From Dyadobacter fanqingshengii (lineage in GTDB: Bacteria; Bacteroidota; Bacteroidia; Cytophagales; Spirosomataceae): 64,000 bases of DNA. The position numbers and the translations under genes were made by a program. Shown here one piece after another: positions 1 to 64,000 of this stretch (its first letter is position 1; every line of letters starts with the position of its first letter). Location: assembly GCF_023822005.2 (NCBI RefSeq), contig NZ_CP098806.1:5392501-5456500 (forward strand). The letters are read 5' to 3'. Below the pieces are notes generated by a model. It was not told the origin of the DNA, made no database searches, and saw only the letters and a list, made by a program, of their open reading frames with translations.

Positions 1-1
1 G

Positions 2-1978
2 TACATCATGGGCTTTTCGATCAATGTGCTAACGCTGCTGGCCATCGTGCTGGCAACCGGACTTGTGGTGGATGACGGGATTGTCGTCACGGAGAATATT
101 TTTAAGAAAATAGAGCAGGGGATGGGGCCTATCGAGGCAGCCATAAAAGGGGCGAATGAGATCATTTTCGCGGTTTTGTCTACATCGATTACACTGGCTT
201 CGGTTTTTCTTCCCGTTATTTTTATGGAAGGTTTTGTCGGAAAGCTCTTCCGCGAATTCGGGATTGTGATCTCCGCAGCTGTTTTGATCTCGGCATTTGT
301 ATCGCTCACACTTACACCGATGCTGAATGCTTACCTGGTTCGTAAAACGCACAAAAAGAGCTGGTTTTACGAAAAAACAGAGCCGTTTTTTGAGAGTATC
401 ACAAATAACTACGGCAACGCTCTGGCCAAATTCCTAAAGATGCGCTGGGTTGCTATTCCCATTGTAGCCCTAACAGTAGGAATGATCTGGTTTTTCGGAA
501 AAGGCCTGCAATCCGAACTCGCCCCGCTGGATGACCGTAACTGGTTCAGGATCAATATGACAGCGCCGGAGGGATCTTCATTTGAATTCACAGACCGCTA
601 TGTGCAGGAAGTGGGACAAATGCTGATGGATTCCATGCCGGGAAAGAAAGGCTTAATGCTGATAACGTCTCCTGGAAATTCCGGCCTCGGCGCAGCAAAT
701 ACGGGCAGTGGAAGGATTGCATTGGTTGATAAAAAAGACCGCAAAGAATCTCAGCAGGAAATTGCCGACTATATTAACCAGAAATTGAAATTAATGCCGG
801 ACGCGAAGTCATTCGTTGTGCAGCAGCAGACCATTTCCGTGGATTCCCGCGGCGGACTGCCGATTCAGTATGTAATCCAGGCACCTGATTTTGAAAAACT
901 GCGTGACTATGTGCCCAAATTCATGGAAGAAGCTTCCAATGATCCGACATTCGCCATTACGGATGTCAATTTGAAGTTCAGTAAGCCTGAAATCCAGATC
1001 GCCATCGACCGTGAAAAGGCCAAGTCGCTGGGTGTTACTGTTCAGGATGTGGCCCAAACCATGCAGCTTGCGTTCGCTGGTCAGCGTTTTGGCTATTTCA
1101 CCATGAACGGCCGCCAATATCAGGTCATCGGGCAATACGATCGTGCGAACCGGGACGAGCCTTTGGATTTGAAAAGTATGTTTGTGAAAACGGGCAACGG
1201 GAGTCTGGTTCAGCTGGACAACATTGTCAAAGCAGAGGAGGAAAGCAGTCCCCCGCAACTTTTCCATTACAACCGATATATGAGTGCAACGGTGCAGGCA
1301 GCATTAGCGCCTGGCAAAACGATTGGTGATGGCATTGCAGCCATGGACCGGATCAGGGATAAGTTGAAGGATGAGTCCATTCAAACATCATTAAGCGGTT
1401 CTTCACGGGATTACGCAGAAAGCTCTTCAAATACAATGTTCTCCTTTTTCTTAGCGTTGATATTGATCTATTTTATCCTCGCCGGACAATTTGAAAGCTT
1501 CGTAGATCCTTTCATCATCATGTTCACAGTTCCGCTGGCTATCGGGGGCGCGGTGTTCTCGTTATGGTTTTTTGATCAGACGCTGAATATTTTCAGTCAG
1601 ATCGGGATGATCATGCTGATCGGTTTGGTAACCAAAAATGGGATTTTAATTGTAGAGTTTGCCAACCAGCTGCGTGAAAAAGGGCTTGGTATTCAGGAGG
1701 CTGTTCTGGAAGCGGCAACATTGCGTTTCAGGCCGATCCTGATGACCAGTCTGGCAACGATCCTGGGCGCATTACCAATTGCTATGGCGCTGGGTTCTGC
1801 CGGCAAGAGCCGAATGTCGATGGGGATTGTGATTATGGGCGGGTTGCTGTTTTCGCTGGTGCTCACATTATACGTGATCCCGGCTATTTATACATTCTTC
1901 TCGAGGCCCAAGGATTTTGAGAAAATGAAAATGATCGAACAGGTTGCCCGCGAAAGTGAAATAGTTGATCCGGTCTGA
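2..1978 (+). CDS. RND multidrug efflux permease, C-terminal part (5' end outside window)
   Basis: This is the C-terminal two thirds of an inner-membrane AcrB-type (HAE1) proton/drug antiporter. The frame is already open at base 2 (Y-I-M-G-F), so the ATG at 8 is internal. TM4 carries the acidic pair in GLVVDDGIVVTEN, equivalent to AcrB D407/D408, near the start of the visible part. TM10 carries the lysine in LIGLVTKNGILIVEFAN, equivalent to K940. The second periplasmic porter loop lies between the two TM blocks and the protein ends about 30 residues after the last TM helix. All expected proton-relay residues are present, unlike the second RND protein at 57-61 kb. The next gene is convergent with one base between the stops. 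Any adaptor or TolC partner must lie upstream of the window. The family is certain; the substrate cannot be told. Confidence 0.93.
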   Translation, partial: YIMGFSINVLTLLAIVLATGLVVDDGIVVTENIFKKIEQGMGPIEAAIKGANEIIFAVLSTSITLASVFLPVIFMEGFVGKLFREFGIVISAAVLISAFVSLTLTPMLNAYLVRKTHKKSWFYEKTEPFFESITNNYGNALAKFLKMRWVAIPIVALTVGMIWFFGKGLQSELAPLDDRNWFRINMTAPEGSSFEFTDRYVQEVGQMLMDSMPGKKGLMLITSPGNSGLGAANTGSGRIALVDKKDRKESQQEIADYINQKLKLMPDAKSFVVQQQTISVDSRGGLPIQYVIQAPDFEKLRDYVPKFMEEASNDPTFAITDVNLKFSKPEIQIAIDREKAKSLGVTVQDVAQTMQLAFAGQRFGYFTMNGRQYQVIGQYDRANRDEPLDLKSMFVKTGNGSLVQLDNIVKAEEESSPPQLFHYNRYMSATVQAALAPGKTIGDGIAAMDRIRDKLKDESIQTSLSGSSRDYAESSSNTMFSFFLALILIYFILAGQFESFVDPFIIMFTVPLAIGGAVFSLWFFDQTLNIFSQIGMIMLIGLVTKNGILIVEFANQLREKGLGIQEAVLEAATLRFRPILMTSLATILGALPIAMALGSAGKSRMSMGIVIMGGLLFSLVLTLYVIPAIYTFFSRPKDFEKMKMIEQVARESEIVDPV

Positions 1979-1979
1979 A

Positions 1980-3062
1980 TCAGGCTTGGCCCATGCTTTT
2001 GAGCATTCTGATATGCGAACCTAATGCATTGGCAAAGTTTTCCTTAGCATTGTATTCCAGCCCGAATTCCTGTGCAGTTTCCTGTACAATAGGCGATAAT
2101 GCGTGATAGTGAATGTGGGAAATGGATGGGAACAAATGGTGTTCGATCTGATAATCCAAACCGCCGATATACCACGACAAAAAGCGGTTTCTTCCGGCAA
2201 AATTGGACGTCGTCTGCAATTGGTGCACCGCCCATGCATTTTCGACGCAACCTGAACAATCCGGCTCCGGTTGGTGAACGCCTTCCACCACATGCGCCAT
2301 CTGGAAAACCGTGCTCAGGATCATTCCGGCCGTGCAATGCATGGCCATGAACCCAATAAACCATTGTCCGAAAGTAAGCGATGTGAAATAAAGCGGGATC
2401 ACGCAGATGAACAGGAGGTAAGCCAGTTTGGTAATCACAAGCTTAATAAGCTCCCTACGCGGGAATGGCTTGGTCATTCCAGACTCCGACATTTTATTAA
2501 AGAGTGAGATTTCCTTAAAGTCTTTCCATAGGAACGATAAGGTCATCAGGCTGTATAAAAAGAATGCGTAAATATACTGGAAACGATGGATCTGTTTCTG
2601 TTTTTCCTGGAATGATAAACGAAGCAGGAATTTGCCGGTGATATCTTCGTCTACTTCGTGAATGTTGGTGTATGTGTGATGAAGCCTGTTATGTTGCACC
2701 TCCCAGTTATATGCATTACCTCCCAGAAGGTAAATTGACGCACCAAAAAACTTGTTCAGCACATTTGAAGTCGCCAACGAGCCATGAATGGCATCGTGCA
2801 TAACTGACATGCCCACTCCCGCAACGCCGAATCCCATCACAATGGCCATAATGAACATGGATAGGTTCGAGAAATGGCCGGTAATAATAAGAAAGTAGGG
2901 AATCAGATACAGGCTTAGCATAAAGAATGCCTTGTAAATGATCTGTTTGCCACCCGACTTGCAAATGTTATTGGAAGAAAAATATTGATCTACGCGCTGT
3001 CGAAGTGTAGGGAAAAATGTGCTTTTGCCAGCGTTGGTAAACTTGATTTTTTGATATTGCAT
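1980..3062 (-). CDS. Membrane fatty acid desaturase (acyl-CoA/linoleoyl-CoA desaturase-like)
   Basis: An integral-membrane di-iron front-end-type desaturase that introduces double bonds into acyl chains of lipids or acyl-CoA. It is 360 aa. The three histidine boxes are visible in order: HDAIHGS, then HNRLHHTYTNIHE, then the QIEHH box in LDYQIEHHLFPS near the C-terminus. Hydrophobic stretches flank the first box and lie before the third, giving the usual four-TM topology. There is no N-terminal cytochrome b5 domain, so electrons must come from a separate donor. It lies downstream of metK on the same strand but a hairpin separates them. Regioselectivity cannot be read from sequence alone. Confidence 0.9.
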   Translation of the reverse strand: MQYQKIKFTNAGKSTFFPTLRQRVDQYFSSNNICKSGGKQIIYKAFFMLSLYLIPYFLIITGHFSNLSMFIMAIVMGFGVAGVGMSVMHDAIHGSLATSNVLNKFFGASIYLLGGNAYNWEVQHNRLHHTYTNIHEVDEDITGKFLLRLSFQEKQKQIHRFQYIYAFFLYSLMTLSFLWKDFKEISLFNKMSESGMTKPFPRRELIKLVITKLAYLLFICVIPLYFTSLTFGQWFIGFMAMHCTAGMILSTVFQMAHVVEGVHQPEPDCSGCVENAWAVHQLQTTSNFAGRNRFLSWYIGGLDYQIEHHLFPSISHIHYHALSPIVQETAQEFGLEYNAKENFANALGSHIRMLKSMGQA

Positions 3063-3169
3063 AAGGAGACTGACGGGATTTCTCTGTTGGAATGATTTGC
3101 GCAGCCCCTTAGCAACGCAAATACCCCATTATTATTAGTTAAAGGTAAAAATTAATCGAAATGGCATGA

Positions 3170-3196
3170 ATAAGGCCGGTAATTGGCCGGCCTTAT
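3170..3196 (-). terminator. Hairpin between metK and the desaturase gene
   Basis: A perfect 10-bp inverted repeat (ATAAGGCCGG / CCGGCCTTAT) with a 7-base loop lies 40 bases past the metK stop. On the minus strand it is followed by TTC rather than a clean U-run, so it may only attenuate or protect the 3' end. Confidence 0.55.
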
Positions 3197-3236
3197 CATT
3201 TCACAAATATATAATTACAATGCAAAAAATATATTA

Positions 3237-4517
3237 TTACAATGCAAACTTTTCTTTGATTGCATCGACAAAATCAAGTTTTTCCCAAGTGAACAACTCT
3301 ACTTCAACCTCTTTCTCTTCGCCGTTAGCGCCTTTGAACGATTTCGTCACAATCTCATTTTTACGGCCCATATGACCATAAGCAGCTGTTTCAGAATAGA
3401 TTGGATTACGTAGTTTCAAACGTTGCTCGATTGCGTATGGACGAAGGTCAAAAATCTCGCCGATTTTGTTAGCTATCTCGCCGTCGTTGCCGGATACTTT
3501 GGCTGTGCCGTAAGTGTTAACATACAAGCCGCAAGGCTCGGCTACACCAATCGCATACGAAACCTGTACAAGCACTTCGTCGCAAAGTCCTGAGGCAACC
3601 ATGTTTTTAGCAATGTGACGCGTCGCGTATGCAGCTGAACGATCCACTTTGGAAGGATCTTTTCCTGAGAAAGCACCACCGCCGTGAGCGCCTTTTCCGC
3701 CGTAAGTATCAACGATAATTTTACGTCCCGTAAGTCCGGTGTCACCGTGCGGGCCGCCAATTACGAACTTGCCGGTCGGGTTAATGTGGAATGTAATGTC
3801 TCCTGTGAACAATTGCTGGAGTTCAGGGGTAAGCTTCGCTTTCACACGTGGGATTACAATGTTGATCACATCCTCTTTGATCTTCGCAAGCATAGTCGCT
3901 TCTGAATCAAAATCATCGTGTTGTGTGGAAACTACAATGGTATCGATGCGCAAAGGCACATTTTCATCGCTGTATTCAATCGTCACCTGGGATTTTGCAT
4001 CTGGGCGAAGGTAGGGGATCAGGCTGGACTCTGTGTTTCTGATCGCAGACATTTCCTGCAAGATCTTGTGAGCAAGGTCCAATGCCAGTGGCATGTAATT
4101 TTCAGTTTCACGCGTTGCATATCCAAACATCATTCCCTGGTCGCCCGCACCCTGCGCATTTGCTTTTTCTTCAAAGCTCTCGGAAGCAACCGCACGGTCA
4201 ACGCCCTGGTTAATGTCTGCACTCTGATCGTGAATGGCAGATAAAATACCGCAGGAATTGGCTTCAAACATGTATTCACTCTTCGTATATCCGATTTTCC
4301 TAATAACATCACGTGTTATTCTCTGAACATCCAGATAAGTGTTTGTCTTGACTTCACCAGCCAAAACGACCTGGCCGGTTGTTACCAAAGTTTCGCAGGC
4401 TACTTTACTATTAGTGTCCCAGGCTAAGAAGTTGTCAATTAAAGCATCTGATATTTGATCGGCGACCTTGTCAGGATGTCCTTCAGATACGGACTCCGAG
4501 GTGAATAAGTATGGCAT
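3237..4517 (-). CDS. metK: S-adenosylmethionine synthase
   Basis: Makes S-adenosylmethionine from methionine and ATP in the cytoplasm. The 426 aa include the N-terminal [18 protein letters not shown] motif, the [12 protein letters not shown] signature (about residue 130) and the [19 protein letters not shown] phosphate-binding loop (about residues 280-300). It is slightly longer than the E. coli enzyme (384 aa), as is common in Bacteroidota. The gene is monocistronic: lipA upstream has its own hairpin, and a hairpin follows metK. The SAM made here is also the co-substrate of the adjacent lipoyl synthase, but there is no sign of co-transcription. I did not recognise a SAM riboswitch in the 200-base leader. 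Confidence 0.98.
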
Positions 4518-4572
4518 AAATTGAAAATGTTAATTCGGCAAAAAAAGTGAAGTTAGTGTATGAATGAGAAAG

Positions 4573-4604
4573 CAAAATTGAATTTTTTTGGGATATTAAC
4601 CAAA
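4573..4604 (-). promoter_or_regulatory. Candidate metK promoter (Bacteroidota type)
   Basis: On the minus strand a TTTG box (4601-4604) is followed after 20 bases by CAATTTTG (4573-4580), one mismatch from the TAnnTTTG -7 consensus. It lies 56 bases upstream of the metK start. This is an eye-made motif match only. Confidence 0.35.
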
Positions 4605-4670
4605 TAAAAGAGACTTAAAAAGCCATTCAGAATGCGCAGATTCGCATAGTGCAGCAGGCATTTATAAGCT

Positions 4671-4704
4671 GAAAAGCCCACTTTCATTCGAAAGCAGGCT
4701 TTTC
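4671..4704 (-). terminator. Terminator after lipA
   Basis: Inverted repeat GAAAAGCC-CA-CTTTC ... GAAAG-CA-GGCTTTTC, with the two-base internal loop symmetric, starting 17 bases after the lipA stop. The distal arm ends in TTTTC on the minus strand. Confidence 0.6.
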
Positions 4705-4720
4705 AATTTATGGTTATCAT

Positions 4721-5599
4721 TTAAATCGGCACATTCACGTGACGTTCCGCGTGATAGCTGGATCTTACCAGTGGTCCTGATTCTACGTATTTAAGTCCGC
4801 GTTTCAGTCCTTCTTCTCTGTAATTGTCAAACATTTCGGGAGTGATCCATTCGATCACTTCGTGGTGCATTTTGGTTGGCTGCAGATATTGTCCCAAAGT
4901 AAGAATGTCGAGGCCGTTGGCTGCAAGGTCGTCCATTGCTTTGTACACTTCGCCTTGTGTTTCGCCAAGTCCCAGCATAATGCCGGATTTGGTGCGCTGA
5001 CCAAATTCCTTTGTTCTTCTGATCTGTTCCAGGCTTCTTTCATATTTGGCCTGAGGACGTACCGAACGGTATAAACGTTCCACCGTTTCCATGTTATGTG
5101 AAACCACTTCCTGGCCCGCTTCAATCATGTGGATCAACGCATCCCAGTTATTTTTCACATCCGGAATCAATGTTTCAATGGTTGTTTCAGGAGTATTTTC
5201 TTTGACATGTCTTACGGTTTGATACCATATTTCGGCGCCTCGGTCCTTCAATTCGTCCCGGTTAACAGAGGTAATTACCGCATGCTTCACCTGCATGAGT
5301 TTGATCGCTTCAGCAACACGTCTCGGCTCGTCGGTATCATATTCATTCGGCCGACCTGTTGCTACTGCACAAAAACTGCAACTTCTCGTACAAACATTGC
5401 CAAGGATCATAAAAGTTGCTGTCCCCGCACCCCAACATTCGCCCATATTCGGGCAGCTTCCGCTTTCGCAGATTGTATGCAATTTATAATTATCAACCAG
5501 TTGCCTTACTTTCCTAAACTCAGGTCCGGCTGGCAGCTTAACCCTCAACCAATCTGGTCTTTTCTTACGCTCTGAGGGGATAACAGGTAATTCAATCAT
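4721..5599 (-). CDS. lipA: Lipoyl synthase (radical SAM)
   Basis: Inserts two sulfurs into octanoyl groups on lipoyl domains of 2-oxoacid dehydrogenases and the glycine cleavage H protein. The 292-aa protein has both iron-sulfur sites: C44, C49 and C55 ([12 protein letters not shown]) for the auxiliary cluster and C70, C74 and C77 (CTRSCSFC) for the radical-SAM cluster. The C-terminal RSSY motif (279-282) supplies the serine ligand of the auxiliary cluster. Length is normal for the family. No lipB is adjacent. The gene appears to be transcribed alone and ends in a hairpin. Confidence 0.98.
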
Positions 5600-5660
5600 A
5601 TATATTCGTAATCTCTGACAGCTTGATTTTTGAAAATTAAACTGTCAATTGCTAATTTAT

Positions 5661-6431
5661 TTATCGCTTTTTGCTTCCAAAATAAAGGGTTAGGTAACCC
5701 GAGGTGAAAAAGCTTCTGTTCTCGGCGAACGCCATGATCTGCACTTTTCTTGTAAATGCTTCTGCTATGAAACCAATTTCAACCCCTGTAACATTTTCCC
5801 GAAAAGCGCTCAGTTCAAAGCTCATTGCTGTTTTTACGTGCAAACCGGGAACAATCTTCGTTTGTCCAAAACCCTGGAAAAAACTACCCGCTCCAACAAT
5901 CCCGGTCGTTTGCGTGCTTCCGGCATGTTTTACAGGATCAAATGGCTCCGTAACAACGCGTCCGTCTGAACTCTGAAACTGCACCATATAGGGCTTTTCC
6001 AGTCCTAATGACGGTCCTGCAGCCAAAATCCCGCTTATAGAAATGCCTTCATCGTCCTGTCTGCTAAATAATGTGAGTTCCCGTCCATACTCTGGTCTTA
6101 ATACAAAAAGGTAATTCTGTTTTCCATAAACAAGCCTTGCCCCCGTAACAAAATCCTGTTGAGAAAGCTCTTTCGGGTGCTTCACATTCACCAGTTCGAG
6201 TGCCAGATATCTGTATTGGTTTTTGCCAAATAACTTCGAACCCAGCGCCGAAGATTGCCTGAACACCGCACCGCCCAATATCCCTGAATTGGTATTGGTG
6301 GTTATACCAAAGGAAGTAAAAGATTTATAGCTCTCTTCATTGTCCTCAGCCTTTGCCCGACGTTGCGCATATATATCTGTCGATAGTGCAAACAGAATAG
6401 ATACTGATAGTAAAAATTTTACACGCATCAT
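5661..6431 (-). CDS. Secreted protein of unknown function, probable outer-membrane barrel
   Basis: I do not recognise the family. The 256-aa product starts with MMRVKFLLSVSILFALS and a likely signal peptidase site after IYAQ. The mature part alternates polar and hydrophobic residues, is rich in glycine and aromatic residues, and ends in GYLTLYFGSKKR, like a closing barrel strand followed by a short basic tail. This suggests a small outer-membrane beta-barrel, which is inference. It lies upstream of lipA on the same strand with a 61-base gap, so co-transcription is possible. Confidence 0.7.
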   Translation of the reverse strand: MMRVKFLLSVSILFALSTDIYAQRRAKAEDNEESYKSFTSFGITTNTNSGILGGAVFRQSSALGSKLFGKNQYRYLALELVNVKHPKELSQQDFVTGARLVYGKQNYLFVLRPEYGRELTLFSRQDDEGISISGILAAGPSLGLEKPYMVQFQSSDGRVVTEPFDPVKHAGSTQTTGIVGAGSFFQGFGQTKIVPGLHVKTAMSFELSAFRENVTGVEIGFIAEAFTRKVQIMAFAENRSFFTSGYLTLYFGSKKR

Positions 6432-6437
6432 ATATTT

Positions 6438-6449
6438 AGATCTAGATCT
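6438..6449. promoter_or_regulatory. 12-bp perfect palindrome just upstream of the 5661-6431 gene
   Basis: AGATCTAGATCT lies 6 bases before the start codon of the minus-strand gene. It could be a regulator site or a small 5' hairpin. No regulator can be assigned. Confidence 0.25.
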
Positions 6450-6652
6450 CTGTTACAATTGGAAGTATAGTATGAACAGTGAAAGTACAAAATTATAGTT
6501 TAAAGCCGCTGAATATCGCCACCACTTTAACGGTTTTTTGTACATTTATGTTCTTTAAACGAAAAAAGAAATAAAAATGCCCGCCAGTCATCCCGCGCTT
6601 CCGGGATTTTCTGAAACAAATTTTTCGCTAATCTTCTTTTAATCAGAATCTT

Positions 6653-7909
6653 TTGTCCGAAGTTATCTATCAAAGCGCAATCAGCACCGTCGCCTCTTTG
6701 ATGCGCGTTGCAGCGTTGTTTAATCACAAGATCAAACTTGGTGTTGCAGGTCGCGAAGGGTTATTGGAGGAGATGGAAAGTGGATTTCAAAAGTTGGTGA
6801 ACGGGCGTTCTGTGGCCTGGTTTCACGCGGCTTCGCTTGGCGAATTTGAGCAGGGGCGACCGGTTATTGAAGCCTACAAAACACAATTCCCTGATCATTT
6901 TATTCTGCTGACATTCTTCTCTCCGTCCGGTTACGAGGTTAGAAAAAACTATAATGGGGCAGACTACATATGTTACCTGCCCTGGGACACTGCGTCCAAT
7001 GCGAAACGTTTTGTCAAAATCGCTCAACCGAAAATTGCGTTTTTTATCAAATATGAATTTTGGCACAATTACCTGGTTGAGCTGAAAAAGAACAAAACGC
7101 ACATTATTTCCTTCTCCACAATCTTCCGGCCCGACCAGATTTTTTTCAAGAAAAGGGGCGGATTTTTCAAAAAGATGCTCAATTTGTTTGATCACATTTT
7201 TGTACAAAATCAACAATCACTCGCATTGCTTCATGGCATAGGTGTGCAACATGGCAGCCTGGCCGGTGATACAAGATTCGACCGGGTATCAGCCATTGCA
7301 GCCCATGTGAAGGATTTGCCTGAGGTTGCGACTTTTGTGGAAAACAAACTTTGTTTGATAGTCGGATCTGCATGGGAGGCTGATATGCAAGTGCTTATCC
7401 CCGTCTTAAATCATTTTAAAGGATCGCTGAAAGCAATTATTGCCCCACATGAAATCCGTAAAGAGGAGATAGCACAATGGCGCAAAAGTCTGGATGGAAA
7501 AACGCTCTTATACTCGGAACTTACTAAGAACATACATAGTGCGGAATATGATTATCTCGTGATAGATAACATTGGCATGCTTTCCTCTTTATACCAATAT
7601 GGCGATATGGCTTACATTGGCGGGTCGTTTGGTTCGGGACTGCACAACATTCTGGAAGCCGCCACTTTTGGCATTCCCATCACTTTTGGAAATAAGCAAT
7701 ATCACAAATTCCAGGAAGCAGTGGATCTGATTGAAAGAAAAGGAGCCGTTGCCGTAGCCGGTAACGAAGAGCTGGCAACCACTATACGTCAATGGATTGA
7801 TTCGTCCGAACTTAGGAAAGTAGCGGGGAATGTGAACAAAAGTTACATTGCGGATGGAGTTGGTTCAACGGATTTGATCCTGAACGCAGTCAAAAAAATG
7901 CAGGGCTGA
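6653..7909 (+). CDS. waaA: 3-deoxy-D-manno-octulosonic acid (Kdo) transferase
   Basis: Adds Kdo to lipid IVA in lipopolysaccharide core synthesis at the inner face of the cytoplasmic membrane. The N-terminal GT30 hallmark WFHAASLGEFEQGRPVIEA is clear at about residues 55-73, and the C-terminal GGSFGSGLHNILEAATFG donor-binding loop is also present. Only a TTG codon (6653) is available between the upstream stop at 6629 and the conserved N-terminus, so I take it as the start. The first ATG (6701) would remove much of the N-terminal hydrophobic segment (VIYQSAISTVASLMRVAALF) that family members use for membrane attachment. The gene stands alone and converges with the ROK gene. Confidence 0.95.
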   Translation: MSEVIYQSAISTVASLMRVAALFNHKIKLGVAGREGLLEEMESGFQKLVNGRSVAWFHAASLGEFEQGRPVIEAYKTQFPDHFILLTFFSPSGYEVRKNYNGADYICYLPWDTASNAKRFVKIAQPKIAFFIKYEFWHNYLVELKKNKTHIISFSTIFRPDQIFFKKRGGFFKKMLNLFDHIFVQNQQSLALLHGIGVQHGSLAGDTRFDRVSAIAAHVKDLPEVATFVENKLCLIVGSAWEADMQVLIPVLNHFKGSLKAIIAPHEIRKEEIAQWRKSLDGKTLLYSELTKNIHSAEYDYLVIDNIGMLSSLYQYGDMAYIGGSFGSGLHNILEAATFGIPITFGNKQYHKFQEAVDLIERKGAVAVAGNEELATTIRQWIDSSELRKVAGNVNKSYIADGVGSTDLILNAVKKMQG

Positions 7910-7942
7910 ATCAATGCTTTTGCAAGTCACTTATTCAGCCCT
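7902..7942. terminator. Bidirectional hairpin between waaA and the ROK gene
   Basis: Inverted repeat AGGGCTGAAT (7902-7911) / ATTCAGCCCT (7933-7942) with a 21-base loop overlaps the waaA stop codon and sits between two convergent genes. Confidence 0.5.
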
Positions 7943-7963
7943 TATATATTATTTTGCTATTCC

Positions 7964-9187
7964 TCAGGAAAATTCCTTCGCAATCAGGTGCTCAAACAAA
8001 TGCGCCTGCGTGCCCAGTAACCTGGCTTTTGCGCCTAGTTTGGAAATGTGGATAGACAATGAATTTTTGAAATCAGAGAGGCAATATTTGTTGATTGCCT
8101 GCTCTATCGGGTTGGAGATGAATGGCCCGGCTTCTGCCAGCAATCCACCCACTATAATGACTTCGGGATTGAAAAGATGAACGGCCGTAGCGAGTCCTTT
8201 ACCCAATTCGGTTCCCACGGTGCTCAGCAAGTCAATAGAAAATTCGTCGCCCGCGTGCACGGCTTCAATGATGTGCGACGTGTCCAGCAGATCCAGGTTG
8301 TTGTTGACGATTTGAGACAAAATGGTCGCTTTTCCGCCATTAATGCCCTCTTTTGCGCGTCTGATCAATGCAATGGCGGAAGTGATCGTGTCCAGGCAGC
8401 CGATTTTTCCGCAGTGACATAAAAGTCCGTCTGGCTTAACCTGAATGTGGCCAAGCTCGCCGGCGAAACCCGATGCACCATTGAAAACTTCGCCATTAAT
8501 TATAATGCCCAAACCCACACCCCAGTCAATGTTGATGGTCAGGACCTGAGATTTTTCCCTAGCAAAACCGAATCTGTGCTCACCGATCGTGGTCGCTTTT
8601 GTGTCGTTGAAAAGGCAAACCGGCAGTTTGAAATGTTTCTTTAAATGCGAAACGAGCGGAACTCCCGGCGGGGTAAGGTTAAGATAAGTCAGGTTGATTC
8701 CCTGGGAGGAATTGATAAGCCCCGGCATTGAAACGCCTATGCCCCATAACTTACTGACATTAATATTATTGGATTTAAGAAAGTCGTCGCTGGCTTCGAA
8801 AAGCTGGTCGAGAAATGTGGAAGAATCGTCGAGCCTGATATCGACTTTGCGCTTTAAAATCAGCTGATTATGCAAATCAAATATGACGAGCTGCGTATCA
8901 TGGCGGTTGATATCCATAATAAGCGTCAGGTATTTTTTCGAATTCAGTCCGTATAACACCGGTGGCCTGCCTGCACGCGCGGGTCCCGTCCCCGTTTCAA
9001 TAATCCACCCCTCACGAATGAGCTCATTAACGATGCCTGTTGCCGAGGGAATACTGGCATGGAACAGGCGCGCCATTTTGTTGATCGAAGTATCGCCGGA
9101 TTGATATAAATGAAGCAATAAGTTACTTCTGATACGGTTTTTACGAATATCAATGACCGAATTCGGTTCTTCTACAACTAAGTCCAT
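7964..9187 (-). CDS. ROK-family transcriptional regulator (NagC/Mlc-like)
   Basis: A sugar-responsive repressor with an N-terminal winged helix (about residues 15-75, including INKMARLFHASIPSATGIVNELIREG) and a C-terminal ROK sugar-kinase fold. The ROK zinc motif is present as ELGH...CHCGKIGC (about residues 255-275), close to the consensus CxCGxxGCxE but with CLDT in place of CxE. The kinase-like part begins with LTLIMDINRHDTQLVIFDL, which resembles the ATP-binding loop but lacks a clear DxGxT, as in non-kinase regulators. No sugar gene is adjacent. It may act on the sugar locus at 41-56 kb, which carries no regulator of its own, but that is speculation. Confidence 0.92.
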   Translation of the reverse strand: MDLVVEEPNSVIDIRKNRIRSNLLLHLYQSGDTSINKMARLFHASIPSATGIVNELIREGWIIETGTGPARAGRPPVLYGLNSKKYLTLIMDINRHDTQLVIFDLHNQLILKRKVDIRLDDSSTFLDQLFEASDDFLKSNNINVSKLWGIGVSMPGLINSSQGINLTYLNLTPPGVPLVSHLKKHFKLPVCLFNDTKATTIGEHRFGFAREKSQVLTINIDWGVGLGIIINGEVFNGASGFAGELGHIQVKPDGLLCHCGKIGCLDTITSAIALIRRAKEGINGGKATILSQIVNNNLDLLDTSHIIEAVHAGDEFSIDLLSTVGTELGKGLATAVHLFNPEVIIVGGLLAEAGPFISNPIEQAINKYCLSDFKNSLSIHISKLGAKARLLGTQAHLFEHLIAKEFS

Positions 9188-9211
9188 TATGCGGAGTGTA
9201 AATGTATTTTG

Positions 9212-9236
9212 TAATAATGTTTATTTAAAATTATTA
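9212..9236. promoter_or_regulatory. Candidate autoregulatory operator of the ROK gene
   Basis: Perfect 7-bp arms TAATAAT and ATTATTA are separated by 11 bases, centred about 36 bases upstream of the ROK start codon. The size and AT-richness resemble NagC/Mlc sites. AT-rich intergenic DNA yields such repeats by chance, so confidence is low. Confidence 0.3.
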
Positions 9237-9434
9237 TGATTGATAAATACTAATGTATGCAAAAACAATTAAACTCGACTAAATATTAAAAAATATTATT
9301 ATCGATGGTTGTAACCAGCAAATAAAAAACAGAGCCTATGGAAAAACTACTTAATTTTATTTTGTTGATTTTGGCATGTACGGCAGTATAATGTGAAACT
9401 CCGGTTAAATTCGCTATTTGCAAAAAAAGACGGA

Positions 9435-10370
9435 ATGGATTTAGTTAAAGGATTGGTTTTGCGGTCGACTGGTTCATGGTATGATGTGCGGGACAGCCGT
9501 GACGGACATATCTGGCAATGCAGGTTGAAGGGAAAGTTTAAAGCCTTGGGATTAAAGGTCACTAACCCCATTGCCGTAGGTGACTATGTGCGGTTTGAGG
9601 CTGAAGACGAAACGCAAAATTTTGGTATCATACATGAAATATTGCCCAGGGAAAATTACGTTGTGCGACGCTCGGTCCACAAGACGGCACACGCGCATTT
9701 GATTGCTGCCAATGTTGACCAGGCTATCCTGATCGCTACACTGGTTTTCCCTAGAACTTCACTAGGTTTTATTGATCGGTTTTTGGTTGCCATTGAGTCA
9801 TTCCGGATTCCCGGCGTGCTGATTTTTAATAAACAGGATCTGCTCAATGATGATATGAAGGAATTCCAGGCTGAGCTGATGGAGCTTTACGAAGGCCTCG
9901 GATACACTTGCATGGCCACCACAGCCGTGAGCGAAGAAGGGCTTGAAAATTTCGCTGCATTGCTCAAAGGAAAAGTGTCTTTGCTTTCCGGTCATTCGGG
10001 TGTTGGAAAGTCTACATTGGTGAATGCGATTGCACCCGATTTGGATATTAAAACACAGGAAGTTTCCACATTTGCCAACAAAGGTGTGCATACGACAACA
10101 TTCGCCGAAATGTTCGAGCTGGAACCCGGAACATTTATCATTGATTCTCCAGGGATTAAGGAACTGGGCCTTTCCGACATGAAAGCAGAGGAAATCGCTC
10201 ATTCTTTCCCGGAAATGAGGGAATTACTGAATCAATGCCGTTTTAACAACTGTCAGCATATTAACGAGCCGGGGTGTGCTGTGAAAGACTCGGTTTCGGA
10301 TGGGGAAATTGCCATCAGCCGTTACGAAAGTTATTTGAGTATGGTTGGTGATCAGGATAACCGTAAATAG
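9435..10370 (+). CDS. rsgA: Small ribosomal subunit biogenesis GTPase RsgA
   Basis: A circularly permuted GTPase that acts late in 30S maturation. An OB-fold (GLVLRSTGSWYDVR...GDYV) is followed by G4 (FNKQD), then G1 (GHSGVGKSTLVNAI), then G3 (DSPGI), the permuted order typical of RsgA. The C-terminal zinc knuckle CRFNNCQHINEPGC is complete. An upstream GTG at 9393 would add 14 residues unlike the family, so I chose ATG 9435, giving 311 aa. The mce gene begins 6 bases after the stop, suggesting a two-gene operon. Confidence 0.96.
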   Translation: MDLVKGLVLRSTGSWYDVRDSRDGHIWQCRLKGKFKALGLKVTNPIAVGDYVRFEAEDETQNFGIIHEILPRENYVVRRSVHKTAHAHLIAANVDQAILIATLVFPRTSLGFIDRFLVAIESFRIPGVLIFNKQDLLNDDMKEFQAELMELYEGLGYTCMATTAVSEEGLENFAALLKGKVSLLSGHSGVGKSTLVNAIAPDLDIKTQEVSTFANKGVHTTTFAEMFELEPGTFIIDSPGIKELGLSDMKAEEIAHSFPEMRELLNQCRFNNCQHINEPGCAVKDSVSDGEIAISRYESYLSMVGDQDNRK

Positions 10371-10376
10371 AACCGG

Positions 10377-10781
10377 ATGAAGAACGTCGAGCACATTGGT
10401 ATTGCGGTCAAAGAGCTGGAAGAGGCGGAAAAATTGTTCTCAAAACTTTTTAATACAAATCCCTATAAACGTGAAACCGTTGCTTCCGAGGGTGTTTTGA
10501 CCTCTTTTTTTCAGGTTAACCAAACCAAAATAGAGCTGTTGCAATCCACAGATCCCGACGGCGTTATTGCCCGGTTTATTGAGAAAAAAGGGGAGGGGTT
10601 TCATCACGTCGCGTTCGAAGTGGACGACATTGTAACCGAAATGAATCGACTAAAAGAAGAGGGTTTCACCTTGTTAAGTGAAACCCCCAAACCCGGAGCA
10701 GATAACAAGCTCGTATGTTTTTTGCATCCGAAAACCACGAATGGAATGTTGATCGAGCTTTGTCAGGAAATCAAATCCTGA
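10377..10781 (+). CDS. mce: Methylmalonyl-CoA epimerase
   Basis: Interconverts (R)- and (S)-methylmalonyl-CoA in propionate and odd-chain metabolism. The 134-aa protein has the vicinal-oxygen-chelate fold of two beta-alpha-beta-beta-beta units. Metal ligands are visible as H6 (EHIGIAV), the glutamine/glutamate region (QTKIELLQ), the histidine in GFHHVAFEV and the final glutamate in GMLIELCQE. It follows rsgA by 6 bases and converges with tamL. Methylmalonyl-CoA mutase is not in the window. Confidence 0.95.
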   Translation: MKNVEHIGIAVKELEEAEKLFSKLFNTNPYKRETVASEGVLTSFFQVNQTKIELLQSTDPDGVIARFIEKKGEGFHHVAFEVDDIVTEMNRLKEEGFTLLSETPKPGADNKLVCFLHPKTTNGMLIELCQEIKS

Positions 10782-10790
10782 GTGTCGAAT

Positions 10791-13229
10791 CTAAAACGGC
10801 AACCCGACCGCAATGTTGAGGATCAGGTTTTCCTTTCTCCAAGCCTTACTCCGGAAATTGACTTCGTTAAAGACCCACGGATTTTTGTAAGTAACCTCAC
10901 CTTCCGGTGTTTCAGATTTGATTTCTTTGGTGTACCAGGGCTTGCGGAAAGGCGTTGCAATGTCAAGTCTGAAAATCAAAAAGGAGAAGTCAAGTCTTAA
11001 TCCAATCCCACCACCAACCGCAATTTGTTTGATAAAGTCTCTACCGATAAGTGCACTTGAATCGTATCTAGCTCTTTCGGGGCTGCCGAATGACCAGATA
11101 TTACCAGCATCCATAAATACAGCGCCGTTGATGATGTTTGTGAATTTCATCCGAAGTTCTGAATTGAATTCCATGCGTATATCAGCAAAATTTTGATAAC
11201 CGATCAATGCAATTGTTGCTGTATCGGGCGTATAAGCTCCCGGACCGAGCGCGCGCGCTCGAAAGGCCCTAATTCCCGTACTACCACCCCCAAAATACTG
11301 CTTGAATTGCGGCGTAGCCATGTTTTTAGAGTTGCCGTACGGTTTGATAGCTCCAAGTAAGAGCCGATTTGCCCATTTGACTCCCGGCGTAATGGTGCGG
11401 TAATATCTGATGTCGCCGTCCACCTTTACGTATTGAAATACGGGAACCTGCAAAAATTCTTTTGGCATTCCGACTGAATCTCCGCTAGGACGTTTCGCAA
11501 AAAGACTCAGTAAATTTCCACCGTAATCAATTCCACCCGTAAGAGCATATTGGTTTCTGGCAAATGGTCTAGGCGTGGGCCGATAGGATACGGAATAGTT
11601 GGATCCTGCAATGAAGTATTTTTGCTCAACCAGCGTGAATAACCGTTCCACATCCACAGGATTCGTATTGGGACTCGTGGCAATGGCAAACAAACGCTCA
11701 TAATTTACATTGCGAGGTTGAATGTAGTTAATTGCAATTGGAGTTAATGTGTGTACGACCTCCGAATTTTTGCTCCAAATGTAAGCCCAATCTCCCCGGA
11801 TGGATGTGGTTGTATAAAGTCCGCGTTGCACCCGGTTTTCATAGTTTATAGAAAGTACAGTCTTGGGCAGAGCCTGGCTTTTTTCTGGTCTAATGCGCAC
11901 AAACGGAATAATAAAGCGCGGAAAGGACAAATCGGCGCCTATACCATAGCGAATGTACTCATTACCAATCCGGTTCGGATTTGCCTCCTGATTACCACCC
12001 AACTGCACGTCAAATCCGAAAAAAGCTTTGATAGCAAGCATTTCCGCTCCTCTAAATGTGTTACGGTTCCGCCATGCTACATCCAGCTGAGACCCGCCCA
12101 AGTTATTTGATTTCGTACTCGCACTTAAAGTTGTCTGTAACGCTTTCCCTTTCAACGGTTCCAGATCGTAACGCACATCCAGCAAGGCTGAATCCGAGCG
12201 CGGAACGAGGTCGAATTGATTTTTTACAAACTTGAAATTTTGGAGATTGACCAGTCTTTGCAGGGATACATTATGCATGGTATTGGTATACATATTTCCC
12301 CTCCTGAAACCGATTGCGTCATAAAAAATTCTTCTTTTGTACAGATTGCCCGGATCTTTAATGTTCAGGCCACGGCGGAGCGGCTCACGGGCAGCCGTTG
12401 TGTCCGCGAGCAAACTTTCCTGGCTTCCGGTATTTACGTAAATTTTGTTTATAAAATACTGCTTCAACGAAGTTTGCGCCGTTTGTGGCTTTACTTCAAG
12501 GAAAATATTCACCTGCTGAGGCGCCAGTGTGGAGTCCCTTTTTCCAATGGTGGAATCCACTTTAATGATCAGATAATCGGGGTTGAAAAAGTAATAGCCT
12601 TTGCCTTTCAATTCCAGGTCTATCCTGCTTCTTTCTGTTGCTATGACATCCAAACGAGGAGGCTCGCCCTTTTTCAGTAGTGTTTTTTGTTTGGCTAAAA
12701 TCAGATCTCGGTTAAATAAAGAGCTGTCCCTAACCACATAATTGATCTCGTTCATCACATAACGCGGCATGACATAGGCATCGAACTCATAAATGGCAGT
12801 CCTGCGTTTCTTCTTTTTGCTTGGAACCAGCTTTCCAGTGGCTTTTGAGCGATAATAGGCTTCATTATCCAAATGGGAAACCATGTTCGCGGCATTAATG
12901 TCTGCTACACGTTGGGTTGCGAATTTTGGGGCCTCTCCCAATTTATTGCGAAACCAGCTCCGTAATCCGCCTTCGTCTTTCGGCTCACCAATAAAATACC
13001 ACCACCATACTTTCCAGGGAAAACCGAGAAGCGTTTTGTTAGGCGGCGGCTTTACAATGGCTTCCAGCTCGGAAGCCAGGCCCGAAACATTGGGTTTGGT
13101 TATGGTATCTGCTTGCACACTTACTTTGCTGCCCACATAGAGACTTTGGCCTTCCGGGACATATTTATTCACTGAACAGCTGCTCAGCGTCACCATAATA
13201 ACCAAGATGCCTAATACACTATTTCTCAT
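10791..13229 (-). CDS. tamL: TamL: Omp85-family outer-membrane lipoprotein (TamA-like)
   Basis: An outer-membrane Omp85 barrel thought to work with TamB in moving or inserting envelope components. I chose the internal ATG at 13229 because it yields a lipoprotein signal ending in LSSC. The longer frame (from 13265) would bury that signal. POTRA-like repeats fill roughly residues 30-420 and the C-terminal 400 residues form the barrel, with GGSTGIRAFRARALGPGAY as the lid-lock region and a final NIAVGLPF beta-signal. Its start lies inside the 3' end of tamB (11-base overlap), so the two are translationally coupled. Acylation of the barrel protein is the Bacteroidota variant of TamA. Confidence 0.9.
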   Translation of the reverse strand: MRNSVLGILVIMVTLSSCSVNKYVPEGQSLYVGSKVSVQADTITKPNVSGLASELEAIVKPPPNKTLLGFPWKVWWWYFIGEPKDEGGLRSWFRNKLGEAPKFATQRVADINAANMVSHLDNEAYYRSKATGKLVPSKKKKRRTAIYEFDAYVMPRYVMNEINYVVRDSSLFNRDLILAKQKTLLKKGEPPRLDVIATERSRIDLELKGKGYYFFNPDYLIIKVDSTIGKRDSTLAPQQVNIFLEVKPQTAQTSLKQYFINKIYVNTGSQESLLADTTAAREPLRRGLNIKDPGNLYKRRIFYDAIGFRRGNMYTNTMHNVSLQRLVNLQNFKFVKNQFDLVPRSDSALLDVRYDLEPLKGKALQTTLSASTKSNNLGGSQLDVAWRNRNTFRGAEMLAIKAFFGFDVQLGGNQEANPNRIGNEYIRYGIGADLSFPRFIIPFVRIRPEKSQALPKTVLSINYENRVQRGLYTTTSIRGDWAYIWSKNSEVVHTLTPIAINYIQPRNVNYERLFAIATSPNTNPVDVERLFTLVEQKYFIAGSNYSVSYRPTPRPFARNQYALTGGIDYGGNLLSLFAKRPSGDSVGMPKEFLQVPVFQYVKVDGDIRYYRTITPGVKWANRLLLGAIKPYGNSKNMATPQFKQYFGGGSTGIRAFRARALGPGAYTPDTATIALIGYQNFADIRMEFNSELRMKFTNIINGAVFMDAGNIWSFGSPERARYDSSALIGRDFIKQIAVGGGIGLRLDFSFLIFRLDIATPFRKPWYTKEIKSETPEGEVTYKNPWVFNEVNFRSKAWRKENLILNIAVGLPF

Positions 13230-16200
13230 TTTTTTGCCTTTGGAAAAATTCACGCAGCAGGTCATAATCTGCCGTCACAATAAAACTTACACCGGTCTCG
13301 ATGATGAAACCTTCCAGAATGGACTGATATTGATTTTTACGAAACGCTCTGAACAAATACCGGCCATCTCTTGTGATCGCATAATCCAACGCAATGTTGT
13401 CAAAAACCTCGTTGGAACTGGCTGAGTTGGACTGGCTCTCGATTTCGAAGTTTTTACCCACGGAGATTTTAAGACGATCATTCAAAAATGCCTTGCTCAA
13501 ACCAAGGTTAAGGTCGGTGCGTGCGCCTGTTGTCTGATCTGCAGTAGAGTTAACACCAATATCCAGGTCGACGCCTTTGACCAAATCAGAAGCAAGGTTA
13601 TTCAGCTGATCGCTTAAAAGCTGGCTTACGCTTTGACGCGCAACCGCTTCTGCACTCGATCCGAGATTGAAACCAGGAGATGATTGGTCTGTGATAAATT
13701 TATTTGTAATCAAAAGCGCAAACGCCTGCTTGTTCATTTCAGACGGACTGCTTTTCATATTTTCCCAAAAACTCTGACTGGTCAGCTCGTTGGTTACTTG
13801 CTTGTCAATGGTTTCGTCCGGCACAATGTTGAATGTAATGTTCGGCGTTGTCAGGTTTCCTGTAATGACAACTTGCACCTGAATGGGGACCTTGCTGGCA
13901 CCCTGGAATTTGGCACTGATTGATCCCGGGTCAACTTCCACGGTATAACCAGCAGTGATGTTCAGTTCGGCGTTCATGACATCGCCGGTCCAGAGCAGAT
14001 TACTTCCTTTCAAGATCTGGAATTGTCGTTTCAGGATCTGCAAGGTGAGGTCATATGAGCCTTCGGTCACGTCATAGGAGCCCAGCATAAAGAGCTGACC
14101 ATTGGGAGCGATCCCGGTGTTTAATTGCGCATTTCCTTTAAGCCGGATATTGTCTCCATTCAGCTCATCGATCACAACTTTAAACTCAGACTTATCATCC
14201 ACGTCAATGTCGAGGGAAATTTGCGAAGCAAAATCGACGGTTGTTATTTTAGCCGCAGCTGAATCTGCCTCGGCAACCTGGGTTGAATCGCTCATATCCA
14301 CAAACTCAATGATGCCTTTGGAAGCGTCCCCAGCCTCCGTAGCCTCATTAGGAAGCACAAATGTGATGTTGCTGCCCGGGTCTACCTTAATGCTTCCGTC
14401 AATCACCGATTTGCTGCCTTGTCCTTTTACACTCAGGTCGGCATCAATGTTCGCCTTTCCATAAAACAGCTCGTTTTGTTTCTGCGTCGAATTCAACACA
14501 TTGAAATTCTTTGCATCAATGGTCAGGTTATATGCTACATCGGGAATATTAGCGATGTCGACTTTTCCATTAATTTTCATCTGCTGATTGGTTGAATCGG
14601 CAATGATGAAATTGTTGAAATTGATATTTTGCCCGTTGAAATTGATTTTCTGATTAGCCAGTGAATATCGTGAGCCAAGCTGGGTAGCATTGAAAGCAAC
14701 GTCGTTAAAATTAATTGCTCCGTCGAGTCTGGGACTGTCGGTGGCGCCAGTGATGGCGATATTACCGGTTAAGTTTCCGGTTGCTTTTTTCAATTCACCA
14801 AAACTAAAAGCCTCAATCGTCTGCGCGCTCAACCTTTTCAGGTCCAGCTTGAAATCCATCGGGCTTTCAGATTTCAGATTGTAATTTCCTTCCAGGGTCA
14901 TATTATTTTCCCCGTTGGTAAGCGACATATCCACCCGGATCAGGTTTTCAGTCTCATTGGTCGATTTCAGCACAAGGTTACCAACAGGGATCTTCGTCAC
15001 AGCAAGACTGTCAATCGTCAGTTCACCCGTATAAACCGGCGCTTTCATGTAATCGCTCAAAAGAATTTTCCCATTCAGAATCCCTGTTGCCAATGTGGAA
15101 TCCCGTGTGGCAATCCCGATCATTGGTCCAATGGAAATATTAGCAATTGCAATATCCAGCGGACTGTTTGGTGCTTCGCTTGTGGAATTGATGGTTATCG
15201 ACTGATCCTTACTTTTGATTACAAAATTCTTAATGTAAAGACTGTCAGGAGCGTAGGAAATATACCCGGAAGTGTCGGTTTCCCATTTGAGATAATCCAA
15301 AAGCAAGCCTTCACGCAGATTAAGCCGGTAACGATTATCAGCGATTGCCAGATCGCCCAGCACCGCATGGCGTTCCGTATTGACAGAATCCCTAACAATG
15401 AAATCGAATTTGACATCATTGTTAACAATTTTGCTTTCCAGCGAAGCATTCTGAATCCTGAAACTGCCCGTGTTTACCAAACCAACGTTGGCATTCAGTG
15501 CGGCATTTTCCTTGGTATTACTAAAATCAACCGAAACCCTTTCCGTTTGAATGCTGTCGTAGTTCACCATAGGAATGGTCAAACGCGCCACGATGGAAGA
15601 ATCCTGCTGGTTATCCAATTTTGCTTTAAACTGAATATCATTCATTTCTTTCAGCGCAGGAACGAAAGTCGTGATCAGCGGGTGATTGCTTACCGTTGCG
15701 TCAAGCGTGAAATTTACCGGTTTGGTAACAGCATTATAAGTAAGGTTTGGCGCTTTGAAATGTTTACCAACTTCCGTCAGCAATGCATCTGCAATTTCTG
15801 TATAAACAAAATCACCTTTCATCTCCGCTTTCAGAAAAGGTGATTTAATGGTTGCCTGACGTTGCCCGCTGGAATCCGTCAATTGCACATTCATGGAATC
15901 AATGGTTATCGGTCTGCGGTGATGTGTAAATGTGAAATCGTTTATATCAACTGTTCCCAGCGGATTTTCGGGATTAGTGGAAGGCATATCCACCTTAATG
16001 TTTCCTTTGAGCTGCAAAGAATCGGCATATAAATGCAACGCAGTCAGATCCAGCTTTTCAATGGAAACGTCGGCTTTTACAGAAGGATATTCTTTCGAAA
16101 GGTCTGCCTGGGCAGTGAGGTCTACATCAATGTTCTGATCATTCATCGTCGCCGAAACATTGGCGAAGCCATTGTCGACGTCTCCCTTTAACGTAAGGTT

Positions 16201-18147
16201 ATTGTACACATAACCCTTGATGTCAGCACTTGCTACTGTTCCGTCCAGACTAGCTTTCATCGTTTTCGGCGCATAACCAATCCCTTCCAGATCAGTCCTG
16301 AGCGTCAGCTTGCCCATTTCCGCCGGTGGTTGTTTCATCATCCGGCCTAAATCAAAGTCAGTGAATGCTAATGTGCCGTTGTATTGTGCTCTTATACTGT
16401 CCGTAATGTTTTTCAGGTTACCCGAGAATGTGCCTGTCCCGAACGAAGTGTTGATCGTGGTGGTCATCGTGATGTTTTCCATCGATCCTTTCACTTTTCC
16501 AGTGATCTTAATGTCTTCGGGAAGTTCTATCGAGGCTGGAACTGCGCTGTCGGGCAGCATTTTCATCAGGTCCTCTTTTGTTGAAGAGAGTTCGTTGATG
16601 GTCATGTCCACGGCGAGCTTATTAGCGTCCGGCAACCCTTGAATGCGACCGTCAAGCGCTAAAACGGTTCCGTTAAGCATACTGAAACGCGCTTTTGAAA
16701 TGAGCATATCATCCACCGAGCCGGTAACGAGTCCGGAGCCTTCCAGCATTCCGTTGGGTTCTTTATCAAATGGCGGGGTTTTGGCAAGATCGGGAACCAG
16801 CAGTAAAATGTCCGCAAAAGCAACGCGGCTGTCAGTGAGCCGAAGCTTGATTTTAACGTTTGCAATGTCCTTGGCCAGTTCGTCCAGGTTTTTATATCGA
16901 AGGCTTAATTCGTCCCTCAGCAGCGTGTTAGGCGTTTTGACATACAAATTCCGCAAATAGGTTTCTTGCGCACCGTATTTGAAATTGGTCCTGAACTCCT
17001 GTAACCTAAATCCGCTCTTTTCCTGAAATGAGCCAGATTTAAGCGAGCCCGCAATGTTTTCAGGGGAAAAAATAAAGTCCTTTAAATCTACATTAAGATT
17101 TTTTACATCCAAATGCGCAAAATCCAGTCCTTTGGGCTGGGCTGGTGTGTTGAAATCATCGTAGCGCAAGTCGTTATTGACCAGCTTAATGTCTCCAACT
17201 TTTACATTCCAGCCTGGCGCTGCAGCTTCGTCAGTAGTTGTGTCTTTTTTGGCCTCCGCTTTTGCTTTTTTTGCAAACTCGGCATAAAGCGACATTTTTT
17301 CCAGGTTCAGGTTGCGAACATCCACATATTGGCTACCCATATATATGTTGTTCACACGCCCTTCCAGCTTCCCAACGGAAACGCCATTTTTCAAGCCAGC
17401 GATTTCATCCTCAAACAACCATTTAAATTCCCTGATATCAATGTCGCCTACTTTAATGTCGAGTGAATCAGCGGGATCCGGAACAGTTTCCGGCGTGGTT
17501 TCCGTTTTAAGCGGCTGATACATTCTTAGCTTAACCTCGCTGCCCAGCAAGGCAAGTTTGGAAGGATGATACTGGGAAATTGTAGGATTGAATTTATCAA
17601 AATTTACATGTGCCGAATCAATGTTGGCTATTGCGTCCGTGCCGGTAACAGCATCGCGATAGGACAGACGCACATTTTTCAATGAAATCTGGTCGAGCCG
17701 CATTTCCATCGGGCTGGAAGTTGTGTCGACCGTCGTAGTGGTGTCGGCGCTGGCAAATGCGTCTACTATGAACTGGAAATTGAAAACGGTGTCTGGTAAA
17801 ACCCTGTTGATGTTGGCATTAATGCCTTCAAGCTCAACTTTGTTGATCCCGACATTGCCCTTGATGAGGCTGTACATGTCGAGATCAACATAAAGTCTTT
17901 TGCCTGCAACAAGCGTGTCGCCATGTTCATCTTCAAAATAAACACCTTCTAACAGGATCCAATCGGGGACGTCGAAACGCACTTTTTCAATATTGACCTT
18001 TGTTTTAAGCTTTTTCCGAAGATATGAATTGGCCTGTGTCGTCAGAAAGTTTTGTCCAAAAGGCGTTTGAATACCCCAAACCAAAACACCAACCAGGATC
18101 AATATCGTCAGAATTACAATTGCTAATACTTTTAGTGCTTTCTTCAT
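13219..18147 (-). CDS. tamB: TamB-like translocation and assembly module protein (DUF490)
   Basis: A very long (1642 aa) inner-membrane-anchored periplasmic protein. One N-terminal TM helix (VLAIVILTILILVGVLVWGI) is followed by more than 1400 residues of repetitive beta structure (many LxLxGxV-like strands with T/S/D-rich turns) and then the C-terminal TamB domain (about 1290-1620) with the characteristic GSNLLWTGDVMNAELNITAGY region. Such beta-taco proteins are proposed to carry phospholipids or assist outer-membrane protein insertion across the periplasm. The overlap with tamL confirms the partnership. An AAA/T/D-rich stretch at about 130-145 and 220 lies in low-complexity linkers. Confidence 0.94.
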   Translation of the reverse strand: MKKALKVLAIVILTILILVGVLVWGIQTPFGQNFLTTQANSYLRKKLKTKVNIEKVRFDVPDWILLEGVYFEDEHGDTLVAGKRLYVDLDMYSLIKGNVGINKVELEGINANINRVLPDTVFNFQFIVDAFASADTTTTVDTTSSPMEMRLDQISLKNVRLSYRDAVTGTDAIANIDSAHVNFDKFNPTISQYHPSKLALLGSEVKLRMYQPLKTETTPETVPDPADSLDIKVGDIDIREFKWLFEDEIAGLKNGVSVGKLEGRVNNIYMGSQYVDVRNLNLEKMSLYAEFAKKAKAEAKKDTTTDEAAAPGWNVKVGDIKLVNNDLRYDDFNTPAQPKGLDFAHLDVKNLNVDLKDFIFSPENIAGSLKSGSFQEKSGFRLQEFRTNFKYGAQETYLRNLYVKTPNTLLRDELSLRYKNLDELAKDIANVKIKLRLTDSRVAFADILLLVPDLAKTPPFDKEPNGMLEGSGLVTGSVDDMLISKARFSMLNGTVLALDGRIQGLPDANKLAVDMTINELSSTKEDLMKMLPDSAVPASIELPEDIKITGKVKGSMENITMTTTINTSFGTGTFSGNLKNITDSIRAQYNGTLAFTDFDLGRMMKQPPAEMGKLTLRTDLEGIGYAPKTMKASLDGTVASADIKGYVYNNLTLKGDVDNGFANVSATMNDQNIDVDLTAQADLSKEYPSVKADVSIEKLDLTALHLYADSLQLKGNIKVDMPSTNPENPLGTVDINDFTFTHHRRPITIDSMNVQLTDSSGQRQATIKSPFLKAEMKGDFVYTEIADALLTEVGKHFKAPNLTYNAVTKPVNFTLDATVSNHPLITTFVPALKEMNDIQFKAKLDNQQDSSIVARLTIPMVNYDSIQTERVSVDFSNTKENAALNANVGLVNTGSFRIQNASLESKIVNNDVKFDFIVRDSVNTERHAVLGDLAIADNRYRLNLREGLLLDYLKWETDTSGYISYAPDSLYIKNFVIKSKDQSITINSTSEAPNSPLDIAIANISIGPMIGIATRDSTLATGILNGKILLSDYMKAPVYTGELTIDSLAVTKIPVGNLVLKSTNETENLIRVDMSLTNGENNMTLEGNYNLKSESPMDFKLDLKRLSAQTIEAFSFGELKKATGNLTGNIAITGATDSPRLDGAINFNDVAFNATQLGSRYSLANQKINFNGQNINFNNFIIADSTNQQMKINGKVDIANIPDVAYNLTIDAKNFNVLNSTQKQNELFYGKANIDADLSVKGQGSKSVIDGSIKVDPGSNITFVLPNEATEAGDASKGIIEFVDMSDSTQVAEADSAAAKITTVDFASQISLDIDVDDKSEFKVVIDELNGDNIRLKGNAQLNTGIAPNGQLFMLGSYDVTEGSYDLTLQILKRQFQILKGSNLLWTGDVMNAELNITAGYTVEVDPGSISAKFQGASKVPIQVQVVITGNLTTPNITFNIVPDETIDKQVTNELTSQSFWENMKSSPSEMNKQAFALLITNKFITDQSSPGFNLGSSAEAVARQSVSQLLSDQLNNLASDLVKGVDLDIGVNSTADQTTGARTDLNLGLSKAFLNDRLKISVGKNFEIESQSNSASSNEVFDNIALDYAITRDGRYLFRAFRKNQYQSILEGFIIETGVSFIVTADYDLLREFFQRQKNEK

Positions 18148-18229
18148 CCGTTTCTATTATGCCCGGCCCCGACTCAGGGCACAGGTGATAAGTTACCTCG
18201 TGCTATAAAATTCACGCCAGCACCTGCGT

Positions 18230-18943
18230 CTATCGTCTAAATAATTCAGGTGCAACCTGGCTATTAATGTTGGCCGTTGAAACTACGGTTACCGGTTTTT
18301 TGTCTAAACTATTAATTTCGACCAATTTCGTAGGATATAAAATGCCGTATGCCGATTTTGTATAGTTGGACATATCCGTGGTTGTTTCCACACCGGCCAA
18401 ATTCTTACGAACCCTTTGCAAAAGACCTGTTTTTGAGTCGAAATAGAGGTTATATTTCACACCTTTTCCTTGTAATTCCACCTGCGTTACCGGAACACTG
18501 TTTAATGTTTCAATGCCCACAGTGGTAGCAATCAAGCCCCTGTTTTTATAATCCATAAAAGGCACCAGCAGCTCATACATTTCCCAACGCATATTTTGCT
18601 GTTCGGCCTGGCTCAGGTCCTTTACGTCTGTTCTCTGTCCGATCGGCACTTTGATCCAACCTTCGTTGCCTTTCACCGTGTACACAAAGCTGCGTTTCAT
18701 GATGGTTTTGGACTTCGAAATAGATTGCTCCGGAATTGAAACGGTCATGTTAGCATCGTATGGAGCCGCAGAGGCAGCGGTATAACTCCTTTTCAAACTG
18801 ATTGTTTTTACACCATCCCACAATGCTTTACCGCCTGTGGCTTTGTAAAAATTTGAAAAAATAGAATCAGCAGGCACTTTTTGTCCAAATGAAAGGACGG
18901 AAACCAGCAGCAGTGCGGATAAAATATTCAATGATTTTTTCAT
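18230..18943 (-). CDS. Secreted LolA/LppX-like protein of unknown role
   Basis: A 237-aa exported protein (signal peptide MKKSLNILSALLLVSVLSFG followed by QKVP). The opening ADSIFSNFYKATGGKALWDGVKTI and the body of alternating strands resemble the outer-membrane-lipoprotein-sorting / LolA-like half-barrel families found in Bacteroidota. It has a pattern of YLYFDSKTGLLQRV-like strands. It lies just upstream of tamB on the same strand (82-base gap), so it may share transcription with the TAM genes, which would fit an envelope role. The exact family is uncertain. Confidence 0.75.
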   Translation of the reverse strand: MKKSLNILSALLLVSVLSFGQKVPADSIFSNFYKATGGKALWDGVKTISLKRSYTAASAAPYDANMTVSIPEQSISKSKTIMKRSFVYTVKGNEGWIKVPIGQRTDVKDLSQAEQQNMRWEMYELLVPFMDYKNRGLIATTVGIETLNSVPVTQVELQGKGVKYNLYFDSKTGLLQRVRKNLAGVETTTDMSNYTKSAYGILYPTKLVEINSLDKKPVTVVSTANINSQVAPELFRR

Positions 18944-19168
18944 GTCAATGTTGTTTTTGATGTGGATAACGGATCACAAGTCTTAAAAAAACGATGTGTT
19001 TTTCGTTGGGTTAGATCAAGTTTTTCGTTCAGGGTTTAATTAAGTCAAATAATTCCACTACTGCATTGCGTGTTTTGCAAAAACCATTCCACTGGTAAGA
19101 CTTACGGAATACTGAGGCCGTTTGTTGATGAAATAGCTGTTTTTGTACATCAAGTGATGCGTAGAATG

Positions 19169-19199
19169 CAAAAAGGGAAGAGTCAAAACCCTTCCCTTT
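19169..19199 (-). terminator. Terminator after the TonB-dependent receptor gene
   Basis: On the minus strand AAAGGGAAG, a 10-base loop, then CTTCCCTTT runs into TTTTTGC, 23 bases past the receptor stop codon. This is a good intrinsic terminator. Confidence 0.75.
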
Positions 19200-19221
19200 G
19201 CTATCATGTGGTTACTTTAAA

Positions 19222-21651
19222 TCAGGCATCATCGCCCCCGTTAGCACTTATTTTCCCAAAGCGATATTGGAAGGTCAGGTTAACCAACCGGTTTGTCTGC
19301 TGCCAGAGGGAATTTTGGGAGTAAGTAGCCGTATTCAACTGGCTTTTGTAAGCCCTCGACAAAAATATGTCCTGAACGTTAAAGGAGATTGTTGCCTTTT
19401 TTTCCAAAAGCTCCTTACGAATACCCATATTGGCAATAAATACACCTTCACGCGTTCCCTGCGCAATAGCCCTGGGCCCTTCATAATTGATATAAGCCGA
19501 TGCCCGGAAATCCGCAGGAAGCGTTATGAACGCATTCAGGTTTCCTGAGTAACTCCAAGTTCTGTTGTCAATTTGTGCGACTTGGGATACAACCTCACTT
19601 CTGAAAACCCGGCCGCTGCCATTGATTTTCAGCACTTCAAAAAGGGTTTGGGAAAAGTCGGTTTCAAGTCCATAAGAAAGCTCGCGTCCCACGTTTGCAA
19701 ACTGCGTTAATGATATGCCGGTTTCGTCAATCGTCCTGATGCGGGTGATGGCATTATTGGAATAATCCATGAACAATGATGGTCCCCAGCCGCCCGAAGC
19801 TTCGTAATTGGAATAGCCCATTTCGGCCTTATGCGTAAATTCAGGTTTCAGCGTAGGGTTCCCGGATTGAATGTTCCTCGGATCCGAAACGTCGGTATAA
19901 GGGTTGAGCCAATCCGCTTCCGGCCGTTGCACGCGACGGCTGTAATTCAGTTTCAGCTGAGCAGATTCCCCTAGCTTACGGGTTAGCGCGAGGCTTGGCA
20001 CAAGCGTAAGGAAATGTACATTGAATGCGCGGTTAATGCTTATCTGATTAATGTCCTGGTTGTAATCTGTTACGCGCAGTCCCGCACGCATGCCCCAGAG
20101 ATCTGTTTTTTGGGAAAATGTCATGAAACCCGTGTAAGTCGCGTCCTTATAGCCAAATACGTTGCTAATGTTCGGGTCAAACACGTAGCTTCCGGTTTCC
20201 TTCGACATGTTATAAAAAGCGTTGGTGTTGTCGTTAGCACTCATACGCGAGCGCAAACCCACTTGCAATGTTGCTTTCTTGGTGATCGGCCAGGTGTAAT
20301 CTGTGTTGAGAAATAGGGAGTGGCGTTTGTTGTCGCGCAGGTTTTGCTGATTGCGCATCAGACTATCGATCTCGCTTTCCTGATTGTAGTAAGATTCACC
20401 GTCCGACTCGCCAAGAGAATAACTGGAGGTGAAGGTGAGCTGATGATCTTTATCATCAAATTTCTTACGGTAATCCAGGTTGAAGTTTAGGTTCTCACCA
20501 TTCCCTTTGCTGTTGTTCAGGCGGTTAAATCTCTCGGTTGCGTTACCGGAAGCGAAGCTGGTTTCATTTAACAGGTTGCTGTTATTACGGCTCTGGTCAC
20601 GCGAATAGTTTACGCCCAGTTCAAGCGAATTTTTATCATTGATATCGTAATTGACACCAATACGTCCGAAAGCATTTTTTCCTTTGTTGCCGCCCGTTCC
20701 GGTTTGTTCAAGGTGTGAAGTGTTTTCTGAAATAAAATTATCGCGGCTCAGATTTCTCTTCCAGGTCATATTTCTGGATTGGCCGCTCAGCGAAGCATTC
20801 ACACCCACTTTTCCCATGCGATAGCTCAGGTTACCCGATGCGCTATGGTTGTTTTTGTTGCCCAGGCTTGCGCGCAAACCGCCGTTTGTGCCACGTATTT
20901 TTGTTTTTTTCGTAATAATGTCGATCACACCCGAAGCGCCCTCGCCTTCGTATTTGGCCGATGGCGTGGTCATTACGTCAATGCGCTCGATAAGGTTTGC
21001 GGGGAAAGATTGAAGAATGGTGGGCAAATCGCTGCCATATAAATTTGAAGGTTTGCCATCGATCAGAACCACCACATTGCCTTTACCCCGAACTTGCGGA
21101 TTTCCGTTTTCATCCAGCGAAACAGCGGGCACTTTTTCAAGCAGATCGCTTACATTATTGCTGGTTGCAAGCATATCCTTTCCGATGTTGACGATCTTCT
21201 TATCAATGTCATCCACGATCATGCTTTTCTCACCCTTAACGATTACCTCATTCAGTTTTTGCGCCTCCGGCAGGATTGTAATGTTTCCCAGATCCAATAA
21301 GCTGGCTTCCGCCGAAACATTGATATTGGGAACAAATAATGTTTGGTATCCCATATTGGTAACCCGCAGCACATATTTTCCTGGCGTAACATTGGCAATG
21401 CTGAATGCGCCGTTTTCATCAGCAACACTTCCACTGGCCAGTGACGAATCTTTGGAAGCGAGCAAGGCGATCGTAGCAAAACTGACGCCGACATTGCCGG
21501 GAGATTCAACAATTTTCCCGATAAGCTTGCCTCCGTCTACGTACACGTTTTTTGTGTCAAAAATAGGATTGGCAAAAACTTGGACAGAATCAAAAAATAA
21601 AACACTGAATAGAAATAGGGCAGAAAAGTTAAGAAACGGAGTTCTTTTCAC
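19222..21651 (-). CDS. TonB-dependent outer-membrane receptor with carboxypeptidase-like N-terminal domain
   Basis: An outer-membrane beta-barrel transporter of the family with a CarboxypepD_reg-like domain (about 40-120) that precedes the plug. The plug region contains LNEVIVKGE, a VSDLLEKVPAVSLDENGNPQVRG-type plug motif, and GEGASGVIDIITKK at its end. About 600 residues of barrel strands follow, with LNYSRRVQRPEADWLNPY. The barrel belongs to the OMP_b-brl_3 type often of unknown substrate. I prefer GTG at 21651, which gives a standard signal peptide (KRTPFLNFSALFLFSVLFF); a TTG at 21696 would add 15 atypical residues. There is no SusD partner, so it is probably not a Sus-type glycan importer. 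Confidence 0.9.
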   Translation of the reverse strand: MKRTPFLNFSALFLFSVLFFDSVQVFANPIFDTKNVYVDGGKLIGKIVESPGNVGVSFATIALLASKDSSLASGSVADENGAFSIANVTPGKYVLRVTNMGYQTLFVPNINVSAEASLLDLGNITILPEAQKLNEVIVKGEKSMIVDDIDKKIVNIGKDMLATSNNVSDLLEKVPAVSLDENGNPQVRGKGNVVVLIDGKPSNLYGSDLPTILQSFPANLIERIDVMTTPSAKYEGEGASGVIDIITKKTKIRGTNGGLRASLGNKNNHSASGNLSYRMGKVGVNASLSGQSRNMTWKRNLSRDNFISENTSHLEQTGTGGNKGKNAFGRIGVNYDINDKNSLELGVNYSRDQSRNNSNLLNETSFASGNATERFNRLNNSKGNGENLNFNLDYRKKFDDKDHQLTFTSSYSLGESDGESYYNQESEIDSLMRNQQNLRDNKRHSLFLNTDYTWPITKKATLQVGLRSRMSANDNTNAFYNMSKETGSYVFDPNISNVFGYKDATYTGFMTFSQKTDLWGMRAGLRVTDYNQDINQISINRAFNVHFLTLVPSLALTRKLGESAQLKLNYSRRVQRPEADWLNPYTDVSDPRNIQSGNPTLKPEFTHKAEMGYSNYEASGGWGPSLFMDYSNNAITRIRTIDETGISLTQFANVGRELSYGLETDFSQTLFEVLKINGSGRVFRSEVVSQVAQIDNRTWSYSGNLNAFITLPADFRASAYINYEGPRAIAQGTREGVFIANMGIRKELLEKKATISFNVQDIFLSRAYKSQLNTATYSQNSLWQQTNRLVNLTFQYRFGKISANGGDDA

Positions 21652-21914
21652 GGGTATAGGTTTTAGATTTTTATTAGGAGTTAAGTTACCAATCAAGTAA
21701 ATGAAGCGTGTGTTTTGGATAAAACCGTGTTAACGAAAAGGCAACCGGCTCATCCAGGCAGGAACATTTGTAACGCGCAGAATATCTGATTAATTACATA
21801 AAATTATAAAAAAATTAAGAATTGATGTATTTTAAAAGTGTGTTTGGCAAAATACAGTTTAAGTTTTATCCTTTTTGCTCAAATGCCTTTTCGAAAGAGC
21901 GGATAGGTTTTCAG

Positions 21915-21922
21915 TATATTTG
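21915..21922 (+). promoter_or_regulatory. -7 promoter element (TATATTTG) of the small-protein/nucleotidyltransferase unit
   Basis: TATATTTG matches the Bacteroidota TAnnTTTG element exactly and lies 20 bases upstream of the ATG at 21943. A weak T-rich -33 region (TTTT at 21888) precedes it. The implied leader is about 14 bases. Confidence 0.5.
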
Positions 21923-21942
21923 TTTACCTGACAATAGGACAA

Positions 21943-22146
21943 ATGGAAAAGAAAAGAGTAATCACTTTCTATAAAGATAAAGGCGAGCCATATTTTCAGG
22001 CGATGCTGGACAGTATGAAAGAAAGTCCGGCCGAGCGCTTTGTTAAGTTTTTTGAAAATAAAGCGAAAATGGACGCATTTCTTGGATTAGTGAAACCCAA
22101 AGGATCTCGCCGCACACTTACGATTCGTAAACCAGAATGGATTTAG
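21943..22146 (+). CDS. 67-aa basic protein paired with a nucleotidyltransferase
   Basis: I do not recognise a named family. The protein starts EKKRVITFYKDKGEPYFQAM, has a middle helical stretch (SPAERFVKFFENKAKMDAFLG) and a basic C-terminal tail (KPKGSRRTLTIRKPEWI). It has a near-perfect promoter box and its last 10 bases overlap the nucleotidyltransferase gene in another frame. This tight overlap of a small basic protein with a minimal nucleotidyltransferase is the layout of toxin-antitoxin pairs. The small member would be the antitoxin or regulator; this is inference. Confidence 0.75.
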   Translation: MEKKRVITFYKDKGEPYFQAMLDSMKESPAERFVKFFENKAKMDAFLGLVKPKGSRRTLTIRKPEWI

Positions 22147-22625
22147 AAAATAATGAGTTTGTCCAGTTCACTAAATGTGCTCAGGAGCAAAAACTTGAAT
22201 ATATTGTAATTGGAGGTTTTGCCCTTTTTCTTAACGGTTTAAACAGAGCTACTAATGACGTAGATATCTGGATTAACCCAACGAAAGAAAACGGTGCCCG
22301 GCTCGTGTCGGTTTTTCGTTGTATGGATTTGGATGAAAGTGCGTTGGCAAAACTCGAATTATTGGATTTTACTCAGCCACAGGTTTTTGGCTTCGAAGGC
22401 CAAATTGATATATTGACCAGCATTCATCGCCTATTTGACTTTTCACAAGTTTTCGGTCGGTCAAGGAAATTCGAAAGCCCTCATGGTGCAACAATCCATT
22501 TTTTGCATTTAAATGATCTTCGGGAGGTAAAAATTTTAGCCCGCCGACCTCAGGATATTCGCGACGTTATCATGATCGATGACTTTTTGAAGTTACAGAA
22601 TGATGCAGACAGCAAGAATGACTAA
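22137..22625 (+). CDS. Nucleotidyltransferase-fold protein (possible toxin of a TA pair)
   Basis: A 162-aa protein of the DNA polymerase beta-like nucleotidyltransferase superfamily. The signature IGGFALFLNG (GG at 26-27) is followed by TNDVDIWI with D41 and D43. A third acidic residue, D91 in GQIDILTS, completes the catalytic triad. The layout resembles AbiEii/DUF1814 and DUF6036-type proteins, which transfer nucleotides to tRNA or proteins. It overlaps the small gene before it by 10 bases. A role in tRNA or protein modification, phage defence or plasmid-like stabilisation is possible; the substrate is unknown. Confidence 0.82.
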   Translation: MDLENNEFVQFTKCAQEQKLEYIVIGGFALFLNGLNRATNDVDIWINPTKENGARLVSVFRCMDLDESALAKLELLDFTQPQVFGFEGQIDILTSIHRLFDFSQVFGRSRKFESPHGATIHFLHLNDLREVKILARRPQDIRDVIMIDDFLKLQNDADSKND

Positions 22626-22640
22626 ACCTCATAAATAAAA

Positions 22641-22690
22641 ATCCTGCAACCGACAGAGGCTTCTTCTGAAAGATCATATTTTTGCAGGAT
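22641..22690 (+). promoter_or_regulatory. Inverted repeat and TATTTTTG element overlapping the pyrD start codon
   Basis: ATCCTGCAA (22641-22649) is complementary to TTGCAGGAT (22682-22690), which covers the first two bases of the pyrD ATG. TATTTTTG at 22677-22684 matches the -7 consensus and would place the transcription start at or next to the ATG. The repeat may be the terminator of the preceding unit, an initiation-blocking hairpin, or chance. Confidence 0.4.
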
Positions 22691-23720
22691 GTATAAAATT
22701 CTCGTTTCTCCTATACTTTTCCTGTTTGATGCTGAAAGCATCCATTATTTTGTCTGTGAACTACTGCGGTTCGCTTTTAAAATTCCCTTTGTCCCGCAAA
22801 TATTAAGATCCCTTTATACTTACGATCACCCGGATTTGGTTCAGGAAGTGGCTGGATTGAGATTTCGTAATCCCGTGGGACTGGCGGCCGGATTTGATAA
22901 GAATGCGGAAATGGTGGACGAGCTGGAAGCATTGGGCTTTGGCTTTATCGAAATCGGGACGGTGACGCCAAGGCCGCAGCCAGGCAATGAGAAGCCGAGA
23001 TTATTCAGGCTGAAAAAAGATAAGGCGCTCATTAACAGGATGGGTTTTAATAATAAAGGCGCAGCAGTTGCGGCCGCGAAACTGGCTAACCGGAAATCGA
23101 AAATCCTGGTAGGCGGGAACATTGGAAAAAATAAAGACACGCCAAACGAGCAGGCACTGGACGACTATTTGATCTGTTTCAGGCAGCTATTTGATGTTGT
23201 CGATTATTTTGTTGTCAATGTAAGCTCACCCAATACGCCCGGATTACGGGATTTGCAGGAAAAAGAACCACTTACTGCGCTATTACGCGAACTTCAGAAA
23301 AAGAATAAAGAAAAATTTAATCCAAAACCCATATTTTTAAAGATCGCTCCAGACCTGACCCTAAGTCAGCTGGATGATATTATTGACATTGTAAAAGAAA
23401 CCGGGATCGCAGGCGTTATCGCTACTAACACCACCATCAGCCGGGCAGACCTTCGTACGAGCCAGGCTGAAATTGAAGCAGCAGGAGCGGGCGGACTGAG
23501 CGGCGCGCCGCTTGCACACCGTGCGACGGAAGTAATTCGTTACATTTGCGATAAGTCCAACCATGCGTTTCCCGTTATCGGAGTTGGCGGAATCGGTTCG
23601 GCGAAGGAAGCCATTGATAAAAAAAATGCAGGAGCCAGCTTGCTGCAACTATACACAGGATTTATATATGAAGGGCCAGATTTGGTAAAAGACATTTGCA
23701 AATCTTTGGTCAGAAAGTAA
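22689..23720 (+). CDS. pyrD: Dihydroorotate dehydrogenase (quinone), class 2
   Basis: Oxidises dihydroorotate to orotate in pyrimidine synthesis and passes electrons to membrane quinones through FMN. The 343-aa protein has the class 2 N-terminal membrane-associating helices ([28 protein letters not shown]), the FMN loop [12 protein letters not shown] and [11 protein letters not shown], and the catalytic-serine region [16 protein letters not shown] and GAGGLSG for FMN phosphate are present. It is followed by ftsK after 38 bases. Confidence 0.97.
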
Positions 23721-23758
23721 GAGAAATACCACTTCACGCATCCCAGAATTGAAGCTAA

Positions 23759-26293
23759 ATGTCAGTAAATAAGCTCAGAGGAAATACTCAGCGCCAAAAA
23801 ACAGAAGAAACAAGCAGTCCCGGTTTTCGAATATCGTTAGATTGGGACCACATTTTTTCCAATCCAAAGAACATCTTGGCCTGGGGCACTTTTTTCATTG
23901 TGCTCGGCCTCATCATGGAAATTTCTTTCCTTTCCTACATCATCACCGGCCTCTCGGACCAGAGCGTTATTGATGGCATCGGGCAAGAATCCATTCGTGA
24001 CGCAGGACGGCAAACGCGCAATTTCTTTGGCGTGCTGGGTGCGGTCGTCTCCCATTTTTTTGTCTATCGCTGGTTTGGCGTAGGCGCGCTTTTACTCCCG
24101 CTTGTGCCATTTATTGCAGGTTGGAAAATGGCTTTTGGAAAGGAACTTTTATCCTTGACCAGAACCACTAAGGAAGTGATTTTCTTTACTTTATGGCTGA
24201 GTGTCATGATGGGCTACGTGGTCCTGATGAGCAATAAAGAAAACACATTAAGCTTCGTTTCGGGCGGCATTGGTTATATGATCAATGTGACGCTTTTTGA
24301 CTGGCTTAAATGGGGGAGCGTCATTCCGATCATCTTCGCACTGTTTGTGTTCGCCGTTTTCTTTTATGATGCCAAATCTGCGTATGAAGCCTGGCAGCTT
24401 AAAAATGCGAGACCTGACGTTGGCCCGGATACAAAGGAAGATGCCGTTCCGGGAGCCGAGGAAAAAGTGGTTGCAGAACAGCGCAATTTTACGTCCGTGG
24501 TTAATGATACATATGACGACGAGGAATTGGTAGTTGAGGAAAAAGCGCAGCCGGTTAAGCCGGTTATTGAGCTGGAAACCGAGCCAAAGATCGAAGTTGT
24601 TGCTAATGCTGCGCCGGTTTTTGTCCCGGTAAAGCCAACACCTGTTACAACCATCCCAACGACGCCGCTGAAATTAGAACTTGAAGTAGAGGATACAACC
24701 GTTCATTCCAATGGTCAGGTTGAGGAAGAGGAGTTTGAGGATGAGGATATTAATGCAACCGTCCTGCGTGAATTTGGTCAATATGACCCGATGCTGGATT
24801 TGCCGACTTATCAGTTTCCAAGCATAGGACTGCTGAATGATGCAGTGGATAACCAGCATGAAAAAGTAAGTCAGGAAGAGCTGGAAAGTAATAAAACGCG
24901 GATCGTAGACACACTTGGAAGTTACGGGATCAACATTTCGAAGATCAAAGCCACGATCGGGCCGACAGTAACATTATACGAAATCATCCCGGAAGCAGGG
25001 GTCAGGATCTCGAAAATCAAGAACCTGGAAGGCGACATTGCATTGAGTTTGGCAGCACTGGGGATCCGTATCATCGCGCCGATGCCCGGAAGAGGAACAA
25101 TTGGTATTGAGGTGCCGAATAAGAACCGGGAAACCGTTTTCATCCGCTCTGTTTTGTCCAGCGAAAAGTTCATGAAAGCAAATTACGATTTGCCGATTGT
25201 GTTGGGGAAAACAATTTCAAACGACATTCATATCGTCGATCTGGCGAAAATGCCTCACCTTCTAATGGCCGGGGCAACGGGACAAGGAAAGTCTGTGGGC
25301 TTAAATGTGATCCTGGCTTCACTGATTTATAAAAAGCATCCCGCAGAGTTGAAGTTCGTATTGGTTGATCCTAAAAAGGTTGAACTAACATTATTCAACA
25401 AACTGGAAAGACACTTCCTGGCTAAGCTCCCTAATGCGGAGGAGGCGATCATTACCGATACAAAAAAGGTAATTTTCACACTCAATTCGTTGTGTATAGA
25501 AATGGACTCGCGCTACGATCTGCTGAAAGAAGCGTCAGTTCGTAACCTGAAAGAATACAATGCCAAGTTCGCCCAAAGACGCCTGAACCCTGAAAAAGGA
25601 CATCGCTTTCTTCCCTATATCGTGCTCGTTATCGATGAGCTTGCGGATTTAATGATGACAGCCGGAAAAGAGGTTGAAACGCCCATTGCGCGACTTGCCC
25701 AGCTAGCACGTGCCGTTGGTATTCACTTGGTCGTTGCCACACAACGCCCTTCTGTTAAGGTTATTACGGGTCTTATTAAGGCCAACTTCCCAGCACGTCT
25801 TTCTTTCCGTGTAACATCCAGCATTGACTCCCGCACCATTTTGGATATGGGTGGTGCAGAACAACTGGTTGGCCAGGGTGATATGCTTCTGGCAATCAAC
25901 TCAGAAGTGATCCGGCTGCAATGTCCGTTCATCGACACCAGAGAAATAGAAGATGTCTGCGAGTTTATTGGTGCACAAAGAGGTTATGATGACGCCTATG
26001 CATTGCCGGAATATGAAGGCGAGGATGCATCCGATGGCAAAGCAGACCTGAATCCGGATGATTTTGACGGATTACTTCCAGACGCTGCCAGGCTCATTGT
26101 TACCCACCAGCAGGGAAGCACTTCCTTAATCCAGCGCAAGATGAAGCTCGGCTACAACCGCGCCGGCAGGATTATGGATCAGCTGGAGTTGTTAGGTGTG
26201 GTGGGTCCATTCACAGGAAGTAAGGCGCGCGACGTCATGTTCCACGATCTGAGCGGTCTTGAAGAACAACTTCGCATGAGAGGCTTGATCTAG
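23759..26293 (+). CDS. ftsK: DNA translocase FtsK
   Basis: Pumps DNA toward the septum and activates chromosome dimer resolution during division. Four or five N-terminal TM helices (about residues 35-195) anchor it. A proline/glutamate-rich linker covers about 210-330. The motor has a Walker A GATGQGKSVGLN at about residue 505 and a Walker B region VLVIDELADLMM. The C-terminal gamma domain, QGSTSLIQRKMKLGYNRAGRIMDQLE, reads the KOPS/FtsK-orienting sequence. At 844 aa it is typical for Bacteroidota FtsK with a shorter linker than in E. coli. Confidence 0.97.
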   Translation: MSVNKLRGNTQRQKTEETSSPGFRISLDWDHIFSNPKNILAWGTFFIVLGLIMEISFLSYIITGLSDQSVIDGIGQESIRDAGRQTRNFFGVLGAVVSHFFVYRWFGVGALLLPLVPFIAGWKMAFGKELLSLTRTTKEVIFFTLWLSVMMGYVVLMSNKENTLSFVSGGIGYMINVTLFDWLKWGSVIPIIFALFVFAVFFYDAKSAYEAWQLKNARPDVGPDTKEDAVPGAEEKVVAEQRNFTSVVNDTYDDEELVVEEKAQPVKPVIELETEPKIEVVANAAPVFVPVKPTPVTTIPTTPLKLELEVEDTTVHSNGQVEEEEFEDEDINATVLREFGQYDPMLDLPTYQFPSIGLLNDAVDNQHEKVSQEELESNKTRIVDTLGSYGINISKIKATIGPTVTLYEIIPEAGVRISKIKNLEGDIALSLAALGIRIIAPMPGRGTIGIEVPNKNRETVFIRSVLSSEKFMKANYDLPIVLGKTISNDIHIVDLAKMPHLLMAGATGQGKSVGLNVILASLIYKKHPAELKFVLVDPKKVELTLFNKLERHFLAKLPNAEEAIITDTKKVIFTLNSLCIEMDSRYDLLKEASVRNLKEYNAKFAQRRLNPEKGHRFLPYIVLVIDELADLMMTAGKEVETPIARLAQLARAVGIHLVVATQRPSVKVITGLIKANFPARLSFRVTSSIDSRTILDMGGAEQLVGQGDMLLAINSEVIRLQCPFIDTREIEDVCEFIGAQRGYDDAYALPEYEGEDASDGKADLNPDDFDGLLPDAARLIVTHQQGSTSLIQRKMKLGYNRAGRIMDQLELLGVVGPFTGSKARDVMFHDLSGLEEQLRMRGLI

Positions 26294-26384
26294 CCATTAA
26301 ACCATTCCGATTGCTATTGGTCTAAAATTTGTAGCAAAACTGTTTCACACCCTTTTTAACTTACTAAGAACCAAAACGCTTTAT

Positions 26385-27035
26385 ATGAAAAGTTTCAGAA
26401 TCAGTGCCTATTTCTTCGCAGCAATGGTAATCTCTGGCTTGTCGGCGACGTCGGCCAATGCCCAGGGAGACAAAAAATCGTCGGCCATTCTGGAAGCAAT
26501 GAGCAACAAATACCAGAAAATAAAATCTTTCAAGGCCGTATTCACTTACACACCGGAAGGAGGGAAACCGCTCAAAGGAGAAGCAACGGTGAAAGGAACA
26601 AAATTCAGGCTTAAAATGGCTGGCCAGGAGATATTTAATGATGGAAAGCTGATGGCGACTTACATTAAGGAGACCAATGAAGTCAACCTTCAGGACTTTG
26701 ATCCAACAGCAACAGGCGATTTGGACCCGACAAAAATTTACACGGCATACAAGAAGGGTTTCAAATACGCTTTCCTGAAAGAGCAAAAAGAAGGTGCGAA
26801 GTCGCTGGAAGTGGTTGAACTGACGCCTACTAAAAAAGATAGCCAGGTGAACAAAGTGCAGATCGCCGTGAACAAGGCCGATAAATCCATTAGCAGCTGG
26901 ACAATATTCCAGAAAAATGGCCAGGAAGTGACTTATACAGTGAATGAATTCCAGCCGGATGTTACTGTTGCGGACACTTATTTTGCATTTAATGCAAAAC
27001 AATATCCAGGGGTGGAAGTTGTAGACCTCAGATAA
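26385..27035 (+). CDS. Periplasmic outer-membrane lipoprotein carrier, LolA-like
   Basis: A 216-aa exported protein with signal peptide MKSFRISAYFFAAMVISGLS and cleavage near ANAQ. The mature part (SAILEAMSNKYQKIKSFKAVFTYTPEGG) matches the LolA/COG2834 opening helix and strand and ends with PDVTVADTYFAFNAKQYPGVEVVDLR. It is probably a lipoprotein shuttle or related lipid-binding half-barrel. It follows ftsK by 91 bases, an order often seen in Bacteroidota, and ends in a strong terminator. Confidence 0.88.
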   Translation: MKSFRISAYFFAAMVISGLSATSANAQGDKKSSAILEAMSNKYQKIKSFKAVFTYTPEGGKPLKGEATVKGTKFRLKMAGQEIFNDGKLMATYIKETNEVNLQDFDPTATGDLDPTKIYTAYKKGFKYAFLKEQKEGAKSLEVVELTPTKKDSQVNKVQIAVNKADKSISSWTIFQKNGQEVTYTVNEFQPDVTVADTYFAFNAKQYPGVEVVDLR

Positions 27036-27057
27036 TTTTTTTAGTCATACAAAAAGC

Positions 27058-27092
27058 AAGGCGGCGGAATCTTTTGATCCCGCCGCCTTTTC
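27058..27092 (+). terminator. Strong intrinsic terminator after the LolA-like gene
   Basis: AAGGCGGCGG (27058-27067) and CCGCCGCCTT (27080-27089) form a perfect 10-bp GC-rich stem, followed by TTTTC. It can also end transcription from the opposite strand gene. Confidence 0.85.
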
Positions 27093-27124
27093 TTATCTAA
27101 TCTAAGCAAATCGTGCACTGATAA

Positions 27125-27592
27125 TTAATTAACAGCCTGGTGCAAATCCCGATATTTCTTAATCAGGTTATGCGATTCCAGCAACTCCGCTTTTTGATTG
27201 GCAATAATTTGTCTGATGTTTACCGGCAGATCTGTATCTGTTGCCAATGCATCGTCATATGCTTCCTGAGCTGCATCTTCGCCATATTCGCAGCTTTCAA
27301 GAACCGAAGTTCTGTCGTGGCCTGTGAATGTTGCTTTAATATCCATCCAAACTCTGTAAATCTTTCCCGAATTTGTAGTGCCCGTCGCAATCTCTCCTCC
27401 CAAATTTCTCACCTCGGCACTCAGCTCATTAATATTCTGACGGCTTTCGTTTGCCATCTTTTGAAATATCCCTCTCAAATCAAGGTCAATGTCCTCTACT
27501 TCCTCAACCGCTTTCTCATAACCGTCGATACGGTCGTTATTGATTTTTATCAAGTCATTCAAAACTTCAATAAGATTTTCATTGGTTTCCAT
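27125..27592 (-). CDS. PA2169-type four-helix-bundle protein (DUF2383)
   Basis: A 155-aa ferritin-like helical-bundle protein. The opening NENLIEVLNDLIKINNDRIDGYEKAVEEV and the central GGEIATGTTNSGKIYRVWMDIKATFTG are characteristic of the DUF2383 family. Its function is unknown; members are often linked to stress responses. There is no signal peptide, so it is cytoplasmic. It stands alone in opposite orientation to the LolA-like gene. Confidence 0.88.
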   Translation of the reverse strand: METNENLIEVLNDLIKINNDRIDGYEKAVEEVEDIDLDLRGIFQKMANESRQNINELSAEVRNLGGEIATGTTNSGKIYRVWMDIKATFTGHDRTSVLESCEYGEDAAQEAYDDALATDTDLPVNIRQIIANQKAELLESHNLIKKYRDLHQAVN

Positions 27593-27733
27593 AACTATGC
27601 CTATTTTGAGTTTGTGATAAGTTTATTCAATATTAAAGACCAGTCTAAAAATGCTGTGCCATCAGCCAATTTGGATTAAAAGGACTGCTTAAAGATTCCG
27701 AACTGAACGTATATGTAGTTCTTTTTGCACGGA

Positions 27734-28693
27734 TTACAAGGCGATACCAACTTTAACCCCTCCCCAGCGGTGGTCCATTCCGGTGTGGAATTCTCTGGTA
27801 AGAAAGGACTGATAATATTCCAGATAAATGCGCCAGTACTGCACAACCAAACCGAAATTGTCCTGAAACGTCACTCTGTTAATTTGAGACGATCTCAATT
27901 TGTAGGGACTATTTGTGGAGAACAAGCCGCCCTGTAATGTGGCGTCATATGCATTGAATCCAATAAGTGGCTGATTGTAAATGTAGCATTGAAGTTTCCG
28001 GGTTAATTTTACAGGCGCATTGTCAAATGGAGAATAAAACTTTCCGAGCCTCACTGTTAATCCCGCCTGCGCTTTGTTAGTTAATGTGCCCATTTGCATT
28101 TGGGTTTCAGTATTGAGTGCGACGTGATTTTTGTAATTGAAAACCTGTTTCTGAAACTGGACTGCATAATTGATGATCAAATCATTTTTAATCTGATTTT
28201 GCCAGCCTCTCGGATCTCGGTCGCCTGTCCATTCGTGAATTTTCGTCTGCATTTTTCCGGCAAAAGCTACGGGGCCTATCATTCCGGTGCTCAGGATAGC
28301 AACCAATCGTGTTTTTTTAAGCGTATCAACTGAAATACGAAATGATTTTAGCATGATGCATCCGGCAAAAGGGCGATCATTGTATAAAATGGCATCACTT
28401 GAAATGCTGGTAGGGGTGAAGCCGTAATGTTCAAAAGCCAGTCCATATTGCATGGACCGGCCCGTACGTAAGAGAAGTTTGTTCAGTGGATTTTTTCTTA
28501 AACCCGGTGTAATTAATTCAAAACTGTAACCCTGGGTGTAATAATAATCGCTTTTGGCAAAAAAATCATTGTCGTAATGCAGCCTGACATATTTATCGCC
28601 TGCAACATTTCTAAATAAAGCAGTTTGATCGATCCGCTGCGCCAGAGCAGGTTTTTGAACACACAAAAAAGCAAGGATAAGAATATATCGCAT
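27734..28693 (-). CDS. Lipid A deacylase LpxR-family outer-membrane protein
   Basis: An outer-membrane barrel hydrolase predicted to remove the 3'-acyloxyacyl group from lipid A. A signal peptide (MRYILILAFLCVQKPALAQ) is followed by HYDNDFFAKSDYYYTQGYSFELITP, which contains the DND...D..YT.G motif of the catalytic/calcium site. The remaining 260 residues show barrel-strand alternation and close with GVKVGIAL. The length (319 aa) matches LpxR. It lies downstream of the topoisomerase on the same strand with a 29-base gap. Confidence 0.85.
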   Translation of the reverse strand: MRYILILAFLCVQKPALAQRIDQTALFRNVAGDKYVRLHYDNDFFAKSDYYYTQGYSFELITPGLRKNPLNKLLLRTGRSMQYGLAFEHYGFTPTSISSDAILYNDRPFAGCIMLKSFRISVDTLKKTRLVAILSTGMIGPVAFAGKMQTKIHEWTGDRDPRGWQNQIKNDLIINYAVQFQKQVFNYKNHVALNTETQMQMGTLTNKAQAGLTVRLGKFYSPFDNAPVKLTRKLQCYIYNQPLIGFNAYDATLQGGLFSTNSPYKLRSSQINRVTFQDNFGLVVQYWRIYLEYYQSFLTREFHTGMDHRWGGVKVGIAL

Positions 28694-28722
28694 AGTGTTA
28701 TATATACGCTATTCCTCCAAGT

Positions 28723-29823
28723 CTAGACCTGATGTGCGAGTAAAGACTTTACGTGTTGCTCGCTGTCTGTGAAAAGTTTGATCTCTTCCACCTGTTTATT
28801 GAGGAACCGCTGGATCTTTCCGTTTTCATAAGCACGGAAAACCGCGGGATGCACATAATATTTTTTACAAACAGTCCGGGTATTTCCCAAATGTGCCGCC
28901 ACCACGTCTAAACACGTATTCAATGTCCGTGTCAACTGCCGCTGCGTCTCATATTTTTCCTGATGGCTCAGATATTCGAATGCAGTTACGGTGCCCATCC
29001 AGGTCCGAAAATCCTTTGCGGAGAAATTGGATCCGGTATATTTTCGGATATAATCATTTACTTGATGCGCATTCAGCGAACATCGGGATCCATTTTCCTG
29101 CGTGTATTGGAACAGCCGCTTTCCTGGCATTTCCTTGTATTGCTTTACCAATCTGGCCAACTGCGTGTCCCTTAATGTAATGTCCTGTTTGATGCCTTTT
29201 TTTCCCGTAAACATAAATCGGATTGTGTTGCCTTTCACACTGGCGCAACGCGCGTCCAGCGTGGTGATTCCTGAGGAGCCATGCTTTAATTTATAACGCT
29301 GATTTCCCACCCGTATACAGGTTTTGTCCATAATCTTGATGACCAGAGCAATGGATTTGTCAAGATCAAAACTATGCTTGCGCAAATCATGCTCCACCTG
29401 CTCCCTAAGCTGTGGAAGGGCGTCCGAGAATGTCAGAAGGCGATAATATTTTGTCTGGTTGCGGATCAGGTTCCAATGCGGGTGATAGCGATATTGCTTT
29501 CTGCCCGCTTCGTCGATTCCGGTCGCTTGAAGATGCGTGTCCGGGTCCTCGCTGATCCATACTTCCCGCCAGGCAGGGGGCAGCACCAGGCTCTTGATCC
29601 TTTTGATCTGAGCTTTGTCTTTTACCCTGATCCCTAGTGTATCAAGGTAATAAAATCGCGGCGCTTTGCCTTTCCTGAGAAAACCAGGGGCATTACCGGA
29701 TTGGATGTAATTAAGACCCGCAGCAGCGGCTGTAAGTGCAGGGTCCTTTCTTAATTTTTTAAATTGTTTGGCAGTGATGACGGGCGCTTCTGTCAACGTT
29801 CCAACTGCTACGGCTACCGACAT
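28723..29823 (-). CDS. DNA topoisomerase IB (poxvirus/eukaryote type)
   Basis: A swivelase that relaxes supercoils through a 3'-phosphotyrosyl link. At 366 aa it matches bacterial TopIB. The N-terminal part includes VLPPAWREVWI and GIDEAGRKQYRYHP. Catalytic residues appear in order: RVGNQRYKLKHGSSGITTL (first arginine and lysine region), KDFRTWMGTVTAFEYL (second arginine), and the tyrosine in VCKKYYVHPAVF near the C-terminus. TopIB is sporadic in bacteria and is probably dispensable. It lies upstream of the LpxR-like gene. Confidence 0.93.
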   Translation of the reverse strand: MSVAVAVGTLTEAPVITAKQFKKLRKDPALTAAAAGLNYIQSGNAPGFLRKGKAPRFYYLDTLGIRVKDKAQIKRIKSLVLPPAWREVWISEDPDTHLQATGIDEAGRKQYRYHPHWNLIRNQTKYYRLLTFSDALPQLREQVEHDLRKHSFDLDKSIALVIKIMDKTCIRVGNQRYKLKHGSSGITTLDARCASVKGNTIRFMFTGKKGIKQDITLRDTQLARLVKQYKEMPGKRLFQYTQENGSRCSLNAHQVNDYIRKYTGSNFSAKDFRTWMGTVTAFEYLSHQEKYETQRQLTRTLNTCLDVVAAHLGNTRTVCKKYYVHPAVFRAYENGKIQRFLNKQVEEIKLFTDSEQHVKSLLAHQV

Positions 29824-29944
29824 AGATTTGTACTGTTAAACTATATTTCGACTCACTATTAAAGTAATACCAGCCGAAACAGGAAGCTTATTCATCTGCC
29901 GATGAGGAACATTCTACTCAATTTGAATCCTTGCTATGAGCATA

Positions 29945-32230
29945 TCAACGGCTTACAGGGAGAAACAATGTGAAGGTCGAACCACTTCCGGGCTTGGAAC
30001 GCACGGTGATGAATCCTTTATGGTTTTCCGCAATTTTCTTGCAAATAGCCAGGCCTATGCCGGTTCCGGGATATTTGTGCGCCGGATGAAGTCGCTGAAA
30101 AACGTCGAAGATCCTGGTCTCGTATTCTTCATCGAATCCTATGCCATTGTCTTTGAAAGAAATGCCGTAAAATTTTTGAAGCGGAGAAATAATTTCATTG
30201 ACCGCGCTGCCGTCAACAATATTCACTTTAATGTCAATGTCGGGGGCTGTGTCGGGATCGGTGAACTTGATGGCATTGCTGAGCAGGTTCAGGAACAGTT
30301 GGTGAACCTGGAAAGGGATAACCTTTACTGCAGGCAGTCCCTGCGCATGAATGGTCACATGCCGTTCCTCTATATTATCCTGCAACTCGCGCAAAACATC
30401 CTTCAGAATAACATTCAGGTCCATTTCTTCGAAGACCTTTTCCATGTTTCCCGCTTTGGAGTAAGCAAGAATATCTTCAATAAGGTTTTGCATTTTCTCC
30501 GCCGCCAGACGCATGCGTCCAACAGAATCCTTCACCTGCGCAGACAGATCCGGGTCTTCCCGGTCGAGCACCTTCGACGCGAAAATCTGGATCTTTCTCA
30601 ATGGTTCCTTCAAATCGTGCGTGCTGATCCAATTGAGGTTGGCAAGTTCCTGATTAGCGGTTTTCAGTTCTTCATTCAGGACGCGGTTTGCATCCTCCTG
30701 GGTTTGGATCACCCGGTAATTAATATGCTTTTGCAATGCGTAGGAAAATCCGGAGGCTACATTAATTTCGGATTTACGCCAGGGGGCACTCTGGTACTTC
30801 ACCACCTGCATCCAAAGCTCAAAAGATTTTCTGGGCGAAAGGCGCAGACCGTCTTCATTAGGCAACATTGCCTTGTCAGGGTTTCCGCCCCAGTTTATTG
30901 TCTCAACCTTCTCCTGCCGCATCCAGATTATCCCGTCCGAATTTCCGGACAATGCATGATAAATAATGCCGGCAGCCTGCTGTGAAATGGCATGGCCTTC
31001 CGGGTAATGATCGCTCAGGCAATGCGTAACCAACCCTTGCGTTTTAAAATTATCAGCCAGAAAATGGAATAGGGAAATCAATGGCTCATCTGCTGGTGTG
31101 ATGCCGTTTTTGTAAAGTTTGTTATTCAAAAAAATGGCTGCTCCCGTTGCATTCGCCAATTGCAGCAGCGAATTATCATGGTGATATTCCTCAATAAAAT
31201 TTTCGTTTTTGTGGAGCTTGGACAGCAATTCCACCAACGACTTATCTACTTTCTGGCTTACTTCGAACTCTTCCGCCACTTCTCTTACAGCAATTTGTGA
31301 AGTAAGAAAATGTCCCTGAAGCAATGCAGAAAGCCTCGTGTAATGGGGCAATATTTTCGGAGAGTAATGATGGCAGGCAATCAAACCCCACAATTTCTGA
31401 TTTTGCAAAAGAGAAATGGTCAGTGTTGCCCCAACGCCCATGTTTTTTAAATATTCGACGTGGATAGGCGAAACGCTCCGCAGGATAGAGAGGCTAAGGT
31501 CCAGTGATTTGTTGGTTTTCTCGCTCGCGTCGTCCAGGGTCAGGATCGGGACAGGCGTGTAGTTAATGTCAGCGATCATCCGCAGCGGGTTACGGATATA
31601 GAGTTCTCTGGCTTGAACGGGAATGTCTGTATGCGGGTATTTTTGTCCGGCAAAGGAATCAAGGTCTTCCCGCTTGCTCTCCGCGATTACTTCACCGTTG
31701 TAGGTAGGATCAAACTTATAGATCATGACGCGGTCGTAACCGGTGATCTCACGCGTTTGATTGGCTATTTCCTGGCAGAGTTCAGGTAAATAGCTGGTTT
31801 TCTCCATAATGGACACGAATGTCCGCGTCTGGTTATATAGATTGGGCAGATTAATGGCGCCATCCGGAAATGGCTCTAATTCAAGGATCAGTGTTTCGTT
31901 GCTCGTGTGTACAGTGGTGTTGTAGGAAATATTGTCCACCGAGAAAACATACGGTTTGGCAGAGTCAATGTATTCTGCTGATGCATATTCCTTAAAACCG
32001 TCGGACTCCTCAGCAGAGAAAATATCGGCCAATGTTTTTCCAAGGATCATTTGCGGAGCAATGCCCATGTACTCCGCGCAGTTTTCACTGCAAAAGTCAA
32101 TGATATAAGTACGCCTGTTCACGCCCAGCATAAAGCCTTGCGGTTGTATGCTTCCTGGTATATGGATGGGTTCGCTTTCGCAGTTTGTCAGATTGACAAG
32201 ATCGCGGTTCACTATGTTCTTAATGTTCAT
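29945..32230 (-). CDS. bphP: Bacteriophytochrome histidine kinase
   Basis: A red/far-red photoreceptor kinase of 761 aa that binds biliverdin. Domains are PAS (about 15-120), GAF (135-310), PHY (320-500), HisKA and HATPase. The biliverdin-linking cysteine is C17 in TNCESEPIHIPGSIQPQG. The GAF chromophore motif reads PHTDIPVQARELY, with D202 in the PASDIP position. The PHY tongue shows WMRQEKVE...NWGGN and LSPRKSFELW. The phosphoacceptor is H538 (THDLKEPLRK); the N box (NAIKF, N652), G1 DNGIGF (694-699) and G2 GTGIGLAIC follow. The start codon overlaps the bphO stop by 4 bases (ATGA), so chromophore and apoprotein are co-produced. No response regulator is adjacent. Confidence 0.97.
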   Translation of the reverse strand: MNIKNIVNRDLVNLTNCESEPIHIPGSIQPQGFMLGVNRRTYIIDFCSENCAEYMGIAPQMILGKTLADIFSAEESDGFKEYASAEYIDSAKPYVFSVDNISYNTTVHTSNETLILELEPFPDGAINLPNLYNQTRTFVSIMEKTSYLPELCQEIANQTREITGYDRVMIYKFDPTYNGEVIAESKREDLDSFAGQKYPHTDIPVQARELYIRNPLRMIADINYTPVPILTLDDASEKTNKSLDLSLSILRSVSPIHVEYLKNMGVGATLTISLLQNQKLWGLIACHHYSPKILPHYTRLSALLQGHFLTSQIAVREVAEEFEVSQKVDKSLVELLSKLHKNENFIEEYHHDNSLLQLANATGAAIFLNNKLYKNGITPADEPLISLFHFLADNFKTQGLVTHCLSDHYPEGHAISQQAAGIIYHALSGNSDGIIWMRQEKVETINWGGNPDKAMLPNEDGLRLSPRKSFELWMQVVKYQSAPWRKSEINVASGFSYALQKHINYRVIQTQEDANRVLNEELKTANQELANLNWISTHDLKEPLRKIQIFASKVLDREDPDLSAQVKDSVGRMRLAAEKMQNLIEDILAYSKAGNMEKVFEEMDLNVILKDVLRELQDNIEERHVTIHAQGLPAVKVIPFQVHQLFLNLLSNAIKFTDPDTAPDIDIKVNIVDGSAVNEIISPLQKFYGISFKDNGIGFDEEYETRIFDVFQRLHPAHKYPGTGIGLAICKKIAENHKGFITVRSKPGSGSTFTLFLPVSR

Positions 32231-32850
32231 TCGTACTTATCAATTATTGCTTCGTCAAGCCAATTGTCTATGATCGTAAATGTGTTAACCGCGCCCTGTA
32301 TTATTTCCGCGCTTTGTCCTGTTTCCATTGCGAATCGGTTAAGAGACGAGATGAAGGCTTTCCACATCAAGCCAGTTTGCTCACCATAGCCCCAGAAATA
32401 GGAACATCCGTTTTCTGCATTGAGCCCCAGCGTTTGGTTAATGTGTTTATATAAGAACCGGCCTCCCAAAAGCGAACCTTCCAACACATACATGGCTCCT
32501 AAATGCCCCGCAACTGATGAAAACGTAAAAGTATAAACGGGCAATGCTTCTATCTGATGTTGGGTGAAACCGGTAGTCAAAAGATCCTGCGCAATGAACT
32601 GGGAGCGATAACGCTGGTTCAGATCCGTTATGATATCTTGAATATGAGGAAATACAGAATTTTCACAGCCCAAGGTCACGCCGTACAATGCTGACAAATA
32701 GTTTTGATAGTCAATCAAGGTAACCTGTTCATTGAGAATCATTTTGGACAAATAATTCTCCTCCAGGTGTTTGTGGCTAACTGCTGTCTGCTTCCTTAAA
32801 TTTTGGATAAATGACTCTTGATCGGAATGAAAACTATGCATTTCGCTCAT
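32227..32850 (-). CDS. bphO: Biliverdin-producing heme oxygenase
   Basis: Opens heme to biliverdin IX-alpha, the chromophore of the adjacent phytochrome. It is 207 aa, the usual length. The proximal histidine is H26 in the TAVSHKHLEE helix and the glycine-rich distal helix is GHLGAMYVLEGSLLGGRFLY (about 112-131). Overlap of stop and start with bphP makes a tight bphO-bphP operon. Confidence 0.96.
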   Translation of the reverse strand: MSEMHSFHSDQESFIQNLRKQTAVSHKHLEENYLSKMILNEQVTLIDYQNYLSALYGVTLGCENSVFPHIQDIITDLNQRYRSQFIAQDLLTTGFTQHQIEALPVYTFTFSSVAGHLGAMYVLEGSLLGGRFLYKHINQTLGLNAENGCSYFWGYGEQTGLMWKAFISSLNRFAMETGQSAEIIQGAVNTFTIIDNWLDEAIIDKYE

Positions 32851-32986
32851 AGATGTAACATGAAGTTCTTAAAACCTAATCAGCATTCAAAAATTGTTCC
32901 ATCCTGTAATAAGTCTTTTCGACTCTTCTGTTCCCAACACCCGTTTGGCACAGTATTTTAACATATCTGAGCATTATCACAAAAAA

Positions 32987-33562
32987 ATGAAATTGATTAT
33001 GAAAAAGATAACATTAACCGGAATGCTGTTTGCCGCGATGCTGACATTCGCTGCTTGCAACAATACTAAAACTGAAGATAGCAAAGAAGTAGCTGAGGAG
33101 CAAAACGACGCGAAACTTGACGATACCAAACTGGAAGATGATTCAGAATTTGCCGTTGCAGCCGCCGATGGTGGTATGCTGGAAGTGCAACTGGGTGAAC
33201 TTGCCCAAACCAATGCTGCGAGCGCAGATGTGAAAAAATTTGGTAAGGACATGGCAACAGAGCATGGTAAGGCCAATGAAGAGTTGAAAGCACTTGCACA
33301 GCAAAAAAATATTACTTTGCCAATGTCTGTAAGTGATGATAAGCAGAAAAAAATTGACGATCTGTCTAAGAAAAAAGGCGCTGAGTTCGATAAAGACTAT
33401 ATTTCTTTCATGGTAGATGACCATAAAGAGGACATCAGCGAGTTTGAAGAAGCTGCAAGTGATGCCAAAGATGCAGAGGTAAAAGCGTGGGCAGCTGGAA
33501 AAGTACCAACGCTGAAACACCATCTGGAAATGGCGCAAGGCATTAAAGATAAGATGAAATAA
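32987..33562 (+). CDS. DUF4142 lipoprotein
   Basis: An exported lipoprotein of unknown role in the ferritin-like DUF4142 family. I chose ATG 32987, or equally 32999, because MKKITLTGMLFAAMLTFAAC gives a lipobox ending LTFAAC; the longer frame from 32894 would mask it. The mature part begins with an acidic linker (EVAEEQNDAKLDDTKLEDDS) and then FAVAAADGGMLEVQLGELAQTNAASADVKKFGKDMATEHGKANEELK, the typical DUF4142 helical start. Related proteins are stress-induced in other bacteria. It ends in a strong terminator. Confidence 0.9.
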   Translation: MKLIMKKITLTGMLFAAMLTFAACNNTKTEDSKEVAEEQNDAKLDDTKLEDDSEFAVAAADGGMLEVQLGELAQTNAASADVKKFGKDMATEHGKANEELKALAQQKNITLPMSVSDDKQKKIDDLSKKKGAEFDKDYISFMVDDHKEDISEFEEAASDAKDAEVKAWAAGKVPTLKHHLEMAQGIKDKMK

Positions 33563-33586
33563 TATTCGTTTGAGTATAGTTTGATG

Positions 33587-33620
33587 AGCCGGGAACCCGC
33601 ATTGGGTTTCCGGCTTTTTT
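33587..33620 (+). terminator. Terminator after the DUF4142 gene
   Basis: AGCCGGGAACCC pairs with GGGTTTCCGGCT with one G-U pair and a 5-base loop, followed by a run of six T. Confidence 0.85.
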
Positions 33621-33712
33621 GTGCCCAAACCATTGAATAATCAAAAGAAATCCTGAATTTGTAACGCTGGAAGGCACTTTAACGGCATTTTTTCTAAGTA
33701 ATAAAAGAAACA

Positions 33713-33744
33713 TTTGTTAAATCCTCTCGGATAAGCTTATTTTG
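33713..33744 (+). promoter_or_regulatory. Candidate promoter of the sulfatase operon
   Basis: TTTG (33713-33716) is followed after 21 bases by TATTTTG (33738-33744), one base short of the TAnnTTTG consensus, 26 bases before the sulfatase ATG. Confidence 0.35.
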
Positions 33745-33770
33745 TCTACCAATCTTATAGAGTATTCCTG

Positions 33771-35330
33771 ATGCGTAAGAATTTTTCCCTGTTCCGTTCC
33801 CTGTTAAGCTTGTTAGTCATTGCGGGCGCATGTGGCATATCAGTTGCACAAACCGCAGCCCGACCTAACATTATCTTTATTTTTTCCGATGACCATGCTT
33901 ATCAAGGCATAGGCGCATATGGAAATAAATTGGTTAAAACACCCAACATTGACCGCATTGCACGCGAAGGCGCGTTGCTGACCAACAATATCGTAACAAA
34001 TTCCATCTGCGGGCCGAGCCGAGCAACATTGCTCACCGGAAAATACAGCCATACGAATGGTTATAAAAGGAACGACAGGACCAGGTTTGATACGAATCAG
34101 ACTTTACTATCCAAAACGTTACAGCAAAGCGGTTATCAAACGGCCTGGATCGGAAAAATGCACCTGAACAGCCTGCCTGCGGGGTTTGACTATTGGAATG
34201 TGCTGCCTGACCAGGGAAGCTATTACAATCCTGATTTTGTCGGCCAGCCTAACGACACCACCCATTATACAGGTTATGTTTCCGATCTGATCACCAAATT
34301 TTCGGTCGACTGGCTTGAAAAACGGGAAAATACCAAGCCATTTTTCCTGATTGTTGGGCATAAAGCTACCCACCGTGAATGGCTGCCCGACTTGCAGGAC
34401 CTGGGTGCTTATGACAATGTTACATTCCCCCTTCCTTCAAATTTTTATGATGATTACAAGGGCAGGACTGCGGCTATGCAACAGGATATGAGCATTGAAA
34501 AAACCATGCGGTTGAGACAAGACCTTAAAGTGGATGTGGATTACGAAAAAGACGGCGCATATAAGCGCTTCACGCCCGAGCAGAAAAAGGTTTTCAAGGC
34601 ATATTATGACAAAGTTGGAAAAGAAGTAGCTGATAAAAAGCTGACTGGTAAAGCATTAACCGAATGGAAATATCAGCGCTATCTGCGCGACTATTTCTCC
34701 GTTGCCAACTCGCTGGACAGGAACATTGGCAAGCTGCTGGACTATCTGGATAAATCGGGTTTGTCAAAGAACACGGTTGTCATCTATGCGTCGGACCAGG
34801 GATTTTACCTGGGAGAGCATGGCTGGTTTGATAAACGTTTTATTTACGAAGAATCTTTGAAAACGCCATTTGTGATCCGCTATCCAGGGGTTATTAAGCC
34901 CGGGAAAAAAGTGGAAGACCTGATTGTAAATGTGGACTGGGCTCCTACTGTGCTGAACATTGCCGGTGCAAAAATTCCATCCGATATCCAGGGGAAATCA
35001 TTTTTACCATTATTAAAGGACGATCAGACCGCGAAAGCGCCCTGGCGTAAGGAAGCATACTATCATTATTACGAATTTCCCGAGCCGCACCATGTTTATC
35101 CGCATTTCGGCTTGCGTACAAGCAGATACAAGCTGGCTTATTTTTACGGAGGCGCTGATTCCTGGGAATTGTTTGACCTTGAAAAAGATCCCAAGGAAGG
35201 CTCAAACATTTACGGCACGCCCGGCACCGAAAAGATCACAGCCGACCTGAAAGAAAAACTGAAAGCACTGATGAAGGAATATAAGGATGATGAAGCACTG
35301 AAAATATTGGCCGGGGCCAAAAGCATTTAA
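33771..35330 (+). CDS. Secreted type I (formylglycine) sulfatase
   Basis: Hydrolyses sulfate esters or N-sulfates on carbohydrates or other compounds. The signal peptide (FRSLLSLLVIAGACGIS, cleavage near VAQ) sends it to the periplasm. The FGly motif is C80-G-P-S-R in SICGPSRATLLTGKY, so the cysteine must be converted to formylglycine. Metal ligands include D40/D41 (FSDDHAY) and the ASDQGFYLGEHGW loop. The family is S1-type, similar to N-acetylglucosamine-6-sulfatase or arylsulfatase enzymes of Bacteroidota; the substrate is not clear. It starts a four-gene co-directional cluster with the FAD enzyme (12-base gap), FGE-like maturase (7-base gap) and a small hydrolase. Confidence 0.93.
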   Translation: MRKNFSLFRSLLSLLVIAGACGISVAQTAARPNIIFIFSDDHAYQGIGAYGNKLVKTPNIDRIAREGALLTNNIVTNSICGPSRATLLTGKYSHTNGYKRNDRTRFDTNQTLLSKTLQQSGYQTAWIGKMHLNSLPAGFDYWNVLPDQGSYYNPDFVGQPNDTTHYTGYVSDLITKFSVDWLEKRENTKPFFLIVGHKATHREWLPDLQDLGAYDNVTFPLPSNFYDDYKGRTAAMQQDMSIEKTMRLRQDLKVDVDYEKDGAYKRFTPEQKKVFKAYYDKVGKEVADKKLTGKALTEWKYQRYLRDYFSVANSLDRNIGKLLDYLDKSGLSKNTVVIYASDQGFYLGEHGWFDKRFIYEESLKTPFVIRYPGVIKPGKKVEDLIVNVDWAPTVLNIAGAKIPSDIQGKSFLPLLKDDQTAKAPWRKEAYYHYYEFPEPHHVYPHFGLRTSRYKLAYFYGGADSWELFDLEKDPKEGSNIYGTPGTEKITADLKEKLKALMKEYKDDEALKILAGAKSI

Positions 35331-35342
35331 TTAAAAAGGATT

Positions 35343-36797
35343 GTGTACAAGAAAGCATACGATGCAATTGTGGTAGGAGCCGGTCCGAATGGCCTGGCGG
35401 CGGCTGTCACATTGCAGGAAGCAGGACTTTCTGTTTTGATCGTCGAAGCCAGATCAACCATTGGCGGAGGCATGCGATCATCGGAACTGACGCTTCCAGG
35501 GTTTGTACACGATGTTTGTTCGGCAGTGCATCCGATGGCAGTGCTGTCGCCGTTTTTTAAAACATTACCATTGAAGAATTACGGTCTGGAAATGATCCAG
35601 CCGGAATATGCGGCAGCGCATCCGTTCGATGATGGCAAAGCAGCCGTTTTGCACGAGTCCGTGAAGGCAACCGCGGAAGGGTTAGGGATTGATAAAAAAG
35701 CCTACCTCAACTTCATGCAGCCTTTATTAGCGGATTTGCCGGGCTTGCTTCCCGACCTGCTGGGCCCACTGAGGTGGCCGAAGCACCCGATCGATCTGGC
35801 GAAATTTGGAATAAAAGCACTCCCGCCTGCGACCTGGACCCGTAAATTTTTTAAAACGAGAGAGGCCAGGGGGCTTTGGGCGGGAATGGCGGCGCATGCG
35901 ATCCAGCCTTTGCAGAACATTGCCACGTCCGCATTCGGGATCATGTTGATGGCAGGCGCGCACCTTGCAGGATGGCCGATTCCAAAAGGCGGAAGTCAGT
36001 CCATAGCGAATGCATTAGCCAATTATTTTTTATCCATTGGCGGTGAAATACACACGGATTTCGAGGTGAAATCACTTGACGACCTGCCGGATTCGAAAGC
36101 CGTTTTGCTGGATGTCACACCGAAGCAACTTTTGCGCATTGCCGGGAATAAATTGAATGCTTCCTATCGCAGACGTTTGGAAAAATATCGGCAGGGGATG
36201 GGCGTTTTTAAAATAGACTGGGCCCTGGAAGAGCCGATCCCTTTCACGGCAGGAGCTTGCAGAAAAGCCGGAACCGTACATTTGGGAAACACATTTGAAG
36301 AAATAGCACATGGTGAAAAAAGCTTGCACAATGGAAAGCATGTAGAAAAACCTTTCGTGTTGCTGGCGCAGCAAAGTCTGTTCGATCCCGGACGCGTGCC
36401 TGCTGGAAAGCAGTCAGCATGGGCTTATTGCCACGTTCCAAACGGTTCGGACAAGGATATGACCACCATTATTGAAAATCAGGTGGAGCGTTTTGCGCCG
36501 GGTTTTCGGGACATTATTATAGACAAGCACACCATGAATACGGCGCAGATGGAAGCCTATAATCCCAACTACATTGGCGGCGACATTAATGGCGGCATAC
36601 AGGATATTTGGCAGTTATATTCCCGGCCCACATTACAGATTTCGCCATACCGGACTGCTGCCGAGGGTATTTACCTGTGTTCGTCCTCAACCCCTCCGGG
36701 TGGTGGCGTGCACGGAATGTGCGGACATCATGCGGCAAGGCAGGTTTTAAAGGATGTATTTAAAATGAATAACATTACAGCAGAGCGGGTTAAATAA
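35343..36797 (+). CDS. FAD-dependent oxidoreductase of the CrtI/phytoene-desaturase-like superfamily
   Basis: A 484-aa flavoprotein. The Rossmann dinucleotide motif YDAIVVGAGPNGLAAAVTLQEAG and the following SIGGGMRSSELTLPGF-like region fit the phytoene desaturase / PYROXD2 group. The C-terminal CSSSTPPGGGVHGMCGHHAARQVL is the second FAD-contacting part. The start is GTG with AAGGA just upstream. No carotenoid gene is nearby, so carotenoid desaturation is not supported; PYROXD2-like proteins have no firm substrate. It lies between the sulfatase and the FGE gene with 7-12 base gaps, so it is probably co-transcribed. Confidence 0.85.
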   Translation: MYKKAYDAIVVGAGPNGLAAAVTLQEAGLSVLIVEARSTIGGGMRSSELTLPGFVHDVCSAVHPMAVLSPFFKTLPLKNYGLEMIQPEYAAAHPFDDGKAAVLHESVKATAEGLGIDKKAYLNFMQPLLADLPGLLPDLLGPLRWPKHPIDLAKFGIKALPPATWTRKFFKTREARGLWAGMAAHAIQPLQNIATSAFGIMLMAGAHLAGWPIPKGGSQSIANALANYFLSIGGEIHTDFEVKSLDDLPDSKAVLLDVTPKQLLRIAGNKLNASYRRRLEKYRQGMGVFKIDWALEEPIPFTAGACRKAGTVHLGNTFEEIAHGEKSLHNGKHVEKPFVLLAQQSLFDPGRVPAGKQSAWAYCHVPNGSDKDMTTIIENQVERFAPGFRDIIIDKHTMNTAQMEAYNPNYIGGDINGGIQDIWQLYSRPTLQISPYRTAAEGIYLCSSSTPPGGGVHGMCGHHAARQVLKDVFKMNNITAERVK

Positions 36798-36804
36798 GTC
36801 AGAC

Positions 36805-37890
36805 ATGAATTTTTTGCAGACCATTAAGATTAGTTTTTTCATTGGAATAACAGCCCTTGCTGCGACCAGTTGCGATAAAAAGCAGACTGCCGAAGAACGG
36901 AAAGCCGATAGTCTTGCGCATTGTATTGCGGATGGCATCCCGTCGAGGGCTTCAGCGATCAAAAATGCGAGTTACATCACCGAGGGGAAGGGCGACACAA
37001 CCGGAATGGCGTGGATTAGTGGTGGTAAGTTCCTGATGGGGTCAGACGAGTTTCCGGATTCGCGCCCGATGCATGAGGTGAATGTGAATGGCTTTTATAT
37101 GGATAAGCATGAAGTAACCAATGCGGAATATGCCGCTTTTGTGAAAGCAACTAATTATAAAACCGTGGCAGAAAGACCATTAAATCCGGCTGATTATCCT
37201 GGTGTTCCAGCCGATAAGCTCGTTCCCGGATCAGCGGTTTTCACGCCTACGCCCACACGCGTTTCTTTGGATAACCCTTTGCAATGGTGGAATTACGTTG
37301 CCGGCGCAAGCTGGGCGCACCCCGAAGGGCCGTCATCCTCGATCAAAGGGCGTGAAAATTATCCGGTAACCCACGTATCTTATGAAGATGCGGCAGCTTA
37401 TGCCAAGTGGGCCGGAAAAAGGCTTCCTACCGAAGCCGAATGGGAATTTGCCGCGCAAGGAGGAAAAGGCAATCATACATATTATTGGGGCGACGAATTA
37501 AAGCCCGGGAACAAATGGGTGGCAAACATTTACCAGGGAAGTTTTCCTGATAAAAACACTAAAGAGGACGGCTTCCTGACAGCAGCACCGGTAGAAACAT
37601 TTCCAGCAAATCCATATGGTTTGTACGATATGGACGGCAATGTTTGGGAATGGTGCGAAGACTTATATCGCCCGGATTATTATCAGAAAAGTGCGAAGGA
37701 TAATCCCAAAGGACCTTCGGATAGTTATGATCCCGATGAACCGGGTGCAGTGAAGCGCGTTCAGCGTGGCGGGTCATTCCTTTGCAGCGACGATTATTGC
37801 ATTCGTTACAAAGCCGGAAGCCGTGGAAAAGGCGAGGTGACCAGTGGCAGCAATAATCTTGGATTTCGCTGTGTTAAGGATAAAATTTAA
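36805..37890 (+). CDS. Formylglycine-generating enzyme-like lipoprotein (SUMF1 family)
   Basis: Oxidises the active-site cysteine of sulfatases to formylglycine with O2. The 361-aa protein has a lipoprotein signal with acylated C23 (LAATSC). The FGE domain runs from about residue 66 (GMAWISGGKFLMGSDEF) to the end. Both catalytic cysteines of true aerobic FGEs are present as C327 and C332 (FLCSDDYC, C-x4-C), in RGGSFLC...YCIRYKAGSR...SNNLGFRC, closely matching human FGE C336/C341. Many bacterial FGE-fold proteins lack both, so this one is probably active. It sits two genes after a cysteine-type sulfatase, its likely client, and its lipid anchor would place maturation outside the cytoplasm. Confidence 0.92.
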   Translation: MNFLQTIKISFFIGITALAATSCDKKQTAEERKADSLAHCIADGIPSRASAIKNASYITEGKGDTTGMAWISGGKFLMGSDEFPDSRPMHEVNVNGFYMDKHEVTNAEYAAFVKATNYKTVAERPLNPADYPGVPADKLVPGSAVFTPTPTRVSLDNPLQWWNYVAGASWAHPEGPSSSIKGRENYPVTHVSYEDAAAYAKWAGKRLPTEAEWEFAAQGGKGNHTYYWGDELKPGNKWVANIYQGSFPDKNTKEDGFLTAAPVETFPANPYGLYDMDGNVWEWCEDLYRPDYYQKSAKDNPKGPSDSYDPDEPGAVKRVQRGGSFLCSDDYCIRYKAGSRGKGEVTSGSNNLGFRCVKDKI

Positions 37891-37920
37891 TATTGGGTAA
37901 AAGACTTTTCTGTATTGAAT

Positions 37921-38466
37921 ATGCATTTTTTAACTGTTCCAGGATTGGCGAGCTCGGGGCCGCAACATTGGCAGACCATTTGGGAAAGGCAATATCCGCA
38001 GCGTTTTAGCAGAGTGCAGCAGCAAAACTGGGACTGGCCGATTAAAGAGGATTGGGTGAACCAACTTCAAACCCAGATAAATAATTTAACCGGCCCGACC
38101 GTTTTAATCGGACACAGCCTTGGCTGTATCACAATCGCACATTGGGCGCACCAATTTAATTCTGAGCATATTAAAGGGGCATTGTTAGTTGCTCCTGCGG
38201 ATGCGGAAATGTCCAAGCGATTAAATTTTGTTATAGGCTTTACGCCTATCCCCGTTAAACCTTTTGTCTTTAAATCGGTCGTAGTAGCGAGCACCAACGA
38301 CATTTATGCAACCATTGGCAGATCAAAGGCATTTGCCGGACACTGGGGCAGTGATTTTATAAATGTGGGCAAAAAAGGACATATAAATGCGGTTTCAGGT
38401 CTGGAAGATTGGGAAGAGGGTAAGGAGATTCTGGAAAGCCTGAGTGGAGTAAAACTTGCTGAATAA
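37921..38466 (+). CDS. RBBP9/YdeN-type small alpha/beta hydrolase
   Basis: A 181-aa cytoplasmic serine hydrolase. The opening FLTVPGLASSGPQHWQTIWE is the RBBP9/YdeN signature. The nucleophile elbow is GHSLGC (about residue 60), the acid is in VVASTNDIYAT, and the catalytic histidine is in GKKGHINAVSG. An upstream TTG at 37915 is less likely than the ATG at 37921. It follows the FGE gene after 30 bases and may share the sulfatase operon. The substrate is unknown. Confidence 0.85.
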   Translation: MHFLTVPGLASSGPQHWQTIWERQYPQRFSRVQQQNWDWPIKEDWVNQLQTQINNLTGPTVLIGHSLGCITIAHWAHQFNSEHIKGALLVAPADAEMSKRLNFVIGFTPIPVKPFVFKSVVVASTNDIYATIGRSKAFAGHWGSDFINVGKKGHINAVSGLEDWEEGKEILESLSGVKLAE

Positions 38467-38520
38467 AATTTTACTATATCTTCTTATCTTACAAAACTAA
38501 TTTTTACACTTAACAATCGA

Positions 38521-39132
38521 ATGACTATGAAAAAAATGTTTGTTTTCGTTTTTGCTGGTTTGCTGTTCAATGCCGCTGCAATGGCTGGCCCTGATAAAAA
38601 AGCTGCTGACAAAACACTTGCAGTAGACACAAAAAGCAGTACAATAACCTGGGGCGCTAAAAAAGTAACAGGAACGCATGCAGGCTCGGTGCCTGTTGAA
38701 AGCGGATCCTTGATCGTAGAAGGCGACAAACTGAAAGGTGGAACATTTGTAGCTGACGTGAAATCATTGGTTGTTACAGATGTTACCGACAAAGAAATGA
38801 ACGGAAAACTAACCGGCCACTTGAAAAGCGATGACTTTTTCTCAGTTGAAAAACATCCTCAGGCTAAGTTGGTTATTTCGTCTGTTACACCAAAAGGCGG
38901 TGATGCTTACGATGTTGTAGGCAAATTGACCATCAAAGGAATTACGCAGGAGGTTAAATTCCCTGCAACAGTGAAGGCTGATGCTAAAAAAGTAACGGCT
39001 GTTGCCAAAGTAACGGTGGACCGTACCAAGTATGACATCAAATTCCGTTCGGCTAACTTCTTCGAAAACCTGGGAGACAAGGCGATCGACAATGATTTTA
39101 CATTGGACGTGAACCTTGTGGCTAACAAATAA
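38521..39132 (+). CDS. YceI-family periplasmic lipid-binding protein
   Basis: A lipocalin-like beta-barrel of the YceI family that binds polyisoprenoid or other lipids. The signal peptide (KKMFVFVFAGLLFNAAAMAG) is followed by AVDTKSSTITWGAKKVTGTHAG, the usual YceI start, and HLKSDDFFSVEKHPQAKLVI, its best conserved part. At 203 aa the length is typical. A second in-frame ATG at 38527 could also be used. It ends in a terminator; the next gene begins only 15 bases after it. Confidence 0.93.
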   Translation: MTMKKMFVFVFAGLLFNAAAMAGPDKKAADKTLAVDTKSSTITWGAKKVTGTHAGSVPVESGSLIVEGDKLKGGTFVADVKSLVVTDVTDKEMNGKLTGHLKSDDFFSVEKHPQAKLVISSVTPKGGDAYDVVGKLTIKGITQEVKFPATVKADAKKVTAVAKVTVDRTKYDIKFRSANFFENLGDKAIDNDFTLDVNLVANK

Positions 39133-39162
39133 GATAAGGTAATTTTAAGAAAAGTTTGTATA

Positions 39163-39196
39163 ATCCGGCTCGATTCGATCGAGTCGGATTTTTTTT
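39163..39196 (+). terminator. Terminator after the YceI gene
   Basis: ATCCGGCTCGAT pairs with ATCGAGTCGGAT (one G-U pair, 3-base loop), followed by eight T. The next start codon is 15 bases further on, so any separate GH130 promoter must overlap this region. Confidence 0.85.
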
Positions 39197-39210
39197 AACC
39201 CATCTTATCC

Positions 39211-40356
39211 ATGAAAAAAATATTTACCGGCCTCGCACTCACGCTGACAATGCTTGCGGGAGTTGCATTTGCCCAAACGGAAAACAAGCTTCCCGACTGG
39301 ACATTCGGCGGTTTCCAGCGACCGGCTGGTGTTAACCCCGTTATTTCGCCAGATTCGACCACCACGTTTTTTTGTCCAATGAACAAAAGACAGGTCGATT
39401 GGGAATCCAATGATACTTTTAACCCCGCTGCAACAATAAAGGACGGAAAAATCGTAGTGCTTTATCGTGCAGAAGACAAGGCAGGCCGGGCCATCGGAAA
39501 ACGGACATCACGCCTTGGTTATGCAGAAAGTGAAGACGGAATCACATTCAAGAGACGCAAAGAACCCGTTTTATATCCCGCAGAAGACGGCCAGAAAAAG
39601 AACGAATGGCCGGGTGGTTGTGAAGATCCGCGCGTTGCTGTGACAGAAGACGGCTTATATGTGATCATTTACACACAGTGGAACCAGGACAAAGCTCGGC
39701 TTGGGATTGCAACTTCCAGGGATTTATTAAAATGGGAAAAACATGGCCCGGCATTTTCTAAAGCTTTTAATGGGAAGTTCAACGAAATCTGGTCAAAATC
39801 AGGATCTATTATTACGAAACTCGTTGGTGACAAGCAGGTTATTGCAAAAATAAATGGTAAATACTGGCTCTATTTCGGCGAGGCAAATGTTAACCTCGCT
39901 TCGTCTACCGACCTCATCAACTGGACGCCGCTTGTAGATAAAAACGAAAATCTGGTTAATCTGATTTCTCCGAGAAAAGGCTTTTTTGACAGTAACTTAA
40001 CAGAATGCGGCCCACCAGCCATTGTTACCGAAAAAGGAATTGTGCTTTTATATAATGGTAAAAACGACAAGGGTGAAGACGGCGACAAGCGTTTTACACC
40101 CAACAGTTACTGCGCCGGACAGGTTTTATTTGATAAAAATGATCCTTCCAAAGTGCTGGCGAGACTGGACGTTCCCTTCTTCCGTCCTATGGAATCATTT
40201 GAAAAAAGTGGACAGTATGTGGCAGGAACCGTTTTCATTGAAGGAATGGTCTATTTCAAAAACAAATGGCTCCTATACTATGGCTGCGCTGACTCGCGCG
40301 TAGGTGTGGCGGTTTACGATCCTAAAACGAAAACCCCGGGCGACCCGCTTCCCTGA
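39211..40356 (+). CDS. Secreted glycoside hydrolase family 130-like protein
   Basis: A five-bladed beta-propeller of the GH130 (mannoside phosphorylase / mannosidase) group. The signal peptide MKKIFTGLALTLTMLAGVAF ends near AQ. Conserved features are NPAATIKDGKIVVLYRAED, the catalytic aspartate loop GGCEDPRVAV (about residues 135-144) and LYYGCADSRVGVA at the end. Export argues for a hydrolase (such as beta-1,2-mannosidase) and against a cytosolic phosphorylase, but specificity cannot be called. It stands between the YceI and fasciclin genes, with no SusCD or other GH gene, so it is not in a classic PUL. Confidence 0.88.
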   Translation: MKKIFTGLALTLTMLAGVAFAQTENKLPDWTFGGFQRPAGVNPVISPDSTTTFFCPMNKRQVDWESNDTFNPAATIKDGKIVVLYRAEDKAGRAIGKRTSRLGYAESEDGITFKRRKEPVLYPAEDGQKKNEWPGGCEDPRVAVTEDGLYVIIYTQWNQDKARLGIATSRDLLKWEKHGPAFSKAFNGKFNEIWSKSGSIITKLVGDKQVIAKINGKYWLYFGEANVNLASSTDLINWTPLVDKNENLVNLISPRKGFFDSNLTECGPPAIVTEKGIVLLYNGKNDKGEDGDKRFTPNSYCAGQVLFDKNDPSKVLARLDVPFFRPMESFEKSGQYVAGTVFIEGMVYFKNKWLLYYGCADSRVGVAVYDPKTKTPGDPLP

Positions 40357-40463
40357 GCACCGAGGCTCGTGGATGTCCGCAATTGTATAAGATTATTTTA
40401 GCTTCATCGATCTATCGAAAATTCAAAGTCGTATATCAGGTAAATAAAACGAACTTGATACCT

Positions 40464-41018
40464 ATGAAAACGTCGATGAAAATTACAAGCTTTTTTGCAG
40501 TGGCTTTAATGACTGCATTTAGTGCATTTGCGCAGGAAAAAACAGTAATGGTAGGCGGAGCAGAAATGTATCCTTCTAAGAACATTATTGAAAACGCAGT
40601 TAATTCAAAAGACCACACCACATTGGTTGCAGCTGTAAAAGCAGCCGGATTGGTAGAAACATTATCTGGCGCAGGTCCTTTCACCGTATTCGCACCGGTA
40701 AATGCAGCATTTGCAGCGCTTCCGGCAGGAACGGTTGATAATCTGTTGAAACCAGAAAACAAAGCAACATTGACATCGGTTTTGACTTACCACGTTATTC
40801 CTGGAAAAGTTGATTCTAAATCAGTTGCTAAAATGATTAAAGACGGCAACGGAAAAGCAATGGCAAAAACGGTTCAGGGAGCTGAGCTTACTTTTTCTAT
40901 GGACGGAAAAGACCTTATCGTGACAGATGCAAAAGGTAACAAAGGCAAAGTAACGATCGCGGACGTTTACCAATCCAATGGTGTGATCCACGTAGTTGAC
41001 AAAGTTTTGATGCCTTAA
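40464..41018 (+). CDS. Secreted fasciclin (FAS1) domain protein
   Basis: A 184-aa exported single-FAS1 protein probably involved in adhesion or matrix binding. I chose ATG 40464 because it gives a normal signal peptide (MKTSMKITSFFAVALMTAFS); the longer frame starts from TTG at 40383. FAS1 motifs are FTVFAPVNAAFAALPAGTVD (H1-like box) and NGVIHVVDKVLMP (H2-like box at the C-terminus), with LTSVLTYHVIPGKV between. It ends with a good terminator. Confidence 0.93.
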   Translation: MKTSMKITSFFAVALMTAFSAFAQEKTVMVGGAEMYPSKNIIENAVNSKDHTTLVAAVKAAGLVETLSGAGPFTVFAPVNAAFAALPAGTVDNLLKPENKATLTSVLTYHVIPGKVDSKSVAKMIKDGNGKAMAKTVQGAELTFSMDGKDLIVTDAKGNKGKVTIADVYQSNGVIHVVDKVLMP

Positions 41019-41063
41019 TGAATTGAGTTTTGTGATTTTGGTTGTGTAGAGTGGTTGTGATGT

Positions 41064-41095
41064 GGCGGGAGAGCTTAGGCTTTCCCGCCTTTTTT
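41064..41095 (+). terminator. Terminator after the fasciclin gene
   Basis: GGCGGGA (41064-41070) pairs with TCCCGCC (41083-41089), 12-base loop, followed by six T. It separates the fasciclin gene from the sugar locus. Confidence 0.75.
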
Positions 41096-41252
41096 GTGTG
41101 CCATGCAGGTTAGTACAGGATAGTGTGACGGATATTTTTAGGAATTTTTGGATATTATTTTCTGCTTTTTTAAGAGTAGTTAAGTAAAAATTGCCGTTGT
41201 TGTAAGGGAAGCCATTGTTTCAGAAGTCACTAAACCTATAAATACAATCCAA

Positions 41253-42017
41253 ATGAATTCCAGATTTATCAGCGCCGGACTTATCCTGGCCGTTTTATTG
41301 ACCATCGGAAGCCAGATTTCATGCGTAGCCCAGAAGAAAGAAAAAGGCTATGTATCCATTTTTGATGGCAAATCATTAAAGGGCTGGGATGGAGATCCGA
41401 AATACTGGAGAGTTGAAAACGGAAATCTTGTAGGAGAAATCACACCGGAAACCCTTTTGAAAACAAATTCTTTCATCATCTGGAAGGGCGGCGAGCCAGC
41501 AGATTTTGAATTGAAAGGTTCGGTAAAAATTGCGACTGCCGGTAATTCAGGAGTAAATTACAGAAGCGAGCAACTAACAGACGTTCCTTTTGCGCTCAAA
41601 GGTTACCAGGCTGATATCGACGGAAAAAACAATTATACCGGCCAGAATTATGAAGAGCGCAAAAGAACAACGCTTGCATATCGCGGTCAGAAAACAACGA
41701 TCAAGCCTTACAAAGGAGAAAATACGCCGGAGGCCGTTCGTGCAGGTGTGAAGGGCAATGCCTGGACAGGTCTGGAAGTAACCGGTTCATTAGGAAGCTC
41801 GGATTCATTAAAGACTTTGATCAAAAGCGAAGACTGGAACGAATTCCACATTATCGCCAAAGGGAACCGTCTGCAACATTATATTAACGGCGTATTGATG
41901 AGTGACGTTACTGATAATGATACGGTTAATGGTAAAAAAAGCGGATTGCTTGGCGTACAGGTTCACGTGGGCCCGCCTATGAAAGTGGAATACAAAGATT
42001 TGAGAATCAAACAATAG
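41253..42017 (+). CDS. DUF1080 protein (3-keto-disaccharide hydrolase family)
   Basis: An exported concanavalin-like jelly-roll protein of 254 aa. The signal peptide MNSRFISAGLILAVLLTIGS is followed by cleavage near VAQ or a poor lipobox at QISC. FVSIFDGKSLKGW-like VSIFDGKSLKGWDGDPKYWRVENGNLVGE is the family start and GNSGVNYRSEQL the conserved mid motif, with LLGVQVHVGPPMKVEYKDLRIK at the end. Family members hydrolyse 3-keto glycosides made by a Gfo/Idh/MocA oxidoreductase. It opens a co-directional run of genes through 50.5 kb with small gaps, which makes this a strong pathway signal. Confidence 0.92.
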   Translation: MNSRFISAGLILAVLLTIGSQISCVAQKKEKGYVSIFDGKSLKGWDGDPKYWRVENGNLVGEITPETLLKTNSFIIWKGGEPADFELKGSVKIATAGNSGVNYRSEQLTDVPFALKGYQADIDGKNNYTGQNYEERKRTTLAYRGQKTTIKPYKGENTPEAVRAGVKGNAWTGLEVTGSLGSSDSLKTLIKSEDWNEFHIIAKGNRLQHYINGVLMSDVTDNDTVNGKKSGLLGVQVHVGPPMKVEYKDLRIKQ

Positions 42018-42051
42018 CGTGAATGCCGGCAATGGCAAGAATTACAGTAAA

Positions 42052-42903
42052 ATGAATAAAATAGGATTTAATGTGCTTGCCTGGACGGCGGCGGTTTCTG
42101 ATGATCTTTTTCCCATTTTAGACCGGTTGAAAGGAATCGGTTACGACGGAGCGGAATTTTATTTAGGCCCTCAGGAATCTGCTGCTTACCAACGTGTTGG
42201 AAATTATACCAAAGACATTGGTTTGGAAACCACAGCCGTAATGACCCTCGGCGCGGATGAAAATCCCGTGAGCGAATCGGTGGAAGTGAGGCAAAAAGCT
42301 TTGGATAAAATCAAATGGGCTGTCGATCGCGCACATGACCTGAATGCAAAAATAATCTGCGGACCTTTTCATTCTGCGCATACGGTTTTTGTCAATCGGC
42401 CTGCGTTGGATCAGGAATATGCATTGGCTGGAGAAGTTTTGCATGCCGCCGCGGATTATGCCGCACAAGCCAACATTACATTCGCATTGGAAGCATTGAA
42501 CCGTTTTGAATGCTATTTGTGCAACACCATGGAGCAGCTGCTCAAACTCGTTAAAGCCGCAAACCATCCCCATGTGCGGGCGATGTTTGACACACATCAT
42601 TCCAACATTGAAGAGAAAAAATATTCGACAGCATTGCAGACCATAGCACCCGTTTTGGCTCACGTTCATATTAGCGAAAACGATCGCGGAACGCCGGGTG
42701 ACGGACAGGTGCTTTGGGATGATGCGTTTTCTTCCTTGGCAGCAATTAAATATCAGGGCTGGCTTACGATTGAAGCATTTTCAAGGAATGACCCGGATTT
42801 TGCAAATGCAATCGGAGTCTGGCGCGAATTTTCAGATCCGTGGGACATTGCTGAGAATGGCTACAAATTCATCCGCGAAATGAGCCTGAAACACGGTCTT
42901 TAA
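42052..42903 (+). CDS. Ketose 3-epimerase-like TIM barrel (D-tagatose/D-psicose epimerase type)
   Basis: A 283-aa cytoplasmic sugar epimerase of the AP_endonuclease_2 TIM-barrel group. I chose ATG 42052 rather than GTG 42019 because the fold begins at once with MNKIGFNVLAWTAAV. The four metal ligands of D-tagatose 3-epimerase are all present at E147 (ALEALNRFE), D180 (MFDTHHSNIEE), H206 (HVHISENDRGTPG) and E241 (TIEAF), each exactly five residues before the E152, D185, H211 and E246 of Pseudomonas cichorii D-tagatose 3-epimerase. C3 chemistry on a ketose fits the DUF1080 neighbour. Confidence 0.9.
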   Translation: MNKIGFNVLAWTAAVSDDLFPILDRLKGIGYDGAEFYLGPQESAAYQRVGNYTKDIGLETTAVMTLGADENPVSESVEVRQKALDKIKWAVDRAHDLNAKIICGPFHSAHTVFVNRPALDQEYALAGEVLHAAADYAAQANITFALEALNRFECYLCNTMEQLLKLVKAANHPHVRAMFDTHHSNIEEKKYSTALQTIAPVLAHVHISENDRGTPGDGQVLWDDAFSSLAAIKYQGWLTIEAFSRNDPDFANAIGVWREFSDPWDIAENGYKFIREMSLKHGL

Positions 42904-42927
42904 GCAAACCAACATCATTCCTGACCC

Positions 42928-43995
42928 ATGCAAAAAACCTTGAAATCATTGCTGTTCATCAGCTTTGCCACATTAATATTCAGTTTTATATCGGTTCAGG
43001 CCAGCGCGCAAGGCGATGACGCCGGCAAATATCGCGTCGTTTACAAAGGTGATAAGGGACCGGGCGTTGGTAAAAACATCGTTTTCATCGCCACCGACCA
43101 CGAATACAGAGGCGAAGAATCACTGCCAGCATTAGCAAGGATCTTAGCTAAACGTTACGGTTTCAACTGCACGGTCGTATATGCGCTGGACTCAGCAGGC
43201 AACATTTTTCCGGGTGGTTCCAACATCAAAGGCCTTGATATCCTGGATAAGGCCGATCTGCTGGTCATGTTCATGCGCTTCGCCCATTTTCCCGATGCAG
43301 AAATGCAGCATATCGATGATTATGTGAAAAGAGGCGGGCCTATTGTCGCATTCAGGACGTCTACGCACGCTTTTGACATTAAAAACAATCCTAAATGGGC
43401 ACATTACGGCTGGGATTACAAAGGTGAAAAGACCGACTGGAAAGACGGTTTCGGCGAGTATGTGCTCGGTGAAACCTGGGTTTCCCATTACGGCACCAAC
43501 CACCAGCAATCGTCCAAAATCATTATTGAAAAATCACAAGCCGAGCATCCGATCATGCGCGGCGTGAAAGATATGTGGGTGCAGTCCGGCGGTTACACGG
43601 CCGAGCCTAAGGGAACTGTCCTCGCAAAAGGCGAGGTGTTAAATGGCATGACTGCAACTTCCGAGCCTGACAAAACGAAAGAAATGCTTCCGGTTGCCTG
43701 GATTAAGGATTACCAGGTTGAAAACGGCAAAAAAGGACGCTCGTTCACAACCACACATGGCGCATCGGAGGATTTGCTGAATGAAGGCTTCCGCCGGATG
43801 GCGCTGAATGCAGCTTTTTGGGCCATGGGCATGGAAACAGAAATTAAGCCCAATAACGACATTGCATTTGTAGGACCTTACAAACCCACAACTTTCAATT
43901 TCAGCGGTTATAAGGCCAATGTCAAACCATCGGATCTGGCAGGCTGGGATTCGCTCATTATGCCCGGCGAGATCGTCAAAAAGAAGACAAAGTAA
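42928..43995 (+). CDS. ThuA-domain protein, exported
   Basis: A 355-aa ThuA-like (glutamine-amidotransferase-fold) protein. The signal peptide MQKTLKSLLFISFATLIFSF is followed by cleavage near SAQG. The conserved IATDHEYRGEESLPALARILAK start, DLLVMFMRF, GGPIVAFRTSTHAF and ATTHGASEDLLNEGFRR-like stretches are clear. ThuA partners ThuB, a Gfo/Idh/MocA enzyme, in the rhizobial trehalose/maltitol operon that works through 3-keto derivatives. It lies between two sugar epimerase genes. The reaction of ThuA itself is not established from the sequence. Confidence 0.9.
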   Translation: MQKTLKSLLFISFATLIFSFISVQASAQGDDAGKYRVVYKGDKGPGVGKNIVFIATDHEYRGEESLPALARILAKRYGFNCTVVYALDSAGNIFPGGSNIKGLDILDKADLLVMFMRFAHFPDAEMQHIDDYVKRGGPIVAFRTSTHAFDIKNNPKWAHYGWDYKGEKTDWKDGFGEYVLGETWVSHYGTNHQQSSKIIIEKSQAEHPIMRGVKDMWVQSGGYTAEPKGTVLAKGEVLNGMTATSEPDKTKEMLPVAWIKDYQVENGKKGRSFTTTHGASEDLLNEGFRRMALNAAFWAMGMETEIKPNNDIAFVGPYKPTTFNFSGYKANVKPSDLAGWDSLIMPGEIVKKKTK

Positions 43996-44028
43996 TTTTT
44001 TGATCTGATAAATTAATTAAAGCATTTA

Positions 44029-44856
44029 ATGTCTCAAACACTTCCATTTCGCTGCGGATCAGAGGTTTACACCTGGTTTATGAGCAACAACGGTCAAACG
44101 CATCAAGGCCGGCTTGGTCACATGATTGAAGTCATCGCCAAAGCCGGATTCACGGGAATTCAGCCCATTTTTACCTGGATGGGCGATTTGATCGATCCCG
44201 ATAAGCTGGAAGCAAAGTTGGATGAACAGGGCATTGAGCTGGCAGCATTAGCGCTTGCATTGGACTGGAATGAGGCTGAGGAAACCGAACGCGAGCGCGA
44301 AGTGGCCGATCATGCGATCAAAGTCTTGCAACGTTTTCCAGGCGCAGTTTTAAACACCGTGCAAATCCCAACAGGTCGTCACGACCTGGCAGAGCGACAA
44401 AAACGCCTTGTTAACATTGTAAACACCGTTTCAAAACGCGCCGCCGAAAAAGGCATTCCTTGCAGTTACCATCCTAATTCACCGCACACCTCCATTATCC
44501 GCACAGCCGAAGATTATAAAATCGTCCTCGAAGGACTGGACGCATCGGTTACCGGCTGGACGCCCGATGTAGGCCACATTATCAACGGCGACATGGATCC
44601 TTTGGCCAAAATGAAGGAATATCAGTCACTTATTAACCACGTCCATTTCAAGGATTGGGATGGAAACCCCGAATTTACATTAATGGGCAAGGGGAAAGTG
44701 GACCTCCTCGGCGTAACGCAGTGGTTGAAAGATATTGGTTACAGCGGCTGGATCATTTGTGAAGACGAAGGAAAAGAAGCATTGGAAGATCCCGATTTCG
44801 TAACTACACATGACGGCAATTGGATCCAAAACGACCTGATACCAGCATTAAGATAA
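44029..44856 (+). CDS. Sugar phosphate isomerase/epimerase (IolE-like TIM barrel)
   Basis: A 275-aa cytoplasmic TIM barrel. The metal-site pattern differs from the 42052 paralogue: IPCSYHPNSPHT, then WTPDVGHIINGDMDP, then NHVHFKDWDGNPEF and ICEDEGKEA. This resembles inosose dehydratase / sugar isomerase IolE members, which may act as a dehydratase or lyase on keto sugars. It is 33 bases after thuA and 6 bases before the hydrolase gene. Confidence 0.85.
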   Translation: MSQTLPFRCGSEVYTWFMSNNGQTHQGRLGHMIEVIAKAGFTGIQPIFTWMGDLIDPDKLEAKLDEQGIELAALALALDWNEAEETEREREVADHAIKVLQRFPGAVLNTVQIPTGRHDLAERQKRLVNIVNTVSKRAAEKGIPCSYHPNSPHTSIIRTAEDYKIVLEGLDASVTGWTPDVGHIINGDMDPLAKMKEYQSLINHVHFKDWDGNPEFTLMGKGKVDLLGVTQWLKDIGYSGWIICEDEGKEALEDPDFVTTHDGNWIQNDLIPALR

Positions 44857-44862
44857 ACGCCC

Positions 44863-45669
44863 ATGCCGACGATCAAGACCAACGGAATCAACATGTATTA
44901 CGAAGAAAGGGGCTCCGGCGAGCCGCTTTTGCTGATCATGGGCATAACCGCGCCTGGGTCAGTCTGGAATGTGCATGTAGCCGATTGGAAACAGCATTTC
45001 CGTTGCATCATAGGCGATAACAGAGGCGTAGGACAAACAGACAAGCCAGCAGGCGCATACACAAGCGAGCAAATGGCCGACGATTATGCCGGTTTGCTGG
45101 ACTCACTGGAACTGGAAAATGTGCATGTGGTAGGATGTTCCATGGGCAGCACCATTGCACAGCAACTGGCGATCCGGCATCCGAAAAAAGTGAGATCATT
45201 GGTATTAATGTGCCCTTGGGCGCGCTGTGACGCTTATGCGAAGGGATTATTCCAGCATATCATGAACAGCAAAGCCAGGTTCAGACCGGAGGAGTTTAGC
45301 TTATACATTCAATTATTGATCTTTTCAAAAGCATCCTGGGACGATCCAAAACAGCACGAAGAACTTGAACTGGGCAGAAAACAAGATGCTGTAAATCCAT
45401 TTCCCCAACCATTGCACGGACTGGAAGGCCAGGCAGCTGCATGCATTAATCACAATGCGCTCGCTGATTTGGGTAAAATAGAAAAACCCACATTGGTGAT
45501 CGGAGGAAAAGAAGACATTTTCACACCTGTTTGGATGGCACAAGAGGTCGCAAACGGCATTCCGAATGCAGAGCTATTCCTTTACGAGAAGCTCGGACAT
45601 GCATTTCATTTTGAAAATACGGACGATTTTAATTTAAGAGTGAGGGATTTTCTTTCGAGAACACATTAA
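44863..45669 (+). CDS. Alpha/beta hydrolase, lactonase- or esterase-like
   Basis: A 268-aa cytoplasmic serine hydrolase similar to 3-oxoadipate enol-lactonase-type enzymes. The catalytic triad is visible: serine in VGCSMGSTIA (about residue 95), aspartate in GGKEDIFTP, and histidine in LGHAFHFE. The oxyanion region is MGITAPGSVW. In a sugar oxidation operon it could open a lactone made by an oxidoreductase; this is inference. Confidence 0.85.
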   Translation: MPTIKTNGINMYYEERGSGEPLLLIMGITAPGSVWNVHVADWKQHFRCIIGDNRGVGQTDKPAGAYTSEQMADDYAGLLDSLELENVHVVGCSMGSTIAQQLAIRHPKKVRSLVLMCPWARCDAYAKGLFQHIMNSKARFRPEEFSLYIQLLIFSKASWDDPKQHEELELGRKQDAVNPFPQPLHGLEGQAAACINHNALADLGKIEKPTLVIGGKEDIFTPVWMAQEVANGIPNAELFLYEKLGHAFHFENTDDFNLRVRDFLSRTH

Positions 45670-45715
45670 GGAAAGGGCATAACGGCCTTTTTTAATTTTT
45701 GAATTGACATTATAA

Positions 45716-46783
45716 ATGGAAAGTGCGGAGCATATAAATCAAGACTGGAAAGAGAAAGTAGGCAATCATGTACAGATAGGCGGAATAGAAACGTCTGTCC
45801 TGGACAATGGTGCCGGAAGAGGCACGCGGATCGCCTGGATTAACACAGGGGCCGGGCTACGTTTCAAAGTGGTCATTGACAGGGCAATGGACATTGCAGA
45901 AGCATTTTACAATCAGCATAGTCTGGCGTGGCTGAGTCATGGCGGCATCACTTATCCGCAGCCATTTTCAGATAAAGGAATTGATTGGTTAAGGACATTT
46001 GGAGGCGGTTTGCTCACAACTTGCGGCCTTACGCACGTAGGCGGGCCAGAGTCGGATAGTTTTGGAGACAGAGGCTTGCACGGTTTGATCAGCAATTCAC
46101 CCGCAGAAATCGTTTCAATCATTCAGCCGGATGTAAGAGCTGGAAAGCTGGAAATGAGCATTACGGGCATAATCAGGGAAACAAAACCATTTGGGCCAAG
46201 TCTGGAACTGAAACGGACCATTTCAGCAACATTAGGCCAGCCCGGAATCCGCATTCATGACGAAGTGACCAATAAAGGCAACACGCCTTCGCCGCATATG
46301 CTTTTGTATCATTTCAACTTCGGCTGGCCGCTGGCTGACGAAGGCACTGATATTCTTTGGAGAGGCAAATGGCATCCAAGGCATGGCGAAGAGAATGCAA
46401 AGATTTTCAAAGAAGGAAACGATTTCAAAAAGTGCCCCGCACCATTGGATGATCATCTCGGAAGCGGCGAAGAAGTGGCTTTGGTTGAGATTGAGGCGGA
46501 TATTTTCGGCGACAGCGTTTGCGGACTTTATAACGAAAAAATCGGCCTGGCGGTTGGACTAAAATTTAAAAAAGAACAACTGCCCTGGATGGCCAACTGG
46601 CAACATTGGGGAAAAGGCGAATATGTAACCGGGCTGGAACCGAGCACGCATCCATTATCCGGGCAGGCCCAGGCGAGGGAGGATAAGACATTGATTTTCA
46701 TCGAGCCGGAGGAAACGAAGGTCTATGATTTGGAATTGAATGTGATGACCGAGAAGGAAGCGATTGATGAATACTTTTTATGA
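45716..46783 (+). CDS. DUF4432 aldose-1-epimerase-like protein
   Basis: A 355-aa galactose-mutarotase-like beta-sandwich protein. Family features are DIAEAFYNQHSLAWLSHGGITYP, the FGGGLLTTCGLTHVGGP segment and HLLYHFNFGWPL-like LLYHFNFGWPLADEG with the conserved glutamate/histidine region. It probably acts on the anomeric centre of a sugar. It follows the hydrolase by 46 bases and is followed by the REP-like repeat. Confidence 0.88.
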   Translation: MESAEHINQDWKEKVGNHVQIGGIETSVLDNGAGRGTRIAWINTGAGLRFKVVIDRAMDIAEAFYNQHSLAWLSHGGITYPQPFSDKGIDWLRTFGGGLLTTCGLTHVGGPESDSFGDRGLHGLISNSPAEIVSIIQPDVRAGKLEMSITGIIRETKPFGPSLELKRTISATLGQPGIRIHDEVTNKGNTPSPHMLLYHFNFGWPLADEGTDILWRGKWHPRHGEENAKIFKEGNDFKKCPAPLDDHLGSGEEVALVEIEADIFGDSVCGLYNEKIGLAVGLKFKKEQLPWMANWQHWGKGEYVTGLEPSTHPLSGQAQAREDKTLIFIEPEETKVYDLELNVMTEKEAIDEYFL

Positions 46784-46794
46784 ATAAGGGCCCT

Positions 46795-46965
46795 TTGTCA
46801 GCCTGAGCCTTTTGCCCTTGTCAGCCTGAGCGGAGTCGAAGGCACGAGCGAGACGCCTTCGTGTGTAGCGCGCCTTCGACTCCGCTCAGGCTGACAAAAG
46901 CAGGAGGCTCAGGCTGACAAAAGCAGAAGCTCCGGCTGACAAGGCAAGGCTCAGGCGGATGAAAA
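46795..46965. repeat. REP-like palindromic repeat cluster inside the sugar operon
   Basis: A 26-bp perfect inverted repeat (46818-46843 and 46872-46897, core GCCTGAGCGGAGTCGAAGGC) forms a long hairpin with a 28-base loop. Partial copies of the arm (TTGTCAGCCTGAGC, AGGCTGACAA) lie before and after, at 46795, 46908, 46934 and 46948. Such arms are common intergenic repeats in Bacteroidota. It lies between the DUF4432 and cupin genes, and may block or protect the transcript. Confidence 0.85.
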
Positions 46966-47010
46966 GCTGATATTAATAATTTTACTAAACCAAATTTTTT
47001 CAAAAAAACA

Positions 47011-48225
47011 ATGGGACTTTCGAGTATAGCCGAAAAGGCATTAGAGCAGGGAAAAGGGATTTTGCGTTTGGCGCCGACTTGGGTGCCGCGTTCATTCTGT
47101 GTGCCCGGCCGCAGGATCAAATTACATCCGGACGATTATTATGTACTGGGTGGAGAGCGTGGCGGTATCGATGAGCGCTGGTTATCTTCTACCACTCCCG
47201 CAGAGAACGGGCCGCTGACAGGCGAAAATGAAGGTTTGAGCCAAATCGTTCTGGAAGATGAGTCAGGCGTTCAAAAAGTCACATTGCGTGATGCGGTGGA
47301 AGAGCTGAAAGGCGAAATTATTGGTAACAGACTTTGGGATCAATACAAAAGCTGGCCGATGTATTCCAAGTTTTTTGACAATATGGGCCCGCTTCCGCAC
47401 CATATCCACCACAGAGACGAGCACGCCGCCATGGTGGGTCAGAATGGAAAGCCGGAAGCCTACTATTTTCCGCCACAACTCAACAACCACGGCGGCGACT
47501 TTCCTTATACATTCATTGGTATTGCTCCCGGTACTTCCAAAGAACAGATCAAGGAGTGTCTGATGAACTTCACCAAGGGTGACAATAAAATCACTAACTA
47601 CTCTCAGGCATTTCGTCTGGAACCGGGAACGGGCTGGGATGTGCCTCCTGGCATGCTGCACGCGCCGGGCAGCTTGTGCACGTATGAGCCGCAAAAAGCA
47701 TCGGACATTTTCGCCATGTATCAATCGCTTGTCAACGAGGCGGTCATTCCGGAAGAGCTGCTTTGGAAAGGTACCCCGCAAGACAGAATTGGCGATTACG
47801 ACTTGTTGATGGAAGTAATCGACTGGGATTTGAATGTCAATCCTAATTTGATGGAGAAACATTTCATGCGTCCGAAACCGGTGAAAGATGTTGCCGAGAT
47901 GGAAGCGGAAGGATATAGCGAGAACTGGATTTGCTACAAGAACGAAGCTTACAGTGCCAAAGAACTGACCGTATTCCCTGGGCAAACCGTAACAATTAAA
48001 GACGGTGGCGCATACGGAATGATAGTGATGCAGGGCCACGGAAAATTCGGAGAATGGGACATTGAAACACCCGCATTGATCCGTTACGGACAACTGACCA
48101 ACGATGAGTTTTTTGTGAGTGAAAAAGCTGCGACAGAGGGCGTTGTGATCAGCAATCCTTCCAAAACAGACCCAATTGTAATTCTGAAACACTTCGGTCC
48201 GGGAAATCCTGACCTTGTTCTTTAA
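47011..48225 (+). CDS. Mannose-6-phosphate isomerase-like cupin protein
   Basis: A 404-aa double-cupin protein related to class I phosphomannose isomerases. The metal-ligand pattern GPLPHHIHHRDEHAA and KPEAYYFPPQL matches the PMI QVHP...KPE region, and PPGMLHAPGSLC is the later histidine. The carboxyl half has a second cupin (PGQTVTIKDGGAYGMIVMQGHGKFG). It is probably a sugar isomerase, but it lacks some of the usual sequence and its substrate is unknown. It is 18 bases upstream of the next TIM barrel. Confidence 0.82.
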   Translation: MGLSSIAEKALEQGKGILRLAPTWVPRSFCVPGRRIKLHPDDYYVLGGERGGIDERWLSSTTPAENGPLTGENEGLSQIVLEDESGVQKVTLRDAVEELKGEIIGNRLWDQYKSWPMYSKFFDNMGPLPHHIHHRDEHAAMVGQNGKPEAYYFPPQLNNHGGDFPYTFIGIAPGTSKEQIKECLMNFTKGDNKITNYSQAFRLEPGTGWDVPPGMLHAPGSLCTYEPQKASDIFAMYQSLVNEAVIPEELLWKGTPQDRIGDYDLLMEVIDWDLNVNPNLMEKHFMRPKPVKDVAEMEAEGYSENWICYKNEAYSAKELTVFPGQTVTIKDGGAYGMIVMQGHGKFGEWDIETPALIRYGQLTNDEFFVSEKAATEGVVISNPSKTDPIVILKHFGPGNPDLVL

Positions 48226-48243
48226 CCAATAAATTCTTAAACC

Positions 48244-49305
48244 ATGCCTGAAAATAATTATCCTAAGCTTCACAATGCCACATGGCCTGGGATTGTGGGT
48301 AAAGGTTCCGACTCGGAGCCGATTATTTCTTTTGATACAATGCTTGAAAAAACTGCCTCTGCGGAAGTGGACGGCGTTCGTTTTGACGGCGTTGATCTGG
48401 GCCTTTTCGACCCGCATGTTGGCATTTATATGAACCAGGACGGCGGTGCCGAACGCCTGGCTGAAAAGCTGAGCGGCCTGAACCTTGAAGTGGGAAGTCT
48501 TGTGGCCAATGTTTGGGCTGGTTCTGCAATGGGAACGAAGGAAGCAAAAGACACATTTATCGAGCAGGTGCGTCAGGCTTGCGTTTTTGGTAAACAACTG
48601 CGTGACCTCGGCATTCGTCAGGGCGGGGTAATCCGTGTTGACTCAGCCGCTTCGCCCGAAGTTTGGTCTGCTGATCCTGCTGCAAACACGAAGCAAATCG
48701 CGGAAACATTCAGACGCGCTTGTGACGTGGCTGCTGATTTTGGTGAAAAAATTGCTGCCGAAGGTGAAATCTGCTGGGGCGGGATGCATAGCTGGAAGGC
48801 AATGCTCGACACGTTGAAGGCAGTGGATCGCCCGAATATGGGTTTCCAGGCCGATATGTCACATACATTCCTTTATCTTTTGGGTTACAATGCGCCTGAA
48901 CACCGCATTTTGCCTGTGGATTTCCAATGGGGCGACCGCTTTGCTTTGGAAGAAGGTTTGAAAAAAATGACTGCTGAATTGCGGCCTTATACATTCGATT
49001 TCCACGTTGCACAAAACGACGGAACGGTTCATGGAACAGGTTCGCACGACAAAACAGGGCGTCACTGCCTGGCAACAGATCCAAACGGGAAACTGGACAT
49101 TACAAAAGACGCCGGATATTGGCTGCGGGATGAAAACGGCAATGTTACCAAGGCATTCCGTCACATTTGCTGGGATGGCTGCATGTTCCCGAACGAGGTG
49201 ATGACCAACCAGCAAACCTGGAATGACATTCTTGCGGCGCTCGTGAAAGTGCGTCAGGCGCATGGCTGGTATCAGGAAGATAAAGTTGTTTCTCCTATCG
49301 TTTAA
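48244..49305 (+). CDS. Sugar isomerase-like TIM-barrel protein
   Basis: The third TIM-barrel sugar isomerase/epimerase of the locus, 353 aa and cytoplasmic. Likely metal ligands are seen in [24 protein letters not shown], and [24 protein letters not shown]. It does not match the D-tagatose epimerase ligand pattern, so its chemistry differs from the 42052 paralogue. It is 19 bases before the Gfo/Idh/MocA gene. Confidence 0.85.
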
Positions 49306-49324
49306 CCCGATTCGAATTAATAAT

Positions 49325-50485
49325 ATGTCAAATAAAAAAGAAATCAGGATTGCATTAATTGGCACCGGTTTAATGGGCCGGACGCATTCCAATGGATATA
49401 AAAGAATAGGTGACTTCTTCCCCGAATTGGAGTATCGTCCCGTTTTGAAGGCAGTTTGCTCTCGTAACGAAGAAAAAGTGCGCGCATTTGCGGAACAATG
49501 GGGTTATGAATCCATTGAAACAGATTGGAGAAAGATTATTGAGCGCGACGATATCGATGCAATAGACATTTGTACGCCCAATGACACGCACGCTGAAATC
49601 GCGATTGCAGCAGCAGCAGCGGGTAAGATGATCCTTTGCGAAAAACCATTGGCAAGGACATTGGAAGAAGCCAAAACCATGGTGGACGCCATTGAAAAAG
49701 CGGGTGTTCAAAACACAGTTTGGTATAATTATCGTCGTGTGCCTGCCGTAACGTTGGCAAAGCAAATCGTTGATTCTGGTAAGCTAGGTCGTATTTTCCA
49801 TTATCGCGCTAATTTCCTGCAAGACTGGACGATCAATCCGGATGTACCGCAAGGCGGCGCTGCAACTTGGCGCTTGGATGTGGACGCAGCCGGATCCGGC
49901 GTAACAGGCGATTTGCTGGCACATTGCATTGACACTGCCATGTGGATCAACGGCGGCATTAAAGATGTATCGGCTGTTACAGAGACATTTATCAAAGAAC
50001 GCGTGCATTCAGACAGCGGCGAGGTGAAGAAAGTGGGCATTGATGACGCTTGCATTTTCCACTGTCACTTTGATAATGGTTCATTAGGTCTTTTTGAATC
50101 AACGCGTTATGCCCGCGGTCATAAGGCGCTTTATACATTTGAAATCAACGGCGAGCATGCTTCGATCCGCTGGGATCTGCATGATCTGAACCGTCTGGAA
50201 TTTTTCGACCACAGCGATGAATCCATTGTTCGCGGTTGGAGATCGATTCTGGTTACAGACAGCGACCAGCCTTATATGAAGCGTTGGTGGATTCCGGGCA
50301 CGAGCATTGGTTACGAACATTCATTCATCCACCAGGCAGCCGACTTTTTCGAAAGTCTACAAACTGGGGAGCCTTGTCGCCCAACGTTTAAAGATGCCTA
50401 CGAAACCCAGAAAGTGTGTGAAGCAGTTCTGGATTCAGCCGCATCAAAAAGCTGGAAGGACACCGGTGTAACCTGGGAAGGTTAA
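49325..50485 (+). CDS. Gfo/Idh/MocA oxidoreductase, cytoplasmic
   Basis: An NAD(P)-dependent sugar dehydrogenase of 386 aa. I chose ATG 49325, which opens directly with the Rossmann fold; the longer frame from 49262 would overlap the previous gene by 44 bases. Motifs are [13 protein letters not shown] (nucleotide), [31 protein letters not shown] and [15 protein letters not shown], in which the D and H are the catalytic pair. It lies at the end of the nine-gene run and is followed by a terminator. Confidence 0.92.
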
Positions 50486-50512
50486 GAAAGGTCTAAGGCC
50501 TACGAAAACACA

Positions 50513-50560
50513 AAGGCTCCGGCACACATCCGAAAATTCAGAATGTGGCCGGAGCTTTCT
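50513..50560 (+). terminator. Terminator between the isomerase operon and the ABC importer genes
   Basis: CTCCGGC-A-CACAT pairs with ATGTG-GCCGGAG (one bulged A) with flanking AAAGG/CTTTC. The U-run is only CTTTCTTC. The ABC genes start 15 bases later, so their promoter must overlap it or read-through occurs. Confidence 0.7.
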
Positions 50561-50574
50561 TCTAATCAAGAACG

Positions 50575-52077
50575 ATGTCTGAACCAATCCTCAAAGTCTC
50601 AAATCTGACAAAGTCATTTTCCGGTGTAAAAGCGCTGGATAACATTCAGTTTGAGCTGAAAAGAGGAGAAGTCCATGCATTGATGGGAGAAAACGGCGCA
50701 GGGAAATCAACCTTTATGAAAATCCTGATCGGCCTAATGGCACCGGATTTGGGAGAAATTATTTTCGAAGGAGCAGATTTAAGAAACAGCAATGTCAGCG
50801 ACACATTGAAGCGGGGCATTTCAATGATTCACCAGGAAATTCTGATCATTCCCGAGCTGACTGTTGCACAAAATATTTTTTTGGGAAGAGAAAGGGAAAT
50901 TTCAGGAAGAAAAGGCTGGACTTCCGGCTGGTTGAATAATGCTGCTGTTAATCAAAGAGCGGCGGATCTATTACAAGAAATGGGTGTTACCATTGATCCC
51001 GAGGGCAAAATGAATCATTTGAGCGTTGCTCAGATGCAAATGGTGGAAATTGCAAAAGCGATTTCAAATGATGCAAAAGTGATCATTATGGACGAGCCTA
51101 CGTCGGCCATTTCGGACAAGGAAGGTGATACACTTTTCAAAATCATCAAAGACTTAAAAGCGAAGGGGGTTGCTATCATTTACATCTCCCACAAAATGGA
51201 CGAGATTTTCAAGATTTCGGACACTATAACCGTCCTGCGCGATGGCAGATACATTGCCACGAAAAGCGCCGCAGAGCTGGACAAGCAATCATTAATCTCC
51301 ATGATGGTCGGCCGGGAAATTGAACACATGTTTCCCGATTCTAATAATAGTAGAGGCGAGCTGGCGCTTTCAGTGATAGGTTTGAGCAAAAAAGGCCAGT
51401 TCTCCGATATCAATTTCGATGTGCATGCAGGAGAAATTCTTGGTTTTGCAGGCCTTATGGGCGCAGGGAGAACCGAAATTGCACGCGTGATTTACGGCTT
51501 GGATAAGCAGGATGGAGGCGAAATCAGGATCAAAAATAAATCAGTCACGAACAAAACTCCCCGTCAGGCCATTGAAAACGGCATTGGTTATGTTAGCGAG
51601 GATCGTAAGGGTTTGGGATTCATTCCCGGCATGTCGGTGAAGGATAACACCACATTGGCCAGCATGAACCGTCACCGAAAAGGGATTTTTATTGATAAAA
51701 CAAGTGAGAGAACTTCCACCGAGCAAATAATCGCTGACTTACGCATTAAAACTGCCGATATGAGCCAGAAAGTAACGTATCTCAGCGGTGGAAACCAGCA
51801 AAAAGTGGTCATAGGGAAGGTTTTATTAGCCTCACCTGAAATTATCATTTTAGATGAGCCAACCAGAGGTGTGGATGTCGGGGCAAAATTTGAAATATAT
51901 AAACTCATCAGAAACCTCGCAGACAAAGGAATAGCCATCATCATGATTTCCTCGGAACTGCCTGAGATTCTGGGCATGAGCGACAGGATTTTGGTTTTAT
52001 CCAAAGGAAAACAAACAGCAATTCTTTCCAGACAGGAAGCGACGCAGGAATTAATTATGAAATACGCGGTCGCCTGA
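50575..52077 (+). CDS. Sugar ABC importer ATP-binding protein (RbsA-like)
   Basis: A 500-aa tandem ATPase for sugar import. The first half has Walker A GENGAGKSTFMKIL (about residues 38-51) and signature LSVAQMQMVEIAKAI. The second half has GLMGAGRTEIARVIYG, a degenerate P-loop usual in RbsA/MglA proteins, and LSGGNQQKVVIGKVLL with WALKER B IIILDEPTRGVDVG. It begins an operon with the permease (13-base gap) and binding-protein gene (25-base gap). Sugar specificity is not visible. Confidence 0.95.
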   Translation: MSEPILKVSNLTKSFSGVKALDNIQFELKRGEVHALMGENGAGKSTFMKILIGLMAPDLGEIIFEGADLRNSNVSDTLKRGISMIHQEILIIPELTVAQNIFLGREREISGRKGWTSGWLNNAAVNQRAADLLQEMGVTIDPEGKMNHLSVAQMQMVEIAKAISNDAKVIIMDEPTSAISDKEGDTLFKIIKDLKAKGVAIIYISHKMDEIFKISDTITVLRDGRYIATKSAAELDKQSLISMMVGREIEHMFPDSNNSRGELALSVIGLSKKGQFSDINFDVHAGEILGFAGLMGAGRTEIARVIYGLDKQDGGEIRIKNKSVTNKTPRQAIENGIGYVSEDRKGLGFIPGMSVKDNTTLASMNRHRKGIFIDKTSERTSTEQIIADLRIKTADMSQKVTYLSGGNQQKVVIGKVLLASPEIIILDEPTRGVDVGAKFEIYKLIRNLADKGIAIIMISSELPEILGMSDRILVLSKGKQTAILSRQEATQELIMKYAVA

Positions 52078-52090
52078 TCGCCAATGAAAT

Positions 52091-53035
52091 ATGGATAAAT
52101 CTTTCCGGTTTAAACGTTTTGGCCAGTACGGCATTTTTCTAGCCTTTGCATTGATATGCCTGGCACTGGCATTGAGCACGCCCAGGTTTTTTACAGTTCC
52201 CAATTTAATGATCATCGGGACGCAGGTTTCGATCAATGCATTGCTTGCATTTGGCGTCACCTTCGTCATCATAACCGGCGGAATAGATCTTTCGCTTGGT
52301 TCGATGGTTGCCGTTGCGGGGGTTACCGCAGCCATGTTCGCCCATCCAGACACTTATCCACTATTAGTTCCATTGTTTGCCGGGTTGGGAGCAGGTGTGT
52401 TTTTCGGAGCATTCAATGGTTTTGTTATTACAAAAAGCAAAGTGCCACCATTCATCGTAACGCTCGGCACCATGACCATCGGCCGCGGACTTGCATTGAT
52501 TCTAAGCAAAGGCAGACCTATCTCCAATTTGTCAGATTCATTTAACTTTATCGGCGGCGGAAATGTCTTTGGCATCCCATTCCCGATCATTATACTGATC
52601 ATTGCGTTCATCATTTGCTCTATTATTTTGAATAAAACTGTCCTTGGGCGCTATATGTATGCGGTGGGCGGGAACGAGCCAGCCGCACGTGCATCGGGCA
52701 TCCGCGTTACCAACGTAAAAATGTGGGTATATACGCTTTGCGGGCTGCTTTCTGCTGTTGGAGGGATATTATTAACATCCAGGATCACTACGGGCCAACC
52801 CAATGCGGGTGCAGGATTCGAGCTGGACGCTATTGCGGCGGCAATCATCGGAGGAACAAGCACTTCCGGCGGGACAGGCACGATGGCCGGAACATTGATC
52901 GGCGCACTGCTCATTGGTGTCATTAGCAATAGTCTGGATTTGTTGAATGTGACTTCTTATTATCAGCAAGTCGTAATGGGCATTATCATTATCGGCGCTG
53001 TGGTGCTGGATAGTGCGGGTAAAAAAGATCGTTAG
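52091..53035 (+). CDS. Sugar ABC importer permease (RbsC-like)
   Basis: A 314-aa membrane protein of the RbsC/AraH group with about eight to ten TM helices. The opening IFLAFALICLALALSTPRFFTVPNLMII, VTFVIITGGIDLSLGSMVAV, and the cytoplasmic loop GNEPAARASGIRVTNVKMWVYTLCG that contacts the ATPase are typical. It sits between the ATPase and the binding protein, and a complete CUT2-type importer is formed. Confidence 0.95.
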   Translation: MDKSFRFKRFGQYGIFLAFALICLALALSTPRFFTVPNLMIIGTQVSINALLAFGVTFVIITGGIDLSLGSMVAVAGVTAAMFAHPDTYPLLVPLFAGLGAGVFFGAFNGFVITKSKVPPFIVTLGTMTIGRGLALILSKGRPISNLSDSFNFIGGGNVFGIPFPIIILIIAFIICSIILNKTVLGRYMYAVGGNEPAARASGIRVTNVKMWVYTLCGLLSAVGGILLTSRITTGQPNAGAGFELDAIAAAIIGGTSTSGGTGTMAGTLIGALLIGVISNSLDLLNVTSYYQQVVMGIIIIGAVVLDSAGKKDR

Positions 53036-53060
53036 TTTTCGAAAATTGAATCAAAATAGA

Positions 53061-54008
53061 ATGGTTAATTCATTGAAATATATTCTGATAGCAACATTAT
53101 CGTTCGCCATTACAAGTTGCAATCAATCTCAAAAAAGCGAAGGTTCAGAAAGCGGCTCAGGTAAGAAACTGGTTGTGGGAGCCACAATGCTAAGCATGCA
53201 AAACGAATTCATTGTCAATGTAAGTGACGAAATGGAAGCGAAAGCAAAGGAGCTGGGCGTGGAATTGATAACGGTGGACGCCGAACGCTCGGCGTTGAAG
53301 CAGGTGGAGCAAGTGGAAAGTTTCATCGCGCAAGGCGTGGACGCGATCATTATGAACCCCTGCGAAGTGGAGGCGAGTTCACCAGCCGTCAAGCTGGCAA
53401 TGGACGCTAACATTCCTATTATCAATGTCAATTCCGAAACTTCCGCAAAACCAACTGCATTTGTCGGTTCCGATGATACAGAATCTGCCCGGATTGCCAT
53501 GAAATATCTTGCTGAGAAACTTGGCGGCAAAGGAAATGTGCTCATTATGCACGGATTTATGGGTCAGGCCGCGCAAATCAAAAGAGATAACGGTGCAAAG
53601 GAAATATTGAAAACCAATCCGGGAATGAAGCTCCTTGCTGAGCAAACCGGTGAATGGGACCGGGCAAAAGCCATGTCATTAATGGAAAACTGGATTCAAT
53701 CGTTTGGCCCAAAAATCAACGCCGTTTTCGCCCATAATGATGAAATGGGCATGGGCGCAGTAAAAGCACTCGAAGCCGCTGGTTTGAAAGACAAAGTAAT
53801 CGTAGTGAGCGTTGACGCAATTCCCGACGCATTGCAATCCGTAAAAAAGGGCGCCTTAAACGCCACAATCTTCCAAAACGCCCAGGAACAAGGCGGCAAA
53901 GCCATAGAAACCGCAGTGAAAGCGGCTAAGAAAGAGAAGTTTGAGAAGGAGGTTCTAATTCCTTTTCAGTTGGTGACTAAGGAGAATGTTGGGGAGTATT
54001 TGAAATGA
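53061..54008 (+). CDS. Sugar ABC importer substrate-binding lipoprotein (RbsB-like)
   Basis: A 315-aa periplasmic-binding protein of the type 1 (RbsB) fold. I chose ATG 53061, which gives a lipoprotein signal with the lipobox ITSC at C20; the longer frame from 53013 would bury it. The mature part has KLVVGATMLSMQNEFIVNVS, IINVNSETSAKPTAFVGSDD and VFAHNDEMGMGAVKALEAAG. A lipid anchor is expected in a Gram-negative if the protein is tethered to the inner or outer membrane. It is likely a sugar receptor; the ligand is not determinable. Confidence 0.93.
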   Translation: MVNSLKYILIATLSFAITSCNQSQKSEGSESGSGKKLVVGATMLSMQNEFIVNVSDEMEAKAKELGVELITVDAERSALKQVEQVESFIAQGVDAIIMNPCEVEASSPAVKLAMDANIPIINVNSETSAKPTAFVGSDDTESARIAMKYLAEKLGGKGNVLIMHGFMGQAAQIKRDNGAKEILKTNPGMKLLAEQTGEWDRAKAMSLMENWIQSFGPKINAVFAHNDEMGMGAVKALEAAGLKDKVIVVSVDAIPDALQSVKKGALNATIFQNAQEQGGKAIETAVKAAKKEKFEKEVLIPFQLVTKENVGEYLK

Positions 54009-54164
54009 TTACTCAGGCTTTTTTCTTTCGTTAAGAAAACTTAGGTCGACGCCTTCCAGCTGTTTACGGGCAAGTTCATTTTTCATTTGAACAAATTCTT
54101 CAACGGAAGCATATACCCGTTCTTCTCTAAATTTGGTCCTTTTCGCTCTGGCTGTCGGATTCAT
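54009..54164 (-). CDS. 51-aa small protein overlapping the DUF6934 gene
   Basis: A short open frame of 52 codons including the stop, on the minus strand. It starts MNPTARAKRTKFREERVYAS, has a helical YASVEEFVQMKNELARKQ and ends with LEGVDLSFLNERKKPE. Its first 38 bases overlap the 3' end of the DUF6934 gene in another frame and its stop abuts the importer gene stop (54008). The basic N-terminus and the overlap suggest an antitoxin- or regulator-like partner. I do not recognise the family; it is reported as a probable gene because the length, codon use and overlap are plausible. Confidence 0.55.
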   Translation of the reverse strand: MNPTARAKRTKFREERVYASVEEFVQMKNELARKQLEGVDLSFLNERKKPE

Positions 54165-54615
54165 CTGATTTGTTGTTTAAGTATGTGATTAAAAATGCGT
54201 CATATTTTCGATTTGGAATGAAAGGTTCTCTTTTCATTCCTTTCAAGCCATAAATTTCGAAAATTCTTCTCGCTTCTAAAAGCTCTTTGCTTATAATAAT
54301 ATTGTAAAGTCGCGTTCTGGCAGGTGTGCTTCCGGTAATGTAAATGGATGAATTCGGATACGCTTTACAAAATGAGATCATGCTGTTTACAACAGTGGCA
54401 ATAACTTTCCCCATGTCAAGATTATTGCTAATATTTCGATCGCAGCTTTCTCCGTTGCTTAAAATATCGCATAAAGCTAAGTTATACATATTTGATACTT
54501 TTTCACTTGGCGTATAAATGATCAGTTTTCGGATAGACTTAAATTGGCTAACACTTTCAAACTCAAACAGCAAACAATTTTTGCTTACTTTATAGTCGTA
54601 ATATTCTGTTTTCAT
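54127..54615 (-). CDS. DUF6934-like protein
   Basis: A 162-aa protein of a Bacteroidota family I take to be DUF6934. I chose ATG 54615 (KTEYYDYKVSKNCLLFEFES); an earlier ATG at 54669 would add 18 residues. The conserved core is FCKAYPNSSIYITGSTPARTRLYNIIISKEL. It has no signal peptide and looks AT-richer than the sugar genes. It lies on the minus strand inside a long plus-strand locus, so it was probably inserted. The function is unknown; the overlapping 51-aa gene makes a two-gene unit. Confidence 0.7.
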   Translation of the reverse strand: MKTEYYDYKVSKNCLLFEFESVSQFKSIRKLIIYTPSEKVSNMYNLALCDILSNGESCDRNISNNLDMGKVIATVVNSMISFCKAYPNSSIYITGSTPARTRLYNIIISKELLEARRIFEIYGLKGMKREPFIPNRKYDAFLITYLNNKSDESDSQSEKDQI

Positions 54616-54757
54616 ATTACATTGTTTTTTCCGCCATTGAGACGCAGACGCAAAACAGAAGTCACTCATTTCAAATAAAAATTTTTGCTGAAAGTAAACC
54701 GGCCATTCAAGTCCCTTTTAGTCCCAACTGAGCTAGTCCTTAACCAATCAATATTCA

Positions 54758-56125
54758 ATGAATAGTTTCAATATCAATCGCCGGAGTTTTCTTCATGGCG
54801 CTACTGCGGCACTTGCGCTTTCTACATTTGGTGCGCGGGGAATGGACCTAATTAACCCGGCTAAGACGCTCCGTGTGGGGCTTATTGGCACAGGATGGTA
54901 TGGTAAAAGTGATTTGTTTAGATTGATACAGGTGGCTCCGGTTGAAGTGCTTGCGCTTTGCGATGTTGATAAAAATCAGTTGAATGAGGCTGGAAAACTG
55001 GTGAGCCAACGCCAGAAGTCTGGTAAGACGCCAAAGCTTTACGGTGACTATCAAAAGATGCTTGCGGAAAATGAAATGGACATTGTGCTTATCGGCACAC
55101 CGGATCACTGGCATGCTTTGCAGATGATCGACGCAGTGAAGGCAGGCGCGCACGTGTATGTGCAGAAGCCGATCAGCGTGGATGTGATGGAGGGCGAGGC
55201 AATGGTCGCCGCTGCCCGCAAATATAAGAAAGTGGTTCAGGTAGGAACGCAACGCAAAAGCACACCGCACTTGATCGATGCGAAGAAAAACATTGTTGAT
55301 GCCGGGTTGCTTGGGAAAATTTCACACGTAGAAATGTGCTGCTATTTTCACATGCGGAACAATGGCAATCCGCCGGTCGAAGCGGTGCCCGATTTTCTTG
55401 ATTACGAAAAATGGACCGGTCCGGCTCCGTTAAGGCCTTACGACGGCTTGCCACACGTGCGCTGGTGGCGCACATTTATGGAATACGGAAATGGCGTTAC
55501 AGGCGATATGTGTGTGCACATGTTTGATACCGTGCGCTGGATGCTCAAACTCGGCTGGCCTAAAAAAATCAGCTCAACCGGTGGTATTTATGTTCAGAAA
55601 GAAGGTAAATCCAATATTTCCGACACGCAATCGGCAATTTTTGAGTACGATGACTTGAATTGCGTCTGGCAGCACCGCACCTGGGGAACGCCTAATAACC
55701 CTGATTATCCCTGGTCGTTTACGCTATATGGAGAAAAAGGAACATTATGGGCGAGTACAATGGCCTATGATTTCATTCCACAGGGCAAAGGCGAAAAGAT
55801 CCATAAAGATGTAGTTTTTGAAAAGGAAAAATATCCGGAAGACGTAACCGAAAAGGCAATCGAACTCAATGCAGCTCCGGCAACGCGACTGCATATGCTT
55901 GACTTTTTAAGCGCGATTGACAACAGCAGCAAGCCCGTTGCCGATATCGAAGAAGGTCATATTTCTACGGCGAGTTGTATTCTTGCAAATCTTTCCATGA
56001 AAACCGGCCGACCCATTGTTTATGATCCGGTAAAACGCGAAATTGTAGGTGATAGAGAAGCCAATGCACTTTTGGCACGTCCATATCGAGATCCCTACAA
56101 GCATCCAGACTATAAGAAAGTCTAG
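54758..56125 (+). CDS. Gfo/Idh/MocA oxidoreductase with a Tat signal (exported)
   Basis: A 455-aa oxidoreductase with an N-terminal twin-arginine signal INRRSFLHGATAALALSTF, so it is probably exported folded with its nicotinamide cofactor bound. The Rossmann motif is GLIGTGWYGKSD and the later part has VQKPISVDVMEG and GNGVTGDMCVHMFDT, with the D/H catalytic pair. C-terminal residues RPYRDPYKHPDY are characteristic of this Bacteroidota subgroup. It could oxidise glycosides at C3 in the periplasm, feeding the exported DUF1080 and ThuA proteins. The gene sits alone after the importer and DUF6934 unit. Confidence 0.92.
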   Translation: MNSFNINRRSFLHGATAALALSTFGARGMDLINPAKTLRVGLIGTGWYGKSDLFRLIQVAPVEVLALCDVDKNQLNEAGKLVSQRQKSGKTPKLYGDYQKMLAENEMDIVLIGTPDHWHALQMIDAVKAGAHVYVQKPISVDVMEGEAMVAAARKYKKVVQVGTQRKSTPHLIDAKKNIVDAGLLGKISHVEMCCYFHMRNNGNPPVEAVPDFLDYEKWTGPAPLRPYDGLPHVRWWRTFMEYGNGVTGDMCVHMFDTVRWMLKLGWPKKISSTGGIYVQKEGKSNISDTQSAIFEYDDLNCVWQHRTWGTPNNPDYPWSFTLYGEKGTLWASTMAYDFIPQGKGEKIHKDVVFEKEKYPEDVTEKAIELNAAPATRLHMLDFLSAIDNSSKPVADIEEGHISTASCILANLSMKTGRPIVYDPVKREIVGDREANALLARPYRDPYKHPDYKKV

Positions 56126-56434
56126 CCCTTTGCAATAAAAGTTTGTGGTCCCTATAAATTCCCAGTACATCGCGTCCGGTTGACCCCGGGCGCGTATTTG
56201 TTTACAACCATTTCCGAACGATTCTTGTCTACTATTTCAGGGCAGTTTATGCAAACGTTTGCGTAAATGGAAAAGGCTGTTTCTGATGTGTTTAAGGGCA
56301 TTAATACAATGTTTTTTTAAACTTATATACCAAAAATATTTGTTTATAGTTAATATGATATTGTTGTCCGAACAATTAAACTTTTGCCCTCGGAAACTGT
56401 CAGATAATTACTAAAACTAAACGTTCAAACAAAA
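56126..56434. other. Intergenic region (309 bases) with a LacI-type operator
   Basis: No gene is apparent. It holds the LacI-like palindrome at 56247-56266, AT-rich DNA with AAATATTTG (a near -7 match at about 56335), and a small repeat ATTGTT/AACAAT (56360-56376). Confidence 0.7.
56247..56266. promoter_or_regulatory. LacI/GalR-family operator
   Basis: A 20-bp near-perfect palindrome with the perfect core GCAAACGTTTGC (56251-56262) and flanks TTA/TAA, with one mismatched pair. This is the classical LacI/PurR/CcpA type half-site arrangement. It is 122 bases after the Tat oxidoreductase and about 170 bases before the DUF4136 gene. Confidence 0.7.
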
Positions 56435-57010
56435 ATGAAAACCATAGTGAAGTTGATGAAATCCACCGTAGCGGTGGTCGTGGCGGGTGCTTTAATGATT
56501 GCGTGCAGTCAGGCACTACAGGTAAGTTATGATTATGATTCCTCTGTCAACCTGAAACAATTTAAAACCTTTAAAGTGGAGGCCGAGCACAACATGGAGC
56601 AGGATCCGCTTTTAGGGAGTGAATTGAACAGAAGAAGGCTAGGAGATGCGGTTGTGGAAGTGATGGAAGCCAAGGGTTACAAAATGGATACACAAAATCC
56701 GGACATCATCGTAAGGTTTATGACCGACGTGAAAGAACGTCAGCAAGTACGTTCCAACAACATGTACTCGCCTTATATGTGGTGGTATGGCGGCGGAAAC
56801 AACATTTCGACCTATAACTATCAGGAAAGCCGTTTTATCCTGAACATTTATCAGAAAAACAGCGACAGGATGGTGTGGCAGGGATGGGCTTCGGGCAAAG
56901 TGAAAGCCCCAACCAAAAAAGAAGACCGCGAAACAATGGTTAAAAACACCATGACGGACATTCTAAAAACCTTCCCGCAGGCTACGCTCGATACGTATAG
57001 CAGGAATTAA
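56435..57010 (+). CDS. DUF4136 lipoprotein
   Basis: A 191-aa exported lipoprotein (signal MKTIVKLMKSTVAVVVAG with lipobox LMIACS). The mature part has YDSSVNLKQFKTF, NPDIIVRFMTDVKER and MVWQGWASGKVK, hallmarks of DUF4136. Its role is unknown; members are in the outer membrane and often linked to stress. A LacI-type operator lies about 170 bases upstream. It ends at a very strong bidirectional terminator. Confidence 0.92.
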   Translation: MKTIVKLMKSTVAVVVAGALMIACSQALQVSYDYDSSVNLKQFKTFKVEAEHNMEQDPLLGSELNRRRLGDAVVEVMEAKGYKMDTQNPDIIVRFMTDVKERQQVRSNNMYSPYMWWYGGGNNISTYNYQESRFILNIYQKNSDRMVWQGWASGKVKAPTKKEDRETMVKNTMTDILKTFPQATLDTYSRN

Positions 57011-57026
57011 AATTTAATGCAAATGG

Positions 57027-57060
57027 AAAAATAGCGCAGAACATATTCTGCGCTATTTTT
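57027..57060. terminator. Bidirectional terminator between DUF4136 and the efflux operon
   Basis: AAAAATAGCGCAGAA (57027-57041) and TTCTGCGCTATTTTT (57046-57060) form a perfect 15-bp stem with a 4-base loop, with T runs in both directions, between convergent genes. Confidence 0.92.
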
Positions 57061-57063
57061 TTG

Positions 57064-60000
57064 TTATAAAGCCTCCCCGTTCCTAAACTCCTCCGAAGCC
57101 TTCTTCACGATCGAGTCGCCTGCGTGGAGATTGCCGAAGACTTCTACCAGCGTATCTACCACGGTTCCTCTTTTTACAGGAACCCATTCTGCTTTTTTAT
57201 CTTTTTCCCGGATTACAAAAACCTGTTCGCTGGAATAAACAACCGCCGAAGTCGGCACAAACAATGTGTTGGCGGTGCGGGATGTGTTCAACATTACTTG
57301 CGCGTACATGCCTGCTTTGAGCTCGTTTGAACGATTATCAACGTCAAATTCTGTCATCATGGAGCGGTTTTCTTCGGTTAATGTCCTGGAACTTCTGGCA
57401 TAAACACCTTTGTATTGCTTTTCAGGGCTTGCCGACACTGTGAAACTGATCTCGCCCTTTGACGGAACTGCGTTGGATACGTTTTCTGGAATGGCCAGGG
57501 TTAACCTCAATTTGGTATTATCTTCCAACACAAATAAAGGCTTCGCACCGCTTTCTCCGGGGCCTACCAATGCACCAGGACTGATATTCCGCTCTGTAAT
57601 AATTCCGTCAAAAGGTGCTGCAACAGTCAGATATTTAGCCAGTTGAGATTTTGTTTCCATATAAGAGCGCGCAGCCTGCACATTTCCCTGAGCCATGGCC
57701 ACCGCCGAACTGTTCGTAACAGACCTGGCTTTTGCCAAATCCAGTTCATTTAGCGAAACTGCCCCTTCGGTCTTGCTGGTGCGCAGCAAACGGTTATAAG
57801 TGAGCGAACTTGTTTGAAAACGGGTGGTGCTTTCATGCAATGCGGCTTCTGAGGCAATCAGCTGCGCTTTGGCCTGGCTTAGTTCTGACAAAACCTCAGG
57901 CGCTTCGAGCGTAGCGAGAATCTGTCCTTTCCGCACCATTGTTCCGCGATCCACATTTACGGTTTTCACAAATCCCTTCACTTTCGGATAAATGCTGACC
58001 TTGTTCCACGGCTTCAATTCGCCGGGTAATGCGAGTTGCTTGCCCGGTTTCAGACTTTGCACAACCGCCATTTCGGTTGCCGGCGCCTGCTCTTCTTTTT
58101 GCGCTTTGCCATCAGTTGTTTCAGCTTCGGAATTGCAGGACATAATGCCAAATGTCATTGTTCCAACGATGATTAACGATTTCAGGGTGTTCATGGAAAT
58201 GGAAGTTTGAAGTTTATTTCGGAAAAAATTGCTTTCGGGGTCTTCCGGATCGAGCGATAGTGATTGAATGGAAGCTTTTCTTTTGACCATTGTGAAAACA
58301 GCCGGAAGAATGAGCAGAGAAGCTAATGTTGATGCGATCAATCCGCCGATCACGGCTTGCCCCAGCGGAGCAATCTGGTCGCCGCCCTCGCCTAAGCCGG
58401 ACGCCATTGGGATCATTCCGGCAATCATCGCGATACTCGTCATCAAAATTGGCCTTATTCGACTTCCGGCCGCCAAAATCACCGCCTTATAGGAGTCGTT
58501 CAGCTGCAAACGAAGGTTTTCTGCATTGGTAACCATTAAAATGGCATTCGCCACCGAAACCCCCACGGACATAATCAAGCCCATATAAGATTGCAAATTC
58601 AATGTTGCCCCACTCAGAAGAAGCAGGCCAATTGAGCCGACAACCACTGCTGGAATGGTCGAAAGGACGACAAGCGACAATTTGAATGATTGGTAAGTGG
58701 CGGAAAGCAACATGAACATGATCACAATGGCAATCACCAAACCAACCTGCAAGCTTCCTAATGTCTCGGTCAGCAAGTCAGACTGGCCTTTTAGCTCAAC
58801 CAAAACACCACGCGGAGGCTCTCCGGCATCCTTTATGGCAGTTTCAACTGCTTTTGTGGCTGCGCCTAAATCCTTTTTATGAATGTTGGCAGTCACCGTC
58901 ACGAGTCGGTTCGGGCCAGCGCGATCGTACTCGCCGGGAGCCGTTTTTTCGGAAAATGTGGCCACATCAGCCAATAGGGGATTGCTAACGCCGGTTTTCA
59001 AGGGAATTGTTCCAATGTCTTCTATTGAGGTCATTTGATATTCAGGAATCTGAACCTGAACTTGATATGCAAGCCCTTTTGCATCATCCAGCCAAAGGTT
59101 TTTATCCGTAAAACGGCTTGATGAAGTCGCCGCCACCATGGATCTGGCCACTTGCGTGGAAGTGATGCCAAGCTGGCCAGCCCGTTCGCGGTTGATCTCC
59201 ACATTCAGTACAGGATAATCCAACGGCTGCGCAATTTGAACATCTCGCAGGAATGCAATGTGCTGCATTTCTTTCTGGATCTTCTTTGCAAATCGTCCTG
59301 CTTCTTCAACATCCTTCGCAGCAACGCTCACCTCGATCGGAGTGGATGCGCCCTGGCTCATGATCTTATCCACCAGCTCAATGGGTTCAAAAGAAATTTT
59401 CAGCGAAGGAATTTCCTTACCAATGCGTTCCCGCAATTTTTCTTTCAATGCGTCCATTTTAACAGGAAAATCTTCGTGTAACGAAACCTGCAAAACAGCC
59501 TCATGCGGCCCGCTGTTGAACACGAAAATATTAGACGTTCCATAACTGGATGGCACCGTTCCAACATATGCCGACGAAATCTCAACATGTTCCTTACCCA
59601 CTTCCGACTTGATCAGATCAAGCACTTTCAATGTGGCTTGCTCGGTGCGTTCTACGCGCGTCCCGTCCGCAATGCGCAGACGCATTTGAAACTGGTGACT
59701 ATTGGCTTTTGGTAAAATATCAGTTCCAATGAGGAAAAATCCACCGACGATCAATACAACCGCGGCGACGAGATAAACAGGAACCACGAGTTTCCCTTTT
59801 CGCATAATGCCGCTCAGGAAATCAATGTATTTTAATTTAAATTTCTCAAAACCCTTAACTGGCAAAGACGGATGCGCACCTTCTTTGATCACATTATCAA
59901 TTTCCCGCTTATCCAAAGCCAGTGTTGGCCCTTCGTGATGCGGATTATCTTTCAGCAGCCAGTTTGCCAAAACCGGAACCAATGTTTGGGACAATAAAAA

Positions 60001-61422
60001 TGACGCGATCATGGCAAAACCAACGGCCAGTGACAGCGGCAAAAACATGGATCTCGGAATGCCGCTCATGACAAACGACGGTGCGAAAACAGCAAGAATG
60101 GCTAGCAGGATCAGAAATTCCGGGAAAGCAATTTCCTTACAAGCATCCCAAATGGCTTGTTCTTTCGGCTTACCCATTTCTTGATGCTGGTGAATGTTCT
60201 CAATCGTAACCGTCGCCTGATCCACCAAAACACCAATAGCCAATGCTAAGCCGCTCAATGTCATAATGTTAATAGTTTGGCCAAACAGATTCATCAGAAT
60301 GACGGCGGATAAAATCGAGATCGGAATGGTGACAATTACGATGATCACACTGCGCCAGTCACGCAAGAACAAAAGCACCATCAAACCGGTTAGTAAGGCT
60401 CCTAAAATTCCTTCCGTGACCAAACTTTTCAGCGAATTGGTCACATAAACCGATTGGTCAAACTCATAGGAGATCTTCACATCCTCGGGAACGGCATTCC
60501 TTAATTGCGGCAATGCAGCCCTGATATTATTCACTACATCCAGCGTAGAAGCATCTGATTTTTTAACCACCGGGATATAAACCGCGCGGCGGCCGTTGAT
60601 CAAGGCATAACTCACCGTGACATCGGCACCATCTTCCACCGTGCCTACATCGCGAATAAACACAGTAGGGCCTGCGCCGGTGCGGATGGGAATGTTGAGA
60701 AAGTCTTCTGGTTTTTTGATCAATGAGTTAACCGGTGTCATTAATGTCCGGTCGCCTATGCGGATGTTACCCGCGGGTGATGGCTGGTTGTTGGTAATGA
60801 TGGATTTAATGATTTCCTCGGGCGTCAAATGGTAACTTCTGATGCGTTCAGGATCAACGCGAATGACAATGGTACGCTGGTTACCACCGAATGGCGGCGG
60901 ACTGGAAACGCCTTCAATGCGGCTGAACATCGGCCGCACGCGGGAAGATGCAAAATCCTGGATCTCGTTCAAGGAGCGGGATGAGCTTTCAAAAACCATT
61001 TGCCCGATGGGGACAGAACTGGCGTCAAAACGGACCACTTGCGGAGGAACGGTTCCTTCGGGCATGTAAGCTTTTGCCCGCGAAACATTATTCGCCACTT
61101 CCGCAGCCGCCTGCGCCATATCGGTTCCGGGATAAAACGAAAGTTTGATCAGCGAAAGTCCCTGAATGGTTTTCACATCCACATCCCGGATGCCGGAAAC
61201 GTACAGAAAGTGATCCTGGTAACGGGTCGCAATGAAGCCGTCCATCTGATCGGGCGCCATACCACCGTAAGGCTGCACCACGTAAATGGTGGGTAAATCC
61301 AGGTTTGGGAAAATGTCGACAGGAATGCTGCGGATGGATAAAATGGAAAAGAACAGGATTCCGATCACCACCACCATAATGGAAATAGGCTGCCGCAGTG
61401 CGGTTCTAATGAGTTGATACAT
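57064..61422 (-). CDS. RND efflux permease fused in frame to a periplasmic adaptor (MFP)
   Basis: One 1452-codon frame: RND permease (about residues 1-1076) followed by a membrane-fusion adaptor (about 1077-1452). The permease has twelve TM helices and two porter loops. TM4 reads LVDQATVTIENI, with D401 then Q402, and TM10 is MSVGVSVANAILMV with no lysine, unlike the DD/K relay of the first RND here. The adaptor begins at MNTLKSLIIVGTMTFGIMSC, a lipoprotein-like signal that would act as an extra TM helix if fused; it then has PKVKGFVKTVNVDRGTMVRKGQILATLEAPE (barrel-sandwich hybrid). An A6 run at 58223-58228 marks the join. With one base fewer the permease would stop at a TGA overlapping the adaptor ATG (58194). 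Either a true fusion or a sequence error. Confidence 0.85.
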   Translation of the reverse strand: MYQLIRTALRQPISIMVVVIGILFFSILSIRSIPVDIFPNLDLPTIYVVQPYGGMAPDQMDGFIATRYQDHFLYVSGIRDVDVKTIQGLSLIKLSFYPGTDMAQAAAEVANNVSRAKAYMPEGTVPPQVVRFDASSVPIGQMVFESSSRSLNEIQDFASSRVRPMFSRIEGVSSPPPFGGNQRTIVIRVDPERIRSYHLTPEEIIKSIITNNQPSPAGNIRIGDRTLMTPVNSLIKKPEDFLNIPIRTGAGPTVFIRDVGTVEDGADVTVSYALINGRRAVYIPVVKKSDASTLDVVNNIRAALPQLRNAVPEDVKISYEFDQSVYVTNSLKSLVTEGILGALLTGLMVLLFLRDWRSVIIVIVTIPISILSAVILMNLFGQTINIMTLSGLALAIGVLVDQATVTIENIHQHQEMGKPKEQAIWDACKEIAFPEFLILLAILAVFAPSFVMSGIPRSMFLPLSLAVGFAMIASFLLSQTLVPVLANWLLKDNPHHEGPTLALDKREIDNVIKEGAHPSLPVKGFEKFKLKYIDFLSGIMRKGKLVVPVYLVAAVVLIVGGFFLIGTDILPKANSHQFQMRLRIADGTRVERTEQATLKVLDLIKSEVGKEHVEISSAYVGTVPSSYGTSNIFVFNSGPHEAVLQVSLHEDFPVKMDALKEKLRERIGKEIPSLKISFEPIELVDKIMSQGASTPIEVSVAAKDVEEAGRFAKKIQKEMQHIAFLRDVQIAQPLDYPVLNVEINRERAGQLGITSTQVARSMVAATSSSRFTDKNLWLDDAKGLAYQVQVQIPEYQMTSIEDIGTIPLKTGVSNPLLADVATFSEKTAPGEYDRAGPNRLVTVTANIHKKDLGAATKAVETAIKDAGEPPRGVLVELKGQSDLLTETLGSLQVGLVIAIVIMFMLLSATYQSFKLSLVVLSTIPAVVVGSIGLLLLSGATLNLQSYMGLIMSVGVSVANAILMVTNAENLRLQLNDSYKAVILAAGSRIRPILMTSIAMIAGMIPMASGLGEGGDQIAPLGQAVIGGLIASTLASLLILPAVFTMVKRKASIQSLSLDPEDPESNFFRNKLQTSISMNTLKSLIIVGTMTFGIMSCNSEAETTDGKAQKEEQAPATEMAVVQSLKPGKQLALPGELKPWNKVSIYPKVKGFVKTVNVDRGTMVRKGQILATLEAPEVLSELSQAKAQLIASEAALHESTTRFQTSSLTYNRLLRTSKTEGAVSLNELDLAKARSVTNSSAVAMAQGNVQAARSYMETKSQLAKYLTVAAPFDGIITERNISPGALVGPGESGAKPLFVLEDNTKLRLTLAIPENVSNAVPSKGEISFTVSASPEKQYKGVYARSSRTLTEENRSMMTEFDVDNRSNELKAGMYAQVMLNTSRTANTLFVPTSAVVYSSEQVFVIREKDKKAEWVPVKRGTVVDTLVEVFGNLHAGDSIVKKASEEFRNGEAL

Positions 61423-61436
61423 AATGAATTGATTAG

Positions 61437-62894
61437 TTACTTGGCAACTTGATTAAGGAAAATGGACAGGTCGCCGGCGGCTGCGGCCTGCATAAGCAGT
61501 GCACGCCAGACATTGCCGTTGGTGACAAATTTGTCAACCTCGGCGCGGTTCAATGCATTGACACTTTGGGCCAGCGTGAAAAGGTCTGTTAAGCCACTTT
61601 GGTAACGGGCTTGTGCCTGATTGAAAGCATGTTGCGCAGCATTCAACTGCACCGGAGTAAGCCGCGCCTGTTCCATAGAAAGTTTAAATTGCATGTCTGC
61701 CTCGCGCGACAGACGATCCAGTTGCAGTTTTTGGGTTTGATAAAGCGCTTTAAAACGCTCAACCTGAAACTGTTCCGTTTTGTAATCGTTCCTCACGCGC
61801 AAGATGTTGGTCAGGTTCCAGCGTGTGGAAACGCCGAATAAATAGTTGAAAACCTGGAAATTGACACCGCTGGAAAAGCTGGTATGGAAAGAATCGTCTT
61901 TGTTGGAAACCCCAGAACCGCGCGCCCAGCCAGCGCCCAAAAGCGAAATGGATGGAAGATAAGATTTTCGAACGGCGGCACTTCTCGCGAAGGAAGCGTC
62001 AATCTGCGTTTGAGAAAGGCGCAAAGCTGGATTTTTCAAAAATGCATCTGTTAAGGATGTTCCGACAGGCAATTGGGAATAAAACTGCATCGTATCCACT
62101 TGAATGCTGTCGCGCAGCTGGCCGGTAAGCTCTGCCAGGCGTAATGCCTGCGCTTTTGTTGAGCGCTGACTTTCAAGCACCAATAGTTTTGCTTTGGCGT
62201 ATTCGGCACTGGCTAGCGAGCTGTCGACGCCCGGTCGCATTCCCGAGCCCACCGCGGCATCTGTTACCCGCTTGAAAATCAATGCTCTTTCCAGATTTTG
62301 TTGCTGCGCTTCAACCAGTTTTTGATTGATCAACAATAAAAGATAAGCATCCACGATCCTAATCTGATGTTGAAATATTTCGTTTTCAAAATCCGCCTGA
62401 TTGCGCGTGAGCTCGGCCTTTGCCGTTTTAACATTGGCCTTTACCTTTCCAAAATTGAAAACGCGCCAGTCCACCATCGCAGTAGTGGAACTGCCGAAGG
62501 TTCCGGTGTAAATATTCCCGGGCCTGATACCGCCAGATGGAGAAAGCGCACTGCCTTCATTGGGCCAAAAAGCGCCTGTAACATTATTATTTGTAGAAAA
62601 CGTGTATTGATCCTGAATAACGAGTGTCGGCAGATAATCCGTTTTTACAGATTTTACCCTGCTTTCTGCAGCCCGGATTTCAGCTTGTTTTGATTTGAGG
62701 ATGGGATAGTTTTGGGTGCCTTCCTGTAAGAGTTCCTGCAAATTCACTTGTTGCGCGAGCGATCCGGACATGGGGACCATTATAAGGAGTGCAAAGAGCA
62801 ATGCATGTTTTTTCAAAAAGATGAATTGGCCTTTATCGGAGCCGGGTGTTTTTTGCTTCCTGGGAAAAAGTAATCTTGAAATAGGAATGAACAT
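61437..62894 (-). CDS. TolC-family outer-membrane efflux channel protein
   Basis: A 485-aa outer-membrane factor. The signal region (KKHALLFALLIMVPMSGSLA) is preceded by a long basic N-terminus (FIPISRLLFPRKQKTPGSDK); no better start exists. The mature protein begins QQVNLQELLQEGTQNYPILKSKQAEIRAAESRVKSVKTDYLPTL and has the duplicated long-helix pattern (LRLSQTQIDASFARSAAVRKSYLPSISL). Its stop is 14 bases upstream of the RND start, so it is first in a TolC-RND-adaptor operon. Confidence 0.93.
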   Translation of the reverse strand: MFIPISRLLFPRKQKTPGSDKGQFIFLKKHALLFALLIMVPMSGSLAQQVNLQELLQEGTQNYPILKSKQAEIRAAESRVKSVKTDYLPTLVIQDQYTFSTNNNVTGAFWPNEGSALSPSGGIRPGNIYTGTFGSSTTAMVDWRVFNFGKVKANVKTAKAELTRNQADFENEIFQHQIRIVDAYLLLLINQKLVEAQQQNLERALIFKRVTDAAVGSGMRPGVDSSLASAEYAKAKLLVLESQRSTKAQALRLAELTGQLRDSIQVDTMQFYSQLPVGTSLTDAFLKNPALRLSQTQIDASFARSAAVRKSYLPSISLLGAGWARGSGVSNKDDSFHTSFSSGVNFQVFNYLFGVSTRWNLTNILRVRNDYKTEQFQVERFKALYQTQKLQLDRLSREADMQFKLSMEQARLTPVQLNAAQHAFNQAQARYQSGLTDLFTLAQSVNALNRAEVDKFVTNGNVWRALLMQAAAAGDLSIFLNQVAK

Positions 62895-63253
62895 GGAATG
62901 ACTAGTTAATCCAACAATATTTTAGGACGAAACTAGGAGCCAATTCTGGAAACATTTGGGAAAGACCATCCAATTCAAGCCATTGTAGCGCAAAATATTA
63001 TTCTCCTGAATTTTCCAGATTTCCACTTTACGTTGTCCGTTATCTTGCAGTTCACCGACGAAAATATTAGTTGTAGAAGATAGGAAGGGCTGGGAATCCC
63101 AGAGGGACAGAATGTGGGTAGCAAAAAGGCAACCCATAACAAGAAAAATCCCGGAGGGATGAAACGACACGCTGTTTCATCCCTCCGGGATTGTGAATAG
63201 GTGGCAACATGATAGCATTACCAATGTTGCATCGCTACGCTATGGTTCATTTG
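62895..63253. other. Intergenic region (359 bases) with REP-like repeats
   Basis: No gene is supported. The region holds the REP-like palindrome at 63147-63192, degenerate relatives (around 63079-63122, including GGGAATCCCAGAGGGACAGA) and nothing else recognisable. The promoter of the TolC operon must lie here. Confidence 0.65.
63147..63192. repeat. REP-like perfect hairpin
   Basis: A perfect 19-bp inverted repeat (AATCCCGGAGGGATGAAAC and its complement) with an 8-base loop GACACGCT. A second degenerate copy of the arm lies about 60 bases upstream. Such elements are dispersed intergenically in Bacteroidota. Confidence 0.8.
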
Positions 63254-64000
63254 TTAACGAGCCGCTTTGTCCAGTTCGGCGGCCAGTGTTTTGTTATCAG
63301 GAAATTCTTGCGGAATCCAGCGGTTGACAATTTTACCGGAAGCATCTGTCACCAAAAACGGATAGCGGATGTCAATAGCGTATTTATCTTTCAAAATCTC
63401 AATGTTCTCGTCCGATGCCCACAGGTGCTTTGCATTTGGCCTGTCTTTCGCATACTGCTTCCAGGTTCCAAACGGAATCCCAGGTGCAACCGAAACATAA
63501 ACGAAAGTTGCTTTATCGCCCAATTTGTCCTCCAATGCCTTCATACCTGGCTCGTGCTGGCCAATGCTGAATGAAAAGACCATGCAAACCGGTTTGCCGG
63601 TTAGTGAAGAAACGGTAACAGCCGAGCTGTCTACATTCAATAATGTAACATCAGCAAGTGCCGCGCCTGGCTGCAATGATTCCTTGGTTGTAATCAGTTT
63701 TGAAATATATTCTGAATGCGGCGACTGCGGGAATGTTGCCTTATAATCTTCCAAAAGCGCTTTGCTGGTTTCAATACTCGGGATTGCCGTGGCAGCGTAA
63801 TTAAGCCAGTAAGTAAGCAGATATTCCTTCTGTTTTGGATAATTCGCCAGTTTCTCTTTGCTGAAAGCATACACATCTTTCAATGCTTCCGGACTGATCT
63901 CATATCTTGATTCCGAAGCCAGCGGGAATTTACGCGTGGAAGGGATTAATGCCCAATTCCGAAGTTCGTCACGATACGACTGGCTCAGTAATGCCTCATC
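63254..64000 (-). CDS. Thioredoxin-fold protein without CxxC (N-terminal part outside window)
   Basis: The frame is open to the window edge (248 codons visible), beginning DEALLSQSYRDELRNWALIP. After a helical region of about 110 residues a thioredoxin-like domain begins (PGAALADVTLLNVDSSAVTVSSLTGKPVCMVFSFSIGQHEPGMKALEDKLG). The position of the CxxC in TlpA/AhpC proteins reads FSIGQHEPGM, with no cysteine pair, so a redox role through a dithiol is unlikely. The upstream part is probably a DUF4369- or helical-type domain of a Bacteroidota TlpA family member. It is followed by REP repeats. Confidence 0.8.
   Translation of the reverse strand, partial: DEALLSQSYRDELRNWALIPSTRKFPLASESRYEISPEALKDVYAFSKEKLANYPKQKEYLLTYWLNYAATAIPSIETSKALLEDYKATFPQSPHSEYISKLITTKESLQPGAALADVTLLNVDSSAVTVSSLTGKPVCMVFSFSIGQHEPGMKALEDKLGDKATFVYVSVAPGIPFGTWKQYAKDRPNAKHLWASDENIEILKDKYAIDIRYPFLVTDASGKIVNRWIPQEFPDNKTLAAELDKAAR

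Follow-up and report, generated by a model that had tools for sequence, protein, structure and literature searches.

In the 64,000-nucleotide stretch of Dyadobacter fanqingshengii DNA analysed here (the window), a unit of genes extending from a DUF1080 gene to the gene of an RbsB-type binding lipoprotein (Table 1) has, in our estimation, about an even chance of belonging to a conserved oxidative glycoside-catabolic system of Bacteroidota. The unit would supply the half of that system situated at the inner membrane and in the cytosol, and the other half, SusC/SusD and an exported propeller-plus-heme protein (labelled PropCyt here), is encoded elsewhere. Oxidation and cleavage of the sugars probably take place outside the inner membrane, and their breakdown would be completed inside. 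Sugar breakdown in Bacteroidota has so far been explained mostly by glycoside hydrolases encoded in SusCD loci. If the proposal is correct, a conserved oxidative alternative, often equipped with an inner-membrane importer, would account for many unassigned DUF1080, Gfo/Idh/MocA, TIM-barrel and heme-propeller genes, and its five-gene core would allow the substrate to be found through a few mutants.

Gene content and conserved association

Inspection of open reading frames (ORFs), together with Pfam and curated-profile scans (the Pfam scan covering 20 ORFs in 35343-57010), revealed that all genes listed in the initial annotation are present and lie on the + strand. Pfam scores were 122 bits for the DUF1080/3keto-disac_hyd protein (PF06439, gathering cut-off 26.8), 134, 95 and 48 bits for the three PF01261 TIM barrels, 48.5 bits for ThuA, 107 bits for the alpha/beta hydrolase, 338 bits for DUF4432 and 95.5 bits for Gfo1; Gfo2 scored 66.5 bits with GFO_IDH_MocA and 76.6 bits with the C2 domain. 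If the starts of Gfo1 and RbsB that we read as likely (Table 1) are assumed, successive genes between DUF1080 and RbsB lie 1-89 nt apart, with a single longer spacing of 227 nt 5' of the cupin gene. The hairpin at 41064..41089 is likely the start boundary of the unit. Only its strength is notable, because 21 terminator-like sites were observed in the region and 19.1 were expected. A Bacteroidota-type promoter consensus had 0 matches in the window against 3.4 expected by chance. The upstream GH130 beta-1,2-mannosidase gene was rejected as a member of the unit: it is found in 11 of the 12 full-flank Dyadobacter loci but in 0/41 others, and the strong terminator-like hairpin separates it from the unit.

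Table 1. Features of the unit and its borders, with occurrence among full-flank loci (all 53; 41 outside Dyadobacter)
Feature	Position	Strand	Full-flank loci	Remarks
Intrinsic-terminator-like hairpin	41064..41089	+		11 bp, 8 G-C, then TTTTTT; 3' of upstream fasciclin gene
DUF1080 / 3-keto-disaccharide hydrolase family	41253..42017	+	51/53; 39/41	core; hydrophobic N-terminus, lipobox-like C; periplasmic
TIM1, xylose-isomerase-like TIM barrel	42019..42903	+	25/53; 13/41	accessory; cytosolic; nearest ketose 3-epimerases
ThuA-family protein	42928..43995	+	10/53; 2/41	accessory; signal peptide
TIM2, IolE-like TIM barrel	44029..44856	+	23/53; 11/41	accessory; cytosolic
Alpha/beta hydrolase, lactonase/esterase-like	44863..45669	+	23/53; 11/41	accessory
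Terminator-like hairpin	45670..45693	+		border of accessory genes and DUF4432; weak, 3 G-C pairs
DUF4432, aldose-1-epimerase-like	45716..46783	+	52/53	core; cytosolic
PMI-like cupin	47011..48225	+	53/53	core; cytosolic; query gene of the 80 loci
TIM3, xylose-isomerase-like TIM barrel	48244..49305	+	53/53	core; cytosolic
Gfo1, Gfo/Idh/MocA dehydrogenase	49262..50485 (likely start 49325)	+	53/53	core; cytosolic
RbsA-type (CUT2) double ATPase	50575..52077	+	28/53	importer
RbsC-type permease	52091..53035	+	27/53	importer
RbsB-type binding lipoprotein	53013..54008 (likely start 53064)	+	27/53	importer
Gfo2, Gfo/Idh/MocA protein	54758..56125	+	9/53	twin-arginine signal (NRRSFL); 8 of the 9 in Dyadobacter
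Terminator-like hairpin	56171..56194	+		3' of Gfo2; 9 bp, 8 G-C

With the cupin as query, 80 related loci were collected, of which 53 (12 from Dyadobacter and 41 from outside the genus) had full 10-kb flanks. The constant part of these full-flank loci consists of the cupin, TIM3, Gfo1, DUF4432 and an exported DUF1080 protein. The association goes beyond chance, since TIM3 and Gfo1 are both encoded in 53/53 of these cupin-found loci and cupins at least 74% identical to that of the window are present across five families of Bacteroidota. Gene content and this conserved association bear out the initial reading of the region as one sugar-catabolic unit with its own importer, which lies near the core in about half of the full-flank loci. 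ThuA, also counted in that reading, is not a constant member, with distant relatives (31-44% identity) in eight more of the 41 loci outside Dyadobacter. Eight further cupin relatives, at 35-41% identity, had none of the core genes in their surroundings; at the one annotated locus among them (L051), genes for GH10, GH2, an aldo/keto reductase and an FGGY kinase surround the cupin, for which a free-sugar isomerase role seems likely.

Judged by N-terminal sequence, the DUF1080 protein is likely exported and Gfo1, the TIM barrels, the cupin and the DUF4432 protein are likely cytosolic, in keeping with the division proposed earlier. A hydrophobic N-terminus was found in 59/62 DUF1080 orthologues. 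This crude hydrophobicity test omitted short ORFs (up to 150 aa) and those with a start within 60 nt of a locus end; among the seven genes recounted, this dropped 1/76 DUF4432 proteins, 1/80 cupins, 1/68 Gfo1 and 5/55 PropCyt proteins and no DUF1080, TIM3 or RbsB. It missed the Tat signal of Gfo2 (0/10 flagged) and flagged the alpha/beta hydrolase in 27/28 cases. On a plain reading of its N-terminus, this hydrolase has no signal peptide, and the flag comes from a core strand located there.

The suggested relation to 3-keto-sugar enzymes is sustained by the family of the DUF1080 protein and by Gfo1, whose nearest curated family is levoglucosan dehydrogenase (NF052479; 347.4 bits, below the cut-off of 650). 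Against the BT_2159 disaccharide 3-dehydrogenase (NF058563), Gfo1 scored 41.1 bits, also below a cut-off of 650. Its residues E106-K107, D196 and H200 are invariant in 19/19 sequences. Inositol catabolism was rejected for the unit, as Gfo1 reaches 127 bits to IolG versus 347 to levoglucosan dehydrogenase and nothing IolD- or IolC-like is found among the 20 scanned ORFs. The DUF1080 protein is matched at 22 bits by PDB entry 8tda, presumably BT2157. In the cupin, a putative metal site (H131/H133/E149/H217) and K147 are invariant in 10/10 sequences; the protein had no Pfam match and no PDB match by sequence search. TIM1 matched D-tagatose 3-epimerase at 123 bits. For TIM3, a PDB sequence search was empty and its profile version gave one chance-level row; naming its reaction by fold search was uninformative, with many TIM barrels tied. 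The importer has the ATPase, permease and Peripla_BP_4 lipoprotein of a ribose-type CUT2 system in one operon, and its proteins reached no sugar-specific curated cut-off among the matches listed.

The propeller-heme protein and the proposed pathway

In 34 of the 41 full-flank loci outside Dyadobacter, an exported protein combining a PQQ-sugar-dehydrogenase-like propeller with a CxxCH heme motif (PropCyt) is encoded within 10 kb, and SusC/SusD are present too in 23 of these PropCyt-bearing loci. In the Dyadobacter genome, the orthologues of SusC, SusD and PropCyt are clustered at a second locus on the same contig, at a distance of 3.95 Mb; SusD and PropCyt are 84% and 62% identical, respectively, to those of a one-locus relative. 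The likely oxidizing protein of the system is encoded away from the unit in Dyadobacter. Neither these companions of the core in other genomes nor the second Dyadobacter locus had been noticed in the initial annotation.

In the proposed pathway, an oligosaccharide or glycoside would enter the periplasm through SusC/SusD, and PropCyt may there oxidize a sugar hydroxyl, probably at C3, and pass the electrons to the respiratory chain. The DUF1080 protein would then cleave the oxidized glycoside, and the (keto)monosaccharide released would be taken in by the Rbs-type (CUT2) importer. Isomerization and reduction would follow in the cytosol, where the mutarotase-like DUF4432 protein, the isomerase-like cupin, Gfo1 (an NAD(P)-type dehydrogenase) and TIM3 (an isomerase, eliminase or hydratase by type) would together yield a common hexose. 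A bolder version, which we regard as doubtful, is that PropCyt is a new single-chain propeller-heme glycoside 3-dehydrogenase, acting on C3 in the periplasm with electrons going straight to the respiratory chain; it would be paired with DUF1080 and a CUT2 importer for the free 3-keto-hexose and with a novel route in the cytosol, by which a mutarotase, a cupin isomerase, TIM3 and Gfo1 would make that 3-keto-hexose usable, the halves being split between distant loci of one Dyadobacter chromosome.

Alternative explanations

Published levoglucosan loci combine a Gfo protein, TIM barrels and an ABC importer, and LgdB1 is reported from Bacteroidetes as well (PMC10066097). The unit, which likewise has a dedicated sugar ABC importer, might degrade an anhydrosugar or small glycoside in a similar manner: the importer would take in the intact glycoside, Gfo1 would oxidize C3 with NAD, TIM2 and TIM3 would eliminate and hydrate, a reductase (perhaps Gfo1) would regenerate glucose, and the periplasmic genes would be separate additions. 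The closest parallel is a plasmid locus of Arthrobacter agilis (L199), where one Gfo protein (Gfo_b, 746.8 bits) is over the levoglucosan dehydrogenase cut-off of 650; its neighbours are a similar Rbs-type importer, a pair of TIM barrels and another Gfo protein. Identities to L199 proteins are 40% for Gfo1, 43% for RbsA, 39% for RbsC and 27% for RbsB (over 57% of RbsB), and TIM2 is 30% identical (E 8e-23) to a 274-aa TIM barrel taken as LgdB1-like only by its size and place. However, Gfo1 attains 347 of the 650 bits needed, and the cupin, DUF4432 and TIM3 have no match among the seven L199 proteins compared. Outside Dyadobacter, TIM2 is found in 11/41 loci versus 39/41 for DUF1080, which levoglucosan should not need, and SusCD and PropCyt are left unexplained. 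Gfo1 is the only Gfo protein of the unit lacking an export signal, and a second cytosolic Gfo reductase (LgdC) was not found there; LgdC is also missing near 114/265 LgdA genes (PMC10066097). On balance, we consider this explanation unlikely.

Less probable still is oxidation at C1 in the periplasm: the product of PropCyt would be an aldonolactone, as with its fold relatives, and the sugar dealt with in the cytosol would be an unusual aldose or the corresponding acid, without 3-keto chemistry. The best fold matches of PropCyt are indeed PQQ aldose dehydrogenases, enzymes specific for C1, and a lactonase-like alpha/beta hydrolase is encoded within the Dyadobacter operon. Yet this hydrolase occurs in 11 of the 41 loci outside Dyadobacter and appears to be without a signal peptide, DUF1080 and Gfo1 alike indicate keto-sugars, and no sugar-acid dehydratase- or kinase-like ORF was found among the 20 scanned in 35343-57010.

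It is very improbable that, as initially proposed, Tat-exported Gfo2 oxidizes C3 in the periplasm before DUF1080 cleavage, like BT2158/BT2157 of Bacteroides: among curated families it scores best with BT_2158 glycoside 3-dehydrogenase (NF058561), its best PDB matches are 8tdf (101.9 bits) and 8tdh (100.6 bits), structures that we take to be from the BT2158/BT2157 work, and it begins 749 nt beyond RbsB, but it scores 146.8 bits against a cut-off of 750, this long gap contains an opposite-strand DUF6934 ORF, and Gfo2 is next to the core in 8/12 full-flank Dyadobacter loci versus 1/41 others. At that single locus outside Dyadobacter it lies on the opposite strand, as it does at locus L040. Because it is found in only that one locus outside the genus, Gfo2 is probably not the core oxidase, and it is probably a separate addition in Dyadobacter.

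Comparison with known systems

The initial annotation named no earlier description of this exact combination of genes. A literature search, with most subscription journals outside its scope, showed none among the titles and abstract openings listed, and passages from a study of Maribacter on laminarin (PMC11345257) hold nothing bearing on it. L199 offers partial precedent in its importer type, two TIM barrels and second Gfo.

The BT2156-BT2160 3-keto-glycoside pathway of Bacteroides thetaiotaomicron (NF058561, NF058563; 8tda, 8tdf, 8tdh) resembles the unit in having Gfo proteins, a TIM barrel and a DUF1080 protein that is exported. Two curated Gfo families represent this pathway, and Gfo1 and Gfo2 score under their cut-offs; the importer, cupin, DUF4432 and PropCyt are extra. 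PropCyt resembles soluble PQQ sugar dehydrogenases in its propeller fold; unlike them it has no PF07995 match, its position being absent among the 16 such matches in the genome. In a comparison with PVC-type heme-binding CxxCH proteins (TIGR02603/TIGR02604), PropCyt orthologues from two loci (L041 and L042) score 90.4 and 98.2 bits with the TIGR02603 heme domain, over the cut-off of 68.15, whereas 85.0 and 63.5 bits with the TIGR02604 N-domain are below that of 122.2.

The levoglucosan loci lgdA-lgdB1-lgdB2/B3-lgdC (Bacillus smithii, PMC7676230; Paenarthrobacter, PMC10066097) and L199 have in common with the unit the same broad Gfo/Idh/MocA clade, PF01261 TIM barrels and an ABC importer (Rbs-type in L199). 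They differ in that DUF1080, cupin, DUF4432, SusCD and heme dehydrogenase are absent from the L199 annotation and the B. smithii gene list (PMC7676230), and in that Gfo1 stays under the curated levoglucosan dehydrogenase cut-off. As for the Agrobacterium OGE/HYD glycoside beta-elimination operon (PMC10628242), many other TIM barrels match equally well, and the term DUF1080 is absent from the main text of that report. Lactose 3-dehydrogenase LacABC with DUF1080, known from Caulobacter and other bacteria (PMC9007349), is similar in its membrane-bound periplasmic oxidation followed by periplasmic DUF1080 action, nearby transporter, two epimerases and reductase; LacABC is described as a three-component dehydrogenase, whereas the candidate here is a single propeller-heme chain. 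The present system is probably a variant of these known 3-keto sugar pathways.

Conserved core and probable borders of the window operon

The PMI-like cupin, which has no Pfam family, was used as the marker for related loci: a profile was built from 10 orthologues, the best 80 of 572 relatives were retained, and full 10-kb flanks were present in 53 of these 80 loci (12 from Dyadobacter and 41 from outside the genus). Presence counts in the 53 loci rest on our own identity thresholds. The initial annotation had treated all genes of the window operon as one unit, with their conservation in related genomes as a check. Five core genes were each kept in at least 51 of the 53 loci, namely the cupin, TIM3 and Gfo1 (53/53 each), DUF4432 (52/53) and DUF1080 (51/53; 39/41 outside Dyadobacter), but TIM1 (25/53; 13/41), TIM2 (23/53; 11/41), the alpha/beta hydrolase (23/53; 11/41), the ThuA orthologue (10/53; 2/41) and Gfo2 (9/53; 1/41) were not constant. 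The importer genes RbsA (28/53; 17/41), RbsC (27/53; 17/41) and RbsB (27/53; 16/41) were intermediate in frequency. PropCyt, our label for an exported protein with a CxxCH heme motif and a propeller resembling PQQ sugar dehydrogenases, was found in 34/53 loci, SusC in 26/53 and SusD in 25/53, all of them among the 41 outside Dyadobacter, where PropCyt occurred together with SusC or SusD in 23/41. Thus, from these counts, the conserved unit is narrower on one side and wider on the other than first described. Probable lineage additions are Gfo2, the orthologue of ThuA and, to some extent, TIM1, TIM2 and the hydrolase, and the conserved unit extends to SusCD and PropCyt, beyond the window's gene list. 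At any identity, ThuA was present in 10/41 loci outside Dyadobacter, 8 being distant relatives (31-44%); a ThuA-type gene is therefore recurrent, not constant.

Core members include Larkinella, Spirosoma, Emticicia, Aquirufa, Cyclobacterium, Zobellia, Maribacter and Chitinophagaceae. The same set of core genes occurs in 8 further genomes, with DUF1080 identity only 32% and 41% in two. The D. alkalitolerans locus has a cupin 100% identical to that of the window, the twelve other genes being 84-98% identical. In Runella zeae, a transposase ORF separates cupin and TIM3 in an otherwise intact core, and six loci (L074, L103, L065, L071, L080 and L132) have an FG-GAP repeat gene in the vicinity of the core.

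Immediately 5' of DUF1080 there is a strong hairpin followed by six T, and a second hairpin is located 3' of Gfo2; terminator-like sites were not in excess in the scanned region (21 found vs 19.1 expected). Gfo2 is preceded by a 749-nt gap holding an oppositely oriented DUF6934 ORF. In several Dyadobacter loci, the corresponding RbsB-Gfo2 interval holds ORFs on the minus strand that are 146-202 aa long. Among the 53 loci, GH130 was close to the core in Dyadobacter only (11/53; 0/41 outside).

Coordinates of the window operon and of features in compared loci
Feature	Coordinates	Strand	Basis or remark
DUF1080-TIM1-ThuA-TIM2-alpha/beta hydrolase-DUF4432-PMI-like cupin-TIM3-Gfo1-RbsA-RbsC-RbsB-Gfo2	41253-56125	+	ORF and family scans
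GH130 protein	39211-40356	+	671.6 vs curated beta-1,2-mannosidase cut-off of 550
DUF6934 ORF	54127-54669	-	147 bits
1452-aa ORF	57064-61422	-	reads by eye as RND efflux pump, then in-frame membrane-fusion-type adaptor
PropCyt orthologue	G000:C1:1483289-1485982		
PSCyt1/PSCyt2/PSD1 cytochrome protein and DUF1501 protein	L144:2-3862		immediately 5' of SusC-SusD-PropCyt
Two neighbouring PF01261 TIM barrels	L144:11999-13877		immediately 3' of PropCyt; twin-arginine-like starts, possibly exported
IS200-type transposase ORF, Runella zeae	L133:11396-12808		

PropCyt and SusCD at a second Dyadobacter locus

PropCyt is not present in the window. The orthologue in the same genome (G000), 62% identical to PropCyt of a relative's locus (L041), lies directly 3' of SusC and SusD orthologues at a second locus (L144), 3.95 Mb along the contig from the window operon; were the contig of this 6.27-Mb assembly circular, the distance in the opposite direction would be 2.28 Mb. 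Genome-wide, G000 holds 39 matches to Gfo1, 79 to SusD and 16 to PF07995. The L144 SusD is 84% identical to that of a relative with core, SusC/SusD and PropCyt in one locus, the next SusD match reaching 50%; the closest Gfo1 paralogue (42%, L145) has no core genes in its surroundings. SusD adjoins PropCyt in 19/19 Dyadobacter loci inspected (from 48 genomes), and PropCyt and cupin both occur in 48/48 genomes of the genus. A Larkinella locus (L072) carries a pair from the PSCyt1/PSCyt2/PSD1 and DUF1501 families downstream of the core.

Nine of 296 phylum genomes, from 5 families, carry a cupin with an identity of 74% or higher, and 9/9 also have PropCyt at E <= 1e-100 (Fisher p 5e-11, kinship ignored). 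In one phylum genome (G190), the two are apart as in Dyadobacter, here on separate contigs; in another (G200), which has a cupin at 51% identity, PropCyt gave no match. PropCyt occurs in 16/287 of the other genomes and therefore has other partners too.

Enzyme families, compartments and proposed pathway

DUF1080 scored above its Pfam cut-off, with PDB 8tda, which we take to be BT2157, as a remote match (22 bits). Positions in Gfo1, cupin and TIM3 were picked from family motifs and invariant columns: E-K, D and H of Gfo1 are retained in 19/19, putative metal ligands of the cupin in 10/10, and six acidic or His positions of TIM3 in 28/28.

Export was called on orthologues by a crude N-terminal hydrophobicity test. 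Exported-looking N-termini were found for DUF1080 (59/62), in agreement with its proposed export, and for PropCyt (49/50), RbsB (31/33) and ThuA (11/11); few or none were found for cupin (0/79), TIM3 (1/71), Gfo1 (1/67), DUF4432 (2/75), TIM1 (0/32) and TIM2 (0/28). The test gave a false positive for the hydrolase (27/28) and a false negative for Gfo2 (0/10), whose Tat signal was taken from reading the sequence. Gfo2 had been proposed as the exported oxidoreductase of the locus; the Tat signal agrees with this, but Gfo2 is rare outside Dyadobacter and is probably not the core oxidase.

We think that a glycoside is first oxidised in the periplasm, where PropCyt would be the candidate oxidase, that DUF1080 would cleave the oxidised glycoside, and that the CUT2 importer would take up the monosaccharide, to be finished in the cytosol. 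This order is best supported by the type of importer and by the division of the proteins between compartments. The oxidised carbon may be C3, to which only the DUF1080 and Gfo1 families point. The fold of PropCyt argues for C1 as much as for C3, because its solved relatives act on C1.

Comparison with levoglucosan-type pathways

All the individual parts belong to known kinds, and similar pathways have been published; no description of the core combination was found in the literature listings searched, whose coverage leaves out most subscription journals. The best curated family of Gfo1 was levoglucosan dehydrogenase (347 bits vs a cut-off of 650; runner-up family, 127). Its nearest PDB entries, titled 'Putative dehydrogenase', were 4h3v (341 bits) and 6a3f (282 bits); that set includes 6a3i, levoglucosan dehydrogenase according to PMC10066097. 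A plasmid locus of Arthrobacter agilis encodes a Gfo over the levoglucosan dehydrogenase cut-off (746.8), together with another Gfo, two TIM barrels and an importer of the Rbs type. The window's Gfo1 shares 40% identity with the cut-off-passing Gfo, and TIM2 is identical by 30% to a 274-aa TIM barrel, RbsA 43% and RbsC 39% to their counterparts, whereas TIM3, cupin and DUF4432 had no match among the seven A. agilis locus proteins compared. From the Gfo1 family scores and this likeness, the closest described logic is therefore C3 oxidation, elimination or hydrolysis, and reduction, as set out in PMC7676230, PMC10066097, PMC10628242 and PMC9007349.
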